From Kallipyga gabonensis (GTDB taxonomy: Bacteria > Bacillota > Clostridia > Tissierellales > Peptoniphilaceae), in NCBI RefSeq assembly GCF_001286805.1, contig NZ_CXYV01000002.1, positions 558,001-622,000 on the forward strand: a DNA stretch of 64,000 nucleotides, read 5' to 3'. The notes under the pieces are model-generated. The model had not been told where the DNA came from. It saw nothing but the letters and a program-made list of their open reading frames with translations, and did not search any database. How positions within the stretch are numbered: position 1 is the stretch's first letter; each line of letters starts with the position of its first letter. This document shows, in pieces, positions 1 through 64,000 of the stretch. Made by a program: the position numbers and the translations under genes.

Positions 1-1
1 A

Positions 2-1423
2 TATGATGCAGCTCATATGCCCCTCATTGTCGCGACGATCGTGACTTGTATTATCGGAGTTATTTGCGGTCATTCATTTGATGACATGATGGACGGAATT
101 ATGGAGCGTATCTCTGCAACGATGGGGGCCATTCTCATCCTCTTCACCGTCGGTCTCCTGGTATCCTCTTTTATGATGTCCGGTACCATCCCGGCCGTCA
201 TCTACTACGGTCTGGACCTTCTCTCGCCCAAGCTCTTCCTTCCGGTCGGCTGCATCCTGGTCGCCATTGTCGGCCTGGCCTGCGGATCCTCATGGACCGC
301 CACCGCTACCATCGGTATCGCCTTCATGACCATCGGTGAAGGTCTGGGCATGAACCCTGCTATCACCGCCGGTATGGTTATCTCCGGCGCCTATGTCGGC
401 GATAAGTTCTCCCCCCTCTCCGACACCACTAACCTGGCCGCCGGCGTTTCCGGAACCGGTCTTTTCGACCACGTCGCCGCCATGATCTCCTCCACCGGCC
501 CGGTCTTCCTGATTTCATTAATTATTTATACCATCATCGGCTTCAACGTTTCCGAAGCCGGCTACGATCCCACCATTGCCGGTGGAATCCAACAAGCTAT
601 TGCTGATCACTTCAACACTAACCCTTTGGTTCTCCTGCCTATCCTGGTGGTCATCGCGGTCTGCCTCCTCCGGGTTCCCGGACTGCCTGGCGTCCTCATT
701 TCCGTGGCCACCGGTGTCCTCTTCGCCTATATTTTCCAAGGGGGCGGCAGTGTGGGTGAAACCTTCACCATCCTCCACTATGGCCCCTCCATCGAAACGG
801 GCAACGAGTTCCTTGATGAAGCCTTAGCCAAAGGTGGTATGGACAACCAGATGTGGACCATCAACCTGATCATCCTGGCCGTCTCCTTCGGTGGTGCCCT
901 CGAACGCTGTGGCATCGTGGAGAAGCTCTTCGGTCACCTCAAGGAACGGATCCATTCTGTGGGCTCCCTGGTCCTCGCCACTATGCTCACCTCCATCTTC
1001 TGCGACGCCGCTATGTGCGACCAGTTCCTCGGCATTGGCGTTCCTGCTCCTCTGTATGAAGATAAGTACGACGAAATGGGCTTGAGCCGGAACATGCTGT
1101 CCCGGACCCTGGAAGATGCCGGTACCCTCTGGGCCGTTATGTTCCCCTGGACCGCATGCGGTGCTTACCAGTCCAAAACTCTGGGCGTGAATTCTATCAA
1201 GTTCTTCCCCTTCGCTTTCGTCAACCTCCTGAACCCCATCTACGCCGCCCTCACTGCCTTCATGGGCCGGAATATCTTCTGGGCTGACGGTTCTTACACC
1301 AACCTCCTCGGAAAGACCAGACAGGGTAAGGTTGCCGGTGCGCCTGAAGAGGCTCACAAAGTGGCCATGGAAGCCCTCCGTAAGGGTCGCGAAGACGGGT
1401 CCATTCCTAAGGTTCAGGCTTAA
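2..1423 (+). CDS. nhaC: Na+/H+ antiporter, NhaC family (5' end cut by window edge)
   Basis: Multi-pass membrane antiporter that exchanges Na+ (or a substrate pair such as malate/lactate) for H+ across the cytoplasmic membrane. The family signature is clear: a Gly-Ser-Ser-Trp-Thr-Ala-Thr-Ala-Thr stretch followed about 35 residues later by GDKFSPLSDTTN, then a long series of hydrophobic segments. The frame is open to the window edge, and the first internal ATG (position 17) has no ribosome binding site. Family members carry more N-terminal sequence than that ATG would give, so the true start probably lies to the left. The exact substrate cannot be read from sequence. A small membrane protein gene follows 5 bases after the stop. 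Confidence 0.9.
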   Translation, partial: YDAAHMPLIVATIVTCIIGVICGHSFDDMMDGIMERISATMGAILILFTVGLLVSSFMMSGTIPAVIYYGLDLLSPKLFLPVGCILVAIVGLACGSSWTATATIGIAFMTIGEGLGMNPAITAGMVISGAYVGDKFSPLSDTTNLAAGVSGTGLFDHVAAMISSTGPVFLISLIIYTIIGFNVSEAGYDPTIAGGIQQAIADHFNTNPLVLLPILVVIAVCLLRVPGLPGVLISVATGVLFAYIFQGGGSVGETFTILHYGPSIETGNEFLDEALAKGGMDNQMWTINLIILAVSFGGALERCGIVEKLFGHLKERIHSVGSLVLATMLTSIFCDAAMCDQFLGIGVPAPLYEDKYDEMGLSRNMLSRTLEDAGTLWAVMFPWTACGAYQSKTLGVNSIKFFPFAFVNLLNPIYAALTAFMGRNIFWADGSYTNLLGKTRQGKVAGAPEEAHKVAMEALRKGREDGSIPKVQA

Positions 1424-1428
1424 GCTTC

Positions 1429-1932
1429 ATGTCCGGTTTCTTTCACCACGACTTTCCCTGGAAAGATCAGACACCCCAGGTTGTCAGCCGCCAGTATTCA
1501 GGTCAGAAGCCCATGGTGGCGAAATACGGGGTGATCATGGCCTTCTTTCTTATCGGCATGGCCTTCCTGACCCAATATAAGATCACTCTTATTCTGGGTC
1601 TTCTCCTCCTTCTTGCCCTGGTCACCAAGCGTTACGCTGCGGTAACCCCCAGGGGCTTGGAGTTCTTTGCCGATATGATTTTTCGGACCAACCACCGCCT
1701 GATCCCCTGGTCGGACTTGGATGCCATCACCTATGAGAAAATCCCCGGTCAAGCCGAAAGCAACATCTTTTATTTTACCCGGGGCGATGTCACCAAACGA
1801 GTGACCTTCCCCTCGGCCGACCGGAAGAGAATCTTGAGCATAGCTCAAGAGTATCAGCCCGACATCCGGATCTATGACGGGAAAGACTACCGACAGAACC
1901 TGAGCCAGAAGCTGAAAAAGAAGAAAAAATAA
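1429..1932 (+). CDS. small two-helix membrane protein with PH-like cytoplasmic domain, unknown function
   Basis: A 167-residue protein. Two adjacent hydrophobic helices (about residues 30-70) are followed by a soluble domain of about 90 residues with the pattern of bacterial PH/YcxB-like domains (RGLEFF...HRLIPWSDLDAI...), ending in a run of lysines. The start lies 5 bases after the nhaC stop with no strong ribosome binding site, so translation is probably coupled to nhaC. A good terminator follows, making this the last gene of the nhaC unit. I do not recognise a specific function; a link to the antiporter is only suggested by position. Confidence 0.65.
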   Translation: MSGFFHHDFPWKDQTPQVVSRQYSGQKPMVAKYGVIMAFFLIGMAFLTQYKITLILGLLLLLALVTKRYAAVTPRGLEFFADMIFRTNHRLIPWSDLDAITYEKIPGQAESNIFYFTRGDVTKRVTFPSADRKRILSIAQEYQPDIRIYDGKDYRQNLSQKLKKKKK

Positions 1933-1941
1933 GCAAGAGAA

Positions 1942-1989
1942 AAAGAGGCTGTGTCCGAACGATGGCGTTTGGAACACAGCCTCTTTTTT
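1942..1989 (+). terminator. rho-independent terminator of the nhaC unit
   Basis: A 15-base stem starting AAAGAGGCTGTG pairs with its complement ending CACAGCCTCTTT and runs into six T. It lies 10 bases after the stop of the small membrane protein gene. Confidence 0.9.
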
Positions 1990-2085
1990 GGGAGGGGGAT
2001 AGGATTGGGCTGGATGCCTTCGGGGGTACTTGGGAAGCTGGGGGGCTTAGTGGCTAGTGGCTCGGGGGCCGGCCTGGCGTGTCCC

Positions 2086-2320
2086 TAAACCCCTCCAAGT
2101 AGCGAAAACGGCGGAAAGGGCCGGTATGGCGATACCCCTCCAAGTAGCGAAAACGGCGGAAAGGGCCGGTATGGCGATACCCCTCCAATTAACGAAAACG
2201 CCGGGAAGGGCCGGTATGGCGATACCCCTCCAAGTGACGAAAACGGCAGAAAGGGGCGGTATGGCGATACCGCCCCAAATAGTAAAAACAGAGGGAAGGG
2301 GGGTATTTCCCTCGCCGCCC
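2086..2320. repeat. intergenic hairpin array A (five 45-bp units)
   Basis: Five tandem units with a strict 45-bp period start at about 2090, 2135, 2180, 2225 and 2270. Each has an arm CCCCTCC (CGCCCC in the last), a core like AAGTAGCGAAAACGGCGGAAA, then GGGCCGGTATGGCGATA or GGGGCGGTATGGCGATA. The arms partly pair (GGTATGGCGATACC in the unit linker; CCCCT/AGGGG). The array fills the space between the nhaC terminator and the 3' end of the serpin gene. Open frames across it simply translate the repeat and are not genes. Confidence 0.85.
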
Positions 2321-2331
2321 CTTTCTCACAC

Positions 2332-3720
2332 CTATTGTAGGTTATTGACCCGGCCCACCACAAGGGGGCTTTCGTTGAAGGCGGTCAGAACGAAGAGGAA
2401 GGGACGGTCGACCGTGAAGTCGTAGATTTCATCGGGAATCTGCATGGCCATTTCCATCTTCATGATGGTGTAGGCGGCGGCCTCGGCACCTTCTTCATCC
2501 ATCTTAAAACGGGTGGCATGGGAGGCCTCGGCCAGGAAGGCCGGCGTTTCCGGGGTAAGGAGGCCGGTGAAGTCGGCCTTTTGGGAATCAAAGGCTTCCT
2601 GAATCCCCAATTTCCTCATGGTCTCCACCAGGGAGATTTTGTTGGTCAGGTCCAGTTTAGGCAGGGCCATGTGGACCTTGCCGCTGACCTGGTCGGGGTA
2701 ATCGGCCGGGTTGGAGAGGAGCCGGGTCAGGTCGGCAGACCGGATGAGGCCATCGAAATCCCCGTCCTCCGGCCGGATGATCCAGAGGCGGGCCGGTCCT
2801 CCGAAAGAGAGGGAAAGGGCATCGAAGTCCTTGCCCCGGTAGATGGTATCACCACGTTCAGCGTGCATGAAGGGAACCCTTTGGTCTCCATCAACGCCGT
2901 GGAAGGTCTCATCTTTAGTCATGGCCTTCTCAAAGACCTCATTCCAGGCCCCCTTAAAATAGAGGGCAGAGGTCAGGGCAAAGACAGTAGAAGGATCCAG
3001 ACTTTCCTCATTAGCCTGGTCATCCAGGAGGCCGCCGGTATTTTCCTTGAGCCAGGTTTGGAGGAGCCTGTCCATCTCGCTTGACCCCATTTTCCCCTGG
3101 AAAAGGGAGGCCCGGAAGTCCTTGTTGACCGCTTCGAGACCTTCTTGGCGGGTCTTGACCGCCTCATTCATCCAGACCGCATTCGCCGACTGGATGTGGA
3201 GAAGGCCGTCATCATAGTTGAAGATCTCCGTCATGGCCCGGCCATTTTTCCGGTTGGCTTCCGGAGAATCCAGGGCCAAGGCCTTGAGTATTTCCTCCCG
3301 GGTTTTGCCACCGGCGGTTTCTGCCAGAACCGACAGGCACATGTAGGTATTGAGGGGGGAGTAGACCACATTGTCTTTTCCCTCATCAAGGAGAATCCGG
3401 TTCATCTTTTCCGTGTAGCGGTAGAGGGGGTCCTTAAACCGGGAGTTTTGGACCTCCTTGTCCAGACGATCCCAAAACTCCCGGTAAGCCTCGGCAAGCT
3501 TTTCATCATATTCCCCTGAGGCTTCCGGATGTTGGTGAACCTCCAGGGGGGCGGCCAAGGCTAAGACCTCCTTGCCCGTCAGCTTTGTGGGGGCTTGGGT
3601 GGGATACTTTGTCGATCCGCAGGCTGTCAGGCCCAGGAGGAGGGCCAGGCCCATGGCCACGGGCTTCTTCAGGGGATGGAGAGAGCGGGAGCCATGGTTC
3701 CGGAACTTTTGCTTCTTCAT
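2332..3720 (-). CDS. serpin family lipoprotein (serine protease inhibitor)
   Basis: A 462-residue, surface-anchored suicide inhibitor of proteases. The N-terminus has a basic region, a hydrophobic stretch and a lipobox (LLGLTAC), so Cys34 or so is probably lipidated. The serpin body follows: SPLNTYMCLSVLAETAGGKT near residue 120, NAVWMN, FALTSALYFKGAW, and near the end the hinge EEGAEAAAYTI, whose small residues permit loop insertion and so suggest real inhibitory activity. The bait residue cannot be fixed; the loop is Met-rich (MKMEMAMQ). It ends with the usual DRPFLFVL block. A strong AAAGGAG site precedes the ATG. Role is probably protection from host or competitor proteases. Confidence 0.93.
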   Translation of the reverse strand: MKKQKFRNHGSRSLHPLKKPVAMGLALLLGLTACGSTKYPTQAPTKLTGKEVLALAAPLEVHQHPEASGEYDEKLAEAYREFWDRLDKEVQNSRFKDPLYRYTEKMNRILLDEGKDNVVYSPLNTYMCLSVLAETAGGKTREEILKALALDSPEANRKNGRAMTEIFNYDDGLLHIQSANAVWMNEAVKTRQEGLEAVNKDFRASLFQGKMGSSEMDRLLQTWLKENTGGLLDDQANEESLDPSTVFALTSALYFKGAWNEVFEKAMTKDETFHGVDGDQRVPFMHAERGDTIYRGKDFDALSLSFGGPARLWIIRPEDGDFDGLIRSADLTRLLSNPADYPDQVSGKVHMALPKLDLTNKISLVETMRKLGIQEAFDSQKADFTGLLTPETPAFLAEASHATRFKMDEEGAEAAAYTIMKMEMAMQIPDEIYDFTVDRPFLFVLTAFNESPLVVGRVNNLQ

Positions 3721-3774
3721 GGTCGACTCCTTTCGTAAGAAAAAACTGTTTTAGGGAATCCTTTTCTTTCCTAT

Positions 3775-3780
3775 ATTATA
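3775..3780 (-). promoter_or_regulatory. probable -10 box for the serpin gene
   Basis: TATAAT read on the minus strand, about 55 bases before the serpin ATG. No convincing -35 hexamer is seen at the right distance. Confidence 0.4.
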
Positions 3781-3831
3781 TGTAGGATCAGGAAGCAAAT
3801 AATGGAGGCTTTGTGGGAGAGAGCAGGGAAA

Positions 3832-3862
3832 ATAAAAAGCCCGACCAAAGGGTCGGGCTGGC
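3832..3862 (-). terminator. terminator after the DJ-1/PfpI gene
   Basis: On the minus strand AGCCCGACC pairs with GGTCGGGCT and is followed by TTTTTATTTT. It lies about 35 bases beyond the stop of the upstream minus-strand gene. Confidence 0.85.
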
Positions 3863-3894
3863 TTGCGATAGGTTTTTGGCGGCAGGCCGCAGGT

Positions 3895-4395
3895 CTACTT
3901 GAGGAGGGCGGTGAATTCCTTCATCCAGAGGGGAAGTTGGGGCGGCTTCTGGGCAGTAACCAGGTTCCCGTCGACGACCACCTTGTCCTCCGAATAGTCC
4001 GCACCGGCATTGATGAGGTCTGTTTTAATGTTGGCCACCGAGGTCACCTTCCGACCCTTGAGGACATCCGCCTCCACCAGCATGGAGGGGCCATGGCAGA
4101 TGGCGGCGACAGGTTTGTTCTGTTCCACCGCCTCCCGGGTGATCCGGACAGCCCCTCCATGGGACCGAATCCGGTCAGGCATGAAGCCCCCGGCAATGAT
4201 CAGGCCGTCATAGTCCTTCATGTCGACCTCGTCATAGGTCATCTCCGCTGTCATGGAGTCGCCCTTTTTCCCGTGATAGGTGGTCTTCTCCTGACCCACC
4301 AGGATGACTTCATGGCCATCTTCTTGAACCCGATAATAGGGATAGATGAGTTCGCAGTCTTCAAAATTATCAGCAACAAAGGCAAGAATTTTCAT
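3895..4395 (-). CDS. DJ-1/PfpI family protein
   Basis: A 166-residue cytosolic protein of the type 1 glutamine-amidotransferase-like fold. Visible signatures are the N-terminal MKILAFVADNFEDCEL with the acidic residue that activates the nucleophile, GLIIAGGFMPD, and the nucleophile elbow AICHGPSML with Cys near residue 104. Such proteins act as deglycases, peptidases or stress-related hydrolases; the sequence does not decide which. I take the ATG at 4395 because AGGAGG sits 6 bases before it; an in-frame ATG 11 codons upstream lacks one. Transcribed alone, with its own terminator. Confidence 0.85.
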   Translation of the reverse strand: MKILAFVADNFEDCELIYPYYRVQEDGHEVILVGQEKTTYHGKKGDSMTAEMTYDEVDMKDYDGLIIAGGFMPDRIRSHGGAVRITREAVEQNKPVAAICHGPSMLVEADVLKGRKVTSVANIKTDLINAGADYSEDKVVVDGNLVTAQKPPQLPLWMKEFTALLK

Positions 4396-4516
4396 CAAGA
4401 ACCTCCTCTTGTTTATCACATTCGTCATTACAATTTTTATTATTTATACCCAAAAAACACTGAGGAGATGGGGTGCCGCTATGGTAGACTAACAGGAAGA
4501 AAAGAAAGGGGCATTT

Positions 4517-5134
4517 ATGAAGAAAGTACCTGGCAATTTCAGGGAGAGGGTTTTTCGGTTGACCCATCCCCCTCTGTATTCTCCTCAATTGACCTTATTT
4601 CCACAAAAAAATATCGGACCGGAAGACCTGGCGGTCTGGACAGTGGAGATCCGTCCACCTTCGGTTAAGGTCGAGGAAGGTTTGGGGGCCCTTGTCGGCA
4701 TCGTCCGCCTTCGTCCCGGAGATACAAGCAAAACCGGCCGAATCCTTTTTGAAGGAATGGCCGGTCTTGGCTTTAAGGAAATGTCGGATTTGGTCCCCAT
4801 GGCCCTGAAAGGGGCCGGACGACATCTTTCTTTGTATTTTGTGTCGGTGAACCCTAAAGGCAATCCCCTGCTGTTGAGTCTTTTGGAGATGGAAGGCTTC
4901 CGGAAAGACCCGGAAAACGGGGAAGGGCTCATCCGGCCTTTATCCCTCCATACCCTCTTTTCGGTCATTTTATGTATGGCCATTGCCATGCCCCTGGGTG
5001 AGCTTTTTACCTCGCTCAAATTGGGAGCCTTGGTTGGCCTGGGCTTGGGCCTCATCTATAGCCAAGGTTACCGGAGAATCCGCAGGGACCGAGCATGGGA
5101 AAAACGATTAGGGGGAGAAAGTAGCCTTACTTGA
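4517..5134 (+). CDS. GNAT-like N-terminal region with two membrane helices, unknown function
   Basis: A 205-residue protein. The first 135 residues have the rhythm of a GNAT acetyltransferase fold (a central region LGALVGIVRLRPGDTSKTGRI, then a helix, then FVSVNPKGNPLLLSLLEMEGF resembling the late strand where a neighbour is placed after the cofactor). Two hydrophobic segments (about 143-185) and a basic tail follow, so it is probably anchored to the inner membrane. An acetyl-CoA loop (Q/RxxGxG/A) is not evident, so activity is doubtful. An AAAGGGG site precedes the ATG. The 3' end overlaps the convergent tetR gene by 8 bases. Confidence 0.55.
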   Translation: MKKVPGNFRERVFRLTHPPLYSPQLTLFPQKNIGPEDLAVWTVEIRPPSVKVEEGLGALVGIVRLRPGDTSKTGRILFEGMAGLGFKEMSDLVPMALKGAGRHLSLYFVSVNPKGNPLLLSLLEMEGFRKDPENGEGLIRPLSLHTLFSVILCMAIAMPLGELFTSLKLGALVGLGLGLIYSQGYRRIRRDRAWEKRLGGESSLT

Positions 5135-5744
5135 TGCCCAGATCCTCTCCAAAGGAGCGGAGGAGTTTTTCCAGCAATTCCTTGACATAATTTTCTTGTC
5201 CGGGGAGGGCGTCACATAGGGCCAGTCCTGAGGAGACCATGCCGCAATACTGCTGGGCTAACCATTTTGCCTTTTCATCTTGACCCTCCAAGTCGAAAGC
5301 GACCTTGAAGAGGTCAATGTAAAAGTCGATAGCGGAGAAGTAGTAGTTATCCGTGAAACTCTTCGCATTCTTCCGGGACTGGTAGATCTCCAGGCGGTGG
5401 AAGCGGCGAACCTTGGCAAAGGCCGTGTTTGCTATGAAGAGGTGGAAGCGGTGTTTTTCCATAATAACCAGGTAATCCATGATCTCACCGGTCGCTTCTT
5501 TTTCCGCCTTGATCTGGTCAGGGCCATCTTTCAGGATCTCTTCCAAGGTCTCCTTATAGACCAACTTTGCTCGCCGGACCACTTCATCGTAGATGGCCTT
5601 CTTGGATTCAAAGTGTTTGTAGAGAGAGGGGGCCTTTACTCCAACGGCTGCACCAAGGTCCTGGACCGAGGTACCGGCATAGCCGTACTTGGAAAAAAGG
5701 TTGAGAGCTTCATCCAAAATTTTTTCACTCGTGTTTTTCTTCAT
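5127..5744 (-). CDS. TetR family transcriptional regulator
   Basis: A 205-residue DNA-binding repressor. The N-terminal helix-turn-helix is typical (KILDEALNLFSKYGYAGTSVQDLGAAVGVKAPSLYKHFESKKAI, residues 8-51). The C-terminal ligand and dimer domain is not assignable to a ligand class. It diverges from the large secreted glycosidase gene starting at 5959. The 214-bp gap between them is AT-rich and is the natural place for its operator; a spaced AACAT/ATGTT pair there (about 5779-5812) is a weak candidate. It may control itself and the surface protein. Confidence 0.88.
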   Translation of the reverse strand: MKKNTSEKILDEALNLFSKYGYAGTSVQDLGAAVGVKAPSLYKHFESKKAIYDEVVRRAKLVYKETLEEILKDGPDQIKAEKEATGEIMDYLVIMEKHRFHLFIANTAFAKVRRFHRLEIYQSRKNAKSFTDNYYFSAIDFYIDLFKVAFDLEGQDEKAKWLAQQYCGMVSSGLALCDALPGQENYVKELLEKLLRSFGEDLGIK

Positions 5745-5843
5745 ATTGACCTCGAATCTAATGGTTAAAAAAATCCAACATCTTTATTTACATACCCCAA
5801 ATGTTTATTACCACCCGCTATTAAATAAAATTGTACCCTATAT

Positions 5844-5871
5844 TTGAATTTTTTGAACCCCTTTTTATGAT
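5844..5871 (+). promoter_or_regulatory. probable promoter of the secreted glycosidase gene
   Basis: TTGAAT (5844-5849), 16-bp spacer, TATGAT (5866-5871), about 90 bases before the ATG at 5959 and between the divergent tetR and glycosidase genes. Confidence 0.5.
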
Positions 5872-5958
5872 ATATTGAACACAAATGGAGCAAAAAATAG
5901 AGATTCTGCCTTTTTTATGGTAAGTGGAGGCAGGAGCTATCATGCAGGGGAGGAAATA

Positions 5959-8082
5959 ATGAATCACCAGGTATTCAACAACAGGGGTAGGAAGGTCTTG
6001 GCTCTGGTTCTGGCCGCCTTTCTTTTTTTCATGCCCTTGGGGCAAGAGGTCCATGCCTACCGTTTGGACCACACGCTGGGGAAGAGTCCCCGCTATGACC
6101 TGACAGACGGGGGAGATGCCCGACTGACCCGGATCTTTGAAAAGGAGCTGGGGCCCGGTCTCATCCTGACCCGGTTCACCCGTGTCGACAAGCGGGGTCG
6201 TCAGACCATGGGGGCCATCCTGGAAGCCGACATGACCAACAAGAATGTGAGCCTGGACTACCTCTATAACGGCAAGGTCAACAACCGGCGGTCCCTGACC
6301 CGGATGGCTGATGGGAAGCCCAACCTGGCCGGGGCCATCAATGGGGACTTCTTTGAGATTCGAACGACGGGAAATCCCACAGGGAACAGCCAGGATGAAA
6401 CCCGGGAGATCCTCAATGCCTGGTCCCACCGGACCCGGGATTCCCTGGTCATCGATGGTCAAGGTGGGGTTCACATGGGGGAAACCGCTCTGGAAGGGGT
6501 CGTCACCATCGCCGATACCGCCTATATGATCAATTCCGTCAACATGAATGCGGCCTCCAAAGGAACTTTTGCCGTTTACACGGATAAGTGGGGGAACTAC
6601 CGCCGCCTGTCCCGGAATGAAGAAGGGATGGAAGCCTTCCTGGATGAAAACTTCCGGGTCATCAAGGTACAGGAAGTTTCCCGGGAGGCCATTCCTCAAG
6701 GTCATCTGGTGATCGCCTCCCCGGGCGGGGATTCCCTGGAGGCCCTCAAGACCCTCCAGGTCGGCGACCGGGTGGACATTTCCTATCGCCTGGCCAGCGG
6801 ACAGACCTCGGATCCTCAGCTGGTCATGGCCAATGGCCACCGGCTCCTGACCGGTGGGAAGATCACCATCCAGGACCGCCAGGTCCACCCCCGGACGGCT
6901 GTCGGCACCAATGCCGCAGGCAACAAGCTCTTCATGGTCGTGGTGGACGGAAGAAGTCGTCAATCCGTCGGTATGACCATGGTCCAGCTGGCCCGGCTCA
7001 TGCGGGACATCGGCTCCAGCGATGCCGTTAACTTCGACGGGGGCGGGTCGACCACCATGGTGGTCCGGGAACCCGGTGCCGCCAAGACCCGGGTCATCAA
7101 CCACCCCTCCGATGGCAGTCAGCGGGCAGTCGCCAACGGGCTGGGCGTCCTCCTCAAGGACTTCGCCCCACCGGAAAAGAACTTCTTCAATGATATCCAT
7201 GTGGGTCGGATCACCGGGGAAAACCGGATTGAGACGGCCTGCAAGGTAGCCACCCTTTCCATCAAGAAGGCCGACAAGGTCATCCTGGCCCGAGCCGACC
7301 TCTTCGCCGACGCCCTCTCGGCCGGCCCCCTGGCCCACCAGGAAGGGGCCGCCATCCTTCTGGTCAACCGGGATCACCTGGATCCCATGGTCAAGTCCAC
7401 TATCAAAAAAATCGGCGCCAGGGACATCATCCTGGCCGGAGGGGACTCCGCCCTATCCGACCAGGTGGCCAAAGAAGCCGCTGCCCTGGATAAGGACGGC
7501 AAGGTCGAGCGGATCGGCGGGTCCAACCGCTATGAGACCTCGGCCCTCATGGCCCGGCGGGTGGTTGCCCGCTCCGGAGCCAAGGAAGCCGTGGTCGCAA
7601 CCGGCCTGACCTTCGCCGACGCCCTCTCCGTCGCCCCCTTTGCGGGAGCCAAGGGTGCTCCCATCCTCCTGACGGCCCCCAGGGAGCTCCCGGCTTCCAC
7701 CGCCTCGGCCATCAAGAGCCTGGGCATTACCGGAGTCCACATCATCGGTGGCGATGCGGCCGTATCCACAGCCGTCGAATCCCGCCTCCCCAAGACCCTG
7801 TCCCGGATGGGCGGGTCCACCCGGTATGAGACCGCCGCCCTGGTCGCCAAAACCATCGGTGCCGGCGACATGGCCTTCGTCGCCTCCGGCGAAAACTTTG
7901 CCGACGCCATGGTCATCGGCCCCGTCGCCGCCGCCAAGGGTGTCCCCATCCTCCTGACGACCAAGGATAGCTTACCTGCCGCCATCTCCAAGTACATCCA
8001 AACCACACAAATCACCAACTTCCTCATGATCGGAGGTAAGGCGGCCATCAGCGAAAAGGTGGAGTGGGCTTTGTGGGAGTAG
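5959..8082 (+). CDS. secreted phosphodiester glycosidase (NAGPA domain) with three CWB2 repeats
   Basis: A 707-residue exported wall protein. Signal peptide about 1-31 (VLALVLAAFLFFMPLG... cut after VHA). Then a phosphodiester glycosidase (NAGPA/DUF2233) domain with AGAINGDFFE, AVGTNAAGNKLFMVVVDGR and NFDGGGSTTMV, the usual active-site loops. Three cell-wall-binding type 2 repeats follow (starting RITGENRIETA, RIGGSNRYETS and RMGGSTRYETA), which attach proteins to anionic wall polymers. The domain cleaves sugar-phosphodiester bonds, so wall teichoic-like polymers or host glycans are possible substrates. Start chosen at 5959 (GGGGAGG 5 bases before). It is divergent from tetR and ends at the left border of the AT-rich island. 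Confidence 0.9.
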   Translation: MNHQVFNNRGRKVLALVLAAFLFFMPLGQEVHAYRLDHTLGKSPRYDLTDGGDARLTRIFEKELGPGLILTRFTRVDKRGRQTMGAILEADMTNKNVSLDYLYNGKVNNRRSLTRMADGKPNLAGAINGDFFEIRTTGNPTGNSQDETREILNAWSHRTRDSLVIDGQGGVHMGETALEGVVTIADTAYMINSVNMNAASKGTFAVYTDKWGNYRRLSRNEEGMEAFLDENFRVIKVQEVSREAIPQGHLVIASPGGDSLEALKTLQVGDRVDISYRLASGQTSDPQLVMANGHRLLTGGKITIQDRQVHPRTAVGTNAAGNKLFMVVVDGRSRQSVGMTMVQLARLMRDIGSSDAVNFDGGGSTTMVVREPGAAKTRVINHPSDGSQRAVANGLGVLLKDFAPPEKNFFNDIHVGRITGENRIETACKVATLSIKKADKVILARADLFADALSAGPLAHQEGAAILLVNRDHLDPMVKSTIKKIGARDIILAGGDSALSDQVAKEAAALDKDGKVERIGGSNRYETSALMARRVVARSGAKEAVVATGLTFADALSVAPFAGAKGAPILLTAPRELPASTASAIKSLGITGVHIIGGDAAVSTAVESRLPKTLSRMGGSTRYETAALVAKTIGAGDMAFVASGENFADAMVIGPVAAAKGVPILLTTKDSLPAAISKYIQTTQITNFLMIGGKAAISEKVEWALWE

Positions 8083-8706
8083 GGGGGGGTTAAGGAGACT
8101 CTTTGTAAATGCATCTAATTGTCTAAAGGTTACCTAATTGACATGGGAAATCTCAGTTATGTGATATTAGCAGTAATGTCCCAACAATAAAGATTACTAA
8201 TCTAGATTGTTGGGGCATATACTATATTAGTTTTTAGGTTTCATATGTTACTAATTATACTGTGAGTAATTAGATGAGCGAAAAACATCAATTGTTTTGT
8301 CCATATCTAAATTTATAGGCTCTTAAACCATTGTATTTTTCTAGATTTTTCATCATGATAAAGAAAATAATTTTCCTATGACTCAACATTTAGAATAAAC
8401 ATATAATATTATCATTAGTAGAAAACGAATTCACTCATGTTCTATAAAAATTTATATTTTTTTGATTTCTATTACTGTTTAAAACTTAATTCAAAAATAT
8501 TAAATCATTTTTTTTACTATTGAGGTAAGTAACAATACAATCTATATCAAGATAGATTAACCAATTTTGGTGGAAGATAATTTTAAAAGATTGATAATAG
8601 CAAAGAAATAAATTATAATATTTCCTAAGAAACAATATTATATGAGTGCCATAGATGCAATAAAAACAGAAATATTAGGAGAAATGATAGATTTTCTTTA
8701 TTTATA
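8083..8706. other. AT-rich gap at the left border of the island
   Basis: A 624-bp region with no credible gene. Composition switches abruptly to AT-rich at about 8100. The only clear structure is an inverted repeat CCCAACAAT / ATTGTTGGG at 8178-8213 (18-bp loop that itself contains AGATTA and TCTAGA), possibly a terminator relic or an operator. No integrase, tRNA or obvious direct repeat marks the border. Confidence 0.5.
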
Positions 8707-8769
8707 TTGACAGGGAATAGAACAAATGGTACATTTGATTTACCAGGAAACAATATTAGGAGGAATACC

Positions 8770-9228
8770 ATTAATAAATTATATAAAGAGGCAGAGAGCT
8801 ATATAGTTCAGATTTTAAACTGCTATGAAGAAATGCAACGGAAGAAGCATAATTATACGAAAGAAGTGAGTCTGTATCCGTCTGAAATTCACGCAATCGT
8901 TTGCATTGCTGAAAGTAGCACAATCAACATGACTGAATTATCTAAACAACTTGGCGTAACAAAAGGGGCTGTAACTAAGATTGTTGTAAAACTAGAAAAA
9001 CAAGGATTGGTTAGACGGTATAAGTATGTTAGTAATCGAAAAGAAGTTTATCTCCATCTGACCGAATTAGGTGCCGAGGCATATAGCGGACATAATAATT
9101 ACCATGCTTTACTATCAAATTATATAGATGATTATTGCGCTAACATTTCAAAAGAAGAAGGATTGGCAATCCTTAGTTTTTTGAAATTTTATTTGGAAGG
9201 AATGCACAAACTTTCAGGGGAGAACTAA
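8770..9228 (+). CDS. MarR family transcriptional regulator
   Basis: A protein of about 152 residues with a winged helix-turn-helix (EIHAIVCIAESSTINMTELSK...VTKGAVTKIVVKLEKQGLVRRYKY... then the wing VYLHLTELG). It stands first in the module 1 gene row and is probably its ligand-responsive regulator. The start is odd. A perfect AGGAGG (8758-8763) is followed 6 bases later by ATT at 8770, in frame. The only conventional upstream start is a TTG at 8707 with no ribosome binding site, which would add 21 residues. ATT starts are rare and usually autoregulatory. The next gene begins 28 bases after the stop. Confidence 0.85.
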   Translation: MNKLYKEAESYIVQILNCYEEMQRKKHNYTKEVSLYPSEIHAIVCIAESSTINMTELSKQLGVTKGAVTKIVVKLEKQGLVRRYKYVSNRKEVYLHLTELGAEAYSGHNNYHALLSNYIDDYCANISKEEGLAILSFLKFYLEGMHKLSGEN

Positions 9229-9256
9229 GTTGGCTTCATTTCGAAAGGAGAAAAGA

Positions 9257-9982
9257 ATGGATATCGTTATTTCGTCTGCTTCACATCATGCCATGCTATT
9301 TGCTTATATAGCGAAGGCTGTAATTGACAAATACGGAGAAAAGGGAAGAGAGGTCATCTCAAAAGGAGTTAATTTATATGGATGGCAAAGAGGGAGGAGA
9401 ATGGCATTACGAGCTTTAGCAGATGGAAAAGAGCTTAATGTCGAGAATTATTTATTATACGGAGAGTGGGAAGCTTTTCCTGGACAAATGGATTTAAGGT
9501 TCCCTTCTTATAGCCCGGAAGTACGTATGCAGAATTACCGTTGCCCTTGGCATACTGAGTGGAGCCAAAGGGGACTTCTAGAATACGGATATCTTTATTG
9601 CAAGGATGTTGATGCAGCTCTGGCCAGAGGTTTTAATGGGATGGATTTGCAGCTAAAAGGAAATCGTTCCCTTGGCGATGAATGCTGTGATTTTGTATTT
9701 AAAGATAATGGGATACCAGAAGAGAAGATGGAGGAGTTTTATAAAAACCAGAAAAAGATCGGAAACAAGGCAAAAATGCCTTGGCCCTATCACGTTGGTC
9801 ATCTTTATTCAGCAATGCGGGAAGTAATTCTTGAGGCCTTTGGCAGTGAGGGCCAGAAAGCTCTTGAAGAAGCATTAGATGAATATAAAAAAGAATATGG
9901 CAAGGCAGCATATGATCTTGTTCTTGAATATGCAGATTTAGACTACAATGTTCTTCCGGATTATGAAGGAATCGAGGGTTAA
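9257..9982 (+). CDS. L-2-amino-thiazoline-4-carboxylic acid hydrolase family protein
   Basis: A 241-residue soluble protein. It matches the ATC-hydrolase family by the late conserved pattern: EYGYLYCKDVDAALARGFN followed about 20 residues later by a Leu-Gly-Asp...Cys-Cys-Asp-Phe block, plus an early GRRMALRALADG. Family members open the thiazoline ring of ATC to give N-carbamoyl-L-cysteine. The same row of genes also has an M20 amidohydrolase and a cysteine desulfidase, which fits that reaction, but many family members have no proven substrate. Start at 9257 has AAAGGAG 6 bases before it. The flavoprotein gene begins 1 base after its stop. Confidence 0.8.
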   Translation: MDIVISSASHHAMLFAYIAKAVIDKYGEKGREVISKGVNLYGWQRGRRMALRALADGKELNVENYLLYGEWEAFPGQMDLRFPSYSPEVRMQNYRCPWHTEWSQRGLLEYGYLYCKDVDAALARGFNGMDLQLKGNRSLGDECCDFVFKDNGIPEEKMEEFYKNQKKIGNKAKMPWPYHVGHLYSAMREVILEAFGSEGQKALEEALDEYKKEYGKAAYDLVLEYADLDYNVLPDYEGIEG

Positions 9983-9983
9983 G

Positions 9984-11792
9984 ATGCAAGACAATATAGA
10001 TAGAATTGTAGAGACCGATATTCTTTCGGTTGGTGGATCAGGTGCTGGTATCACAGCGGCAATTTATGCATCTCGTAATGGAAAAAATGTGGCTCTTGTA
10101 AGTAAAGGGAAAATTGGAAGAAGTGGAAATGCCATTATGGCAGGCGGTGGCTTCGGTATCGATGGTGAGAGTGGTAAGGAACTATTGGGCCTAGAATTTG
10201 CCGATCCTAGCTTCACTAAGAAGAAGATGTTTGATTGCATAGTGAAAGAATCTTTCTATCTAGCAGATCAGAACATGGTTAAACAGTATGTAGAAGAGGG
10301 CCCTATTGTTGTAAAAGAATATTTAGGTTGGGCTAAACGTGCTAATCAAAAGTTCTTTGAATGTCCACCTGCTAACTGGATAGCTTCAGGCTTAAGTTTT
10401 ACTCGTGCTTTGGTGCAAGGATTAAAGGAAGCGGAAAACATAAGTATTTATGAAGATGTAACAATTGTTGAAGTTCTTACAACTGATGGGAAAGTTAGTG
10501 GAGCTATAGGTATAGACATTTATTCTGGAGAAATAATTTTATTCAAGGCAAAATCAATTATTTTGGGCACAGGTGGATTTATGCCTTTTTCCATGAATAA
10601 TACAGTTACTGATATGACAGGCGATGGTATAGGGATGGCTTTTCGGGCTGGAGCCAACCTAACAGATATGGAATTTATATTGTCATTCCCCACCGCAGTA
10701 GTACCAAAAACCATGAAGGGCTCAATTTATCCTTATGTTTTTGAATATAATATGCGGAATCTAAAATATACAATTAAAGATAAAAATGGGAATCCATTAC
10801 CAATTCCGGAGGATGTTATTAAGCTTTCTAGAGGAGGAAAGCTAAGTAAATTAGTTGCTTCATATTACTTTGGTTACGCTGCTTCAGAAGGTTTAGCAGG
10901 TCCAAATGGAGGATTCTATTACGATTATTCGGAGAACAGTTTAAAGGAGAAACAAAAAGGCTTTGATATCTTTTATAGTCGTTTCGATAATTGGCACAAG
11001 CATGGATACTATAAAGGAGAGAGCTTAGCTGAAGTTGAGAAAATGATATTTAATGATATACCTCTTGAAGTTGGTATTGGTGCCGAATACTGCATGGGTG
11101 GGGTTGAAATCAATGAAAACATGGAGACAGAAGTTGAAGGGTTATATGTAGCTGGAGAGGCAGGTAGTGGAGTATTTGGCGCTTGCAGAGTAGGTGACGG
11201 TCTTGTTGAAATGATGTGTCAAGGAATGAGAGCAGGTATTAGTGCTGCCAAATACTCATCTACAACAAACGTGGTTGAAATTGATAATAATTATTTAGAT
11301 GCCGTTCTAGAAAAGATCCTGGGAATCTTTGAACATGATGGAGAACTAGGGTCAACAGAGTTACATCAGAAAATCCAGGATGCATGTGATAAAGGGTTTG
11401 GTTTGATTAGAGATGAAGATAAATTAGGTAAAGCATTAGAAGAAATCAAATCATTAAAAGAGGAATGGAAAAATGTCACAGTTAAAAGTAAGAGTCGCTC
11501 TTACAACTTTGAGTGGATCCAGGCGATGCAATTGGAAAACCTATTAACATGCTGTGAAGCTGGAATTAGAGCAGCCCTTTTACGAAAAGAAAGCAGAGGA
11601 TGTCATATTAGACGGGATTATCCCAAAGTTGACCATGATAATTATTTAATTAAATTCATCCACAAGAAGAAGGAACAAGGTATTGAGACATATACTCGTA
11701 TTCCAAAGGTTGCTGGAATGGAGCTTCCTAAAGGCAAAAAGGATTCGGTCATCAAATATTTCCAGGATCCGGATTTAAACTATCATCGATGA
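9984..11792 (+). CDS. FrdA/SdhA-like FAD-dependent oxidoreductase
   Basis: A 602-residue flavoprotein. The FAD-binding N-terminus is VETDILSVGGSGAGITAAIYAS, with the Gly-Arg-Ser-Gly-Asn-Ala loop typical of succinate dehydrogenase, fumarate reductase and APS reductase flavoproteins. It also has GTGGF, VEGLYVAGEAGSGVFGACRVGDG and a C-terminal helical domain ending RKESRGCHIRRDYP. In SDH/FRD subunits a His and Arg at equivalent places handle the dicarboxylate; this match is partial, so the substrate is unlikely to be fumarate itself. Paired with the next gene, a 2Fe-2S protein, it forms a two-subunit soluble redox enzyme. GAGGG lies before the ATG. Confidence 0.87.
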   Translation: MQDNIDRIVETDILSVGGSGAGITAAIYASRNGKNVALVSKGKIGRSGNAIMAGGGFGIDGESGKELLGLEFADPSFTKKKMFDCIVKESFYLADQNMVKQYVEEGPIVVKEYLGWAKRANQKFFECPPANWIASGLSFTRALVQGLKEAENISIYEDVTIVEVLTTDGKVSGAIGIDIYSGEIILFKAKSIILGTGGFMPFSMNNTVTDMTGDGIGMAFRAGANLTDMEFILSFPTAVVPKTMKGSIYPYVFEYNMRNLKYTIKDKNGNPLPIPEDVIKLSRGGKLSKLVASYYFGYAASEGLAGPNGGFYYDYSENSLKEKQKGFDIFYSRFDNWHKHGYYKGESLAEVEKMIFNDIPLEVGIGAEYCMGGVEINENMETEVEGLYVAGEAGSGVFGACRVGDGLVEMMCQGMRAGISAAKYSSTTNVVEIDNNYLDAVLEKILGIFEHDGELGSTELHQKIQDACDKGFGLIRDEDKLGKALEEIKSLKEEWKNVTVKSKSRSYNFEWIQAMQLENLLTCCEAGIRAALLRKESRGCHIRRDYPKVDHDNYLIKFIHKKKEQGIETYTRIPKVAGMELPKGKKDSVIKYFQDPDLNYHR

Positions 11793-11806
11793 GGAGGGAA
11801 GGATAT

Positions 11807-12115
11807 ATGAAAATATACATTGATCGATATGATCCTGAAACTCAAAGAAAGTGGACGGAAAATTTTGACATTGATGAATCTGTTCTCGAGGGAAAAACAG
11901 TTATGTCATTGCTTAATTACATATCTTTAAATTTCGATTCCTCAATTGCTTATTACAGTCATAGTGTGTGTGATCATGGCATTTGTGGTAGATGTCTTAT
12001 TTCACTGAATGGAAAAACTTCCCTCGCCTGCTTAACGCCAGTTAGTGGTTTGAAAGAAATTCATTTGTCTCCGGTTCCTACCCGTAGATTGGTACGGGAT
12101 CTTGTAACAAAATAA
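11807..12115 (+). CDS. 2Fe-2S ferredoxin-type subunit resembling the N-terminal half of SdhB/FrdB
   Basis: A 102-residue electron-transfer protein. It carries CDHGICGRC followed by a fourth Cys in SLACLT, the 2Fe-2S ligand set of SdhB/FrdB, and the fold start MKIYIDRYDPE. The C-terminal half of SdhB, with the 3Fe-4S and 4Fe-4S clusters, is absent, so electrons would pass to or from a different soluble partner. An in-frame ATG at 11789 overlaps the flavoprotein stop (ATGA), but AGGAGG stands before 11807, which I prefer. Immediately downstream of, and likely complexed with, the flavoprotein. Confidence 0.85.
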   Translation: MKIYIDRYDPETQRKWTENFDIDESVLEGKTVMSLLNYISLNFDSSIAYYSHSVCDHGICGRCLISLNGKTSLACLTPVSGLKEIHLSPVPTRRLVRDLVTK

Positions 12116-12137
12116 ATTTATTTTTGAGGAGGAAAGA

Positions 12138-13394
12138 ATGGAACAACTTAAAAACAAAACGGATGATATATTTGATATGCCAAAAGGTGGTATCTTAAAA
12201 AAACTTGCCTATGTGCTAGCCTTTGTAGGGCCTGCATCTATGTTAACCTCAACAGCGATGGGGCCAGGAACTGCAACTTCGGCCATCCAAGCTGGAGCTC
12301 ATTTTGGTTATAGTCTGCTCTGGGCAATCCTACTAAGCGGAGCGATGTGTGGCTTCGTAGCTTATATTGGAGCAAAGACTACCGCGATTTCAGGTCTTGA
12401 TATTTATCAATTTATTGAGAAAAAAATTGGTAGGGTTTTAACACTCATTTTATTTATGGTTGTTCTTTTGACTTGGAATATGGTGATTTATAGTCAAGGT
12501 TCAACTATGATGCACTTAAGTAAAATTATTTTTGGTGAACAATTTGGTCCAATTGCTTTTATTATTACAATTGCAATTATTGCCTACTTATATGTTGTTT
12601 CTTCAAATGGAACTGTAATTAAAATTGCATCAGCAATGTGTACCTTTATGGCTGCGATCTTTTTCATCAACATGTTCGTTGTACGACCAGATCCAGCACA
12701 ACTTGCAAAAGGCTTAATTCCAACCATTCCAGAGGGTTCAGCTACAGTATTAGCGGGAATTATTGGCGGATCCGCTCCAGGAACTTCTGCTCTTTGGTAT
12801 GCATACTCGATACAAAATCAAGGTTGGGATAAGCCAAAAGCCTTGAACTTTATTAAATACGACCAGCTAATTTTCGCTGGAATGTTTACTATATTTTCTT
12901 TAGGTATTTTTCTTTCCGGAGCAGCTGTTTTAAATCCTTCTGGAGTTCAAGTTACCTCTGCTTTAAACGCAGCAAGCTCGCTTGAGCCACTTGCTGGAAG
13001 CTTTGCTACATATATTTTTATTGCAGGATTCTGGGGGGCCGTTTTTACCACTATCGGCGGTATGAGTACCTTATCGTCTTATGCAGTCAATTCAATGTTC
13101 CATATTAGTGAAGACAGAACGAGCAAAAAGTTACGTATCTTCATCTTAATTAGCATTTTAATCAGCTTGTTAGGTGGGCTTCAAGGAGGCAGCGCTTTAG
13201 CTCTGCTGGTTAATTTTATGGGAGCACTTAACATAGGCGGCCTAGTCATTATAAGCATCCTTGTTTTCAACACAAGTAAAAAAAGCTTTGCTGGAGAATA
13301 TTTAAACAAATGGTATACAACAGTAATGGGGTTAATTATCGTTGGATTTAACTTATATTCAGCATGGGCATTTTTATCGAAATTCTTTAAATAA
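12138..13394 (+). CDS. Nramp-related transporter lacking the metal-binding motifs
   Basis: A 418-residue inner-membrane protein with about 11 helices and the LeuT-like layout of Nramp carriers (SAIQAGAHFGYSLLWAILLS after helix 1 matches the family strongly). The metal-binding DPGN of helix 1 is replaced by GPGT (in AMGPGTAT), and the MPH of helix 6 by APG (in IIGGSAPGTSALWYAYS). Canonical Mn/Fe transport therefore seems unlikely. From its place among catabolic genes I infer import of the organic substrate of module 1. GGAGG lies before the ATG. Expressed with the genes on both sides (22- and 30-bp gaps). Confidence 0.85.
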   Translation: MEQLKNKTDDIFDMPKGGILKKLAYVLAFVGPASMLTSTAMGPGTATSAIQAGAHFGYSLLWAILLSGAMCGFVAYIGAKTTAISGLDIYQFIEKKIGRVLTLILFMVVLLTWNMVIYSQGSTMMHLSKIIFGEQFGPIAFIITIAIIAYLYVVSSNGTVIKIASAMCTFMAAIFFINMFVVRPDPAQLAKGLIPTIPEGSATVLAGIIGGSAPGTSALWYAYSIQNQGWDKPKALNFIKYDQLIFAGMFTIFSLGIFLSGAAVLNPSGVQVTSALNAASSLEPLAGSFATYIFIAGFWGAVFTTIGGMSTLSSYAVNSMFHISEDRTSKKLRIFILISILISLLGGLQGGSALALLVNFMGALNIGGLVIISILVFNTSKKSFAGEYLNKWYTTVMGLIIVGFNLYSAWAFLSKFFK

Positions 13395-13424
13395 TGATTG
13401 ATATCAATTTAGAAAGGATTAACT

Positions 13425-14165
13425 ATGGAGTTGTTAAACCGAGTAGCCTTAATTACAGGAGCAAGTTCGGGTATCGGAGAGGTAATTGCCAAAAATTTTC
13501 TGGATGAAGGTGCATTCGTTTTTGGGTGTGGCCTTGAAGAGCATGCGAATATTGATCATAAAAACTTTCACTATAAAAAAGCAAATATTTGCGATGAAAT
13601 GAACTGTAAAGAATTAGTAAGCAAATGCTCTGATGTTTTTGGAGGCATGGACATTCTAGTTAATTGTGCTGGAGTTACAGGTATAGGAACTATAGATGAT
13701 ACTTCAGTTAGTGAATTCCGTCGCCAATTTGAAATTAATGTCTTTGGGCTTTATACATTAACACAAGCTAGTCTGCCTTTATTAAGAGAGTCAAAAAATG
13801 CAACTATAGTCAATATAGTTTCTGAGTTGGGTGTTAAATGCATACCGAATAGGGTGGCGTACTGTCCATCTAAAGCAGCTGTTGCCATGCTGACCAAATG
13901 TTTGGCAGTAGATTGTGGTCCTTCAATTCGGGTAAATGGAATTTTACCTGGTTTGACTGAAACTCCAATGACTCAAATGCGGTATCTGCAGGCCGATGAC
14001 CCAGAGAAAGAAAGACAAAAAACCCGTGACAGATATGTTCTGAAACGCATGTGCACACCTCAAGACGTAGCAAATGGAGCAGTTTTCTTAGCGTCAGATA
14101 AAGCTTCCTTTATTACTGGCGATATGCTTGCGGTCTGTGGTGGTGGTCAATTTATCACTTGTTAA
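13425..14165 (+). CDS. short-chain dehydrogenase/reductase (SDR)
   Basis: A 246-residue NAD(P)-dependent oxidoreductase of the classical SDR type. It has the TGASSGIG nucleotide loop at residue 11, NCAG near 86, the catalytic Ser in VNIVSELG, YCPSK (Tyr-x3-Lys), and a C-terminal FITGDMLAVCGGG typical of FabG-like members. The substrate is unknown. In this row it would oxidise or reduce a hydroxyl or keto group of an intermediate. The M20 hydrolase starts 14 bases after its stop, so the genes are cotranscribed. Confidence 0.9.
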   Translation: MELLNRVALITGASSGIGEVIAKNFLDEGAFVFGCGLEEHANIDHKNFHYKKANICDEMNCKELVSKCSDVFGGMDILVNCAGVTGIGTIDDTSVSEFRRQFEINVFGLYTLTQASLPLLRESKNATIVNIVSELGVKCIPNRVAYCPSKAAVAMLTKCLAVDCGPSIRVNGILPGLTETPMTQMRYLQADDPEKERQKTRDRYVLKRMCTPQDVANGAVFLASDKASFITGDMLAVCGGGQFITC

Positions 14166-14179
14166 ATTTGAGGCATAAT

Positions 14180-15343
14180 ATGAGTATTTATGAGGAAATT
14201 AGGCAGGAGAAAGATAGATTAGTCCAGATACGAAGAGATCTTCATGCTCATCCGGAATTAGGATGGAAAGAGTTTAGAACACAAGAGATTATTTGCAAGG
14301 AATTGGAATCATTACAAATTCCGTATGAAAAAGTATGCAAAACAGGAGTTATTGCTGTAATAAAAACAGAATATGATCACCCAGTAATTGCATTAAGAGC
14401 GGATATGGATGCATTACCAATAGAAGAAAAGAATGATGTAAAGTATGCATCAGAAACCCCACATTGTATGCATGCTTGTGGACATGATTGCCATGTTGCC
14501 TGGCTATTAACGGTAGCCCGAATTCTCAAAAAACATAGTGCTGAACTACGGTGTACAGTAAAATTTATATTTCAGCCTGCGGAAGAGATTATTGAAGGTG
14601 CGCGTGAAATGTCCAAACTATCACAATTAGACGATGTTGATCATATTTTTGGGGCACATGCATGGATTGAAGTACCTGTAGGAAAGTTTTCTATTCAAGA
14701 AGGCCCTCGATTCGCCAGTGCAGATAATTTCACTATTAAAATAAAGGGTCAAAGTGCTCATGGAGCTCAGCCACAAGATGCAATAGATGCAATTGTTGTT
14801 GCTGGTGGTGTGATTCAGGCCATACAATCAATAGTAAGCAGATCTATTTCACCTCTAGATTCAGGAGTGGTTACAATCGGTACAATGAATGGTGGTAGTT
14901 CTTCCAACATCATTGCAGATGAGGTTGAAATGACAGGAACTGTGAGATGCTTTAACTTGGATGTCCAGAATCAGATAGAGGAAAAAATAAGAGAAATTTC
15001 AAATAAGGTAGCATCTGCTTATGGGGCTAAATGTGAAGTTCAATATATTCGATGCACTCCAGCTGTAATCAATCAGCCTTTTGAAACTGCTATGCTTAAG
15101 AATGCAATAACAAAGGTGTTCGGGAATGATTCAATATATAGTCTTGAAAAAACAATGGGAGGTGAAGATTTTGCCTGGTTTTTACAAAAAATCCCCGGTA
15201 GTTATGTAAGGGTTGGAGCTAGGAATGAGAACACAGGAAAGTGCTGGCCTCATCATAGTAATAGATTTGATATTGATGAGGAAGCACTTATTAATGGCGC
15301 CACAATTCTTTGTGAACTTGCCTTATCTGTAGGAAAGGAATAG
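14180..15343 (+). CDS. M20D family amidohydrolase
   Basis: A 387-residue cytosolic metallo-amidohydrolase of the hippurate/indole-acetyl-amino-acid hydrolase type. Zinc-site motifs are RRDLHAHPELGWKE, ALRADMDALP, HACGHDCH and FQPAEE; the lid domain follows (SAHGAQPQDAIDA), and the chain closes with GGEDFAWFLQKIPG. Family members remove acyl or carbamoyl groups from amino acids. With the ATC hydrolase upstream and the cysteine desulfidase downstream, the best guess is release of L-cysteine from an N-substituted cysteine. Known N-carbamoyl-cysteine hydrolases come from a different M20 branch, so this is inference. Start at 14180 is preceded by GAGG. Confidence 0.9.
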   Translation: MSIYEEIRQEKDRLVQIRRDLHAHPELGWKEFRTQEIICKELESLQIPYEKVCKTGVIAVIKTEYDHPVIALRADMDALPIEEKNDVKYASETPHCMHACGHDCHVAWLLTVARILKKHSAELRCTVKFIFQPAEEIIEGAREMSKLSQLDDVDHIFGAHAWIEVPVGKFSIQEGPRFASADNFTIKIKGQSAHGAQPQDAIDAIVVAGGVIQAIQSIVSRSISPLDSGVVTIGTMNGGSSSNIIADEVEMTGTVRCFNLDVQNQIEEKIREISNKVASAYGAKCEVQYIRCTPAVINQPFETAMLKNAITKVFGNDSIYSLEKTMGGEDFAWFLQKIPGSYVRVGARNENTGKCWPHHSNRFDIDEEALINGATILCELALSVGKE

Positions 15344-15380
15344 AAAGACCACCAACTAGAAAGTCTAGCTTTTAATGTTT

Positions 15381-15427
15381 GTTGCAACCAAAAATTGAAA
15401 ATAAACCTTTCAGCTTTTGGTTGCAAC
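15381..15427 (+). promoter_or_regulatory. 13-bp perfect inverted repeat before the cysteine desulfidase gene
   Basis: GTTGCAACCAAAA (15381-15393) and its exact complement (15415-15427), separated by 21 bp, end 25 bp before the ATG at 15452. There is no T-run after the second arm, so an operator or an RNA element acting on translation is more likely than a terminator. Confidence 0.6.
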
Positions 15428-15451
15428 TATAATTTTATGAGGGATGTCACC

Positions 15452-16726
15452 ATGGACAAAAAAACCATTGAAACATATTTATCTATATTAAATGAAGAAT
15501 TAGTTCCGGCAATGGGTTGTACGGAACCTATTGCCATTGCCTATGTTGCCGCACTAGCTCGAAAAACATTAGGCGTAATGCCCTCAAAATGTAAAGTGTT
15601 ATGTAGTGGTAATATAATTAAGAATGCAATGGGGGTAGTTGTTCCTAATTCAGGAGGAAGACGTGGAATTGAAGTAGCAGCAACTTTAGGGATTATCGCC
15701 GGTGACTCTGATAAAGGGTTACAAGTGATAGAGGGCGTAAAGCCTGAAGACATTCAAACAATGAATCAATTACTAAGCAGTAGATTTTGTGAGTGTGAAA
15801 TTGTTGAAGGGGTGGAAAACCTCTTTATTGAAGTAAGAGTCTCCGATAATGAAGGGCATTATGCTACTGCACAGGTTAAAGATAAACATACTAATATAAC
15901 CTTGCTACAAAAAGATAGCGAAGTCTTAATTTCAAATAAAGGAGCAGGAGAGAATAATATTAATAAGGCCGATCGATCTCTTCTTTCTGTAAAGTCAATT
16001 TTAGAATTTGCAGATAAGGTCGCACTCTCTCAAATAGAACCGTGTTTTTCTCAGCAAATTAAGTACAATTCTAGTATTGCTGAAGAAGGCTTAAATCATG
16101 ACTTTGGAGCGTCTGTAGGTAGCACTATCATTAAAAAAGATGAACATAGCATACGCAATCGAGCAATAGCTTTAGCTGCCGCAGGTAGTGATGCAAGAAT
16201 GGGAGGATGTTCATTACCTGTGGTTATAAATTCTGGAAGTGGGAATCAAGGTATCACGGTTTCCGTGCCTGTAATAGAGTATGCCAGAGCTTTTAATATT
16301 AGTGAAGAAAAATTATACCGAGCTTTAGCTGTATCTAACTTAATTTCAATTCATCAGAAAAGATATATTGGTAGTCTCTCTGCTTATTGCGGAGCAACAA
16401 GTGCTGCATGCGGAGCTGTTTCAGGTATTGCATATATGCTTGGCGATAATTATGAAGTCATTTCTAAATTAATTACTAATATGATCTCAACAGTTGGTGG
16501 GATGGTTTGTGATGGAGCAAAATCATCTTGTGCAAGTAAAATTGCCACTGCTTTAGAGTGTGCATTCTTAAGCTGGGATATGGCTAAATTAGACAGGACT
16601 TTTCAGCCTGGTGAAGGACTTGTCAAAAATGATGTAGAAGAGACAATAAAAAGTGTTGGTCGTATGGGGAAAGAAGGAATGCATTCTACAGATTTAGAGA
16701 TATTGCATATTATGCTAGATAAATAG
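15452..16726 (+). CDS. L-cysteine desulfidase / serine dehydratase alpha-like protein (CyuA family)
   Basis: A 424-residue iron-sulfur lyase. The family signature is PAMGCTEPIAIAYVAA near the start and a Cys-Asp-Gly-Ala-Lys-Ser-Ser-Cys block near residue 350, whose cysteines with the first one hold the cluster. CyuA-type enzymes split L-cysteine into pyruvate, ammonia and sulfide. It is the last gene of module 1 and would give the energy-yielding end step. A GAGGGATG site precedes the chosen ATG. It is separated from the M20 gene by about 110 bases holding a strong inverted repeat, so it may have separate control. A perfect hairpin terminator follows. Confidence 0.88.
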   Translation: MDKKTIETYLSILNEELVPAMGCTEPIAIAYVAALARKTLGVMPSKCKVLCSGNIIKNAMGVVVPNSGGRRGIEVAATLGIIAGDSDKGLQVIEGVKPEDIQTMNQLLSSRFCECEIVEGVENLFIEVRVSDNEGHYATAQVKDKHTNITLLQKDSEVLISNKGAGENNINKADRSLLSVKSILEFADKVALSQIEPCFSQQIKYNSSIAEEGLNHDFGASVGSTIIKKDEHSIRNRAIALAAAGSDARMGGCSLPVVINSGSGNQGITVSVPVIEYARAFNISEEKLYRALAVSNLISIHQKRYIGSLSAYCGATSAACGAVSGIAYMLGDNYEVISKLITNMISTVGGMVCDGAKSSCASKIATALECAFLSWDMAKLDRTFQPGEGLVKNDVEETIKSVGRMGKEGMHSTDLEILHIMLDK

Positions 16727-16773
16727 ATAGTAATCTACTATATTTTACTTGAGGAATCTTAAAATGATTTTTA

Positions 16774-16818
16774 TTAATTAAAGAAATGGCGGGGAGGTCC
16801 GCCATTTCTTTAATTAAA
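16774..16818. terminator. bidirectional hairpin terminator after the cysteine desulfidase gene
   Basis: A perfect palindrome (TTAATTAAAGAAATGGCGG and its complement, GGAGGT between) flanked by A/T on both sides. It can stop transcription from the left and from the dehydrogenase relic on the right. Confidence 0.85.
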
Positions 16819-16855
16819 CTAGTCCTTTCATGCTCATAATTAAGACGAACTCTCA

Positions 16856-17225
16856 TTACTTATTTACCACATTCACAGGGTTGCCCGCAAGGAATGCCTT
16901 CACATTATCAACTACACAATCCATGATCCGTTGGCGAGATTCCTTAGCCGACCAGGAAATATGGGGGGTGATCAAGCAATTTTTTGCTTGAAGGAGGGGG
17001 TTGTCAGCTTGGATAGGCTCTGTTGAAACGACATCCAAACCTGCCGCATAAACCTTGCCCGAATTTAAGGCTTAGGCAAGGTCTTCCTCAACAACCAATC
17101 CTCCTCGACTGTTATTAATAATGATCACGCCATCTTTCATCATAGCGATATTGTCGCTGTTAATGATGCCTTGAGTGGAAGGGAAGAGTGGGCAATGGAG
17201 GAAGATGACATCGGACTCCTCCACT
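16856..17225 (-). pseudogene. 3' half of a D-2-hydroxyacid dehydrogenase, truncated and with an internal stop
   Basis: Read on the minus strand, codons from about 17225 give a recognisable C-terminal dehydrogenase half: SDVIFLHCPLFPSTQGIIN, MMKDGVIIINNSRGGLV, then a TAA stop (EEDLA-stop-ALNSGKVY), then AAGLDVVSTEPIQADNPLL and ITPHISW with the catalytic His. The N-terminal half and nucleotide loop are missing. The break lies directly against the 5' end of the plus-strand AEC transporter, so one deletion probably removed both gene starts and the promoters between them. Not functional. Confidence 0.85.
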
Positions 17226-17235
17226 TATTTTTTAT

Positions 17236-18123
17236 ATGTTAGTGGGATATGCCTGTAAATTAAAAGGCCTAATTGATAAGGATCTAGCGCTTAAAATCAA
17301 TAGCTTGGTATTTTCCTTATTCATGCCGATGAACCTTTTCTTAAGTTCTAGTCAGTCTTTTGAAATAAGAAGGGAGCTAGTTGGTGTCATTGCCTTCACC
17401 CTGTCCGGCATGCTTCTTGTATTCTTCATCTCCTGGTTTTTTTACAGCAGATGGGTCACGGAGGATAAGTATCTTGGCTCCCTAATTCAATCCAGCTATC
17501 GGACGAATTTAGGTTTATTTGGTTCGGCCCTCACATATGCTCTCCTACAAGGTAAGGGAACGGGAATAATAGAGGTTTTGGTTGCGGTGTATATTCCTCT
17601 TGCCAATGTGCTCTCTATTTTTATCTTGCAGTACTATGGTTCAACAAAGACATCAATGAAGGATACCCTGGTACATGTTCTAAAGAATCCTCTGATCGAT
17701 GCTGTATTATTGGGGCTGGTATTCTCGCTTCTAGATATTAAAATCCCAGACCTCCTCTATGGACCCATGAAGTCTATTGCAAACATTGGGACACCTCTGG
17801 CTTTGATTTCGTTAGGGGCCATCTTCTCCTTTGAAGCCACAAAGAAGATTTTTAAGGCCCTTGTAGTTTCAACGATCGGTCGTCTGGTCATTGTTCCTCT
17901 CTGTATGCTATCCCTTGCAGTTCTCATCGGTTACCGAGGAGAAACTCTGGTTGCTCTTTTAGCGGTCTTTGCTTCGCCTGTAGCAGTTGTTACTTATTCC
18001 ATGTCATCCTCCATGGGACAAGATGAGGAATTGGCTGGACAGATCCTGATTTTTACTTCGATCTTCTGTGCATTCAGCTTATTTTTCTTTATCTATGTTT
18101 TTAAGAGTCTTCAACTGATATAG
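17236..18123 (+). CDS. AEC family transporter (auxin-efflux-carrier-like), probably missing its first residues
   Basis: A 295-residue membrane protein with about ten helices in two halves. It starts LVGYACKLKGLIDKDLALKINSLVFSLFMPMNLFLSS, a typical AEC first repeat, and continues with IGTPLALISLGAIFSF. Family members export or import small organic acids. Relatives usually have 10-15 further residues before LVGY. Here the upstream frame stays open but runs into the dehydrogenase relic, and no ribosome binding site precedes the ATG. So this gene lost its 5' end and promoter in the deletion; it may be silent. Nothing else in the frame is damaged. Confidence 0.75.
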   Translation: MLVGYACKLKGLIDKDLALKINSLVFSLFMPMNLFLSSSQSFEIRRELVGVIAFTLSGMLLVFFISWFFYSRWVTEDKYLGSLIQSSYRTNLGLFGSALTYALLQGKGTGIIEVLVAVYIPLANVLSIFILQYYGSTKTSMKDTLVHVLKNPLIDAVLLGLVFSLLDIKIPDLLYGPMKSIANIGTPLALISLGAIFSFEATKKIFKALVVSTIGRLVIVPLCMLSLAVLIGYRGETLVALLAVFASPVAVVTYSMSSSMGQDEELAGQILIFTSIFCAFSLFFFIYVFKSLQLI

Positions 18124-18189
18124 AATGATGGAGCCAATAAGGATTGTTAGCTGAGAGCTATAGATTTTTAATCAAAGCCTAGAAATCTT

Positions 18190-18350
18190 AGTCGTTAGGC
18201 GACAGTTCAGAAGCATAAACATCTAGGCTAGTGAGACAGAAAGCAATAACGATTAACACTAATCCAAATTTATTGGATTGTTTTCATTTCAATCTCACTG
18301 TTGTCTCAACTAAGCAACTAATGTGTGAGATGCAAGTGAGAAATCCCTCC
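18190..18350 (+). pseudogene. relic of the 3' end of a solute-binding protein gene
   Basis: The stretch from about 18210 to 18395 is similar, with differences, to the end and 3' untranslated region of the binding-protein gene at 25190-25368. GTGAGACAGAAAGCAATAAC here matches GTGAGACTGAAAGCTATAAT there (the last coding codons). The shared AACACTAATCCAA, GGATTGTTTTCATTTCA and GTGAGAAA stretches follow, then a hairpin ending in TTCTTTC. A TAA replaces a Glu codon here. Thus an older copy of the transporter operon once ended here. Confidence 0.65.
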
Positions 18351-18392
18351 TAAGAAAGAACCTAGTTTTCAAGACTAGGTTCTTTCTTTCGC
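18351..18392 (+). terminator. terminator of the lost operon copy
   Basis: AAGAAAGAACCTAGTTTT pairs with ACTAGGTTCTTTCTTT. Same design and position as the terminator at 25331-25368 after the intact binding-protein gene. Confidence 0.8.
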
Positions 18393-18526
18393 TCTATTTC
18401 TATTCTCCAAACACCTATCTTTTTTTCTTAGTCAATATTTTTTTTATTTATGACGTAGTTATATGAGCAAGCATGTTAATTAAATCTAAAAAAATAAGTT
18501 TTTTTGAATATTACGCAAGAAATCGC

Positions 18527-18555
18527 TTGCAATAGATGGCTTATTTTGATATAAT
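18527..18555 (+). promoter_or_regulatory. promoter of the module 2 operon
   Basis: TTGCAA (18527-18532), 17-bp spacer, TATAAT (18550-18555). The -35 box lies in an inverted repeat, GCAAG-AAATC-GCTTGC (18515-18530). The 9-mer GCTTGCAAT (18525-18533) recurs inverted as ATTGCAAGC at 18645-18653, downstream of the start site. These look like operator sites for the DeoR regulator encoded next. Confidence 0.75.
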
Positions 18556-18682
18556 TTAGAAAATAATGAGCAAAAAAGAAATAAATTGAAACAAACCATA
18601 TCTTTTACTCTATTTTAGAGCAAGTTTTTCTGCTAATAAAAACGATTGCAAGCCTATTTTGGAATCCTGTAGGAGGAGCTCG

Positions 18683-19450
18683 ATGATTCAAGCTGAACGT
18701 TTAGAGGCCATTCAAAACCTATCAGATACCAATGATATTGTCACATGGGAGTATTTAGAGGACCTTTTAAGTGTTTCACGTTCGACCATACGCCGTGATG
18801 TTAATGAATTAGAAAATGCTGGCATATTAAGAAAGACTACGGGCGGTTTTGTTTTTAATCCAAAGACGCATCGTAGTGAGCCAAGTAATCGAATGCGTCA
18901 GGTTTCCAATACTGAGGAAAAAATAAAGATTGCAAAAGCTGGTCTCGAATATATTGAAAACAATAGCTTTATCATGCTTGACTCTGGTTCGACAGTTACA
19001 GAATTAGCCAGGCAAATTCCAAATATATTAAATCTATATGTTGTCACTTATGATTTTCAACATATTACTTATTTGGAAGAAAAAGAAAACATCACATCAT
19101 ATCTTGCGGGGGGGGTGGTTCGAAAAGGATTTACGGCATGCCACGGACATTTTGCAGAAAAGATGATGTCCAACTTTCATGCAAATACTTGTTTTTTAGG
19201 TGCTGACGGGGTGACCCCATCGTTTGGAATATCTGGTTTCAATTCTTATGATGTTCATTTGAAACAAATCATGATCGAGCAATCTGAGCGGGTCATACTA
19301 TTAGCTGATCATTCAAAGTTCGGGAAGGATGCATTTACCTTTGTTGCTTCAGTCAAAGATATTGATGTCATCATTACAGATAATAAGACGCCTGAGAATC
19401 AAGTGGAAGCTCTGAGAGATTTGGGCGTAAAAGTCGTTGTTGTCGAATAG
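18683..19450 (+). CDS. DeoR/GlpR family transcriptional regulator
   Basis: A 255-residue repressor. The N-terminal DeoR helix-turn-helix (QAERLEAIQN...WEYLEDLLSVSRSTIRRDVNELENAGIL) is followed by a sugar-phosphate-binding isomerase-like domain (MLDSGSTVTELARQI, then FLGADGV and ADHSKFGKDAF). Such proteins sense a phosphorylated sugar, which fits the sugar kinase in the same operon. Start at 18683 is preceded by GGAGGAG; an upstream in-frame ATG at 18659 has none. It is the first gene of module 2, and the candidate operators flank its transcription start. Confidence 0.92.
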   Translation: MIQAERLEAIQNLSDTNDIVTWEYLEDLLSVSRSTIRRDVNELENAGILRKTTGGFVFNPKTHRSEPSNRMRQVSNTEEKIKIAKAGLEYIENNSFIMLDSGSTVTELARQIPNILNLYVVTYDFQHITYLEEKENITSYLAGGVVRKGFTACHGHFAEKMMSNFHANTCFLGADGVTPSFGISGFNSYDVHLKQIMIEQSERVILLADHSKFGKDAFTFVASVKDIDVIITDNKTPENQVEALRDLGVKVVVVE

Positions 19451-19465
19451 GCTAGGGAGGCTGTC

Positions 19466-20224
19466 ATGGATTTTCCAACAACTTTTTTTGGATGGGTGAG
19501 CTTTTTACTTGATAAATATTCTATGGATTTTCTCAGGGGACTCTTAGTTACTCTAGAGCTTGCAATTATCGGCACCATTTTAGGATGCCTTATCGGCTTT
19601 ATTGTGGGAATGATACGAACAATCCCGATTGATGAAGATTCCTCAATGGTGCGAAAAACACTCACAAGAATTATAAAAGCAGTTTTAAGCGTCTATGTCG
19701 AAGTAGTTCGTGGTACGCCAATGATGGTTCAAGCTATGGTTCTTTATTATGGAACGATGTCGATTTGGGATATGGATATTCCGTCATTCCGTGCCGGTAT
19801 CGCAGTCCTTTCTTTAAATATAGGTGCATATATGGCTGAATCTGTTCGGGGTGCGATTAAAGGGATTGATCCCGGTCAGATGGAAGGAGGAAAGGCGATA
19901 GGAATGAATTACGGACAAATCATGGCCCGGATTATTCTTCCACAAGCCTTTATTAATCTTATTCCACAGATTGGGAATACTTTTGTTTCTGCGATTAAGG
20001 ATACTTCTGTCTTAAACGTCATTGCTGTCACAGAATTATATTTCACAGCAAAGACAATTACCGGTACTTATTACAAATTCTTCGAAACCTACATAATCAT
20101 CTGTGCCATCTACTTTATCCTCACCTTTACCGTGTCCTATCTACTAAAATTTGTGGATAAAAAGTTAGCAGGTGGACAAAACTATGAATTGATTCTTGAT
20201 GATAGTGAAAGTGAGGTGGCCTAA
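19466..20224 (+). CDS. ABC transporter permease, polar amino acid (HisM/GlnP) type
   Basis: A 252-residue membrane subunit with about five helices. The permease fits the polar-amino-acid uptake family: [19 protein letters not shown] at the start, [19 protein letters not shown] in the middle, and the ATPase-docking EAA loop [23 protein letters not shown]. It works with the ATPase encoded next and the lipoprotein binding protein at the operon end. Its stop and the ATPase start share one base (TAATG), so translation is coupled. An unusual feature is its operon with sugar-type enzymes. Confidence 0.92.
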
Positions 20225-20961
20225 TGGCAGAACCCATCCTACGTGTTGAGCATCTGAAAAAAACATTCGGTACACATGAGGTTTTAAAAGATATTAATTT
20301 TGAAGTGGACAAAGGTGAGGTTATTTCTGTAATCGGTTCTTCAGGATCAGGAAAATCAACTCTCCTGCGTTGTATTAATCAGTTGGAAAGAGTTACAGAT
20401 GGAAAAATCCTTTACAAAGGGCAGGAGGTTCCAAGATCTACTAAAGGAAAAAGCCTATTTCGGGCTAAGGTTGGCATGGTTTTCCAGTCTTTTAACCTCT
20501 TTGCCAACCTAAATGCAATAGAAAATTGCATGATTGGTCCCCAAACAGTTCTGAAAAAGAGCAAGCAAGAGGCTCAAGAACTGGCCATGAAATACTTGAA
20601 GGCAGTAGGGATGAGTGCTTATCGAAACGCTCGCCCCCATCAATTATCCGGTGGACAAAAACAAAGAGTGGCTATTGCCAGAGCCCTTTGTATGCAGCCC
20701 GAAGTTCTATTATTCGATGAACCTACTTCGGCCCTTGATCCGGAGATGGTGGGTGAGGTACTACAAGTAATTGCAAAGCTAGCTGAAACAGGTATGACCA
20801 TGGTTATTGTCACACATGAAATGATGTTTGCAAGAGACATTTCCAGCCGTGTTGTTTTCATGGACCATGGAGTTATTGAGGAGCAGGGCCCGCCTGAACA
20901 GCTGTTTAATAACCCGAATAGTGAAAGAACCAGGGAATTCTTAGCTAGATTTCAAAGATAG
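20224..20961 (+). CDS. ABC transporter ATP-binding protein, polar amino acid type
   Basis: A 245-residue ATPase that powers the import system. Walker A is [10 protein letters not shown]-loop MVFQSFNLF, signature LSGGQKQR, Walker [16 protein letters not shown], and the switch His is in VTHEM. Highly similar to GlnQ/HisP-type subunits. Cotranslated with the permease gene and followed after 38 bases by the isomerase gene. Confidence 0.95.
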
Positions 20962-20999
20962 GGGATAGACCTGGATAAAAGAGGAGAGAGGAGTTTCCC

Positions 21000-21827
21000 T
21001 TGATTACGGCAACAAAGATCGCCGGTATGGGAATACATTACCGATATTTTTCTCGTTCATATATGTTGGAGGCACAAAAATCAGTTGGCTTTTCTTCCAT
21101 TGAATTATATTGCGGAGAGCCTCATATTCACATTAGCTCTGAGGGAATAGCGGATGAAAAGGAAGTGATAAAAGATATTAAAGATTCAGGGTTACAAGTG
21201 ATATGTGTTACTCCGGATAATTGTATGAGCCCTTGGCAATACGCCGTCAGAGGTGATACAGCTCTGCAAGAAACTAAGAGGTATTTTTTGAGTACACTTG
21301 ACCTCGCTCTTACACTCCAATGCCCAAGAGTAGCCTGTCATTCCGGCTGGGGGATGAGAAATGAATCAGAGAAAGAAGCCTGGTTGAGGAGTCTACATTT
21401 TTTTGAGTGGTATGCAGAACAAGCAGCTGACAGGGGGATAATCCTAGTGATGGAATCCCTTCGGGAGCAAGAATCAAATCTGGTCAACTCCTTGCCTCGC
21501 CTGAAAAGATATTTAAAGGAACTGGACCATCCCTCCGTTCAGCCTATGATTGATACCTGTGCGATGGCGGTAGCGGGTGAAACTTTGGAGGATTGGTTCA
21601 ATGCATTTGAAGGCAATATTCAGCACCTCCATTTTATCGATGGAACCCCTTACGGTCATCTTGTATGGGGGGATGGGAATCGGTCATTGACCGATTATAT
21701 TGAAACACTTAATAAATTTGGCTATCAAGGATACCTAACTCAAGAGCTCACGGATAATAGATATTATGTTGATCCCAAGGAGGCAGATAAAAAAAGTTTT
21801 AAGGCTATTTGTCAACAGCTGGATTAA
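21000..21827 (+). CDS. sugar phosphate isomerase/epimerase family protein, FrlC-like
   Basis: A 275-residue TIM-barrel protein of the AP-endonuclease-2/xylose-isomerase-like fold. The pattern GFSSIELYCGEPHIHI, then a TPDN...GDTALQET segment, ILVMESLREQESNLVN, MIDTCAMAVAGE and IQHLHFIDG resembles E. coli FrlC, the fructoselysine 3-epimerase. The acidic and His residues in these blocks are the expected metal ligands. It starts with TTG, supported by GAGGAGAGAGGAG upstream. With an amino-acid-type importer beside it, a glycated amino acid or similar conjugate is a plausible substrate. The FrlC resemblance is from memory of the family, not from a search. Confidence 0.82.
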   Translation: MITATKIAGMGIHYRYFSRSYMLEAQKSVGFSSIELYCGEPHIHISSEGIADEKEVIKDIKDSGLQVICVTPDNCMSPWQYAVRGDTALQETKRYFLSTLDLALTLQCPRVACHSGWGMRNESEKEAWLRSLHFFEWYAEQAADRGIILVMESLREQESNLVNSLPRLKRYLKELDHPSVQPMIDTCAMAVAGETLEDWFNAFEGNIQHLHFIDGTPYGHLVWGDGNRSLTDYIETLNKFGYQGYLTQELTDNRYYVDPKEADKKSFKAICQQLD

Positions 21828-21861
21828 CTTATTGAAATAATCTTAAAGAAATGAGGTATTT

Positions 21862-22656
21862 ATGTGGACAAAAGAACTGTTCGGGACAGATAAACCAATT
21901 ATTGCTTTATTACATTTAGATTCACTGCCGGGTGAGCCCGGGTATCAGGGTTCACTGCAAGATGTTATGGATCATGCAAAGACTGATTTGGACAATTTGC
22001 AGGAAGCCGGTGTAGATGGAATTCTTATTGCCAACGAGTATTGCTTTCCAATTACTGCAGATACAGGAACCGTTACTTTAATGGCCATGGCAGCAGTTAT
22101 AGGTTATTTATATCCACACATTAAGGTCCCCTTTGGTACCAACGTGGTGTATAACCCGGAAGAAACCATTAAGATGGCGGCCGTCTTTGATGCCTCTTTT
22201 GGAAGAAGTGCCTTCAGTGGTGCTTATACAGGAACCTATGGCATTCATTCCGTGGATTTTGGCAAGAATGTCCGTCTGAAATATTCATTAGGGAAACCGG
22301 AAATTCAGTTGCTTTGTAAATTCAATCCCGAAGGTGATTCACGCCTTGGTGATCAAACAGAAGAAGAGGTATTTAAGACCTTAACGGATGGGGGTTTTGT
22401 AGGAGCTCTGTGTGTTTCCGGACCTGGTTCAGGACAAGAAGCTGACTATGGCTATCTGACTAAAATCTGTGAAATGGCGAAAACTCGCAAGGTTCTCGTT
22501 TTTTGTAATACCGGATGCCGATATGACACAATCGATAAAATTCTAGAAGTGGCGGACGGTGCTTGCGTTGGTACTGCTTTTAAGGATGAGAGCGGCAGAG
22601 TATCTCTTGAAAAGACCAAGAAATTTATGGAATTGGTTAAGGAAAAACGCAGTTAA
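21862..22656 (+). CDS. BtpA/SgcQ family TIM-barrel protein
   Basis: A 264-residue soluble protein with family hallmarks: PIIALLHLDSLPGEPGYQG at the N-terminus, LQEAGVDGILIANEYCFP, VPFGTNVVYNPEETIKMAAVFDASFGR, and a C-terminal part ending in a Gly-rich turn (VCVSGPGSGQ-like) and ADGACVGTAFK. BtpA relatives are common in sugar-utilisation operons, but their reaction is not established. As no deglycase or aldolase is otherwise present, this protein is the candidate for the bond-cleaving step after phosphorylation; that is inference. GAGG is before the ATG. Confidence 0.85.
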   Translation: MWTKELFGTDKPIIALLHLDSLPGEPGYQGSLQDVMDHAKTDLDNLQEAGVDGILIANEYCFPITADTGTVTLMAMAAVIGYLYPHIKVPFGTNVVYNPEETIKMAAVFDASFGRSAFSGAYTGTYGIHSVDFGKNVRLKYSLGKPEIQLLCKFNPEGDSRLGDQTEEEVFKTLTDGGFVGALCVSGPGSGQEADYGYLTKICEMAKTRKVLVFCNTGCRYDTIDKILEVADGACVGTAFKDESGRVSLEKTKKFMELVKEKRS

Positions 22657-22671
22657 GTTAGAGAGATGATC

Positions 22672-24198
22672 ATGAAAAAGTATTTTATGGGTGTTGATGT
22701 AGGGACACAACAGACAAAAGGCATATTAATTGACCAAAATTTACGGCCAGTTACTAGTTATGCAGTCAGTCATACCATTGAAAACTCTCAACCTTACCAC
22801 TATGAAATGGATGCCAATATCTGGTGGGATGAATTTTGTCAGATCAGTAAGGAGTTACAAAAATCAGCTGGAATCGAATCCCAAGAGATTGCAGGCGTAG
22901 GTGTCAGCGTAATGGGTTGCGACTGCATATCTGTGGATCGTGAGGTCAAGCCCATTAGAAAGGCGATTTTATACGGAATTGATGCTCGATCCGTGGACCA
23001 AATTAGGAAGCTTGACGAGGATTTTGGGGAAGAAAAAGTTTTGGAAATGTTCGGTCATAAACCTAATTCCGATGATATTTCCACTAAGATCCTATGGATC
23101 AAGGAAAATGAACCGGAAGTTTTTAAGAAAACCTATAAATTCCTTACCGGTTCCTCTTATATGGTCGCTAAACTCACTGGAAACTATTGGATTGACCAAT
23201 ATCTGGCTAAAGGCTCCTTTCGCCCTCTTTATAACGATGATGGTTCCTTCAATAATGAATACTCCTCCTATTTCTGTACCAGTGATCAGTTGGCTAAGAC
23301 CGGTGTAGTCACCGATATTGCCGGGGGAGTCAATCAAAAAGCAGCAGAAGAAACCGGACTTAAAGAGGGAACACCTGTCATTATCGGAACCGGTGATTCA
23401 ACGGCAGAATCCGTGGCTTCCGGTTTGTTAGAAGAAGACATCCTCTTTGCCCAGGTTGGTTCAACCCTCTTCTATATCTTTTCAACAAATCAGAAGATTC
23501 CCTCATGTGATTTGGATAATTTCCCGGGAAGTGAGATTTTTACCGTTCCCGGTATTTATGCGGTGATGGGGGGGACAAATGCAGCAGGCTCTCTAACCGG
23601 ATGGATTAGGGATGAATTTTATTTTCCTGAGAGAGACCGGGAAAAAGGAGGCGGCCAAAACGCCTTTAAGATCATGGCTGAAGAGGCAGCAGAAATCCCG
23701 GCTGGTAGTACGGGGCTAGTTATCCTGCCTTATATTCATGGAGAAAGAAGCCCTATCCATGATCCTAAAGCCAGAGGAGTAATTTTCGGACTAAGAGGAC
23801 AGCATGATAGGAAGTCGATTACCCGTGCTTCTTTAGAAGCCGTTGCTTATTCTATCGGTTCCCATTTAAGATTATTTAAAAAACATAATCTTATCCCAAA
23901 TAAAATAATTTTGGCAGGAGGTGGTACAAAAAACAAAGTGTGGATGCAGATCATGGCTGATGTTCTTCAAAGTGAAATCTGTATTGCCGAAGATTGGCAA
24001 ACTGCTAGCTTTGGAGACGCATGTATGGCAGCAGTAGGAAGCGGTGAGCTGGCTGACTTTAAAGAATTGGCAGACGCTTTACCTCATGGAAGGATCATCC
24101 GTCCCAACCCAGATAATTTTGAGATTTATCAAAAATATTTGGATATCTATGAGGAGTTGTACCGCCGAAATAAGGATCTAATGCACGCATTATCCTAG
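22672..24198 (+). CDS. FGGY family carbohydrate kinase
   Basis: A 508-residue ATP-dependent sugar/polyol kinase. N-terminal GVDVGTQQTKGILID (phosphate-1 loop), GVGVSVMGCDC, then VIIGTGDSTAESVASG (catalytic Asp), VGSTLFY, and the C-terminal ILAGGGTKNKVWMQIMADVLQ adenosine loop are all present. Xylulokinase-like in layout; the sugar cannot be assigned. It follows the BtpA gene by 15 bases and probably traps the imported or epimerised substrate as a phosphate. An ATG two codons earlier (22666) is possible. Confidence 0.9.
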   Translation: MKKYFMGVDVGTQQTKGILIDQNLRPVTSYAVSHTIENSQPYHYEMDANIWWDEFCQISKELQKSAGIESQEIAGVGVSVMGCDCISVDREVKPIRKAILYGIDARSVDQIRKLDEDFGEEKVLEMFGHKPNSDDISTKILWIKENEPEVFKKTYKFLTGSSYMVAKLTGNYWIDQYLAKGSFRPLYNDDGSFNNEYSSYFCTSDQLAKTGVVTDIAGGVNQKAAEETGLKEGTPVIIGTGDSTAESVASGLLEEDILFAQVGSTLFYIFSTNQKIPSCDLDNFPGSEIFTVPGIYAVMGGTNAAGSLTGWIRDEFYFPERDREKGGGQNAFKIMAEEAAEIPAGSTGLVILPYIHGERSPIHDPKARGVIFGLRGQHDRKSITRASLEAVAYSIGSHLRLFKKHNLIPNKIILAGGGTKNKVWMQIMADVLQSEICIAEDWQTASFGDACMAAVGSGELADFKELADALPHGRIIRPNPDNFEIYQKYLDIYEELYRRNKDLMHALS

Positions 24199-24267
24199 AA
24201 CATCTTTAAATGACTCACCGGAATAAAGCGGATGATGAAGATCTCATCTATTGAAAAAGGAGAAACT

Positions 24268-25239
24268 ATGAAAAAACGTAAATTCACTGTGTTAGCACTG
24301 GTCCTATCTTTTGCTTTCATCTTGGCTGCTTGTGGCAACAACAAGCCTAATGATACAAATTCATCTGAGGATCCCAATGCATCATCTCAAGCTTCGGAAT
24401 CTCAGGAAGCATCGAATACTGAAGAAAAATATCCTGCCGGTTATACTCTTCGTGTCGGGATGAACTGTGGTGCCGCTCCCTTCAACTGGACTCAGGATGA
24501 TGACTCCTATAATGGTTATCCCATTGATGGAACACAGCAATTTGTTGCTGGATATGATGTTGAGATGGCTCGTCGAATCTGCGATGCTAATGGTTGGAAA
24601 TTGCAAGTTATTAAAACGGATTGGGATGGCATGATTCCTGGAGTAGTCTCAGGAAAACTTGATTGCTGCATTTCCACTCTTGGCGTAACCAAAGAACGTC
24701 TCCAATCCGTAGATTTCTCGCACTATTATTGGAATAATGGTTGCGTTATGGTTGTACGTAAAGATAGCAAATACGCCAATGCCACCTCTCTTCAGGATTT
24801 TGATGGTGCAAAGGTAACTTCTGAACTCGTTTCCATTTGGATGCCTCTCGTTGATCAGATCCCGAATGTGGACAAACAGCCTGGCTTATCAGATATGTCC
24901 CAGCTTCTAGTTGGTGTAAGCTCCGGTAAGTTAGATGCCATTATCACTGGCCTGACTGAGGCACAGTCTGGATGTATGTCCAACCCTGATCTTACATATG
25001 TTACTTTTGAGGAAGGCAAAGGATTTGATGTTGAGCTGTCCGCTCTGTGTGCAGCAATTCCTATTCAAAAGGGAAATACCGAGTTGATTGAAAAATGCAA
25101 TAAGGTCATCGATACCCTGTCTGATCAAGATAGGTTGGATATTATGACCAAAGCTTTGAACTCCCAGCCCTTGAGTGATGGATCCGATGCGGAAGCCATC
25201 CAAGCAAGTGAGACTGAAAGCTATAATGATGAACACTAA
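24268..25239 (+). CDS. ABC transporter substrate-binding lipoprotein, family 3
   Basis: A 323-residue lipoprotein: basic start, hydrophobic stretch, lipobox ILAAC (Cys23), then a Ser/Asn/Glu-rich linker. The family 3 binding domain follows, with LRVGMNCGAAPFNWT, AGYDVEMARRIC, WDGMIPGVVSGKLDCCISTLGVTKERLQSVDFSHYY. The Arg after the Thr-Lys-Glu is the residue that grips the alpha-carboxylate in amino-acid binders, so an amino acid moiety in the ligand is likely. Start chosen at 24268 (AAGGAG before it). It is last in the operon, after a 69-bp gap. A relic of a second copy's 3' end lies at 18.2 kb. Confidence 0.9.
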   Translation: MKKRKFTVLALVLSFAFILAACGNNKPNDTNSSEDPNASSQASESQEASNTEEKYPAGYTLRVGMNCGAAPFNWTQDDDSYNGYPIDGTQQFVAGYDVEMARRICDANGWKLQVIKTDWDGMIPGVVSGKLDCCISTLGVTKERLQSVDFSHYYWNNGCVMVVRKDSKYANATSLQDFDGAKVTSELVSIWMPLVDQIPNVDKQPGLSDMSQLLVGVSSGKLDAIITGLTEAQSGCMSNPDLTYVTFEEGKGFDVELSALCAAIPIQKGNTELIEKCNKVIDTLSDQDRLDIMTKALNSQPLSDGSDAEAIQASETESYNDEH

Positions 25240-25330
25240 TCCAAGTTTCTAGGATTGTTTTCATTTCATTCTCACTATCATTTCCACTAAATAACTGCGT
25301 TGTGGAATGTTCGTGAGAAAACCCTCCAAA

Positions 25331-25368
25331 AGAAAGGACCTGACCCTAGGGCCAGGTCCTTTCTTTTT
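25331..25368 (+). terminator. terminator of the module 2 operon
   Basis: AGAAAGGACCTGACCCT pairs with AGGGCCAGGTCCTTTCT and runs into TTTTTAATA. It sits about 90 bases after the binding-protein stop, and the composition returns to GC-rich soon after. Confidence 0.88.
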
Positions 25369-25510
25369 AATAAAAGACTGAAACAAATCAACTATCTCGC
25401 ATTTTTAGTGCTTTATTATCGCCTTATTCCAAATTTACTGGTCAAGGCTATGCAAATCCTGGATGGTCATGGTGTACTTTACGGAGTCAAGATAATGGTC
25501 CTCATGGAAA

Positions 25511-25551
25511 TAGTGGTGGTGGGGCGTTTTTTCGCCAACCACCACTACTCC
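25511..25551. repeat. single intergenic hairpin unit (same arms as array F)
   Basis: TAGTGGTGGT and ACCACCACTA form a 10-bp inverted repeat around GGGGCG-TTTTTT-CGCC. The arms are the same as those of the array at 61.85-62.14 kb. It lies in the 370-bp gap between the island terminator and the TerB operon; nothing else is seen in that gap. Confidence 0.7.
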
Positions 25552-25643
25552 TGACTCCAATCCAACCCCCTCCCCGTGTCCTACCGAAAAAGCGGGGTAT
25601 ATATGATCAGATGAAGATACGGCAGGACCGGGAAGGAGAGGGC

Positions 25644-27839
25644 ATGGATCAGGATTTTTCAAAATGGTTGTTATCGCAGATCAAGGACCCTGACCTGGTC
25701 GACCGGATGAAGGCCCGGATGGCGGAGAAGGACCTGGCGGAGACCCGTGAGGCAGCCCCCTCCGATGAGGACATCCTCGAGGTATCCGGGGTCGTCGGGT
25801 CGGACATCCGGGCATCCGGAATGAAGGAGGGGGCCCGTCTCCAAGAGAGGGAGTCTAGGATGAGGCAAATCCGCCGGGGCCATGAATACCAGCCGGACGG
25901 TTTTTGGCTCAACCGCCTATATAGTGGGCCCCCCATGGATGAGGCCCGGGCCCGGTGGATTTTTCAGGACATGGGTCCGGAGCCGGATCCTTGGACTGAG
26001 AGCAATCGGTCGGAAGATGAGGAGAGGGAAGCCCGGATGGCCCGGGAGGGCGGCGAGGCCATGAGGACCTGGGCCGAGGGCCTCTATGAGCACCTGGCCA
26101 ACTTCGCCAATGGCCTGGCTTTCACCTGGTCACCCCGTTATGCCGGCCAGTCCGGGGAGGAGGAAGCCCGCTTCCAGGGGGTCTTTCTTTCCTCTGCCCT
26201 CCTACGTCGGCTGGCCACCTATGCCCGGGACCGGGTGGAGGCCCACTTCTCGCCCGACCGGGAGGAGGATCCTTCTTTGTCCCTCCCCAAGGACCTCCGG
26301 AGCCTCCAAGGGGCTTTTGGACGCCAAGGGGTGGAGGACCTGGTCCTCCTGGCGGATGCCCTGGTCGAGGAGATTCCTCCGGCCGGGCCCCGGGAGTACC
26401 TGGCCATGGGCTATACGGAGACCGGGATCCGGAAGACCTGGTGGGATCCGGAGGGAAGGATCCAGGCCCAGGGAAATTACAGCCCCCTCCAAATCCGGCG
26501 CTTTGACCATGAGCCCCTGAAAAAGACCTTCGTCTGGACAGCCCCGCCTCTGGCGGAGCGGATCCTGGCCCTCTATGACCGGGTCTGCGACGTCCTCCGG
26601 GAGGCCCTGGAAGACGACAGCATCCGCTGGCGGTCCCTGGCCATGAAGACCTACCTCTATAGCTCAGTGACGGGTAAGAAGGTGGACAATCCCAACAACT
26701 ACACCCTCCTCTCCAACATCTTCCGCCTGTCCGAGGACCGGGTCCGGGCTCTGATTCCCGGCCTCCCGGCCCTGGCCATTGGGGAAGATCTGCAGAACCT
26801 GGAGAGGCGTCTGCCCTTGACCGTCCGAAAGGCCGTCCTGGCCACTATCGAGACCTACCAACTCCCCCCCTTATCCGGGGAGGAGATGGCCGGGATGATC
26901 CACCTCTCTCGCTACGGGGTCAAGATGGCGGAGGTCTGGGGTCAAGAGGGGGAGGACCCCCTGGCCCGGAAGCGGGAGATCATCAACAAGCTGAGCCCGG
27001 AGGATGCCTTCACCCTCCTTCGGCGCTGGTCGACCGACGACGTCGACCTGGAAAGCCTCCGCCTGATCCTCATGGCGGTCAAGCGGGAAGGGGAGGGGAA
27101 GGAGCCCAGCCCTGCCCAGGCCAGGAAGAGGGCCCGGCTCATGGACCCCTCCTGGGAGGGGACCTATCTCAAGATGGTCCGGACTCTGTCTCGGGCCGAC
27201 CTGGCTCGTTCCAAGGAAGAGGGACCACCTCGCTCCACGGACCTCCAGAACCTCTATGACCGCCTCATGGAGGACCCGGGCCTGGCTCGGGAGCTAGTGC
27301 CGGAGGAAAAGGAGCGTCGTGCCGGCCTGGTCCACCAAGGGGCCTGGGCCGACCTTCTGATGGCCATCCTGTCCGGTTTCCGGACGCCCAAGGCCAGGAC
27401 CCTCACCCTCAATCGGTCAGCCATCCGGGCTTCCCGGGAGAAGCTGGCCGATACGGTGGACTTCCTGGGCCGCTTCCTCGATGAGGAAGATCAGGACGCT
27501 GAGGGCCCGCCGAAAGAGGAGGACCTTTCGGAGGCGGAAGAGGCGACAGAAGCCCCTCCCGCCCCCAAAGAAGCCTTCGGCCGCCCCTTGGATGCCCGGG
27601 CGGAGACCCTTCTGGAAGCCCTGGTGGAGAATGAGGACTTTGCCCTCCCCATGGATCGGGCCCAGGCCCTGGTAGGGGGACCGGATGAGCCCCTGGCTCC
27701 GGTTCTCGGCCGGATCAACGATGCATTTTATGACGATATTGGAGCCCAGCTGGTCGAAGTTGAGGGGGACCGGGTGGTCATGGACCCCTATGACGGCGAA
27801 TGGCTCCAGTCCCTGAGAAAGGAAGAAGCTCATGAGTAA
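25644..27839 (+). CDS. TerB-N/TerB-C domain-like protein of a putative defence operon
   Basis: A long soluble protein of about 731 residues (742 if the ATG at 25611 is used; GGAGAGGG stands before 25644). The body (residues 70-480) has the charged helical character of TerB-N proteins. After an acidic Glu/Pro-rich linker (about 620-655) the end (RAETLLEALVENEDFALPM...LGRINDAFYDDIGAQLVE) resembles TerB-C. TerB-N/C proteins occur beside P-loop ATPases and Lhr-like helicases in predicted stress and defence operons, exactly the set found here. No catalytic motif is evident. Its stop overlaps the next start by 8 bases. Family assignment is from pattern, not a search. Confidence 0.68.
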   Translation: MDQDFSKWLLSQIKDPDLVDRMKARMAEKDLAETREAAPSDEDILEVSGVVGSDIRASGMKEGARLQERESRMRQIRRGHEYQPDGFWLNRLYSGPPMDEARARWIFQDMGPEPDPWTESNRSEDEEREARMAREGGEAMRTWAEGLYEHLANFANGLAFTWSPRYAGQSGEEEARFQGVFLSSALLRRLATYARDRVEAHFSPDREEDPSLSLPKDLRSLQGAFGRQGVEDLVLLADALVEEIPPAGPREYLAMGYTETGIRKTWWDPEGRIQAQGNYSPLQIRRFDHEPLKKTFVWTAPPLAERILALYDRVCDVLREALEDDSIRWRSLAMKTYLYSSVTGKKVDNPNNYTLLSNIFRLSEDRVRALIPGLPALAIGEDLQNLERRLPLTVRKAVLATIETYQLPPLSGEEMAGMIHLSRYGVKMAEVWGQEGEDPLARKREIINKLSPEDAFTLLRRWSTDDVDLESLRLILMAVKREGEGKEPSPAQARKRARLMDPSWEGTYLKMVRTLSRADLARSKEEGPPRSTDLQNLYDRLMEDPGLARELVPEEKERRAGLVHQGAWADLLMAILSGFRTPKARTLTLNRSAIRASREKLADTVDFLGRFLDEEDQDAEGPPKEEDLSEAEEATEAPPAPKEAFGRPLDARAETLLEALVENEDFALPMDRAQALVGGPDEPLAPVLGRINDAFYDDIGAQLVEVEGDRVVMDPYDGEWLQSLRKEEAHE

Positions 27840-29115
27840 CCGACGCCCCATACGAAAACGAGAAGCCCAACAGATCATCCAGGCCCTGGAAGGGGGGATT
27901 GTCCCCCGGATGGGCCTCCGCCACCTCCTGGTGGGTCGCCAGGCCCAGGTCCGGGAAGTGGCTGACCGGCTGAGCCGGGTGGAGGAGGGGGGAAGTGACC
28001 TTATGATCTGGGTAGGGGATTTCGGGTCCGGCAAGTCCTTCATGCTGGGGGCCATCCAGCAACTGGCCCTCCAGAAGAATTTCGTGGCCTCGACTGTGGA
28101 CCTCTCTCCCTCCCGCCGCTTTCAGGCCAGTGACGGCAAGGGCCTGGCCCTTTACCAGGAAGTCATCCGGAGGCTCCAGTCCCGGACCTCAGGAGAGGGG
28201 AATGCCCTGGCCCATATCCTGGATGCCTGGATGGCAGGACTGGGGGAGGACTTCGAGGTCGTTCAGGAAAAAATCTTTGCCAGTGTGGAGGACTTCCAGA
28301 CGGGGGGCCTCCGCTATGAGCTGGGCCAGGCCCTGGTGGCCTATGCCTCGGGGATGATGGAGGGGAACCGGGATCGGAAGCTTCAGGCCCTCCGCTGGCT
28401 AGGGGGGCAGATCCCCACCAAAACCGAGGCCAAGCAGGTCCTGGGGATCAGCCAGATCATCCGGGACGACAACTGGACCCTCTTCCTGCAAAACCTGGCC
28501 GAGCTCTTCCGGGTCATGGGCTTTGCCGGCTTTGTGGTGAATTTCGATGAGCTGGTCAACCTTTACAAGCTCCCCCGGACCCAGTCCCGGGACCAGAACT
28601 ATGAGCGCATCCTCAACCTCTACAACGACCTCAAGTCGGGGGCGGTCCCCGGCCTCTATGTCAATTTGGCGGCCACCCGGAAGACCGTTTTCGATGGGCG
28701 CCGGGGAATGGCTTCCTATGGGGCGCTTAAGAGTCGGATCGGGACGGAGGACCCCGGCCTTCGGGACCTGGTGGACACCTCATCCACTCTCCAGATCCTC
28801 CACCCCCTGACTCCTGAGGAGATTTTCACCCTCCTGGAAAAGCTCCAGGACGTTTTCCTGACCCTCTATCCGGAGGGGCGAGCCCTGTCGGATGGGGAGA
28901 TCGCTCGCTATATGCAGGCCCAGCTTAACCGGCCGGGGGCGGATGAGTTCCTGACCCCCCGGGCTGTAATCAAGGACTTCCTCCTCCTTCTCCAACTGGC
29001 CCGCCAGAATCCGGAGGTCTCGGCAGGGGACATCCTGGCCAAGCAGTTCGGCCGGATGGGCCGGGTGGTCCGAGACCAGGACGACCATGATGATGACGTC
29101 ATTGAACTCCTTTGA
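27832..29115 (+). CDS. BrxD-like P-loop ATPase (DUF2791)
   Basis: A 427-residue ATPase. IVPRMGLRHLLVGRQAQV leads into Walker A GDFGSGKSFML, then FVASTVDLSPSRRF, and Walker B-like FVVNFDELVNLYKL, all as in BREX protein BrxD and relatives. The C-terminal third looks like an AAA-type lid followed by a winged-helix region (LTPEEIFTLLEKLQDVF...). BrxD is found in type 2 BREX together with the helicase BrxHI; here both are present without PglX, PglZ or a methylase. It overlaps its neighbours on both sides, so the three proteins are made together and probably act as one system. Confidence 0.85.
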   Translation: MSNRRPIRKREAQQIIQALEGGIVPRMGLRHLLVGRQAQVREVADRLSRVEEGGSDLMIWVGDFGSGKSFMLGAIQQLALQKNFVASTVDLSPSRRFQASDGKGLALYQEVIRRLQSRTSGEGNALAHILDAWMAGLGEDFEVVQEKIFASVEDFQTGGLRYELGQALVAYASGMMEGNRDRKLQALRWLGGQIPTKTEAKQVLGISQIIRDDNWTLFLQNLAELFRVMGFAGFVVNFDELVNLYKLPRTQSRDQNYERILNLYNDLKSGAVPGLYVNLAATRKTVFDGRRGMASYGALKSRIGTEDPGLRDLVDTSSTLQILHPLTPEEIFTLLEKLQDVFLTLYPEGRALSDGEIARYMQAQLNRPGADEFLTPRAVIKDFLLLLQLARQNPEVSAGDILAKQFGRMGRVVRDQDDHDDDVIELL

Positions 29116-31324
29116 CCGGCTGGATCCGGCCATCCGCCACTATATCTATGACCAGGGCTGGCAGGCCCTCCGCCCCATCCAGGAGACCGCCATCCGGATG
29201 GTCATGGAGACCGACCAGAACCTGGTCCTGGCTTCGCCCACCGCTTCGGGAAAGACGGAGGCGGCCTACCTCCCCGCCATCTCCACCATGGACTGGGGGG
29301 AGGGGTCAGTCCGGATCCTGACCCTTTCTCCCCTGATTGCCCTCATCAACGACCAGTTCAAGCGGATCTACGACCTCTGTCGCCACCTGGACATCCCGGT
29401 CGTGGCCTGGCATGGGGAAGCCTCATCGGCCAAAAAGAAGAAGATCCTGGAAAGGCCTGCCGGGATCGTCATCATGACCCCCGAATCTTTGGAAGCCATG
29501 TTGGACCTCCACCCCGAGCGAGCCGACCGGCTTTTCTCCGGCCTGGAATGGGTCCTGGTGGATGAGGTCCACAGCTTCCTGGGCACGGCCCGGGGGGGCC
29601 AGGTTCGCTCCCTCCTTGCCCGGCTCATGAACCGGATTCCGGCTCGACCCCGCTTCATCGGCATGTCGGCCACCCTGGCCCGGGACAACATTGGCGAGGT
29701 CAAGGCCTTTTTCCCCTCGGACCTCCCCACCCGGATCCTCATGGACAGCCGGCAAAGGGAAATTGAGTCGGATCTCTTTTTGTATCGGGAGGAGGAAGAC
29801 CTTGTCGGCGGGAGGGGTGGGGGATTCCATGAGGATGCCGGGAACCGCCTCCTGGACGGGGTCTTTGACTGCCTGAAAAAGGAGAACCTCCTCATCTTCC
29901 CCAATTCCCGGAAGAAGGTGGAGGAGACGGCCGACGGGCTCAAGCGGCGGGCTCGGAAGGAGGGGATGGATGTGGCCATCTTTGCCCACCATTCCTCGGT
30001 GGAAAAGGCCCTCCGGGAGGAGGTCGAAGCCTTCGTCAAGCAGCCCAACCGGCCCTTTGCCATCTGTGCCACCTCCACTCTGGAGCTGGGGATCGACATC
30101 GGGTCCGTGGATGCCGTGGCCCAGGTGGAAGCCCCTCCCTCGGCCATCTCCCTCTCTCAGCGTCTGGGCCGGTCGGGTCGTGGGGAGGTCTTCGACCCCA
30201 TCTCGGGCAAGATGAAGCCCCAGCCGGCCCGCCTCCACTTTTTCGCCAGCCGGGATGAGGCCTTCCTTCAGGGGGTGGCTGCCCTGGACATGGTCCGGGC
30301 CGGCGACCTGGATGGGACCGCCCCCCTGGCCAAACCCTATGACGTCCTGGCCCACCAGGTCCTAGCCCTCATTTTAGAACGGTCGGGGATGACCTTGTCC
30401 GAGATTTTCGCCCTGCCCGACCGGATCCCGGCCCTCTCCTTTGCCAGCCGGGCTGACCTGGAGGACCTCCTGGACTTTTTCCTGGACCGGGACTACATTG
30501 AGATCCTCCCGGGCGATGAGGAAGAGGGCATCATCGGCCTGGCCGGGGAAAAAATTGTCGGCAGCCGGGACTTCTATGCCCTCTTTCAGGCGGAAAATGA
30601 CTACGAAGTGGTCCATGGCAAGGACCGGGTGGGCCACCTCCCCCTCACGCCTGACCTCCAAGTCGGCTCCCGCTTCCTCCTGACGGCCCGGGTCTGGGAG
30701 GTGACCGAAATCCTGGACCGGACCCGGAAGATCCTGGTCAAGCCCGCATCCCAAGGCAAGGGCCCGACCTTCGGCGGCCAGGGGATGGAGGTTTCCGGCC
30801 GCCTCCGCCGGCGGATGGTCCAAATCCTCCGTAATCCCCCCGAAGACATCCTATCCCGGCCCGATTTTCACGAGGCCTTCAGTCGCATGGCCGAGAAATA
30901 CCCCGATCCCACCTACATCCAAGCCCACGAGACCGGAGAAGGCGGGGTCAAGCTGGCCCTCTTTATTGGAACCGCCATGGAAAGGACTCTCTATCTCCAC
31001 CTCCTGGCCATGGTCCCGGAGTCACCCAACGGCATCCTTTGGAATGCCGGCCAGGGGACCATGGAGGGCCCCGCCCTGGGCCAGGCCCTCTCCCTCCTTC
31101 GCCGGAACCTCATGGACCAGGGGACCCTGGACCGGACCGGAGTCCGTGACCTCCTGGAGGAAAATGAGCCCCTCCGCAACCGCCTCTTGACCGGCATCAA
31201 GTACGCCTTCCTCCTCCCCGTCCGCCTCCAGGTCGACTTTATCCTGGACAACCTCTGCGAGGACGGCCTGGAAGACCTCCTTGTGGACTTCTGGGAGGAG
31301 AGTGGCCCTGGGAGTCTTTGGTAG
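29087..31324 (+). CDS. Lhr/BrxHI-like superfamily 2 DEAD/DEAH-box helicase
   Basis: A 745-residue helicase. Motif I ASPTASGKTEAA, Ia SPLIALINDQF, II LVDEVHSFLG (DEVH box), III GMSATLA, then helicase C with CATSTLELGIDIGSVDAV and SQRLGRSGR. The remaining 350 residues form the Lhr-type C-terminal extension. It starts at any of three consecutive ATG codons (29087, 29090, 29093) inside the end of the ATPase gene. Last gene of the operon; it is followed directly by array B and no T-rich terminator is seen. Related proteins serve in BREX type 2 and in DNA repair. Confidence 0.9.
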   Translation: MMMTSLNSFDRLDPAIRHYIYDQGWQALRPIQETAIRMVMETDQNLVLASPTASGKTEAAYLPAISTMDWGEGSVRILTLSPLIALINDQFKRIYDLCRHLDIPVVAWHGEASSAKKKKILERPAGIVIMTPESLEAMLDLHPERADRLFSGLEWVLVDEVHSFLGTARGGQVRSLLARLMNRIPARPRFIGMSATLARDNIGEVKAFFPSDLPTRILMDSRQREIESDLFLYREEEDLVGGRGGGFHEDAGNRLLDGVFDCLKKENLLIFPNSRKKVEETADGLKRRARKEGMDVAIFAHHSSVEKALREEVEAFVKQPNRPFAICATSTLELGIDIGSVDAVAQVEAPPSAISLSQRLGRSGRGEVFDPISGKMKPQPARLHFFASRDEAFLQGVAALDMVRAGDLDGTAPLAKPYDVLAHQVLALILERSGMTLSEIFALPDRIPALSFASRADLEDLLDFFLDRDYIEILPGDEEEGIIGLAGEKIVGSRDFYALFQAENDYEVVHGKDRVGHLPLTPDLQVGSRFLLTARVWEVTEILDRTRKILVKPASQGKGPTFGGQGMEVSGRLRRRMVQILRNPPEDILSRPDFHEAFSRMAEKYPDPTYIQAHETGEGGVKLALFIGTAMERTLYLHLLAMVPESPNGILWNAGQGTMEGPALGQALSLLRRNLMDQGTLDRTGVRDLLEENEPLRNRLLTGIKYAFLLPVRLQVDFILDNLCEDGLEDLLVDFWEESGPGSLW

Positions 31325-31359
31325 GGAGTGGCCAGGGCAGCCTTGCGCTGGCTGGGCTC

Positions 31360-31628
31360 CATACCCCTCCAAATGTCGATAATGGCGGGATGAGGGGTAT
31401 CCCCATGCCCCTCCAAATGGCGAAAATGTCGGGAAGGAGGGGTATCCCCATGCCCCTCCAAATGACGAAAACAGCGGGAAGGAGGGGTATCCTCATGCCC
31501 CTCCAAATGGTGAAAATAGCGGGAGGGAGGGGTATCTCCATACCCCTCCAAATGTCGAGAACGGCGGGAAGGAGGGGAAACCTCATACCCCTCCAAATGG
31601 TGAAAACGGTGGGAAGGGCGGTATCCCG
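31360..31628. repeat. intergenic hairpin array B (six 45-bp units)
   Basis: Units start at about 31362, 31407, 31452, 31497, 31542 and 31587 with an exact 45-bp step. Each is CCCCTCC, core AAATGGCGAAAATGTCGGGAA (variable), GGAGGGG, then TATCCCCATG as linker. The two arms are fully complementary in most units. It fills the space between the helicase stop and the tyrS promoter. Confidence 0.9.
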
Positions 31629-31647
31629 GCCATCTGGTTCCGGGCTC

Positions 31648-31676
31648 TTGTCTTTTTGGCCTGCCTTTGCTACACT
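31648..31676 (+). promoter_or_regulatory. tyrS promoter
   Basis: TTGTCT (31648-31653), 17-bp spacer, TACACT (31671-31676). The predicted transcript starts near 31683, just upstream of the T-box structure. Confidence 0.7.
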
Positions 31677-31683
31677 AGTTTCA

Positions 31684-31830
31684 TCTTTAATGGAAGGCCG
31701 GCGATGAGCGTTCTTACAAAACGGGAGCGGGCCAGGGTGATGCCTTTATCCATCATGAGGCTTCGGCAAAGAAAGGTGGTACCGCGAATGCGCCCTTTCA
31801 GTGTCGGAGCATTTTTTATGAAGGGACAGG
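31684..31830 (+). promoter_or_regulatory. T-box leader (tyrosine), compact form
   Basis: The antiterminator signature is present: GAAAGGTGGTACCGCG (about 31773-31789) followed by GCGCCCTTTC, where AAAGG pairs with CCTTT. The upstream arm is unusually short. AAGGC (31694) pairs with GCCTT (31742), enclosing a small hairpin with a TAC (Tyr codon) in TTCTTACAAAAC, the candidate specifier. The stem I distal loops of ordinary T-boxes seem absent. CCCTTTCA can alternatively pair with TGAAGGG downstream. It precedes tyrS, which fits a UAC specifier. The 100 bases after it contain repeated CACCCCAAGG-like blocks. Confidence 0.75.
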
Positions 31831-31933
31831 CTCATGGCCCGGCGGCACCCCAAGGCACCCCAAGGGACCCCAGGCCACCCCAAGGCAGCCCCAGTCGGCC
31901 TATGGCACTAGTCACGTGATCGGAGGAGATAGT

Positions 31934-33178
31934 ATGGTGATGAAGTATGAGATGGAACATGATAATATCGTCGATGAACTGAAGGAAAGAGGATATTTTG
32001 ACAATACGACGGATGAGGAGGGGCTTCGAGATTACCTGTCCCAGCCGGGGAGGAAGTTTTACATCGGCTTTGATGCGACGGCGGATTCCCTGACCATCGG
32101 CCATTTCATCCAGATTATGGTCATGATGCGGATGCAGGCGCATGGGATGGTGCCGATTGCCCTGCTGGGCGGTGGGACGACCATGATCGGGGACCCCTCC
32201 GGGCGGTCGGATATGCGGACCCTCATGACCAAGGAAACCATCCAGCACAATGCGGATCGGTTTGCGGAACAAATGGGACGTTTTCTGGATTTTGAGGAAG
32301 GAAAAGGGATCATCCGCAACAACAAAGACTGGCTCCTCCAGCTCAACTACTTGGAATTTATGCGGGATGTAGGGGTTCATTTTAACGTCGGTGAGATGGT
32401 CAAAAAGGATGCCTACAAGAACCGCCTGGCGGAGGGGGGACTGACCTTCTTCGAGTTTTCCTATATGCTCCTCCAGTCCTACGACTTCCTGGTCCTCTTC
32501 CGGGAGGAAGGCTGCCGGCTCCAACTGGGTGGGTCGGACCAGTGGGCCAACATCATCGGCGGGGCCGACCTCATCCGCAAGGCGGAGAATGAGCAGGCCT
32601 TTGGGCTGACCTTCAAGCTCCTGACCACAGCGGACGGGGTCAAAATGGGCAAGTCCATGAAGGGGGCTGTATGGCTGGATGAGGAAAAAACCTCGGCCTA
32701 CGACCTCTTCCAGTACATGCGCAACGTCGATGACCGGGATGTGGAGAAATTCCTCCTCCAGCTGACCTTCCTCCCCACCGCCAAGTGCAAGGAGCTGGGA
32801 TCCTACCGGGATGAGCGAATCAACCAGTCCAAGGAAATCCTGGCTTATGAGGTAACCAAGCTGGTCCATGGTCAGGAAGCCGCCGACCGGGCCATGGAAA
32901 CCTCCCGAGCCCTCTTTTCCTCCGGCATGGATCATGAGGATATGCCCAGCCAGGAGATTGAGGTTGAAGGGGAGAGCCTGGGCCTCCTCAACCTCCTCAC
33001 CCAGGCCGGATTGACCAAATCCAATGGGGAAGCCCGTCGCCTGGTCCAGCAGGGAGGGATCACCATCGACGATGAGAAGGTGACCGATCCCGGGGTGGAG
33101 ATTGCCAAGGCCCGCCTCCAGGAAGGGATTACCGTCAAAAAGGGAAAGAAAATTTACCTCCGGGTGATCGCCCGCTAG
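31934..33178 (+). CDS. tyrS: tyrosyl-tRNA synthetase
   Basis: A 414-residue class I enzyme that charges tRNA-Tyr. It has YIGFDATADSLTIGHF (HIGH-type motif), GGGTTMIGDPSGRSDMR, LLQSYDFL, LGGSDQWANI and KMGKS (KMSKS-type), with an S4 RNA-binding domain at the C-terminus (LLTQAGLTKSNGEARRLVQQGGI). Overall layout is of the TyrRS type with a compact C-terminus. Start at 31934 follows GGAGGAG by 6 bases. Controlled by the T-box leader upstream, so expression should rise when uncharged tRNA-Tyr accumulates. Confidence 0.97.
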   Translation: MVMKYEMEHDNIVDELKERGYFDNTTDEEGLRDYLSQPGRKFYIGFDATADSLTIGHFIQIMVMMRMQAHGMVPIALLGGGTTMIGDPSGRSDMRTLMTKETIQHNADRFAEQMGRFLDFEEGKGIIRNNKDWLLQLNYLEFMRDVGVHFNVGEMVKKDAYKNRLAEGGLTFFEFSYMLLQSYDFLVLFREEGCRLQLGGSDQWANIIGGADLIRKAENEQAFGLTFKLLTTADGVKMGKSMKGAVWLDEEKTSAYDLFQYMRNVDDRDVEKFLLQLTFLPTAKCKELGSYRDERINQSKEILAYEVTKLVHGQEAADRAMETSRALFSSGMDHEDMPSQEIEVEGESLGLLNLLTQAGLTKSNGEARRLVQQGGITIDDEKVTDPGVEIAKARLQEGITVKKGKKIYLRVIAR

Positions 33179-33241
33179 TCGGGGGATTCATGGGCCGGCG
33201 GGCCCCGGCTCCGCCCCTATCCCCTATATATAAGGAAGGAA

Positions 33242-34486
33242 ATGGAGATCAGGATGGCAGACGCCGCACAAGATCGAAAGCTCAACATACAAAATATGGC
33301 CATGAACTTCCTCTTTTTCATGGCCTACTGTTCCGTGATTATGTTTGCGGCCCTCTATATGTCCGCCAAGGGCTTTGCCCCCCTGACCATCGGCCTTATG
33401 TTGGGTCTGGGCAACCTGATGGCAACCTTCCTCCAGGACCTCCTGGCTCGGTGGGCCGACCGACCCGATGGCCCTGCTCTCAAGAGTCTGGCTTTGGGTC
33501 AAATCTCTATCGCCTGCCTCACCATGGCCCCTCTCCTGGTGGTTAGCCTGCCTAAGGCCTACATTTTCTTCGCCTTTTTGGTTCAAACGACCATCCTCAT
33601 CTCCACCCAAACTACCCTATACACCATGACCATGACCTATGAGGAAATGGGCCACCGCCTTCACTTCTCCATGATCCGGGGCGTGGGGTCCATCGGCTTC
33701 GCCGTCACCTCCCTCTTTCTGGGCTTCCATGTCAAGACCGCCCCCATCGACCACATCCTCTGGGTGGAGGCCCTGGCCCTCCTGGCCACCGGTCTGGTCA
33801 TCCGGTCTCTTCCCGTCATCCCCAAGTCCGAAGGGAGGGGGGGCATGACGGACCCGGTGGAGGGTTTATCGGAAGCCGCAGAGGGCTTGCCGGAGAATTC
33901 CCCCTCCCTCCTCCGCCAATATCCCGTTTTTCTGGGTCTCCTGGTGGGCTTTTCCCTGCTTTTCGTCGGCCACACCGTCATCAACAACTACATGGCCTTC
34001 GTCATCAACCGAGTCCATGGCGATCCCGGACACCTGGGTATCGCCATGATGCTGGCCGCCCTATCCGAAATGCCGGCCATGATTTTCTACTCCAAGATCC
34101 GGGAGAAGAGGGGGGATGTCTTCTGGATTAAGGTGTCTGCTCTGGCCTTCACTATCAAGCACCTCATTTTGGCCCTGGCCGTCACCATGGCCATGGTCTT
34201 CTTTTCCCAGACCATCCAATTTTTCTCCTTCGGTCTCTTTACTCCGGCCCTGGCCTATTTCGCCGCCGGGACCGTCACCGTCCGGGAGAAGACCCGGGCT
34301 CAGGGGATCGGCATCGCTGTCCAGTCCATCGGCGGGGGCATGGGGGCTCTCTTCGGCGGGGCGGCCATCCAGTTCCTGGGGGTTTCCGCCACCCTCTATC
34401 TCATGGCGGCCCTATCCGGCCTGGGATGTGCTATTGTTTTTTCTGCCCTTCAAGGACAGAAAGCATCCGGATTTGAAAGCAAGTGA
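33242..34486 (+). CDS. MFS transporter
   Basis: A 414-residue permease with 12 predicted helices. It has a polar N-terminus, then FLFFMAYCSVIMFAALYMSAKGFAPLTIGLMLGLGNLMATFLQ, a pattern of the MFS_1-like / nucleoside and phenylpropionate-type transporters. A soluble loop of about 40 residues (near 195-225) joins the halves. Substrate unknown. The start could be 33242, where AAGGAAGG is very close, or the in-frame ATG at 33254. Together with tyrS it may form one transcript (63-bp gap), ended by the terminator after it. Confidence 0.85.
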   Translation: MEIRMADAAQDRKLNIQNMAMNFLFFMAYCSVIMFAALYMSAKGFAPLTIGLMLGLGNLMATFLQDLLARWADRPDGPALKSLALGQISIACLTMAPLLVVSLPKAYIFFAFLVQTTILISTQTTLYTMTMTYEEMGHRLHFSMIRGVGSIGFAVTSLFLGFHVKTAPIDHILWVEALALLATGLVIRSLPVIPKSEGRGGMTDPVEGLSEAAEGLPENSPSLLRQYPVFLGLLVGFSLLFVGHTVINNYMAFVINRVHGDPGHLGIAMMLAALSEMPAMIFYSKIREKRGDVFWIKVSALAFTIKHLILALAVTMAMVFFSQTIQFFSFGLFTPALAYFAAGTVTVREKTRAQGIGIAVQSIGGGMGALFGGAAIQFLGVSATLYLMAALSGLGCAIVFSALQGQKASGFESK

Positions 34487-34508
34487 ATATGCGGGGTTTC
34501 CTGCCATC

Positions 34509-34534
34509 AGGCCCGGTATTTTGCCGGGCTTTTT
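34509..34534 (+). terminator. terminator after the MFS transporter gene
   Basis: AGGCCCGG-TATTTTG-CCGGGCTTTTT: an 8-bp GC stem and T-run, 22 bases after the stop. Confidence 0.9.
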
Positions 34535-34559
34535 CCTGTTTTCATTTTGTAACTTTCTC

Positions 34560-34589
34560 TTGACCTTTTTGTAACTTTTCTGTTATCAT
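34560..34589 (+). promoter_or_regulatory. promoter of the Ala/Lys/Glu-rich surface protein gene
   Basis: TTGACC (34560-34565), 18-bp spacer, TATCAT (34584-34589), 63 bases before the ATG at 34653. Confidence 0.65.
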
Positions 34590-34652
34590 AGTTCGTAGAG
34601 AACATACAAAGGGGTCGGATTCTGTGACCTCCGGAAAACACGAGGAGTTGAA

Positions 34653-35747
34653 ATGGATAAGAAGAAGTTAGGATCCTTAGTTGGCTTGGTAGGAACCTGC
34701 GGAATTTTGACCGTGGCCGGGATCGGCTATTTCGGTCAGGATAAAGCCAATGACGTTCGTGCTGATTATGCTATGGAATCCGCTTTTATTGATCAGGTTG
34801 ATGGCCGTAATGATCTTCTGGATCAGGAAAAACCATCGAAAAATCATGACCAGGCCCATGTCGATGTGGAAGTGAAAAAGGCAGAGGAGACCGAAAAGAT
34901 CGAAGCGGCAGAAGAGACGGTGAAAGTCTCCAAAAAAGCCGATGAGGCTAAGGAAGAAAGCCTTCCTTCAGTGGAAGCGGTTTCGATGAAGCCTGAAGTT
35001 AAAGAAGAACCGGTCAAGGAAGCTCCGGTTAAGGAAATCCGGACGGAAGATAAGTCAGATTCTTCAGTAAATGATCGGAAGGCAGAAGAAGCCGCGAAGA
35101 AAGAAGCCGAGAAGAAAGCTGCTGCTGAGAAAAAGGCGGCTGAAGAAAAAGCGGCTAAGGAAGCGGCAGAGAAAAAGGCGGCTAAAGAAGCAGCCGAGAA
35201 AAAAGCTGCAGAAGAAGCTGGTCAGAAGGAAGCTGAGAAGAAGGCAGCGGCCGAGAAAAAAGCTGCCGAAGAAAAAGCAGCCAAAGAAGCAGCTGAGAAA
35301 AAGGCGGCTGAAGAAGAAGCCGCGAAGAAAGAAGCCGAGAAGAAGGCTGCTGCTGAGAAAAAAGCGGCGGAAGAAAAAGCAGCAAAGGAAGCGGCTGAGA
35401 AAAAGGCAGCGGAAGAAGCCGCGAAGAAAGAAGCCGAGAAGAAGGCTGCTGAGGAAGCTAACCAGGCACCACGCCTTTATTCTTTGCGGAATTTGATGTT
35501 CCACGGTGTCATCCGTTGGAACGGCTATAAATTTACTTACTACTCCCAACGGGTTCTGCCCGGTCGGGGTCTCCGGATTCCCGGACGTCACGTCAACGCT
35601 GACGGTTTTGTGGCAGATAAGGATGGCTATATTGTTTTAGCCAACTCCGCTCCTAAAGGCACCGTCATTCCCACTCCCTTCGGTTATTGGGGCAAGGTCT
35701 ATGACCGGGGAACCACCGGCAACCACTTTGATGTCTACACTCGGTAA
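34653..35747 (+). CDS. secreted surface protein with Ala/Lys/Glu-rich coiled coil and small C-terminal domain
   Basis: A 364-residue protein. A single N-terminal hydrophobic segment (LGSLVGLVGTCGILTVAGIGYF) acts as signal or anchor. An acidic spacer leads to a low-complexity region (about residues 145-270) built from AEKKAAEEKAAKEA-type repeats, a long TolA-like helical rod. The last 95 residues are a compact domain with YYSQRVLPGRGLRIPGRHVN, FVADKDGYIVLA and a closing GKVYDRGTTGNHFDVYT, seen at the end of other surface or wall proteins in this group. Probably spans the wall and displays the end domain. GAGGAG precedes the ATG. The repeats make copy-number change likely. Confidence 0.75.
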   Translation: MDKKKLGSLVGLVGTCGILTVAGIGYFGQDKANDVRADYAMESAFIDQVDGRNDLLDQEKPSKNHDQAHVDVEVKKAEETEKIEAAEETVKVSKKADEAKEESLPSVEAVSMKPEVKEEPVKEAPVKEIRTEDKSDSSVNDRKAEEAAKKEAEKKAAAEKKAAEEKAAKEAAEKKAAKEAAEKKAAEEAGQKEAEKKAAAEKKAAEEKAAKEAAEKKAAEEEAAKKEAEKKAAAEKKAAEEKAAKEAAEKKAAEEAAKKEAEKKAAEEANQAPRLYSLRNLMFHGVIRWNGYKFTYYSQRVLPGRGLRIPGRHVNADGFVADKDGYIVLANSAPKGTVIPTPFGYWGKVYDRGTTGNHFDVYTR

Positions 35748-35759
35748 AAAGATAATAAG

Positions 35760-35793
35760 AATGGTCTAGTCCTTTGGACTAGACCATTTTTTT
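35760..35793 (+). terminator. terminator of the surface protein gene
   Basis: AATGGTCTAGTCC pairs with GGACTAGACCATT and is followed by seven T. Confidence 0.92.
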
Positions 35794-35814
35794 ATGGGAA
35801 AAATGAGGTGACAT

Positions 35815-36063
35815 GGAGAGGTCGCCCTATTCGGCCATTTTGCGAATAAGGCGGTGGAGGATTTCCGCCTCATTTTGTCATTTTACGAATAGGGCGGTAA
35901 TAAAATACCGCCCTTTCTGCCGATTTCCTGATTTGAGGAGGTATGAGCATACCGCCCTTTCCGGCGATTTTGCGATTTGAGGCGGTAGAGGGATACCGCC
36001 CTTTCCGGCGATTTTGCGATTTGGGGCGGAATGAGGATACCGCCCTTTCCGGTGATTTTGAAG
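35815..36063. repeat. intergenic hairpin array C, interrupted by the IS element
   Basis: Five to six units of about 45 bp with arms CCGCC(C)/GGCGGTA and a core CGATTTTGCGATTTG (the reverse complement of the array A/B core). They start just after the surface-protein terminator. The last unit is cut inside its core by the IS3 element and resumes at 38111 (array D). Confidence 0.85.
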
Positions 36064-36105
36064 TGTCCCCCAAATAGTAGAGTCTACATTCGTCTTTTCA
36101 CCACC

Positions 36106-36789
36106 TTATTGGTAAAAGAACTCATGGGGTGTTCGGTATGCAAGAGAAGCATGTCTTCTTTTCTTCGCATAAAAGTGCCATACATATTCAAAGACCAGCT
36201 GCTTGGCTTCAAGGATTGTTTTCGGTGTATTGTATAACCACTCTGCTTTCATCTTTCCAAAGAAGCTTTCCATCGCCGCATTATCCCAACAATCTCCTTT
36301 CTTACTCATACTACAGCGAACATGGTTTTTCCTTAAGAGCCTCTGGTAGGCCTCCGAAGCATAGGTGGATCCCCGGTCGGAGTGAATTAGGCAGTTTGGT
36401 TTTAGGCGGTGCCTGGCGAGCACATCTTTAAAACAGTCGATGACTAAGTTCTGGTCATTTCTTCTTCCCATGGCAAGTCCTACAGGCATTCTCCCATAGA
36501 GATCTAAAATAACAGCGACATACAAGGTGCCTTGGTGAGTGGGGACATAGGTGGTGTCACTAATGAGCTTCTCTCCTGGCGCTTTTGCAGCAAAATTTCT
36601 TTGTAAGAGATTGTCGGCCGGCTTCTTCGTTTTCGAAGAATCCGTTGTTACAACATATTTCCGCCTTACCCGAGAATGCCATCCCTTCTCTCGCATAATC
36701 TTCTCTACACGCTTGTGATTCACCGGCGACTTCCCCTCTTGCTGACGCTGGGCATTCAGTTCCGCCGTCACCTTGCGAATCCCATACAC
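36106..36789 (-). pseudogene. IS3 transposase OrfB, 5'-truncated copy
   Basis: 227 residues equal to the C-terminal 80 % of the complete OrfB next to it, beginning in MYGIRKVTAEL. The DDE catalytic residues remain (DTTYVPTH, HSDRGSTY, and Glu in AAMESFFGK), but the N-terminal part and frameshift start are missing. Differences from the full copy (for example FAAKAPG against FSAKAPG) show the two came from diverged elements. Confidence 0.88.
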
Positions 36790-36849
36790 TGCCCGGCTTT
36801 CGCTATAGATCTTTTCGATCTCTTCGGTGACATTCGTCTTTTCACCACC

Positions 36850-37707
36850 TTATTGGTAAAAGAACTCATGGGGTGTTCGGTATGCAAGAGAAGCATGTCT
36901 TCTTCTCTTCGCATAAAAGTGCCATACATATTCAAAGACCAGCTGCTTGGCTTCAAGAATGGTTTTTGGTGTGTTGTACAACCACTCTGCCTTCATCTTC
37001 CCAAAAAAGCTTTCCATCGCCGCATTATCCCAACAATCTCCTTTCTTACTCATACTGCAGCGAACATGATTTTTCTTTAAGAGCTTCTGGTAGGCCTCCG
37101 AAGCATAGGTGGATCCCCGGTCGGAGTGAATTAGGCAATTCGGCTTTAGGTGGTGCCTGGCGAGCACATCTTCAAAACAGTCGATGACTAAGTTCTGGTC
37201 ATTTCTTCTTCCCATGGCAAGTCCTACAGGCATTCTTCCATAGAGGTCTAAAATAACAGCGACATACAAGGTGCCTTGGTGAGTGGAAACATAGGTGGTG
37301 TCACTAATGAGCTTCTCTCCAGGTGCTTTTGCGGAAAAGTTTCTTTGTAAGAGATTGTCGGCCGGCTTTTTTGTTTTCGAAGAATCTGTTGTTACAACAT
37401 ATTTCCGCCTTACCCGAGAATGCCATCCCTTCTCTCGCATAATCTTCTCCACACGTTTGTGATTCACCGGCGACTTCCCCTCTTGCTGACGCTGGGCATT
37501 CAGTTCCGCCGTCACCTTGCGAATCCCATACACTGCCCGGCTTTCGCTATAGATCTTTTCGATCTCTTCGGTGATTTCAATGTTTTCAATGTCGCGTAGA
37601 CTCCAGGATGCTTGGTGTCTCAGCCATTTGTAGTAGCCACTTTCAGAGACTTCTAATACCTTGGCCATTCTAACGATTGCATGTTCTTTTCGGAAGCGGT
37701 ACATCAA
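36850..37707 (-). CDS. IS3 family transposase OrfB
   Basis: 285 residues of the catalytic half of an IS3/IS150 transposase. A HTH_21-like N-terminus (RMAKVLEVSESGYYKWLRHQ) is followed by the rve integrase core with DDE residues in DTTYVSTH, IHSDRGSTY and AAMESFFGKMKAEWL. The functional enzyme would be an OrfAB fusion made by -1 frameshifting on the A-run near 37751-37758 (AAAAAAAG on the coding strand) near the end of orfA. All catalytic parts look intact, so the element may be active. Confidence 0.93.
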   Translation of the reverse strand: MMYRFRKEHAIVRMAKVLEVSESGYYKWLRHQASWSLRDIENIEITEEIEKIYSESRAVYGIRKVTAELNAQRQQEGKSPVNHKRVEKIMREKGWHSRVRRKYVVTTDSSKTKKPADNLLQRNFSAKAPGEKLISDTTYVSTHQGTLYVAVILDLYGRMPVGLAMGRRNDQNLVIDCFEDVLARHHLKPNCLIHSDRGSTYASEAYQKLLKKNHVRCSMSKKGDCWDNAAMESFFGKMKAEWLYNTPKTILEAKQLVFEYVWHFYAKRRRHASLAYRTPHEFFYQ

Positions 37708-37715
37708 TGCAAACT

Positions 37716-38042
37716 TTAGTCTCTTTGGATCTTGGTTAGAAAGGCCGCGGCTTTTTTTAAGATCTCTACCTCCTCTTTCAGTTCCGCAATCTCCTTATCT
37801 GTCTCTGCCTTTAATTTTTTGTAGGCTCCACTCTCCTTACTCTGAGAAGCATAAAATTGCTGAACATTCTCACAAAGGGCCATTTCTCCATACTTTAGGT
37901 AAAGGTCCCTCCAGCGACAAACGGTTGAGGGCAGGATATTATATTTCTCTGCAACCAAAAATTCCTTCCCCTCCATCTCCGGCCTTAAAGCTTCTTCTAC
38001 AACTTTCTTTCGAAATGATTTCGTATATCTGCGTCTTGCCAT
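37716..38042 (-). CDS. IS3 family transposase OrfA
   Basis: A 108-residue DNA-binding subunit: helix-turn-helix (YTKSFRKKVVEEAL...VAEKYNILPSTVCRWRDLY) and a leucine-zipper coiled coil (KKLKAETDKEIAELKEEVEILKKA). AGGAGG precedes the ATG at 38042; an ATG 9 codons earlier is less likely. The slippery A-run lies near its 3' end. Confidence 0.9.
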   Translation of the reverse strand: MARRRYTKSFRKKVVEEALRPEMEGKEFLVAEKYNILPSTVCRWRDLYLKYGEMALCENVQQFYASQSKESGAYKKLKAETDKEIAELKEEVEILKKAAAFLTKIQRD

Positions 38043-38110
38043 GTCATCCTCCTTCGTCTCTTTCTTCATTGTAACTTGTTCTCTCTTGAGACTCTACTTT
38101 TAGGGGGACA

Positions 38111-38190
38111 TGTCATTTCGCCATTTGAGGGGGTATGAGGATACCACCCTTTCGGCCGATTTTGCCATTTGAGGGGGTATGGCGACCCTG
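38111..38190. repeat. intergenic hairpin array D (continuation of array C)
   Basis: Nearly two units: CGCCATTTGAGGGGGTATG, AGGATACCACCC, TTTCGGCCGATTTTGCCATTTGA, GGGGGTATG. Same orientation and core as array C on the other side of the IS element; the arms have changed to CCACCC/GGGGGT. Confidence 0.75.
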
Positions 38191-38248
38191 CCGAGGCCCT
38201 GACTGAATCGTCCATCTCGACCAGACCGCCGCCGGGCCCCAAGCCCTC

Positions 38249-39388
38249 CTACTTCTCCTCCAGGCTATCCCGGAGGGCTTGTTGGAGATCATCTTTGATT
38301 TTGACCATCCGCTTTTCGGCGTCGGCTCGTTTTGCCCGGGCCTCCTTGGAGATTTCGAGGGAGCCTTTGATGGTATCGATGAGGTCCTGGTTGGCGGCTT
38401 CCAGGGATTCGATGTCCACGGTTGACCGCTCCGCTTCTTCCCGGACCCCTAGGCTGACCTGCTTGAGCTTCTGGGCATTGCCTTGGATGAGGCGGTTGGT
38501 GGCTTCGGAAATATTCCGCTGCATACTGAGGGCGTCTTCCTGCTTGGCCAGGCCCAGAGCGATGACGGTCTGGGACCGCCATAGGGGGATAGTGTTGACG
38601 ACGACGTCATTGATCTTGTCGACCAGGAGCTGGTTGTTATTTTGGATGAGCTTGATTTGAGGGGCGGTTTGGAGGGCCAGGGTTTGGGAGACCTTGAGCT
38701 CATGGATCTTCCGGTCAAAGCGGTCGACATTGGCCTCCAAGTCCTTGACCACCTGGAGGGCCATGGGATTGTCCGAGGTCTTGGCCTGGTCATAGAGGCT
38801 GGGGAGGGCTTCCTGGCGCATCTCCCGGAGTTTGGCTTCCCCGGCCTGGATATAGATTTCCAGGTCGCGGTATTCCTGGAGGTTCTTGGCATAGAGCTGG
38901 TCAAAGAGGGTGACCTGCTTCATCAGGGCCTTCTGCTCATCCTGGAGCTTGGCGGATATGGCGTCGATATTCTGGGAGAGGGACCGGTAGGAGGCCAGGT
39001 AGCGCTCCACGCGGTTTTTCCCGGAGGAGAAGAGGCGGTCGAGGAAACCGCCCTTGTCCTCACCATTCGAGGAATCCACCTTGACCAGGAGGTCTGTCAA
39101 GAGAGCCCCCACCTCCCCACTGTCCTTGGCCTGAACTTCGGACAAGATAGTGTTGGAGAATTCGGCCATATTCTCCTGGGCGACCGACCCATAGAAGGTG
39201 GAGAGGGAGGAGTCCCTGAGGTCCAGTTCCTCTTTGAGGGCTTGGACTTTGGCTTGGTCCTCCTCCGAAAGCATGGGGAGGTCCTCATGGGTGACTTTCT
39301 CCGCTTCCTCAGGGTCCATGATCCCGGCCGCTTTTTGAGCAGGGGCCGCCAAAAGGTCGTCCAGTTTGTAGTTGGTTTTTTCTTCCAT
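38249..39388 (-). CDS. TelA-like toxic anion resistance family protein
   Basis: A 379-residue, soluble, mostly alpha-helical protein. It shows the TelA family course: SLSQNIDAISAKLQDEQKALMKQVTLFDQLYAKNLQEYRDLEIYIQAGE, then LALQTAPQIKLIQNNNQLLVDKINDVVVNTIPLWRSQTVIALGL, the most conserved block. TelA proteins are linked to tellurite and cell-envelope stress and usually sit next to xpaC, as here. It is the last gene of a four-gene minus-strand operon. AAGGAG precedes the ATG. The molecular role of the family is not known. Confidence 0.93.
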   Translation of the reverse strand: MEEKTNYKLDDLLAAPAQKAAGIMDPEEAEKVTHEDLPMLSEEDQAKVQALKEELDLRDSSLSTFYGSVAQENMAEFSNTILSEVQAKDSGEVGALLTDLLVKVDSSNGEDKGGFLDRLFSSGKNRVERYLASYRSLSQNIDAISAKLQDEQKALMKQVTLFDQLYAKNLQEYRDLEIYIQAGEAKLREMRQEALPSLYDQAKTSDNPMALQVVKDLEANVDRFDRKIHELKVSQTLALQTAPQIKLIQNNNQLLVDKINDVVVNTIPLWRSQTVIALGLAKQEDALSMQRNISEATNRLIQGNAQKLKQVSLGVREEAERSTVDIESLEAANQDLIDTIKGSLEISKEARAKRADAEKRMVKIKDDLQQALRDSLEEK

Positions 39389-39403
39389 AACAATACTCCT
39401 TCT

Positions 39404-40483
39404 TTATTGGTCGATGGCCTTCATGAGCCGGAGCATGACATCGATGTCCGGCATGGGCATGACCTGGTCGATGGTGGCCGGGAGGCCCTTTACCGAAAAT
39501 TCCTTGGGGTCGGCGGTTCCGGAGACGATGGTCCGGAAGCCGTGGTTTTTCCAGGCCATTTTCTGGGTCTCAGGGTCCTTCAAGGCCTCCAGCCCCCTCT
39601 GGCCATTCTTGCTGAGGGCGATGTAGACGTGGGAGGACCAGACGGTGGGCTCTGGATAGAGGATGAGGACCTCCTCCTTGATTTGGTCGAAGACCTGGGG
39701 ATCCGTTTTCGATAGCTCCAGGATCTGATTCTCATAGCCCGCGATGATGGGGTAGGACCCCATGCCCAGCTTGAGAAACTGAGAAAACATATCCGAGGAA
39801 GAGGTCTGCATATTTCCGATCTGCTGGTAGATAGCCATGATCTTGGGGAGGACGGCGGGTAGGCTCTCTCCGGTAACAACCTTGTTGCCGTTGAGGGCAT
39901 TGGCCAGGAGGCCCAGGAAGATGTTTCCGGAGTTGGAGGCCTTGGGGTCCGTGGTATCCACGAAGATGTTTCCATAAAGTTGGGGGAGGCCGATCTTGGC
40001 CCATGAGGTCCCGTCAGCGATGAGGGTGGCCAACTTCTCCATATTGACATAGAGGATGGCATTGCGCTCCGTGACGATTCCCAGCTTTTTGAGGGCATCC
40101 ACCACCGGCTTTCGAGAATAGAGGACGATGGGGGAGTTGAAGATGATGTCCTCCTGGAGGGAGGATCCCCCTAATTTCTTGTAGTATTGGGCCGCCAGCT
40201 GGGAGGCGGGGAAGAGATAATCATAGGAAGCCTCATTCTTGTTTTGGGCGGTTTCCTCCACCATGGCAAAGGATCCGGCCTTCCGGTAATTCATCCGGAG
40301 GGCGAATCCCCGGTCCATGTGCTTTCGGAAATCCTGACTTTCAAACAGGCCGATCTTCTCCCCGCCCAGGAGGCCTGAAAGTTCCGCTTTTTGGGGCTGG
40401 TTATCCTTAAAAAAGACATAGGATCCGGCTATCAGGATGACGGCCAGGACCAGGACCAGGCCGGCCCACTTTCCTTTTTTCAT
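39404..40483 (-). CDS. membrane-anchored extracellular protein, possibly binding-protein-like
   Basis: A 359-residue protein with one N-terminal membrane helix (WAGLVLVLAVILIAGSYVFF) and a large outside domain. Parts such as DYLFPASQLAAQYYKKLG, SPIVLYSRKPVVDALKKLGI and IFVDTTDPKASNSGNIFLGLLAN look like a type 2 periplasmic-binding fold of the kind seen in the neighbouring VWA lipoprotein. No ligand can be proposed. Its ATG overlaps the stop of xpaC (ATGA), so it is cotranslated. A specific family is not recognised. Confidence 0.65.
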   Translation of the reverse strand: MKKGKWAGLVLVLAVILIAGSYVFFKDNQPQKAELSGLLGGEKIGLFESQDFRKHMDRGFALRMNYRKAGSFAMVEETAQNKNEASYDYLFPASQLAAQYYKKLGGSSLQEDIIFNSPIVLYSRKPVVDALKKLGIVTERNAILYVNMEKLATLIADGTSWAKIGLPQLYGNIFVDTTDPKASNSGNIFLGLLANALNGNKVVTGESLPAVLPKIMAIYQQIGNMQTSSSDMFSQFLKLGMGSYPIIAGYENQILELSKTDPQVFDQIKEEVLILYPEPTVWSSHVYIALSKNGQRGLEALKDPETQKMAWKNHGFRTIVSGTADPKEFSVKGLPATIDQVMPMPDIDVMLRLMKAIDQ

Positions 40484-41103
40484 TCCTTCCCTCCTTTCGA
40501 TAATTTCACGGTTTTCTCCAGGAGCTCGGACTCCGCTTCCAGGTCCATGATGGTATTTTCCTGGTAGGAATCCCTCTGACGGCTAAAAATATCCAGGAGA
40601 TAGGTCATGGATTCCTGGACCTTATCCTCCACCCGGGCCAGTTTGTCCGGAGAAACACCGGACTCCTTCAAGGAAAGATAGTTGGTCAGGATCCGGTTGC
40701 CCGAGCCCATGTAGTAGTGGATGAAGTGTTCGGACTTGGAGAGGGCTTGGGGGTGGTTGGCCAGGTAGTTCATGATATCCTTCCCCACCGCATGGAGCTC
40801 CCAGACCTTTCCGGCAATCTGGGCTTGGGCAATCCTTTGGTAGCCGGTGGCCAAATCCTCCAGGGCAGCCTGTCCATCTCGATAGATCTCGGCCAGGCGT
40901 TCCCCCTGGTCCAGGTCATCAATGGCCGTGTTCCCGATTTTTCGGACGGGCTTGGTTAGGAGGTAGACCCCGGCCCAGGAGAGGATGGCCAGGGGGGCGG
41001 CGACGAAGAAGGACCACTTGAGGATGAGGAAAAGGAGGAGGAAGAGGCCCCCGCCCAAGATGCCCGAAAGGAGGGAGACCCGGGTTGCGCGTCGGTCATC
41101 CAT
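40480..41103 (-). CDS. XpaC-like 5-bromo-4-chloroindolyl phosphate hydrolysis family protein
   Basis: A 207-residue protein with two N-terminal membrane helices (LLSGILGGGLFLLLFLILKWSFFVAAPLAILSWAGVYLL) and a cytoplasmic coiled-coil/helical domain (NYLANHPQALSKSEHFIHYYMGSGNRILTNYLSL is the family core). XpaC was named for phosphatase activity towards a dye substrate; the real function is open. It is the regular partner of telA. Start and stop codons overlap with both neighbours (TGATG with the VWA gene). Confidence 0.88.
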   Translation of the reverse strand: MDDRRATRVSLLSGILGGGLFLLLFLILKWSFFVAAPLAILSWAGVYLLTKPVRKIGNTAIDDLDQGERLAEIYRDGQAALEDLATGYQRIAQAQIAGKVWELHAVGKDIMNYLANHPQALSKSEHFIHYYMGSGNRILTNYLSLKESGVSPDKLARVEDKVQESMTYLLDIFSRQRDSYQENTIMDLEAESELLEKTVKLSKGGKE

Positions 41104-42728
41104 CAGTTATATCCCTTCACTTTCTTAAAGGCATCGATCAGGTTCTCTCGGCCGTTGAAGACCCTCGCCCGGGTTCGTTCGGCCAGGTCCTTGACCTCCT
41201 CATCGTAGGCATCTCCGAAGGTGATGGTGAAGACGGGGATATCCTTCCCGAAATCCTTGTACAGGAGCGAGAAGCCCTCCATATCCATGGTTCCATTGGC
41301 CCTCCCGTCGGTTAAGAGGACGACCGCGGGCGTGTAGTCATCGAGATTGTCCACCTGGGAGAGGAGGTCGATGGCCTTGATGGCCCCTTCAAAGAGGTAG
41401 GTGGATCCCCCAACCCTGGTGTTTCGGGCTTCGTTCAGGAGGGATTCCAGGTCCCCGCCTTCGACGGTCACCGGCTGGCCCACAGAGGAGGCGAAGGGGA
41501 GGAAGACAGAGACATCGCGGTCAGTCCCCAAAAGGAAGTTGGCCTTGGCCTTTTCCGGCTGCCAGATTTCTTCCAAGGCCCGGATCATCTCCTCATTCCC
41601 CTCGCCGGCCATGGACCCGGAATAGTCCAGGACATAGACCGTGTAGGCTGGTTTTTTGAAGGAGGTTTGGTAGAGGGTCAGAGCTTCCTGGATGGTGTCG
41701 TTGGCCGGGAAGCGGATGGGGGAGAGGGTCCGGTCGATGGAGATCCCCCATTCCCTGGGATAGTACTTCCGGTTGCGGTCGGAAATCTTCCCGAAGGCAT
41801 TGCGCTTGCCGGTTTTCTCGATGGCATCCTGGCCCTGGTCGGAGAGGATGAAGTTTTGGAAGTCCAGGAAGGTCTTCTCCTTATGGTCGTCCCCCTTATC
41901 CACATAGGCCAGGGGGGCATCCGAGAGGGAGAGGCCATCCACCGGATAGACGGCATAGAGGGGCTCCTCTTTTTGCCTTTCCAGCTCTCGGTTGGTCTGG
42001 ATGATGATCTGCTCATAGTTAACCATGGCATCGTAGCCCCGGCTCATGAGGAAGAGATCCATAAGCCAGTTGGAGGAGCCGGAGGACCGGTTGACCCCAG
42101 CCAGGAGGGCCGTGATCTCCTCGCGCAGGGCGGGGCTTTGAAGGTCGGCAGGGGTCAGACCCTTGTCCGGTGATTGGGCCATGGAGGTCAGGAAGGCCAG
42201 GTAGGCAGAGGCCCCGGAGTTGGACTGGGTGGCTGAGGTCATGCAGAAGGACAACTTGCCCGCCCGGATGGCCCGGGTGATTTCCGCTATCTTGACGTCA
42301 TCGCGACCCACAAAGCCCAATTCATGGGCCAGGGATTTTCGAATGCCGAAGATGACCGGGGTGACGGCAGTCGTTTTGGTGTGTTTAAGGATGTGCTTGG
42401 TGTCCCCCATATTGATCCAGAGGGTGGATGCCGGCCAGACCGCATCATAGGGGATGTCCTCCGAAGAGAGGAGATTCATGATATCCAATGAGCCCAGGTA
42501 GTCCACCTGGACTTTTTGCCCGGATTCCTTGGCGTATTCTTCGATGAGGGGTTCCAGGATCTTATTTTCGGAACCCGCCACAATGGTCAGGGGGGTCCCG
42601 GATCCGGACCGGGTTTCAAAATCTGCCGACCGGGAGGGGGCATCGGATGGGCTTTTGTCACAAGCGGCAAAAAGGACAAGAAGGAAAAGCAGAAGGGGGA
42701 GGACCAGCCTCTTTCTTCCAGCAGTCAT
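41103..42728 (-). CDS. lipoprotein with solute-binding-like and von Willebrand A domains
   Basis: A 541-residue lipoprotein. Lipobox LFAAC (Cys23). Residues 45-330 resemble an extracellular solute-binding protein (LTIVAGSENKILEPLIEEYAKESGQKVQVDYLGS...DAVWPASTLWINMG). A VWA domain follows (about 345-540) with MIDAS motif DYSGSMAG and a second metal loop VLLTDGRANG. It binds a metal-dependent partner outside the membrane. First gene of the VWA-xpaC-anchored protein-telA operon, which suggests an envelope-stress or metalloid-response complex. GGAGG is before the ATG. Confidence 0.88.
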   Translation of the reverse strand: MTAGRKRLVLPLLLFLLVLFAACDKSPSDAPSRSADFETRSGSGTPLTIVAGSENKILEPLIEEYAKESGQKVQVDYLGSLDIMNLLSSEDIPYDAVWPASTLWINMGDTKHILKHTKTTAVTPVIFGIRKSLAHELGFVGRDDVKIAEITRAIRAGKLSFCMTSATQSNSGASAYLAFLTSMAQSPDKGLTPADLQSPALREEITALLAGVNRSSGSSNWLMDLFLMSRGYDAMVNYEQIIIQTNRELERQKEEPLYAVYPVDGLSLSDAPLAYVDKGDDHKEKTFLDFQNFILSDQGQDAIEKTGKRNAFGKISDRNRKYYPREWGISIDRTLSPIRFPANDTIQEALTLYQTSFKKPAYTVYVLDYSGSMAGEGNEEMIRALEEIWQPEKAKANFLLGTDRDVSVFLPFASSVGQPVTVEGGDLESLLNEARNTRVGGSTYLFEGAIKAIDLLSQVDNLDDYTPAVVLLTDGRANGTMDMEGFSLLYKDFGKDIPVFTITFGDAYDEEVKDLAERTRARVFNGRENLIDAFKKVKGYN

Positions 42729-43041
42729 GGGGTACCTCCAATCATTTCATTCGAATAGGATTTTTTTGATCTTCTCTCATTATTATAGGAGAAGGGGCCG
42801 AATTTTTGTTCGTCAGCCCCCAGACGGCGGACGATGAAAATGGCCATTTTCAGCCATTTAACACAGGATTCCCTTACATTTAACCCGGATTTTACAGAAG
42901 ATCCCGGAAAAAGCCGGATTTTGGGGGAAGGGTTGGCCCCTCTTTTCTCCTCATGCTATAATTTAGCTATGTTTACGGGCCATACAGGCATTGACCACGA
43001 GATCTTCGGACCCGGTGTCCGACGAAAGGAAGGAGATCACC
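42729..43041. other. divergent intergenic region between the telA operon and metG
   Basis: A 313-bp region without genes. On the minus strand TATAAT (42787-42782) fits the VWA operon. On the plus strand TTGGCC (42933-42938), 18 bp, TATAAT (42957-42962) fits metG. No T-box or SAM riboswitch motif was found before metG. Confidence 0.55.
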
Positions 43042-45057
43042 ATGTGCAAGAACCATAAGGGGGAGCCCTTTTATATCACTGCCCCCATTTACTATCCCTC
43101 GGCCAACCTCCACCTGGGGAATACCTATACCTCCATCATCTGCGATGCGGTCCGCCGGTATGCGGATGAGCTGGGCTATGACACCTACTATGTGACCGGA
43201 TCGGATGAGCATGGGGAGAAGCTGGAGCGAGCTGCGGCGGCTAAGGGAAAAAAGCCCCTGGAATACATCGACCCCATTGTCGACTCCATCAAAGACCTGT
43301 GGAAGCTCCTGGATGTGGAGCCGGATAACTTCGTCCGTTCCTCTTCTGAACAACATGAGAAGGACGTCCAGGCCCTCTTCCAGAAGCTCTATGACAAGGG
43401 GGACATCTACAAGGGCGAATACAAGGGCTACTACTGCACCCCCTGCGAGGAATTTTGGACCGAGGCCCAGCTGGAAGATGGGAATTGCCCCTCCTGCGGA
43501 CGGCCTGTGGAATACCGGGAAGAGGCCTCCTACTTCTTCCGCCTGTCCAAGTACCAGGACAAGCTCCTGAAATATTATGAGGACCATCCCAATTTCATCA
43601 TGCCGGAGAACCGGAAGAAGGAGATGATCGGGTCCTTCTTCAAAGACGGTCTGGATGACCTCTCCGTCACCCGTCAGCGGCTCAAATGGGGGGTTCCCGT
43701 CCCCTTCGACCCCGACCACGTTATCTACGTCTGGATCGATGCCCTCATCTGCTACCTGACCGGGATCGGGATCGGCGACAAGCCGGAAGATTTCGACCGC
43801 TATTGGCCTGCTCGTGTCCACTTCATCGGCCGGGACATCGCTCGATTCCACACCATCATCTGGCCGGCTGTCCTCATGGCCCTGGACCTCCCCCTGCCGG
43901 ACCAGGTCTTCGCCCACGGCTGGATCCTCTTTGATGAGGATAAGATGTCCAAGTCCAAGGGAAATGTGATTTATCCGGAACCCCTGGTCGAGCTCTATGG
44001 CCGGGATCCCCTGAAATACTTCGTTCTCCGGGAGTTCAACTTCGGGTCGGACGGGAACTTCTCCACGAAGAAGTTCATCGAGCGGACCAACTCCGACTTG
44101 GCCAACGACCTGGGCAACCTCCTCAGCCGGACCCTGGCCATGGTGGACAAATACCGGGACGGCATCGTGCCCGCACCAGCCCAGGCCAGCGAATTTGATG
44201 AGGACCTGAAGAGGGTCCAGGCGGAGACCCTGGGTCTGGTCCAGGAACACATGGAGCATTTCGACTTCCAGAAGACCTTCGAGTCCATCTGGACCCTGGT
44301 CCGCCGGTCCAATAAGTATATCGATGAGACCCAGCCTTGGATCCTGGCCAAAGATGAGGGTTCCCCTGTTTTGGACACGGTCCTCTACCGTCTGGTCGAT
44401 GCCCTCCGGACCATCGCCAATCTCCTGGCTCCCTTTATGCCGGAGACTTCCAAGGAGATGCTCCGCCAGCTGGCCATTGAAAAAGAAGACTACCTCCTTG
44501 CCTCCGAAGTCGACCGCTATCCCGCCGGGACCAAGGTCCAGCGGGGCCAAGCTCTCTTCCCCCGGATGGATGTAGAGGAAGAGATGGGGAAGATCTATGC
44601 CAAGAACAACGCCCTCATGGCCCAGCGCCAGGGGATTTCTTTGGAGGAGCTTTTAGCCCGGCAGAATGAGGCGAAACAGACCCCCCATGAGGAAAAGGAA
44701 AAAGAAGAAGCCAAGGAGGAAGCCGTGGACTATATGACTTTCGATGACTTTGAAAAAGTGGAGATGAAGGTGGGCCAGGTGGTCAAGTGCGAGGTCCATC
44801 CTGATGCCGACAAGCTTTTGATTGAGACGGTGGACTTTGGGGATGAGACCCGGACCGTGGTCTCCGGCATCCGCGAATGGATGAGCCCGGAGGAGATGGA
44901 GGGGAAGAAGTTCGTCTTCCTGACCAACCTCCCGCCCCGGAAGATCCGCGGGATTGAATCTCAGGCCATGATCCTGACCGCCGAGGCGGAGGAAGCCGGC
45001 GTGGTTTGCCCCCTGACCCCGGTGAAGGATGTGCCGAACGGAAGTTTGATCGGATGA
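43042..45057 (+). CDS. metG: methionyl-tRNA synthetase
   Basis: A 671-residue class I synthetase. The HIGH-type motif is in YYPSANLHLGNTYTS, one zinc knuckle has CTPC...CPSC, and KMSKSKGN is near residue 305. The anticodon-binding domain follows, and the last 110 residues are the tRNA-binding OB-fold (DFEKVEMKVGQVVKCEVHPDADKL...). Start at 43042 has AAGGAGA upstream. A tatD gene starts within its stop (ATGA), a common bacterial pairing of metG and tatD. Confidence 0.97.
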   Translation: MCKNHKGEPFYITAPIYYPSANLHLGNTYTSIICDAVRRYADELGYDTYYVTGSDEHGEKLERAAAAKGKKPLEYIDPIVDSIKDLWKLLDVEPDNFVRSSSEQHEKDVQALFQKLYDKGDIYKGEYKGYYCTPCEEFWTEAQLEDGNCPSCGRPVEYREEASYFFRLSKYQDKLLKYYEDHPNFIMPENRKKEMIGSFFKDGLDDLSVTRQRLKWGVPVPFDPDHVIYVWIDALICYLTGIGIGDKPEDFDRYWPARVHFIGRDIARFHTIIWPAVLMALDLPLPDQVFAHGWILFDEDKMSKSKGNVIYPEPLVELYGRDPLKYFVLREFNFGSDGNFSTKKFIERTNSDLANDLGNLLSRTLAMVDKYRDGIVPAPAQASEFDEDLKRVQAETLGLVQEHMEHFDFQKTFESIWTLVRRSNKYIDETQPWILAKDEGSPVLDTVLYRLVDALRTIANLLAPFMPETSKEMLRQLAIEKEDYLLASEVDRYPAGTKVQRGQALFPRMDVEEEMGKIYAKNNALMAQRQGISLEELLARQNEAKQTPHEEKEKEEAKEEAVDYMTFDDFEKVEMKVGQVVKCEVHPDADKLLIETVDFGDETRTVVSGIREWMSPEEMEGKKFVFLTNLPPRKIRGIESQAMILTAEAEEAGVVCPLTPVKDVPNGSLIG

Positions 45058-45884
45058 GCTTCCTGGTTGATGCCCACTGCCATCTCAATGAAGAGGACTA
45101 TGCGGACCCAGGGGAAGGCCTAATTCAGGCCTTCCCCTCTTTTGGGCTCTTGGGGGCCGTGGTTCCGGGCTGGGACCTGGCCTCATCGGAGAAGGCCCTG
45201 GATCTGGCCCACTGCCACGACCGGATTTTCGCCTGCTGCGGGACCCACCCCCACGACAGTGACTCCTACAGCCCGGAGGTGGAATCCCGCTACCGGGCCA
45301 TGGCGGAGGATCCCAAAGTGGTGGCCATGGGGGAGTTCGGCATGGACTACCACTACATGACCCAGCCCAAGGCGGTCCAGCAGGCGGTCTTCGAGGCCCA
45401 GCTCCAGCTGGCTTCGGACCTGGGGTTGCCGGCGGTCGTCCACTGCCGGGAGGCGGCGGAGGACGCCCTGGCCATCGTCCGGGACTTCCCCGGCCTCAAG
45501 ATCCTCATGCATTCCTTTACGGATGGTCCGGAGGCCTTTGCTCCCTTCCGGGACCTGGGCTGCTATGTGTCCTATGGGGGGATCCTGACTTTCAAAAATG
45601 GGGAGGAGGTTCGGGCCCAGGCCAGGATCTCAGACCCGGACCGGATCCTCATGGAGACGGATGGTCCCTACCTGTCCCCGGTTCCCCGCCGGGGGAAGCT
45701 GACCAAGCCCTGGTGGGCTTGGTACACCCTCCAGGTCCTGGCCCGGACACTTGACCGGGACCCCCAGGACCTGGCTGACCGGGTCCTGGCCAACACTCTG
45801 GATTTCTACGACCTGGAAGGGGCCCTGGCTCCCTTGAAAGAGGCCACCCAGCCGGTGGACCCCTGTTTGGAATTGGACTTTTAA
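45054..45884 (+). CDS. TatD family metal-dependent DNase
   Basis: A 276-residue TIM-barrel hydrolase. Metal ligands appear in FLVDAHCHLNEEDY, the Glu of MGEFGMDYHY, HCREA, MHSFTD and the Asp of METDGPYLSP. TatD proteins are 3'-5' DNases or RNases acting in DNA repair and turnover. It overlaps metG by four bases and is followed 1 base after its stop by rnmV, so metG-tatD-rnmV-rsmA form one operon. Confidence 0.95.
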   Translation: MSFLVDAHCHLNEEDYADPGEGLIQAFPSFGLLGAVVPGWDLASSEKALDLAHCHDRIFACCGTHPHDSDSYSPEVESRYRAMAEDPKVVAMGEFGMDYHYMTQPKAVQQAVFEAQLQLASDLGLPAVVHCREAAEDALAIVRDFPGLKILMHSFTDGPEAFAPFRDLGCYVSYGGILTFKNGEEVRAQARISDPDRILMETDGPYLSPVPRRGKLTKPWWAWYTLQVLARTLDRDPQDLADRVLANTLDFYDLEGALAPLKEATQPVDPCLELDF

Positions 45885-45885
45885 T

Positions 45886-46479
45886 ATGGATAAGACATGG
45901 GATAAGTGGATGGTCAGTGAGGTGATCGTTGTAGAAGGAAAGGACGACGTGGCCCAGGTCAAGGCGGCCGTGGACTGCGAGTGCATCATCACCCACGGGT
46001 CGGGCTTCGGCCAGGACCTCCTGGACCTCCTAGAGGTGGTCCAGGAGAGGCGGGGGATTATCGTCCTCACCGACCCGGACTATGCAGGGAAGAAGATCCG
46101 GTCCCGGATCCGGGAGAGGATCCCCAATGCGAAAATGGCCTACATCCCCCGGGAGATGGCCCTCCGCGGGGACGATATCGGGGTGGAGAATGCGCCCCCG
46201 GAGGCCATCCGCCAGGCCCTGATCCAGGCTCATGCGGGCCTGACCCAAAGGCGGCGAGAGTTCACCATGGAGGACCTGGTCCGCCATGGCCTGGAGGGGA
46301 AAGAAGGAGCTAAGGACCGGCGGATCCTCCTGGGCCAGGCCCTGGGGATCGGCTACGGGAATGGGAAACAGATTTTAGCCCGCCTCAATGAGTATGACAT
46401 CCAAAGGGAGGAGTTTGAATCGTGCATGGAGGACATTCATGACCAAAGAGGGGAGACTCTACCAACCGAAGATCATTAA
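45886..46479 (+). CDS. rnmV: ribonuclease M5
   Basis: A 197-residue Toprim-domain nuclease that matures 5S rRNA. The Toprim motif is VSEVIVVEGKDDVAQVK with the catalytic Glu, and the DxD pair is in VLTDPDYAGKKIR. A C-terminal part follows (LTQRRREFTMEDLVRHGL...). The first ATG adds eight residues to the usual start, so translation could begin at 45910 (MVSEVIV); neither has a clear ribosome binding site, and coupling to tatD is likely. Overlaps the next gene by about 40 bases. Confidence 0.93.
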   Translation: MDKTWDKWMVSEVIVVEGKDDVAQVKAAVDCECIITHGSGFGQDLLDLLEVVQERRGIIVLTDPDYAGKKIRSRIRERIPNAKMAYIPREMALRGDDIGVENAPPEAIRQALIQAHAGLTQRRREFTMEDLVRHGLEGKEGAKDRRILLGQALGIGYGNGKQILARLNEYDIQREEFESCMEDIHDQRGETLPTEDH

Positions 46480-47329
46480 AGAGGTCATGGACCAGGCCGG
46501 CCTCCACTTCACCAAGTCCCTGGGGCAGAACTTTCTGATCGACGGGAACATCGTCCGCCAGATCGCCCATGCGGCCCGGCTGGGGGAGGAGGACCGGGTT
46601 CTGGAAATCGGCCCGGGGATCGGGACCTTGACCGAGGAGCTCCTCCTCCATGCGGGGAAGGTTCTGTCTGTGGAGATCGACCGGACCTTTATCGACGTCC
46701 TCCAAGACCGTTTTGGGGACCGGGACAATTTCCTCCTCATGGAGGGGGATGCCCTTAAGCTGGACCTGGCTCCGGTCCTGGCCCAGGCGGCCCCGGGCCG
46801 GTCCTGGAAGCTGGTGGCCAACCTTCCCTACTATATTACGGCTCCCCTCCTGGAACGCTTCCTCCGGACCGACCTCCCCATCGAGAGCCTGACCGTCATG
46901 GTCCAAAAGGAGGTGGCGGACCGGATCATGGCTCGGCCATCGACCCCGGACTATGGGTCCCTGACCCTGTTTGTGGCCCTCTATGCGGACCCCATCCGGG
47001 CTTTTGAAGTGCCCCGGACCGCCTTCATGCCGGCCCCCAAGGTGGACTCCACAGTCCTGGTCCTTAAGCGGCGGCCGGCCAGGGAGGGAGAGCTTTCCTC
47101 TGAAGACCGGGACCGGGTCAACGGGATCATCCGCCTGGCCTTCCAGCAGCGGCGGAAAATGGTCATCAAGGCCATCCAGCGGGGGACAGGCATGGACCGG
47201 AGACAGGTGGAAGAGGCTTTCGAAGCCCGGGGCCTGTCGACAAAAGCCCGGGCGGAAAACCTCCAACTGGAAGATTTCCGGCATATTTTGCAAAGTCTTG
47301 GGTATATAAAAACCACAAGCAAGATGTAA
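46439..47329 (+). CDS. rsmA: 16S rRNA (adenine1518/1519-N6) dimethyltransferase
   Basis: A 296-residue SAM-dependent methylase (KsgA). It dimethylates two adjacent adenines in the 3' hairpin of 16S rRNA. FTKSLGQNFLIDGNIVRQI, the SAM loop VLEIGPGIGTLTEELL, catalytic NLPYYIT, and the C-terminal rRNA-binding part are present. Start at 46439 is preceded by GGAGG inside rnmV. This rnmV-rsmA order is usual in Bacillota. Confidence 0.95.
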   Translation: MTKEGRLYQPKIIKEVMDQAGLHFTKSLGQNFLIDGNIVRQIAHAARLGEEDRVLEIGPGIGTLTEELLLHAGKVLSVEIDRTFIDVLQDRFGDRDNFLLMEGDALKLDLAPVLAQAAPGRSWKLVANLPYYITAPLLERFLRTDLPIESLTVMVQKEVADRIMARPSTPDYGSLTLFVALYADPIRAFEVPRTAFMPAPKVDSTVLVLKRRPAREGELSSEDRDRVNGIIRLAFQQRRKMVIKAIQRGTGMDRRQVEEAFEARGLSTKARAENLQLEDFRHILQSLGYIKTTSKM

Positions 47330-47349
47330 AAATTGAGAGAAGGAGATCA

Positions 47350-47583
47350 ATGATGGCACAAGTTACGGTTTTCACCTCACCCACCTGCACCTACTGCAAG
47401 GCAGCAAAGAAGTATTTGAAGGACAATGAGATTCCTTTTGATGAAAGAGACATCTCTGTGGACAAGGAAGCCCGCAAGGAACTCCTGGCCAAGGGATACA
47501 CCGGCGTCCCCATCATCCGCGTAGACGGGGAAGACATCGTCGGCTTCGACCAACAAAAACTCAACGAGCTGCTGGGACTGTAA
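47350..47583 (+). CDS. glutaredoxin family protein (NrdH-like)
   Basis: A 77-residue thioredoxin-fold reductase with FTSPTCTYCKAAKKYL (active site CTYC), GVPIIRVDGEDIVGFDQQKLNELL at the end (cis-Pro and the partner-binding loop). This resembles NrdH and YruB-type redoxins reducing ribonucleotide reductase or other proteins. AAGGAG precedes the ATG; the second ATG (47353) may also be used. Followed by a strong terminator. Confidence 0.92.
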   Translation: MMAQVTVFTSPTCTYCKAAKKYLKDNEIPFDERDISVDKEARKELLAKGYTGVPIIRVDGEDIVGFDQQKLNELLGL

Positions 47584-47597
47584 GGGAAATCAACAAT

Positions 47598-47639
47598 GAG
47601 AGGGGCGGTATCCGAAGGATCGGATACCGCCTCTTTTTT
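47598..47639 (+). terminator. terminator of the metG-glutaredoxin region
   Basis: AGAGGGGCGGTATCCG pairs with CGGATACCGCCTCT, then TTTTTT. Confidence 0.92.
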
Positions 47640-47709
47640 GGGGGGTGTGGGGGGTGCCCTGCCCTGGCTGGAGCTCTGAACTCACTAACTAGTCGATTCT
47701 TGAGGGCTC

Positions 47710-47975
47710 TTTGACCCTGATTTTTTTGGCTTTGGTGGATTGTCAGGGCTTCAGACTCCTGATATTTTCGCTTTCTGTTAAATAATCAGGGTCTTTTTTT
47801 ACCCTGTTATTCTTGAAATTCTCCAATTTGACAGGGTTTTTCTCCCTGACATTCTTGCAACCTGCTCATTTATCAGGGTTTTCTAACTCCTGCTTATTTT
47901 GAGATCCTACGAATTGTCAGGGCTTCGGATCCCTGATTTTCATAGGATTTGGCGGATTGGCAGGGCTGGGGCAAG
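47710..47975. repeat. intergenic hairpin array G (six units of about 43 bp)
   Basis: Units carry CCCTGA (or CTCCTG) then an AT-rich core such as TTTTTTTGGCTTTGGTGGATTG and TCAGGG, with short linkers like CTTCAGACT. Six CCTG...CAGGG pairs can be followed between 47712 and 47975. It occupies the gap between the glutaredoxin terminator and the sugar transferase gene. Individual units resemble weak terminators. Confidence 0.75.
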
Positions 47976-48165
47976 GTTTCATCATTATCCTGGGTCGCCA
48001 CCTTTGACGACAGGGCAACCCCACCATCCGGCCAAACAAAGATGGCGAGCAAGTCCAAGGGGTGTGATATAATTGACCATACCTGTGGGCTTCATGGCCC
48101 GGATGACAAAGGCTCTCTGCTTTTCGGCAGGTATGAGCTGACCTGTGACCAAGTAAGGGATAGAT

Positions 48166-49578
48166 ATGAAGAACTCCGTTGAACAAATGCCACCTGTTTT
48201 TGATGACCAGAGACGGTCTACCTTTCGGGCCATCTCTTCGACCTTGATTGTGATCCTGACCACCTTGCCCTTTATGTGGCTCTGGTTCCAGTTTGTTTCC
48301 GAAAACAACATCACCGGCCACCTCTTGGGAAAGGGGAATCTCTTCATGGCCATCGGAATCTATATGATTCTCATTGTCATTTTTTTCCATTCTTTCGGGG
48401 CTTTCCGGATTGGGACAAACCGGGCTTCCGAAGTCTTTGCCTCCCAGATCCTGGGCGTTTTCCTGGTCAATATTACCGAGATTCTTATCTCCATGGCCAT
48501 CACCGGCCAAGTCCGCTTCTGGGATAACTTTTTTGTTCTCTATCTTATGCTGACCATTTTCCAGGTCATCCTCCTCCTCATCTATACCAAGTTGGCGGTT
48601 TCCTTCTATGTGGAGAAATTCCCACCCATGGAGGTGCTGGAAATCTACGGTAGTTATGTCAACCACCTGGCGGAAAAGATCAATGGCCGGTCCTATCTTT
48701 ATCGGATCAAGGGTCGGATGTCCGCTGACTCCCCCATGGCCCAGATTGAAAAAGTTATTCCTTTTTATGATGCTGTCCTGATTAATGATGTGGAGTCGGA
48801 AAGGAAAAATGACATCATCAAGTTTTGCTATGGGATCAATGAACGGGTTTACTTCACCCCAAAAATCTCTGACATTCTCACCCGGTCGGCCTCAGTCCTC
48901 AATCTTTTCGACACCCCGATCTATGTGATGACCAACGGGAAACGCTGGGTCATTCAGTCCGCCCTCAAGCGGGCCTTCGACTTCCTCCTGTCCCTTATTG
49001 CTCTGATTATTTTGAGCCCCCTCCTCCTTTTTGTAGCCATCACCATTAAAGTCAACGATGGCGGTCCCGTCTTCTACAAGCAGAAGCGAGCCACCCTGGG
49101 CGGAAAGACCTTTGACATCCTCAAATTTCGGTCCATGATTGTTGATGCAGAAAAGGATGGAAAATCCCGTCCCGCCCAAGACGGCGATGACCGGATTACA
49201 AAAGTAGGCCGCTGGATCCGTCCCACCCGGATGGACGAACTCCCCCAGCTCATCAACATCCTGAAGGGCGACATGTCCCTGGTCGGCCCCCGGCCCGAGC
49301 GGGTGGAACATGTGGAAAAGTACTCCGAAGAAATACCCGAATTCATCTTTCGGAACAAGGTCCGCGGCGGCCTGACCGGCTACGCTCAGGTTTATGGCAA
49401 ATATAACACCACCCCCCTGGACAAACTCAAGCTGGACCTCATGTACATCCAATCCTGGTCCCTTCTCCTCGACTTCCAGCTCATCGTCGAAACGGTGAAA
49501 GTCATCTTCAAGCCCGAGTCCACCGAAGGCTTCAGCAAAGAAGACAGTCAGAAAATCCACGACCTGACCGGAAAGTAG
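48166..49578 (+). CDS. polyprenyl-phosphate sugar transferase (exopolysaccharide initiation)
   Basis: A 470-residue membrane enzyme that starts a polysaccharide repeat by moving a sugar-1-phosphate to undecaprenyl phosphate. N-terminal helices (about residues 25-145) and a middle soluble domain lead to the catalytic C-terminus: KRAFDFLLSLIALIILSPLLLFVAITIK, GPVFYKQKRATLGGKTFDILKFRSM, TRMDELPQLINILKGDMSLVGPRPE and a later GGLTGYAQV. It stands alone, with no other polysaccharide genes beside it, which is unusual. AAGGGA precedes the ATG. Confidence 0.92.
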   Translation: MKNSVEQMPPVFDDQRRSTFRAISSTLIVILTTLPFMWLWFQFVSENNITGHLLGKGNLFMAIGIYMILIVIFFHSFGAFRIGTNRASEVFASQILGVFLVNITEILISMAITGQVRFWDNFFVLYLMLTIFQVILLLIYTKLAVSFYVEKFPPMEVLEIYGSYVNHLAEKINGRSYLYRIKGRMSADSPMAQIEKVIPFYDAVLINDVESERKNDIIKFCYGINERVYFTPKISDILTRSASVLNLFDTPIYVMTNGKRWVIQSALKRAFDFLLSLIALIILSPLLLFVAITIKVNDGGPVFYKQKRATLGGKTFDILKFRSMIVDAEKDGKSRPAQDGDDRITKVGRWIRPTRMDELPQLINILKGDMSLVGPRPERVEHVEKYSEEIPEFIFRNKVRGGLTGYAQVYGKYNTTPLDKLKLDLMYIQSWSLLLDFQLIVETVKVIFKPESTEGFSKEDSQKIHDLTGK

Positions 49579-49669
49579 GGGACAGGCGGGCTCCGATCTG
49601 TGGGCTGTGGTGAGCTCGAGGTGCCATGAGCCCTCCTGTAGGCCGTGTGGAAGCTCGGCAGCCGTGGGA

Positions 49670-50012
49670 AGCCCCCTCGTTCGGTGAAATTGGGAAAAAA
49701 GAGGGCTAATCAAAGCCTCCTCATTTGGCAGAATCAGGGAAAAAGGAGGCCAATCAAAGCCTCCTCATTTGGCAGAATCGGGGAAAAAGGGGGCCAATCG
49801 GAGCCTCCTCATTTGGCAGAATCGGGGAAAAAGGAGGCCAATCGGAGCCTCCTCATTTGGTGAAATCGGGGAAAAGGGCGCCAATCAAAGTCTCCTCATT
49901 TGGTTAAATCTGGAAAAAGGGTGCCAATCGGAGCCCCCTTGTTCGGTGAAATCGAGGAAAAAGAGGGCCAATCGGAGCCTCCTCATTTGGTGAAACCGGG
50001 GAAAAAGGGGGC
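49670..50012. repeat. intergenic hairpin array E (seven to eight 44-bp units)
   Basis: Units start at about 49671, 49715, 49759, 49803, 49847, 49891, 49935 and 49978 with a 44-bp step. Each is GCCTCC, core TCATTTGGCAGAATCGGGGAA (variable), AAAGGAGGC, linker CAATCGGA. Arms GCCTCC/GGAGGC are complementary and vary together in some units (GCCCCC/GGGGGC-like). It lies between the sugar transferase gene and the tRNA promoter. Confidence 0.9.
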
Positions 50013-50023
50013 TTCCTTTGAAC

Positions 50024-50052
50024 TTGACCCCATCCTCTTTGGACGATATAAT
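50024..50052 (+). promoter_or_regulatory. tRNA-Ser promoter
   Basis: TTGACC (50024-50029), 17-bp spacer, TATAAT (50047-50052), 25 bases before the tRNA. Confidence 0.85.
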
Positions 50053-50077
50053 AAATCCCAGTCAAATTTAGTTTTTT

Positions 50078-50164
50078 GGAGACGTATCGAAGTGGTCATA
50101 ACGGGGCTGACTCGAAATCAGTTTGGCGGTCTCCGCCACGTGGGTTCGAATCCCACCGTCTCCG
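50078..50164 (+). tRNA. tRNA-Ser (anticodon CGA)
   Basis: An 87-base class II tRNA. Acceptor stem GGAGACG/CGTCTCC with discriminator G, anticodon stem GCTGA/TCAGT around the loop CTCGAAA (anticodon CGA, reading UCG), long variable arm GGCGGTCTCCGCC, and T-arm GTGGG-TTCGAAT-CCCAC. CCA is not encoded. It has its own promoter and terminator. Confidence 0.96.
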
Positions 50165-50173
50165 TGGAAGCAA

Positions 50174-50216
50174 AATGCCCAATCCCTCAAGAACCAAGGG
50201 ATTGGGCATTTTTATA
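50174..50216 (+). terminator. terminator after tRNA-Ser
   Basis: AATGCCCAATCCC pairs with GGGATTGGGCATT, followed by a T-rich run. Confidence 0.92.
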
Positions 50217-50288
50217 TTTTCACAAAAAGGCGGGCCATCTACCGCTCAAGCCATGCGATCCGGCCCCTCCAACTAATTCCAACATCCC

Positions 50289-51143
50289 CTACTCCAAGGG
50301 CTCCCTCAAGACCTCATATTTCCGTCCGGTCAACAAATCTCCCAGGAGAGAGTCGACCATGTCCTCCATGATCCGCTTTTCTCCGGAGGTATAGAAGGTA
50401 TAGGAGGGAACGGATTCCTTGGGTTCTTTCGGTGAGACGGCAGAGAGGTAGTTGGCCAGGTCATCAACCATACCCTTGGCCGGGTCAATCAGGCAGATGT
50501 TTTCACCGACAAAAGTCTGGATTTCCCGCTGGGCTATGGGAAAGTGGGTGCAGCCCAGGATGACGATGGGGGGGACCATGCCCTGCCAGGGGGCCAGGTC
50601 TTTTTCCACGGCAGCCCGGTAGAGGTCGTGGTTGAAGCTGCCCTCCTCGATGACCGGGACAATGGAGGGGCAGGGGAGGCCCAGGACGTGGAGGAGGCGG
50701 TCCCTTTCGAAGAGGGCCTTCTGGAAGGAACCGGATTCCACGGTGTTGATGGTTCCAATGACCCCGATGTCGGGGGTCTCATGGTCCATGGTCCAGGGGT
50801 GGTCGGATTCCTGGTAGGCCTTGAGGGCTTCCCGGGCGCCGGCTTCGATAGTCCCGATGACGGGAATGTGGTGACGGTCCCGGTATTCGTAGGGCATCCA
50901 GGATGACATGGTATTGCAGGCCAGGACGAGGGCATCCAGATGGAATTGGGCCAGAAAATCCACCATATTGTGGCCCAGAGCCTTCATCTCCGGAACCGGC
51001 CGGCCGCCATAGGGGGCATGCCCGCTGTCCCCAAAGTAAAAGTAGTGGTTATCCGGCAAGGCCTCCAGGAGGCTTTTCATGACGGTAAGGCCGCCGACTC
51101 CGGAATCCACCACGCCAATTTTATAATTTTCTAAACGAGTCAT
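50289..51143 (-). CDS. murI: glutamate racemase
   Basis: A 284-residue cofactor-independent racemase making D-glutamate for peptidoglycan. IGVVDSGVGGLTVMKSL, YFGDSGHAPYGGR, and the two catalytic cysteines in LVLACNTMSS and VILGCTHFP are present. Length is near the family norm of 265-285. A strong AAGGAGG precedes the ATG. It is convergent with the tRNA-Ser gene and monocistronic here. Confidence 0.96.
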   Translation of the reverse strand: MTRLENYKIGVVDSGVGGLTVMKSLLEALPDNHYFYFGDSGHAPYGGRPVPEMKALGHNMVDFLAQFHLDALVLACNTMSSWMPYEYRDRHHIPVIGTIEAGAREALKAYQESDHPWTMDHETPDIGVIGTINTVESGSFQKALFERDRLLHVLGLPCPSIVPVIEEGSFNHDLYRAAVEKDLAPWQGMVPPIVILGCTHFPIAQREIQTFVGENICLIDPAKGMVDDLANYLSAVSPKEPKESVPSYTFYTSGEKRIMEDMVDSLLGDLLTGRKYEVLREPLE

Positions 51144-51381
51144 GTCTCCTCCTTGTTCAATATCTTACTTTACCACATGAGGGGGTGGCCGTCTTTTTTT
51201 TTTGAGATCAAAAAAAATAATAAAGGAGAAAAGATGGGATATGATGAGATAGTTTCATACAAAATAAAAACACAGGCTTTGACATAATGAAAACAGGAAG
51301 AATTCTTCCTATCCGGGTAATTTTTTGATTGATCCGGTCAGAAGAGAGGAAACACATATATCATGTGTGAAAGGAGTTCAT

Positions 51382-53238
51382 ATGCAAAAAAGAAAACTCT
51401 ATACAAGGATGATGGCTCTGGCCCTGTCTTTTGCCCTGGTTTTAACCGGATTCGGTATGCCCAAGGTTCTTGCTGAAGAGCCTGTAACACCTCCCGTTGA
51501 ACAAAAAGAGGACGGTTTTACCCTTGCTATTGAAGTAAAGGATAACAAGGTAATGATTACAGCCACCGTAACGGCGGATCTTGCTGATGCGGTGAAAAAG
51601 ATGGATTTGACCAAGGGGAATGACGGTGCCCCATCTTTTACATTGACTCGCAAATAGGGAGAGAAGGTGCTGACCGATAATTTCGACCTGGCAAAGTTCA
51701 AAGGTCTTTTCCCGAGTGATATGGACCAAGCTGTTCTCCTTAAATCAGGCGATGTCAGCTTAAACGGTAAGGTCAAGAAAGAGGATGCGAAGAAGGTCAA
51801 TGAGGCCATCCAGGCGTCGGAAAAGACGACTGCCGAGCAAATGTATAACGAATTGCTGAAGACAATTAAGGAAGATAAGGAAAAGCCGGAGTACAAAGAT
51901 GCTTCCGCCAAGTACACGAAGACTTCCTAGGAAGCCTTCACCAAGGCCCAGACGGTTCCGGATGAGGCTAAGACCGATTTAACAAAAACCCAAGAGGCTA
52001 AAGCGGCTTATGAAGCAGCAAAAAATGGCCTCGTCAAGGTTGACAAGCTCAAGGAAGCCATCGAAAAATTTGAGAAGGCAAAAGAGTATAAGGACAAGTA
52101 TTATACGGAGGATTCCTTAAAAGCCTACCAGGCTCAGGCAGATAAGTTGGATGACTACAAAGCCCTTCTTGTCAACGGAAGTCAGAAGGATGTTGATGCG
52201 GCCGTCAAGGCTCTTGAGGATGTGAAGTTGATCTTGGTGGATGTTGAATTCATTGACTTTATCTCACGGGTTTCCGGAAAGAATCGGATTTCCACAGCCG
52301 TAGAAATTTCCAAGAAATACTTTGAAAAGGGAAAGGTGGATGCGGTTGTTTTAGCCTGTGCGGATGAATTCCCCGATGCTCTTGCTGCAGCCTCATTAGC
52401 CAAAGCTTATAATGGCCCCATTCTGCTGACGAAATCTGACCATTTGGATGAAGAAGTCTATAAAGAAATTAAGCGTCTGGATCCTGACCGGGTCATCCTG
52501 GTTGGCGGTGTCAAGGCCTTAAGCAACGAAGTAAAAGAGGGACTCAAGGGAATTACCCTTTTCGGCATTGACCGGATTGAGGGAGAGAACCGTTATGAGA
52601 CTTCTGCTGCGGTTGCTCGTAAGGTCGTCGAAAAGACCGGCTATACCATGAAGGCTGTCATAGCTACCGGTGAGAAATGGCCGGATGCCCTGACTGCTTC
52701 TAGCCTTGCTGTGGAAAAGAATAGCCCCATCCTCCTTGTCCGGAAGGACAGCGTTGAAGCTTCGGTAAAAGAAGCCTTGAAAGATCTGAAGATCAAAGAA
52801 GTCTTCATTATTGGCGGAACCGATGCTATCGCGAAGTCGGTAGAAGAGAATCTGCCGAAGTTGGCTACGCGTCTGTCGGGCGAAACCCGCTACGAAACCG
52901 CCAAAGCGGTGGCGGAATTTGCCTTTGCAAAGAGCGACCATGCCTTCCTGGTATCCGGTGAAGAGTTCGCCGATGCCATGGCCATCGGTCCTGTCGCCGG
53001 CACACTCAAGTCGCCCATCCTTTTGACGAAAAAAGCCAAGCTCCACAAGGCTGCTCAGGATGTCTTAGAAAACGGCATTATCGACCACTTTACCATCATT
53101 GGCGGAGATGCCCGGATTGCTATTTTTGCCTTAGAGGAAGAAGAGGATACCCGCGATGCGAATGCAAAGCTGGGCCTTCCCATTACCAAGAGATACAACG
53201 GAAAGGTCCCCACACTGAAGGAAGCATTGAACAGATAA
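51382..53238 (+). pseudogene. secreted protein with three CWB2 repeats, interrupted by two in-frame TAG codons
   Basis: One reading frame of 618 sense positions, with AAGGAG before the ATG, a signal peptide (MMALALSFALVLTGFGMPKVLAEE), a Lys/Ala/Glu-rich helical middle and three cell-wall-binding type 2 repeats (starting SGKNRISTA, EGENRYETS and SGETRYETA). TAG stands at 51655-51657 (after LTLTRK-like FTLTRK) and at 51928-51930 (after YTKTS). No frameshift or other nonsense codon is found, and the sequence stays typical of the family between and after both stops. It is either a very recent double mutant, a gene with amber readthrough, or split. Length is then normal for a surface adhesin-like protein. 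Confidence 0.8.
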
Positions 53239-53278
53239 GGGGATTCTTCCCTAGAAAAAAGGGAGAAAAAAGGGCTAA

Positions 53279-53375
53279 TTAAAAAAGGCGGTGGGCGTAA
53301 TGAACTGCCCCCAAAAAGTTGGATTTTTGGTCCAACTTTAGGGGGTCAGCTCATAATAGCGTCCATCGCCTTTTT
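53279..53375. terminator. long palindromic hairpin, possibly derived from IS ends
   Basis: AAAAAAGGCGGTGGGCG pairs with CGTCCATCGCCTTTTT. Inside it, ATGAACTGCCCCC-AAAAAGTTGGA pairs with TCCAACTTT-AGGGGGTCAGCTCAT. The inner CCCC-AAAGTTGGA arms look like the two ends of an IS3-type element joined head to head. The outer arms end in T-runs both ways, so it can terminate transcription after the surface protein gene. Confidence 0.75.
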
Positions 53376-53484
53376 CCTTTTCCCCTCCTATGCCAAGCTT
53401 CCGGCTTTCTGTTATACTAAGAATAGGCAAACCGGAAGTGATCCAAGCCAATGAATGGCGTGAATCCATAGAAATTGAGGGACT

Positions 53485-54159
53485 ATGAAAGCAATTGTTT
53501 TTGATATGGACGGGACCCTGCTGAATTCCATGCCGGCATGGAATGCGGTTAACGCCCGGCTGATTGAAGAGTTTGATATTCCCATGGACCAGGTGGACTA
53601 TGATGTCGTCATCACCCAGGGGTTTGAAGATTTAGTTCGGATGCTCAAGGAGAATTTCGACTTTGCACCTGACGTCGATGCCATGTACAAGCGGGCGAAC
53701 AGCATCATGTCCAAGTGGTATAAGGAGAATTCCGTTACCCGGGAAGGGGTGGTGGAAACCCTGAACTGCTTCAAGGATGCGGGGATTCCTATGGGAGTGG
53801 CAACGGCGACCAATTATGACTTGGCCATGATTGCCCTTGAAAAAGCAGGGATCCTGGATTATTTTGACCTGGTTTATTCTTCTTCCACAGACGGCTTTCC
53901 GAAAAATGATAAACGGTATTGGGAGGCGGCAGCCAAGGCCATGGGCCAGGCTCCTGAAGATATGGCCCTTTTTGATGACGCCCTCTATGCCCTGATTACG
54001 GCCAAGGCGGCCGGCTATACGGTGGTCGCTTTGGAAGATGAGGCCTATGGTCAGGATATTGACCAGATGAAGCGGCAGGCGGACTATTACCTGGTCGGCT
54101 TTGAGTACTTTACGCCGAAAGAATGGCTGGAAAAAGAAGATCAAAGGAGGGTCCAATGA
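53485..54159 (+). CDS. HAD family phosphatase
   Basis: A 224-residue hydrolase of the HAD superfamily, subfamily I with an alpha-helical cap (phosphoglycolate phosphatase/beta-phosphoglucomutase-like). Motif I is FDMDGTLLNS (both catalytic Asp), motif II VATATNYD, Lys in GFPKNDKRYW, and motif III FDDALYALI. Substrate unknown. Its stop overlaps the start of the Asp23-like gene (ATGA). Confidence 0.9.
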   Translation: MKAIVFDMDGTLLNSMPAWNAVNARLIEEFDIPMDQVDYDVVITQGFEDLVRMLKENFDFAPDVDAMYKRANSIMSKWYKENSVTREGVVETLNCFKDAGIPMGVATATNYDLAMIALEKAGILDYFDLVYSSSTDGFPKNDKRYWEAAAKAMGQAPEDMALFDDALYALITAKAAGYTVVALEDEAYGQDIDQMKRQADYYLVGFEYFTPKEWLEKEDQRRVQ

Positions 54160-54473
54160 AAAAATTTGTCGGGGGATCCTGTTTCGTAGCGAACGAGGTT
54201 ATTGACACGGTGATTGCCCAAGCGGCCGCTAAGGTCGAAGGGGTCAGTCAGGTCCGCGGCTATGATGCGAAGAACGGCCGTTTGCGGGCCCACTATGACA
54301 AGCAGATCCAGACGGAAACCCAGGATGGCCACCTGACCACAGTCCTGGTCCTCTCCGTCAGTCGGGATGCGGTTGTCAAGGACGTGGTTTACCAAGCTCA
54401 AGTTGCGATCAAGGAAGAAGTCGAGTCCATGTTCGGCCTTAATTGCGACCGGGTAGATGTGGTTGTCATCTGA
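54156..54473 (+). CDS. Asp23/Gls24 family envelope stress-like protein
   Basis: A 105-residue protein with the Asp23 pattern: FVANEVIDTVIAQAAAKVEGVSQVRG, then two strands and VKDVVYQAQVAIKEEVESMFGLNCDRVDVVV. Asp23 family proteins form membrane-associated assemblies in envelope or alkaline stress. Start at 54156 is supported by AAAGGAGGG. It overlaps genes on both sides (ATGA with HAD, TGATG with the MATE gene). Confidence 0.88.
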   Translation: MKKFVGGSCFVANEVIDTVIAQAAAKVEGVSQVRGYDAKNGRLRAHYDKQIQTETQDGHLTTVLVLSVSRDAVVKDVVYQAQVAIKEEVESMFGLNCDRVDVVVI

Positions 54474-55879
54474 TGCAAAACACAAGAGACCTCTTAACGG
54501 AGCCGATTCCGCAGACCCTCCTGCGGTTTTCGGCTCCCTTTGTCTTAACGGCCTTTGCCCAGATGGCTTACGGCCTGGTGGATATGATGTGGATTGGCCG
54601 GATCAATGCCGAGGCTGTGGCGGCGGTGGGACTGGTCGGTCTTCTACTCTGGTTTGGCGAAGCTCTTTCTCTCATTGGGAAAAACGGGATGGGGGTCCTG
54701 GTGGCTCGGTATTTCGGCCAGGCTCAGTCGAAGAAAAAAGAGGATCATGCCCTTCGGGAGGGGCTTCTCCTCCGATTGGGTCAAGGCTTCCAGCTCTCTT
54801 TCCTGGTTGCGGTAACCTATTGTTTCCTGGGTCAGGTCTTTCTCGTTCCTTTCGCTGACCTCTACCGACTGGGGGAAACCGTCTTTATCTACCTTATCCA
54901 ATATGCCCGGGTGGTTCTTATTGGTATGGTTTTTATGATCATGTCGGTTTCCTATTCCCAGTCCTACTCCAGCCTGGGCAATTCCATGGTCCCCTTTTCC
55001 ATCAACCTGGTTGGTCTGGTCCTCAATATGGTCTTAGACCCCCTCCTCATCTTCGGAGGGGGGCCGATCCCGGCTATGGGGGTTTTCGGAGCAGGTTTAG
55101 CCACCTCTCTTTCCCAAGCCCTGGTCCTTTTTCTCCTCATCACCTATTCTCGGCGGAGGGATCCCATTGACCCCCTGGGTCTGGTGGGGCGGGCTTCCCT
55201 CCTGGGGCGGCCCAAATGGAGCCTTTACCGGGAGATGGTTCGGATTGGCCTTCCCATGGCCCTGATGTCCTTAGTATTATGCCTTATCTCCATGGTCACC
55301 AACCATATCCTCTCCAACTTCGGGGCCATAGCGGTGGCGGTGGGTGCTCTCGGCACTCAGATTGAGTCCATCTGCTGGATGACTACCGAGGGTCTGGGAT
55401 CTGCCCTGACCTCGATGGTGGCTCAAAATATCGGGGCCGGACAAAGGAAGCGGGTTCGGGACACGGTTCTGGTCGGCTGCGGAATTTCTCTCGCTATCGG
55501 TTGCTTTACTTCCTTTCTTTTTGTTTTCTTCGGCCGGGAGATTTTTGCCCTATTTATGCGGGAGAAGGAGGCCATCCTTTTGGGCGGAACCTATCTTCTG
55601 ATTTTTGCCATTCAGGAGCCCTTCATGGGTCTGGAATCCGCGACTTCCTCCACCTATGCCGCCCTGGGGGATACGGTTTTTCCCTCCATGGTCTCCCTGG
55701 TGACCAATGTCGCCCGGGTACCTCTCGCCCTCTTATTGATTCCCATGGTGGGCGTTCAGGGGATTTGGCTGGCCATGTCCCTCATGGGTGTCCTCCGGTC
55801 GGCCTTTATGGGCCTGGGCCTTTGGAAGAAGATGAGGGACTATTTGAAGACGGGTCATCTCAAGGGTCGGACTGCCTAA
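54473..55879 (+). CDS. MATE family efflux transporter
   Basis: A 468-residue exporter with 12 predicted helices in two homologous halves. LRFSAPFVLTAFAQMAYGLVDMMWIGRINAEAVAAVGLVG, the typical first block, and the inner repeat VGLVGLLLWFGEALS are seen. Such proteins expel drugs or metabolites in exchange for Na+ or H+. The ATG overlaps the preceding stop (TGATG) and lacks its own ribosome binding site, so translation is coupled to the Asp23-like gene. Confidence 0.93.
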   Translation: MQNTRDLLTEPIPQTLLRFSAPFVLTAFAQMAYGLVDMMWIGRINAEAVAAVGLVGLLLWFGEALSLIGKNGMGVLVARYFGQAQSKKKEDHALREGLLLRLGQGFQLSFLVAVTYCFLGQVFLVPFADLYRLGETVFIYLIQYARVVLIGMVFMIMSVSYSQSYSSLGNSMVPFSINLVGLVLNMVLDPLLIFGGGPIPAMGVFGAGLATSLSQALVLFLLITYSRRRDPIDPLGLVGRASLLGRPKWSLYREMVRIGLPMALMSLVLCLISMVTNHILSNFGAIAVAVGALGTQIESICWMTTEGLGSALTSMVAQNIGAGQRKRVRDTVLVGCGISLAIGCFTSFLFVFFGREIFALFMREKEAILLGGTYLLIFAIQEPFMGLESATSSTYAALGDTVFPSMVSLVTNVARVPLALLLIPMVGVQGIWLAMSLMGVLRSAFMGLGLWKKMRDYLKTGHLKGRTA

Positions 55880-56037
55880 GGGCATCCGACTTTTGTTTGC
55901 AAGAGGGGGATCATGGGGTATAATGAAAAGTCAGAAGGTCAAAGAAAGTCAGAAACCTCTTCCTGTCGGGCCATCGACCTGCCGGACCGACGAAGAGGGG
56001 ATAGAAATAGTGACGGGAATAGAAAGGATTTGTCAAG

Positions 56038-58023
56038 ATGAAAAAATTTAAGGCGGAATCGCAGAAGCTCCTGGATATGATGATCCACTCCATCTACACC
56101 AACAAGGATGTCTTCCTTCGGGAGCTGATTTCCAACGCTTCGGATGCTTTGGATAAGCGGTACATTATTGATCTGGAGGAGAAAGCTTCGGATTTCGACC
56201 GGTCGACCTACAAGATTGAACTCATCCCTGATGAGGAGGACCGGACACTGACCGTCCGGGACTACGGGATCGGGATGACGGAAGAAGAGATGGACAAGAA
56301 CCTGGGGACCATCGCCCACTCGGGCACCCAGGAGTTCAAGCAGGCCGAGTCCAAGGGGGATGTGGCCTCCATTATCGGCCAGTTCGGGGTCGGTTTCTAT
56401 GCTTCCTTTATGGTGGCGGAAAAGGTGGAAGTGGTCACCAAATCACTGGAAGACGGGGCTTCCCACCGCTGGATCAGCGAGGGGGTAGACGGCTATAAGA
56501 TCGAGGAAGCTGACCGGGAGGAGGTGGGGACCGATGTCATCCTCCATCTCCGCAAGGATGAGGGGGATGAGGACTTCTCCCGCTACCTGAATGAATACAC
56601 CCTCCGGTCCCTGGTCGAGAAGTATTCCAACTACATCCGCTACTCTATCGAGATGGAGGTCAGCCGGCAAAAGCGGGTTCCCCTCCGGGAGGATGCGACG
56701 GAAGAGGAAAAGAAGGCATGGGAGGACAATCCGGAATATGAGGAGACTCAGGAAACTCTGACTCTCAATTCCAAGACCCCCATCTGGAACCAACCCAAAA
56801 AAGACCTCAAGGACGAGGACTACATCAATTTTTACCAGCAGGAAGGTCTGGGCTTCGGCAAGCCCCTCCGCTGGATCCACTTGGTGGCTGATGGGACCCT
56901 GTCCTACCGGGCCATCCTCTACATCCCCTCCCAGGTCCCCTGGGATTTCTACACCCGGGAATTTAAGAAGGGGCTCAGCCTCTATTCCGCCGGGGTCAAG
57001 ATCATGGACCATGCGGACTCCCTCCTTCCGGACTATCTTTCCTTTGTCCAGGGGGTGGTGTCCAGCGAGGATTTCAAACTCAACCTTTCCCGGGAGACTC
57101 TCCAGGAAGACCGGCAGATGATGGCCATGGCCCGGCGGATTGAAAAGCGGGTATTGGAGGAGCTCAAGAAGATGATGGAGGAGGATGAGGAGGCTTACAA
57201 GACCTTCTTCGGCCTCTTTGGGACCACCCTCAAGGCCGGCATCTACCAGTCTTATGGGGCGAAAAAAGATGACCTTGCCCCCCTCCTCCTCTTCGATACC
57301 TCCCTGGGCCAAGGGCGTTCTTTAGACCAAATCATCGGTGAGGACGGGGATCATGACGGGGATCATGAGCCGGCGGATGCCGATGGCTTGGAGGCTGACG
57401 GCCAAGATGGGGCAGAAGATAAGGCGGAGGAAAAGGAAAAGACAAAAATCCTCTATGCCACCGGGGAATCCCTGGAGGGGATCCGCCAACTGCCCACGGT
57501 CCAGGCCCTCATGGAAAAGGAAGAGGAAGTGGTCTTCCTGACCGATACGATTGATGAATTTACCATCAAGGCCATGGTGGACTACCAGGGCCATGCCTTT
57601 CAGTCCGTTCTTTCCGACGACTTTGCCTTGGAGGGGGAGGAGAAAGAAGATCTCTCTCCGGAAGCCGAAGAACTTTTTTCCGCTATGAAGGAGGTCCTGG
57701 ATGGGGAAGTGGTGGATGTCAAAGCGGGCCGGGGACTGACCCGGGATGCGGCCATACTGACGGCCCAGGGAGATATTTCCATCGAGATGGAAAAGACCCT
57801 GGCCGGCCAGCCGGGTGACATGCCCAAGGTTCAGGCCCAGAAGGTCCTTCAAGTCAACCCCGACCACCCCGTGGTCAAGAAGCTCCTGGCCTTCCGGGAC
57901 CAGGGCAAGGAAGAGGACTTCCAGGCCTATACCCAACTCCTCTATGACCAGGCCCGGATCATTGCCGGATTGAGCGTGGAGGATCCGGTGACCTTCACCC
58001 GTCGGATTCAGGAGCTCATGTAG
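56038..58023 (+). CDS. htpG: molecular chaperone HtpG (Hsp90)
   Basis: A 661-residue ATP-dependent chaperone. The GHKL ATPase N-domain shows FLRELISNASDALDK, DYGIGMTEEE, and GQFGVGFYASFMVAE. A middle domain follows (WNQPKKDLKDEDYINFYQQ), then a dimerisation domain. An acidic insert sits near residue 440-470 (GDHDGDHEPADADGLEADG). Monocistronic, with no CIRCE-like operator visible in the short upstream gap. Confidence 0.96.
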   Translation: MKKFKAESQKLLDMMIHSIYTNKDVFLRELISNASDALDKRYIIDLEEKASDFDRSTYKIELIPDEEDRTLTVRDYGIGMTEEEMDKNLGTIAHSGTQEFKQAESKGDVASIIGQFGVGFYASFMVAEKVEVVTKSLEDGASHRWISEGVDGYKIEEADREEVGTDVILHLRKDEGDEDFSRYLNEYTLRSLVEKYSNYIRYSIEMEVSRQKRVPLREDATEEEKKAWEDNPEYEETQETLTLNSKTPIWNQPKKDLKDEDYINFYQQEGLGFGKPLRWIHLVADGTLSYRAILYIPSQVPWDFYTREFKKGLSLYSAGVKIMDHADSLLPDYLSFVQGVVSSEDFKLNLSRETLQEDRQMMAMARRIEKRVLEELKKMMEEDEEAYKTFFGLFGTTLKAGIYQSYGAKKDDLAPLLLFDTSLGQGRSLDQIIGEDGDHDGDHEPADADGLEADGQDGAEDKAEEKEKTKILYATGESLEGIRQLPTVQALMEKEEEVVFLTDTIDEFTIKAMVDYQGHAFQSVLSDDFALEGEEKEDLSPEAEELFSAMKEVLDGEVVDVKAGRGLTRDAAILTAQGDISIEMEKTLAGQPGDMPKVQAQKVLQVNPDHPVVKKLLAFRDQGKEEDFQAYTQLLYDQARIIAGLSVEDPVTFTRRIQELM

Positions 58024-58074
58024 GGGCTCCAGACTGTTCGTTCAGCCCTTTCTTTGAACCAAAAAGGAGTAAAA

Positions 58075-58785
58075 ATGAAAAAATTTATTGTCGATTCTTC
58101 ATTCTGGGAACTCTTTCCGGAGGCCAAGATCGGTGTCCTCCTCATTAAAGACATGGAAGCCGGGGAGGAGTCTCCGGAGGCCCTCCAGTCCCTCCTGGCC
58201 GAATCCAATGAGATGGCCAAGTCCTATTTAACGGCCGGCGTCTTCAGCGAGAACCCGGTCATCGCCGTCTACCGGGAGGCCTTCAAACAGTTCAAGACCA
58301 AGAAAGGGGCCCGGTCGTCCATTGAAGCCCTCCTCAAGCGGGCCTCCAAGGACAACCCCGTACCCTCCATCAACCCCCTGGTCGATATTTACAATGCGGC
58401 CAGCCTCCGCTTCGCCCTTCCTTTTGGGGCAGAGGATATGGACACCTTTGAAGGCGACCTCCGCCTGACCATCACGGAGGGCGATGATGCCTTCTATCCT
58501 ATCGGAGATGGGGAAAACCAGCCCACCCTGCCGGGCGAGCTCTGCTATAAGGATGATGCCGGGGCCGTCTGCCGTTGCTTCAACTGGCGGGACGGTCAGC
58601 GGACCATGATCACCGAGGGTACGAAAAATGCTTTCCTGATCAGCGAGTTGGTGGATCCCTCCCGGGAAGATGCCTTGGAAGAAGCCCTTCAATTTATTGA
58701 AGATCAGGTGGGAACCTATCTCTCCGGAAAGGTGGAAAAAGTCATTTTGGATAAGGAAAACCCCAGCCTCTTGTTAGAGGATTAG
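58075..58785 (+). CDS. B3/4 domain protein (PheT-like editing domain)
   Basis: A 236-residue soluble protein with the fold of the B3/B4 editing domain of phenylalanyl-tRNA synthetase beta subunit: FPEAKIGVLLIKDME, RSSIEALLKRASKDNPVPSINPLVDIYNAASLRFALPFGAEDMD, and the end ELCYKDDAGAVCRCFNWRDG. Stand-alone forms probably remove wrongly charged amino acids from tRNA or bind an amino acid. AAAGGAG precedes the ATG. Confidence 0.88.
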   Translation: MKKFIVDSSFWELFPEAKIGVLLIKDMEAGEESPEALQSLLAESNEMAKSYLTAGVFSENPVIAVYREAFKQFKTKKGARSSIEALLKRASKDNPVPSINPLVDIYNAASLRFALPFGAEDMDTFEGDLRLTITEGDDAFYPIGDGENQPTLPGELCYKDDAGAVCRCFNWRDGQRTMITEGTKNAFLISELVDPSREDALEEALQFIEDQVGTYLSGKVEKVILDKENPSLLLED

Positions 58786-58806
58786 GCCAAGTGCCGATTT
58801 GCCCTT

Positions 58807-58842
58807 TGGCCAGGGCGGCCCCACCCTAACCGGACCCTGGCC
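58807..58842. terminator. GC-rich hairpin between convergent genes
   Basis: GGCCAGGG and CCCTGGCC (8-bp arms) surround a 20-base loop in the 102-bp gap between the B3/4 gene and the convergent protease gene. There is no T-run, so activity as a terminator is uncertain. Confidence 0.4.
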
Positions 58843-58887
58843 GGGGCCTGATTTGGTTGCTGGCCGGGGCCGCTCGACCCTGGCCCC

Positions 58888-61776
58888 CTAGATCCTACGG
58901 ACCTCGTCAAAGAGGTCCTTTTCTTTGTCTATGGCTTCCTTGGAGCCAAGGACGACCATGGAGGCCTGAGACCAGGCTTGTTTCAGGGGGTTGGCCATGG
59001 CCCGGAGGTCGTCCAGGCGGGTCTCCTTGATTTCCCGGAGGATCCGGTCATGGAAGGAGCGATCGACTCCCCTGAGATAGTTGGAGAGGTCGAAAAGGCC
59101 TTTCTGGTTTTCGGTCATGGGGCCATCGACACGGCCCACTGACCCGATGATGAAGCGGACCAGGTCATCGTCAGTGAGGTCCAGTTCGGCCACCCGGTCG
59201 GGGAGGGTGCGGAAGATGTCCAGAGTCCGGCGGAGCTGGGGGTCCCGGTAGGAGAAGGCCCCGGCGACCTGGTTGGTTCCCAGGGCAAGCCCCTGACCGT
59301 AGGCCCCGCCCTTAGCCCGAATTTCTGTATAGAGGTAGGTGTTGGACATAATATTAGAGAGGACCTGGAAGTGGCCCCCATAGGCCGCCCGGTCGGGGTC
59401 CATGAGGGAAGCCATGGCCACGAATTGGACATCCGAGGTCAGGCTGAAGGCCAGGGCCTTCTTTTCCGGAAGGAAGGGGAAGTCCTGGGCAGGCTCGGAT
59501 TTGACGGGCAGGGAGGCCAGGAAGCCCTCCACCTCATCGACTACCCGGTCCAGGTCCTTACCCGACCCGGTGATATTGACGAGGGGTCGGGCAGTCAGGA
59601 AGAGTCGGTGGTAGATTTCCTCAAATTTAACTAAGTCCTCAGGACCGAAATTCCTGGCCAGATCCTTCAGCCAGAGGTAGTAGGACAGGCCCTTGAGTCG
59701 GTCGTTGTAGGCCCCGGCGGGAGTCACCTGGGCCATGGCCCGTTGGAGGGCGACCCCGGATCCGTCATCCACCATCCCCATTTCCATGGAGGAGAGGATG
59801 ATGGCCATGACCTCCCGGATACGGTCGGTCTCATCGAACCGGGTCCGGAGGACCTGGTCGGCCATGAGGTCCAGGCCGGCTGACAGGTTTTCCAGGCCCA
59901 GAAATTTGGTGGAAAGGAGGAGCTTTGCCTGGAAGTCCATGGATCCCTGGCGGTCGTAGACCTTGGGGGTCAGGGTGATCCCTCCGGTCAGGAGGTCCTC
60001 TAGTACCTCATAGTCCCGGTAGGAGAGGGTCCGGGTGGAGAGCCGTCCCATGAGGTCGGAGACCAGGGTCACATAGGGAAGGTCGGCTTCGGCGAAGTGG
60101 GCCAGGTCGAAGACCAGGGTCAGGTAGGTGATTCCTGATGTGGGGAGGTCATGGAGAAGGTAGGTTGCCCTGTCGCTTTCCCGGACTTCCCGAGGCACAC
60201 GGACCAGGTGGTCGGGGAGGTCCTCCCGGCCCAGGCGGGGGATGGTAGCCTTGGCCTCCGGAGAATCGGGCCGGTTCTGTCGATCTTCCAGTTTTCTGTT
60301 GGATTTGATGAGGGTCTGGATTTCTTCCTCCGAGAGACCGGCCTTGTAATCAGCCAGAGACTTGGCCAGGTCTCGGTCCCTTTGGGCATTTAAGCCGGCC
60401 TGGGGCAGGTGGACCAGGAAGACCCGGTTGGGGTTGTCCAGGAGCTTATCCCGGATGTAGGCCTCCAGAGCCCCCTCCCGAACCATGGCCCGGACCGACC
60501 GGAGTTTGTCCGCATAGGCGATCCGGTCCATGGGATCGGCCCCATAGATCCCTTCGGACAGGGCCATGGCCATGAAGAGGATCCCCTTGGTCGCCATCCC
60601 CTGCTTTTCCCTGAGGTCGAATTCCAGGGATTGGAGGAGGCCGGCCAGGAGGTCACGGTCCAGACCATCCTCCACCATCCGCCGGATCTCCCGGTCGACC
60701 ACTTTCAGGAAGAGGTCCTTTTTGTCGGGGTCCACCCCCTTGGCGACCAGGGAGAAACCCACTTCCTTGAGGTCCCAGACCTCGGAAAGGAGGTCCTTGG
60801 CCCCGACTTCCTCAAGAATGGCCCGGCGGAGGGAGGAAGACTCCGACTTGACCAGGACCTGGTCCATGAGGTGGTAGAGATAGCGAACCTCGTCCGTTCT
60901 GGCCCGGTCGACCAGCCAGGAGAGGGAGAAGAAGGCTTGGCCCTCCTCATCCTCGCCTGTGTCGATGGAGAAGGGAACTTCCTTGGTTATGGGAGCCTCT
61001 ACCTTGGCCACTGTTTCCGGCTGGCTCCGGACTTCTTTCTTATCGAAGGCATCCAAATAGGAGGCCAGGTGGTCGAAGGTGGCCTCCTCGTCGATGGCCC
61101 CATAGAGGAAGATGTAGGCATTGGAGGGGTGGTAGTAGGTCCGGTGGAAGTCGCAGAAGGCCTCATAGGTCAGGTCAGGGATCCGGTAGGGGTCTCCGCC
61201 GGCATTGTTGGCATAGATGGTTCCCCGGTAAAGGGACCGCATGATGGCATCGAAGACCTGGTCTTCGGGGGAGGACATGGCCCCCCTCATCTCGTTGTAG
61301 ACGACTCCGCTTAGGGTCAGGGGGTCCTCCGGCCGGTCGATGGCGTAGTGCCAGCCCTCCTGGCGGAAGATCCTTTCGTCCTCAAGGACGGCGGGGTAAA
61401 AAACGGCATCCAGATAGAGGTCCATGAGGTTACGGAAGTCGGCCGGGTTCCGGGAGGCGATGGGGTAGACCGTTTTGTCGGGATAGGTCATGGCGTTAAG
61501 GAAGGTTTGGAGGGAAGACTGAAGGAGGTCCATGAAGGGTTCCTTGGTCCTGTACTTCCGTGACCCGTTGAGGACACAGTGCTCCAGGATGTGGCAGTTC
61601 CCGGTCGACCCCAGGGGCGGGGTGGGGAAGGTGATAGCGAAGACCTTGTTGTCATCAGTCTTCTTCATGTGGAGGACCCGGGCGCCGGTCTTCTCGTGTC
61701 TATATAAATGAAGGGTAGAGGCCTCCTCGGGGACGGCCCTCTCCTTGATTTGGGTGAATCCGTGGATTGTGGTCAT
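58888..61776 (-). CDS. insulinase-type metallopeptidase, M16C (PreP-like)
   Basis: A 962-residue peptidase of presequence-protease layout. The inverted zinc motif HILEH is within GNCHILEHCVLNGSRKY (about residue 65), the distal Glu occurs in the YNEMRGAMSSPED region, and M16C-associated and C-terminal inactive halves follow (RAKGGAYGQG near 825). It lacks a signal peptide, so it degrades peptides in the cytosol. AAAGGAG precedes the ATG. Usual length for the family is 950-1000. Confidence 0.95.
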   Translation of the reverse strand: MTTIHGFTQIKERAVPEEASTLHLYRHEKTGARVLHMKKTDDNKVFAITFPTPPLGSTGNCHILEHCVLNGSRKYRTKEPFMDLLQSSLQTFLNAMTYPDKTVYPIASRNPADFRNLMDLYLDAVFYPAVLEDERIFRQEGWHYAIDRPEDPLTLSGVVYNEMRGAMSSPEDQVFDAIMRSLYRGTIYANNAGGDPYRIPDLTYEAFCDFHRTYYHPSNAYIFLYGAIDEEATFDHLASYLDAFDKKEVRSQPETVAKVEAPITKEVPFSIDTGEDEEGQAFFSLSWLVDRARTDEVRYLYHLMDQVLVKSESSSLRRAILEEVGAKDLLSEVWDLKEVGFSLVAKGVDPDKKDLFLKVVDREIRRMVEDGLDRDLLAGLLQSLEFDLREKQGMATKGILFMAMALSEGIYGADPMDRIAYADKLRSVRAMVREGALEAYIRDKLLDNPNRVFLVHLPQAGLNAQRDRDLAKSLADYKAGLSEEEIQTLIKSNRKLEDRQNRPDSPEAKATIPRLGREDLPDHLVRVPREVRESDRATYLLHDLPTSGITYLTLVFDLAHFAEADLPYVTLVSDLMGRLSTRTLSYRDYEVLEDLLTGGITLTPKVYDRQGSMDFQAKLLLSTKFLGLENLSAGLDLMADQVLRTRFDETDRIREVMAIILSSMEMGMVDDGSGVALQRAMAQVTPAGAYNDRLKGLSYYLWLKDLARNFGPEDLVKFEEIYHRLFLTARPLVNITGSGKDLDRVVDEVEGFLASLPVKSEPAQDFPFLPEKKALAFSLTSDVQFVAMASLMDPDRAAYGGHFQVLSNIMSNTYLYTEIRAKGGAYGQGLALGTNQVAGAFSYRDPQLRRTLDIFRTLPDRVAELDLTDDDLVRFIIGSVGRVDGPMTENQKGLFDLSNYLRGVDRSFHDRILREIKETRLDDLRAMANPLKQAWSQASMVVLGSKEAIDKEKDLFDEVRRI

Positions 61777-61844
61777 GTTGGGCTCCTTTCATCAGGTGAT
61801 GAGACTATACTACCAAAAATGGGGAGGGGGAAGAAGCCCGGAAA

Positions 61845-62145
61845 GATGGTTTTGGGACCGAAGTAGTGGTGGTTTGGGGAGAAACGGCTAACCACCACTA
61901 TGGTTTTGGGCTAGAAGTAGTGGTGGTTTTGGGAAAATGACGAAACCACCATTATGTCTTTTTGCATGAGGGTAGTGGTGGTTTGGAGAAAAACGTCAAA
62001 CAAACACTATAGATTTCGGGAATATGGTCGTTGCAGTCGTGTTGATTGGCGAAAAAACGGCGAACCACCACTAGTGAGGTGGGAAAATATAGTGTTGATT
62101 TGGGGAAAAATGGCAAATCAACACTATGGGGAGCTCAGATGGTAT
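61845..62145. repeat. intergenic hairpin array F (about six units)
   Basis: Arms are AGTGGTGGTTT and AACCACCACT, with cores such as GGGGAGAAACGGCT and linkers like ATGGTTTTGGGCTAGA. In later units the arms shift to AGTGTTGATTT / AATCAACACT, which change together and keep pairing. Period is about 48 bp in the first units. It lies between the protease promoter region and rpsF. Confidence 0.88.
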
Positions 62146-62195
62146 TCATATCGATGGAATGATTCAAAATGGGGAGGGGGAGGGAAGAATTTTTC

Positions 62196-62223
62196 TTGCA
62201 AAAGATGGGCCATTTAGTATAAT
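62196..62223 (+). promoter_or_regulatory. promoter of rpsF-ssb-rpsR
   Basis: TTGCAA (62196-62201), 16-bp spacer, TATAAT (62218-62223). The leader of about 90 bases contains a CCG-TTCAAAAG-CGG hairpin (about 62283-62297), which might be the S6:S18 autoregulatory site; that part is a low-confidence guess. Confidence 0.7.
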
Positions 62224-62321
62224 GTATTGGTATGTTCAGTGGTTTAGGGATTTTTGTGCCCTGCCATGAGCAATCTCTGGTCCGTTCAAAAGCGGGTCAA
62301 ATCCAAAGGGAGGTGAAAGAC

Positions 62322-62606
62322 ATGAATCAATATGAGATGGTGGTCATCTTACGAGCTGATGTTGAAGAAGAAGACCGCAAAAAAGTCTTGGATCGCTTGA
62401 TTGATGCGATCGATGAGACCGGCAAGGTCCTGGATCTCGATGAGTGGGGAAACCGCAAGCTTGCCTATCCGATTGACTTCAAGAAAGACGGCTATTACGT
62501 TGTTCTGACCTATGAGGCAGAGCCGGAAACTGTCCAGGAAGTCGAGCGTCGGGCAAGAATCTTGGACAACATCTTACGCTATCTGACCGTAAAGAAAGAG
62601 GCGTAA
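62322..62606 (+). CDS. rpsF: 30S ribosomal protein S6
   Basis: A 94-residue ribosomal protein of the small-subunit platform that pairs with S18. YEMVVILRADVEEEDRKKVLDRL, then DEWGNRKLAYPIDFKKDGYYVVLTYEA is typical. Start at 62322 is preceded by GGGAGGTG. First gene of the conserved rpsF-ssb-rpsR operon. Confidence 0.97.
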   Translation: MNQYEMVVILRADVEEEDRKKVLDRLIDAIDETGKVLDLDEWGNRKLAYPIDFKKDGYYVVLTYEAEPETVQEVERRARILDNILRYLTVKKEA

Positions 62607-62622
62607 GTCCTAGGAGGTAGCG

Positions 62623-63126
62623 ATGAACCAAGTCGTTCTGATGGGAAGACTGACAAGAGACCCCGAGTTAACCTACAATAATTCTACAGGCAACGCCATG
62701 GTCCGCTTCACCCTTGCGGTGGACAAGAGACTATCGCGTGAGAAGAAACAGGAGATGGAAGCGAATAATCAGCCCACGGCCGACTTCATTGGCTGTGTTT
62801 GCTGGGGAAGGTTAGCAGAGAATGTCAACCGCTTTTCTGCAAAAGGGAAGCGGGTCCTGGTCGAAGGACGGATCCAAACCGGATCCTATGTTGCCCAGGA
62901 TGGATCTCGGCGTTACACCACCGATGTGGTGGCCAACAATGTTGAGTTTGTGGACTGGAAGGAACGCAATGATTCCTATAACCAGGGCGGTTCCGCTCCG
63001 GCCCCACAAAACAACAACTACCCCGAGAACCGGAGTGCCCAGGGTAGCCAGGAAGCTGGCGGATCGGGCGATGACTTCTTCGGCGATGACTTCGCCCCGG
63101 TGGATGATTCCCGCATCCCTTTCTAA
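62623..63126 (+). CDS. ssb: single-stranded DNA-binding protein
   Basis: A 167-residue SSB with an OB fold (MNQVVLMGRLTRDPEL...VRFTLAVDKR...ADFIGCVCWGRLAENV) and a Gly/Asn/Gln-rich tail ending in the acidic partner-binding tip DDSRIPF. AGGAGG stands before the ATG. Confidence 0.97.
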   Translation: MNQVVLMGRLTRDPELTYNNSTGNAMVRFTLAVDKRLSREKKQEMEANNQPTADFIGCVCWGRLAENVNRFSAKGKRVLVEGRIQTGSYVAQDGSRRYTTDVVANNVEFVDWKERNDSYNQGGSAPAPQNNNYPENRSAQGSQEAGGSGDDFFGDDFAPVDDSRIPF

Positions 63127-63138
63127 AAAGGAGATCGT

Positions 63139-63366
63139 ATGAGCCGCCGCACATTTAGACCCCGCAGAAAGGTCTGCCAATTCTGCAAAGATAAAGAAAA
63201 AGTACTGGACTACAAGGATGTGGAACAGGTCAAGAACTTCATCAGCGATGCCGGGAAGATCCTTCCTCGCCGCGTGACCGGGACCTGTGCCAAGCACCAG
63301 CGCGATGTCAACAAGGCTGTCAAGAGAGCCCGGGCCATCGCCATCATCCCTTACGAAGACAAGTAA
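63139..63366 (+). CDS. rpsR: 30S ribosomal protein S18
   Basis: A 75-residue S18. It carries a Cys-x2-Cys (VCQFC) and a Cys-x2-His (GTCAKH), so it is the zinc-binding form. RRKVCQFC, then [32 protein letters not shown] is typical. Last gene of the operon. Confidence 0.97.
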
Positions 63367-63372
63367 GAATCA

Positions 63373-63403
63373 AAAGGTCGGCCGTCTGGCCGATCTTTTT
63401 TTT
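63373..63403 (+). terminator. terminator of rpsF-ssb-rpsR
   Basis: AAGGTCGGCC-GTCT-GGCCGATC followed by eight T, seven bases after the rpsR stop. In the remaining 270 bases up to 63680 I see no gene and no convincing promoter. Confidence 0.92.
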
Positions 63404-63679
63404 GCGATGACAAAAAAATCGTTCTCCGATTTATCGGATTTTATCTTGGCTTTGGGAGTAGGACAAGAAATAATAAGATAAAAACAGACCAAAAAGCTTG
63501 TGTTTTCAATCCTTTATGATGAAGAAAAAATGCTCAGGAGATGGGTGAAAGAGATTGAAACTTTTTTGTAAACGTGATAAGCCAAGTAAGCCATAGTGGA
63601 AGGGTCGTAGACATTTTTATACAGTTTATGGCCGAGACCACAAGAGATAAATGATGATTATTTATTTTAAGGAGGAAAA

Positions 63680-64000
63680 AATGGGATAGAAATTTTCAAA
63701 GGTTTTAGGGATTTTCTTAGCTCTGGCTCTTATCCTGACTGCTGTTCCTACAGCATTCGCTGAGTCCAAGGATAGCGACACAGGTATTGTTGAGGGCAGA
63801 GAAGGAAAATTCACCGTCACCATCAAGACCAGCAGCAATAAGATGCTGATGCTGGGCGATGATGACATGGCAAAAGTGAACGTCTATGCGGCTTGGTCCG
63901 CAGAGAAGGCCGACGGGACCAAGGTCCAGGAAGCCCTGGCAACAACTCCTCAGCCCCTCACCGTTGATAAGACTACGGACATCTCTTTCGACGTTGACGT
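63680..64000 (+). pseudogene. secreted protein start with TAG as third codon (cut by right window edge)
   Basis: AAGGAGG is followed by ATG-GGA-TAG at 63680-63688. Directly after, in frame, comes a complete signal peptide (KFSKVLGIFLALALILTAVPTAFA) and an open frame to the window end (FTVTIKTSSNKMLMLGDDDMAKVNVYAAWSAEKADG). No alternative start lies between the TAG and the signal peptide, so normal translation could not produce the exported form. Its beginning resembles the interrupted surface protein at 51.4 kb (DGFTLAIEVKDNKVMI). Function unknown; probably another wall-associated protein. Confidence 0.7.

Follow-up and report, generated by a model that had tools for sequence, protein, structure and literature searches.

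A predicted Shango operon with a TerB_C-only SngA protein in Kallipyga gabonensis

Background

The Shango system of P. aeruginosa PA14 consists of a TerB-like protein, an ATPase and a DEAD/DEAH helicase (Johnson et al. 2023, PMC10250203) and reduces the plating of many phages 10-100 fold (PMC10250203). According to the citation in that paper, Shango had been described earlier in E. coli (Millman et al. 2022). Phylogenetic analysis has grouped its helicase SngC with BrxHI, DruE and DpdJ in what may be a separate clade of immune helicases (PMC12278908). In type 2 BREX, BrxHI and the ATPase BrxD form a tightly linked dyad, and comparative evidence has led to the proposal that BrxD loads or activates BrxHI on DNA (PMC12839542).

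Here we describe a three-gene operon within 64,000 nucleotides of Kallipyga gabonensis (contig NZ_CXYV01000002.1, positions 558,001 to 622,000; the whole stretch is called the window). An earlier reading of this DNA, made without database searches (the sequence-only reading), had proposed a stand-alone ATPase-helicase defence candidate composed of a 'TerB-N/C-like', a BrxD-like and a BrxHI-like protein. The trio is most likely just that, but the system already has a name, Shango, and has been tested against phages.

Results and discussion

The Kallipyga trio and its family assignment

The three genes are encoded on the plus strand and span positions 25644-31324, as given in the sequence-only reading. 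The first, sngA (25644-27839), encodes a mostly helical protein of 731 amino acids with a C-terminal TerB_C domain, as judged from PADLOC, Pfam, AlphaFold and hydropathy; sngB (27832-29115) encodes a BrxC/D-type AAA+ ATPase of 427 amino acids and sngC (29087-31324) an SF2 DExH helicase of 745 amino acids with a weak Lhr-type winged helix, both assigned from PADLOC, Pfam and sequence motifs. The overlaps of 8 bases (sngA/sngB) and 29 bases (sngB/sngC), together with conservation of the trio in relatives, bear out the view of the sequence-only reading that the genes form a single operon. The start codon of sngA, ATG at 25644, has a good ribosome-binding site upstream (GGGAAGGAGAGGGC-ATG), while an alternative in-frame ATG at 25611 has none. 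An intrinsic terminator-like hairpin with a T-run (about 25328-25372, plus strand, inverted repeat AAAAGAAAG...CTTTCTTTT; terminator scan) stands between the upstream solute-binding-protein gene and the trio, and a promoter scan found no sigma-70 promoter in 25200-25700. The tyrS gene (31916-33178) lies downstream of sngC. The GC content of the trio is 64% vs 51% for the window.

Each of the three proteins has a Shango family as its best PADLOC match: SngA for the first (1.8e-17, restricted to the C-terminal part, positions 385-517 of the 528 profile positions), SngB for the second (4.7e-127, 422.7 bits vs 3.3e-39, 133.3 bits for BrxD) and SngC for the third (8.8e-172, 571.5 bits vs 9.8e-101, 336.1 bits for BrxHI). 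The labels 'BrxD-like' and 'BrxHI-like' were thus correct as to homology, but both proteins are nearer to SngB and SngC by hundreds of bits. SngB carries the BrxC_BrxD domain (PF10923, formerly DUF2791; 3.6e-112), with a Walker A motif (GDFGSGKS, residues 62-69) and a Walker B-type motif (VVNFDE, ending at residue 240); the core motif residues are invariant across 12 relatives, and SngB is the one PF10923 protein of the genome assembly (completeness about 90%). SngC has the Pfam domains DEAD and Helicase_C, a weak, sub-threshold WH_Lhr match and intact motifs (DEVH at 159, SAT at 194 and QRLGRSGR at 358). SngA has a TerB_C domain (PF15615, about 2.5e-8, residues 581-712). Among the families that the sequence-only reading had named, DUF2791 and TerB_C were therefore found and Lhr weakly so, while TerB_N was not. 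Given these E-values and the conservation of the trio across dozens of genomes, a chance origin is ruled out.

With a TerB-family protein, an ATPase nearer to SngB than to BrxD and a helicase nearer to SngC than to BrxHI, all encoded by adjacent genes of one operon, we are highly confident in assigning the trio to Shango (sngA-sngB-sngC) from its sequence. The trio is almost certainly a defence system, and it is an already described one, not a new one; the locus is very probably a complete, intact Shango operon that restricts phages. What appeared to be an undescribed, BREX-derived trio has thus resolved to a known system, and reasoning from the sequence alone did reach a real defence operon.

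Repeats and low-GC region in the window

Between sngC and tyrS are six 45-bp repeats (31359-31627, no strand assigned), the first of which has the potential to fold into a hairpin (ATACCCCTC...GAGGGGTAT). Because members of this repeat family are also found elsewhere in the genome, at several sites, we rejected these repeats as a component of Shango. Including this array, related units of 44-45 bp form intergenic tandem arrays at 2089-2300, 31359-31627, 35905-36060 and 49670-50012; genome-wide, there are 26 units of the CCCCTCCAAATG type at several sites and none with the reversed control pattern. A different hairpin (TAGTGGTGG...CCACCACTA) has a single copy at 25511-25547, some 100 bp ahead of sngA, and a tandem 54-bp version at 61846-62022; it occurs at six places in the genome and, again, the reversed control pattern gave none. 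A low-GC stretch of 17 kb (about 8100-25300; 34-43% GC vs 51% for the window) ends just before the trio and encodes an ABC transporter, an FGGY kinase, BtpA and DeoR. Neither of the other two Kallipyga genomes has the genes from window positions 17-25 kb next to the trio, and the stretch is probably a recent acquisition.

SngA is the variable part of Shango

Pfam profile searches detected neither TerB_N nor TerB in the window SngA, so that of the 'TerB-N/C-like' description only the C-terminal half holds. The same is true for its relatives: in a Bacillota-centred set of 38 SngA proteins, TerB_C was found in 36, TerB_N and TerB in none. The Proteobacterial form, with TerB_N and a central TerB domain, is different: TerB_N was present in all five Proteobacterial SngA proteins checked and TerB in four of these. 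One Bacteroidota SngA likewise has TerB_C only and the PADLOC SngA profile matches all 38 proteins of the set; we therefore treat the absence of TerB_N and TerB as sub-type variation and not as a property that defines Shango. Profiles of Bacillota and Proteobacterial SngA align only across TerB_C (about 124 columns). As this domain is all that the two have in common, function may have drifted in the Bacillota branch. The TerB_C-only SngA of Bacillota, with the membrane modules that some of its relatives have at the N-terminus, is a mildly new point about Shango.

SngA is also the least conserved of the three proteins. Within Anaerococcus, identities to one reference species are 29-51% for SngA, 68-78% for SngB and 48-77% for SngC; between Kallipyga and Levyella/Murdochiella they are about 25%, 60% and 49%, respectively. 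The proteins differ at the N-terminus too. A domain search of the 38 SngA proteins found an N-terminal TM2 domain in four (shown directly for loci L062 and L063), and the SngA of Rhizorhabdus has a DUF805 domain at this position. Other SngA proteins have hydrophobic N-terminal segments; a hydropathy scan of the window SngA found none, and no transmembrane segment anywhere in the protein. The SngA genes that encode such TM2 or DUF805 modules are located at L062 6903-9011, L063 6720-9008 and L085 1633-5004. These modules suggest membrane anchoring of some Shango systems.

AlphaFold predicts a mostly helical fold for the window SngA (pLDDT 73), for which Foldseek retrieved nothing from the PDB at E<=0.001; the better ones of the weak matches are winged-helix regulators, and the modelled TerB_C domain resembles a winged helix in outline. 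A sequence search of solved structures returned no match for SngA or SngB.

One possible reading, which we hold only tentatively and with more doubt than belief, is that Shango of the Bacillota/Fusobacteriota branch forms a sub-type of its own. Its SngA would have kept nothing but the TerB_C tail, joined to a helical body that is either unrelated or too diverged to be recognised, and would serve as a modular, fast-evolving sensor with a swapped N-terminus. The N-terminal variants on which this reading draws are absent from the window SngA: Tissierella, Peptostreptococcus and Vagococcus have TM2 or other membrane segments, and Rhizorhabdus has DUF805. If true, swapped SngA N-termini would connect one shared ATPase-helicase core to triggers in the cytosol or at the membrane. 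As the variable, modular part of Shango, SngA offers a useful handle on the mechanism of the system.

Distribution and genomic context

The closest named relative is Kallipyga massiliensis (98% SngB identity). Of 130 genomes of the family, 26 have SngB and 104 do not; in all 20 SngB-bearing family genomes that were fetched, sngA-sngB-sngC is complete. All three genes are present at 43 of the 44 loci of the genome collection, the one exception (L072) being a contig that ends just before sngA. The order is A-B-C at 40 of these 43 loci, B-C-A at two (both Ruoffia), and at one, in Ligilactobacillus, sngA is on the opposite strand; the rearranged loci are L067 (3611-8503), L069 (364-5235) and L064 (4537-12423), and the inverted sngA of Ligilactobacillus is also long. 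At two loci one gene is split into two frames (sngC in L057, sngA in L079).

SngB matches were found in 690 plasmid records, mostly of conjugative plasmids, a count that may include BrxD-type relatives. The trio was present at all six plasmid loci inspected; at several of these its neighbours include AbiE genes, a Lit-family gene, transposases or integrase genes. On two plasmids of Alphaproteobacteria, a gene for a PD-(D/E)XK nuclease lies directly 3' of Shango (L081 9494-13206, L086 8841-11191), followed in L081 by a UvrD helicase gene; this region is possibly a linked second module. No SngB relatives were found in phage and viral collections, and a phage or viral origin of the trio was rejected on this basis. 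In the SngB tree, the window protein groups with Kallipyga, then with Levyella and Murdochiella (full support), and these genera fall inside a Bacillota/Fusobacteriota clade that is set apart by a long branch, at a split for which the tree program issues a long-branch warning. The flanks of more distant relatives contain type I/II restriction-modification genes, AbiD, HicB-like antitoxins, recombinases and transposases; this list, from a pooled scan that had no matched control, is no more than suggestive.

In Kallipyga itself the surroundings are different. All three Kallipyga genomes have the trio next to tyrS, and in Levyella the distance between the two is ~3.5 kb. This linkage suggests long vertical residence. 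The window ORFs scanned contain no other clear defence gene, and the Kallipyga trio stands in no obvious defence island; elsewhere it is on conjugative plasmids with AbiE, Lit and transposase genes as neighbours.

Anaerococcus is informative in this respect. SngB and SngC occur in the same 19 of 31 species, at one chromosomal site, where the trio is upstream of an Mrr_cat gene, within about 10 kb. Mrr_cat is kept in all 31 species. In three species without the trio (L105, L106 and L107, to be compared with the occupied sites L023-L036), the Mrr_cat gene has a fructosamine-kinase gene as its neighbour, with a gap of 82 bp in two and of about 1 kb in the third; at the occupied sites, sngABC lies between these two genes. 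As the trio is present or absent at a fixed site while the flanking genes are kept, it is a dispensable cassette, as expected for a defence system and not for a core function. Two neighbours were considered as partners and rejected: the Mrr_cat endonuclease as a missing nuclease, because all Anaerococcus species have it, with or without the trio (no Mrr_cat protein was found in the genome of the window), and the fructosamine kinase, which is found in 15 of the 19 carriers but also in the three non-carriers and is treated as a mere neighbour.

Alternative explanations and proposed mechanism

Could the trio be a relic or a pared-down version of type 2 BREX, a BrxD-BrxHI dyad that has lost PglX, PglZ and PglW and works with a TerB protein instead? 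The homology of SngB to BrxD (3e-39) and of SngC to BrxHI (1e-100) and the linkage of the dyad in BREX favour this, but we consider it extremely improbable: the Shango families score far higher (423 vs 133 and 572 vs 336 bits), the ATPase reaches 134.4 bits vs the BrxD equivalog cut-off of 350 (NCBIfam), and the TerB gene belongs to the trio at every uncut locus. The genome assembly, at about 90% completeness, has no match to PglZ (PF08665), and no BREX proteins were found among the other window ORFs scanned. BREX membership was rejected on the family scores and the absence of PglZ from the assembly, and the sequence-only reading was right in setting the trio apart from BREX. Only slightly less remote is a housekeeping or DNA-repair operon of Peptoniphilaceae, in which an Lhr-like helicase and its loader would not be directed at phages. 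Such a role would fit the tyrS linkage in Kallipyga and Levyella, the single ancestral site in 19 Anaerococcus species and the recognisable relationship of SngC to the ligase-associated DEXH (Lhr-like) helicase. Against it stand the 104 family genomes that lack SngB, the presence or absence of the trio at an otherwise conserved Anaerococcus site, its carriage by conjugative plasmids near AbiE, Lit and transposase genes, and the validation of the PA14 homologue as anti-phage (PMC10250203); the trio is, in other words, not confined to housekeeping contexts.

Given that Shango is the preferred reading, how it may act is less certain. We infer every step of the following mechanism, the one that we favour, which we regard as plausible but somewhat short of an even chance: SngA senses or targets, SngB loads and SngC unwinds foreign DNA. 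SngB, an ORC/Cdc6-like AAA+ ATPase, would be the loader or switch that puts SngC onto invading or abnormally replicating DNA; SngA would be the fast-evolving adaptor or sensor that sets when or where; and SngC would translocate along the foreign DNA and unwind it, so that replication is blocked or the DNA is exposed to host nucleases. The trio has no nuclease gene and any degradation would therefore need host enzymes. The missing nuclease, the expectation that SngC-type helicases work on DNA and the modest protection by Shango in plaque assays (10-100 fold, PMC10250203) could also be reconciled with a barrier against plasmids or mobile elements in general, which would act on incoming DNA at establishment with phage effects being secondary. 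This is unlikely, if less so than the two alternatives above: Shango itself is common on conjugative plasmids and hence must tolerate them, and a literature search found no published anti-plasmid activity of Shango.

Comparison with known systems

Type 2 BREX resembles the Kallipyga trio in its homologous, adjacent ATPase and helicase genes; it differs in that the trio has a TerB protein, no PglZ was found, and the scores are far below those of BrxD and BrxHI membership. Lhr and the ligase-associated DEXH repair helicases share the helicase core and the weak Lhr winged helix with SngC, but SngC scores 198 vs an equivalog cut-off of 850 and is accompanied by SngA and SngB.

The closest described systems are Shango of PA14 (cDHS1) and of E. 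coli. Phage protection has been demonstrated for the PA14 homologue and is predicted for the Bacillota branch. The Kallipyga copy further differs in its position outside any obvious defence island, in the long branch that sets its SngB apart from Proteobacterial and Bacteroidota SngB, and in an SngA with no detectable TerB_N and TerB. Common to all are the same three genes in the same order in a tight operon, encoding a TerB-family domain protein, a BrxC/D-type ATPase and a DExH helicase, with Shango as the best family match for every protein. The finding shows Shango to be a chromosomal cassette, probably of long standing, in Gram-positive anaerobic cocci.
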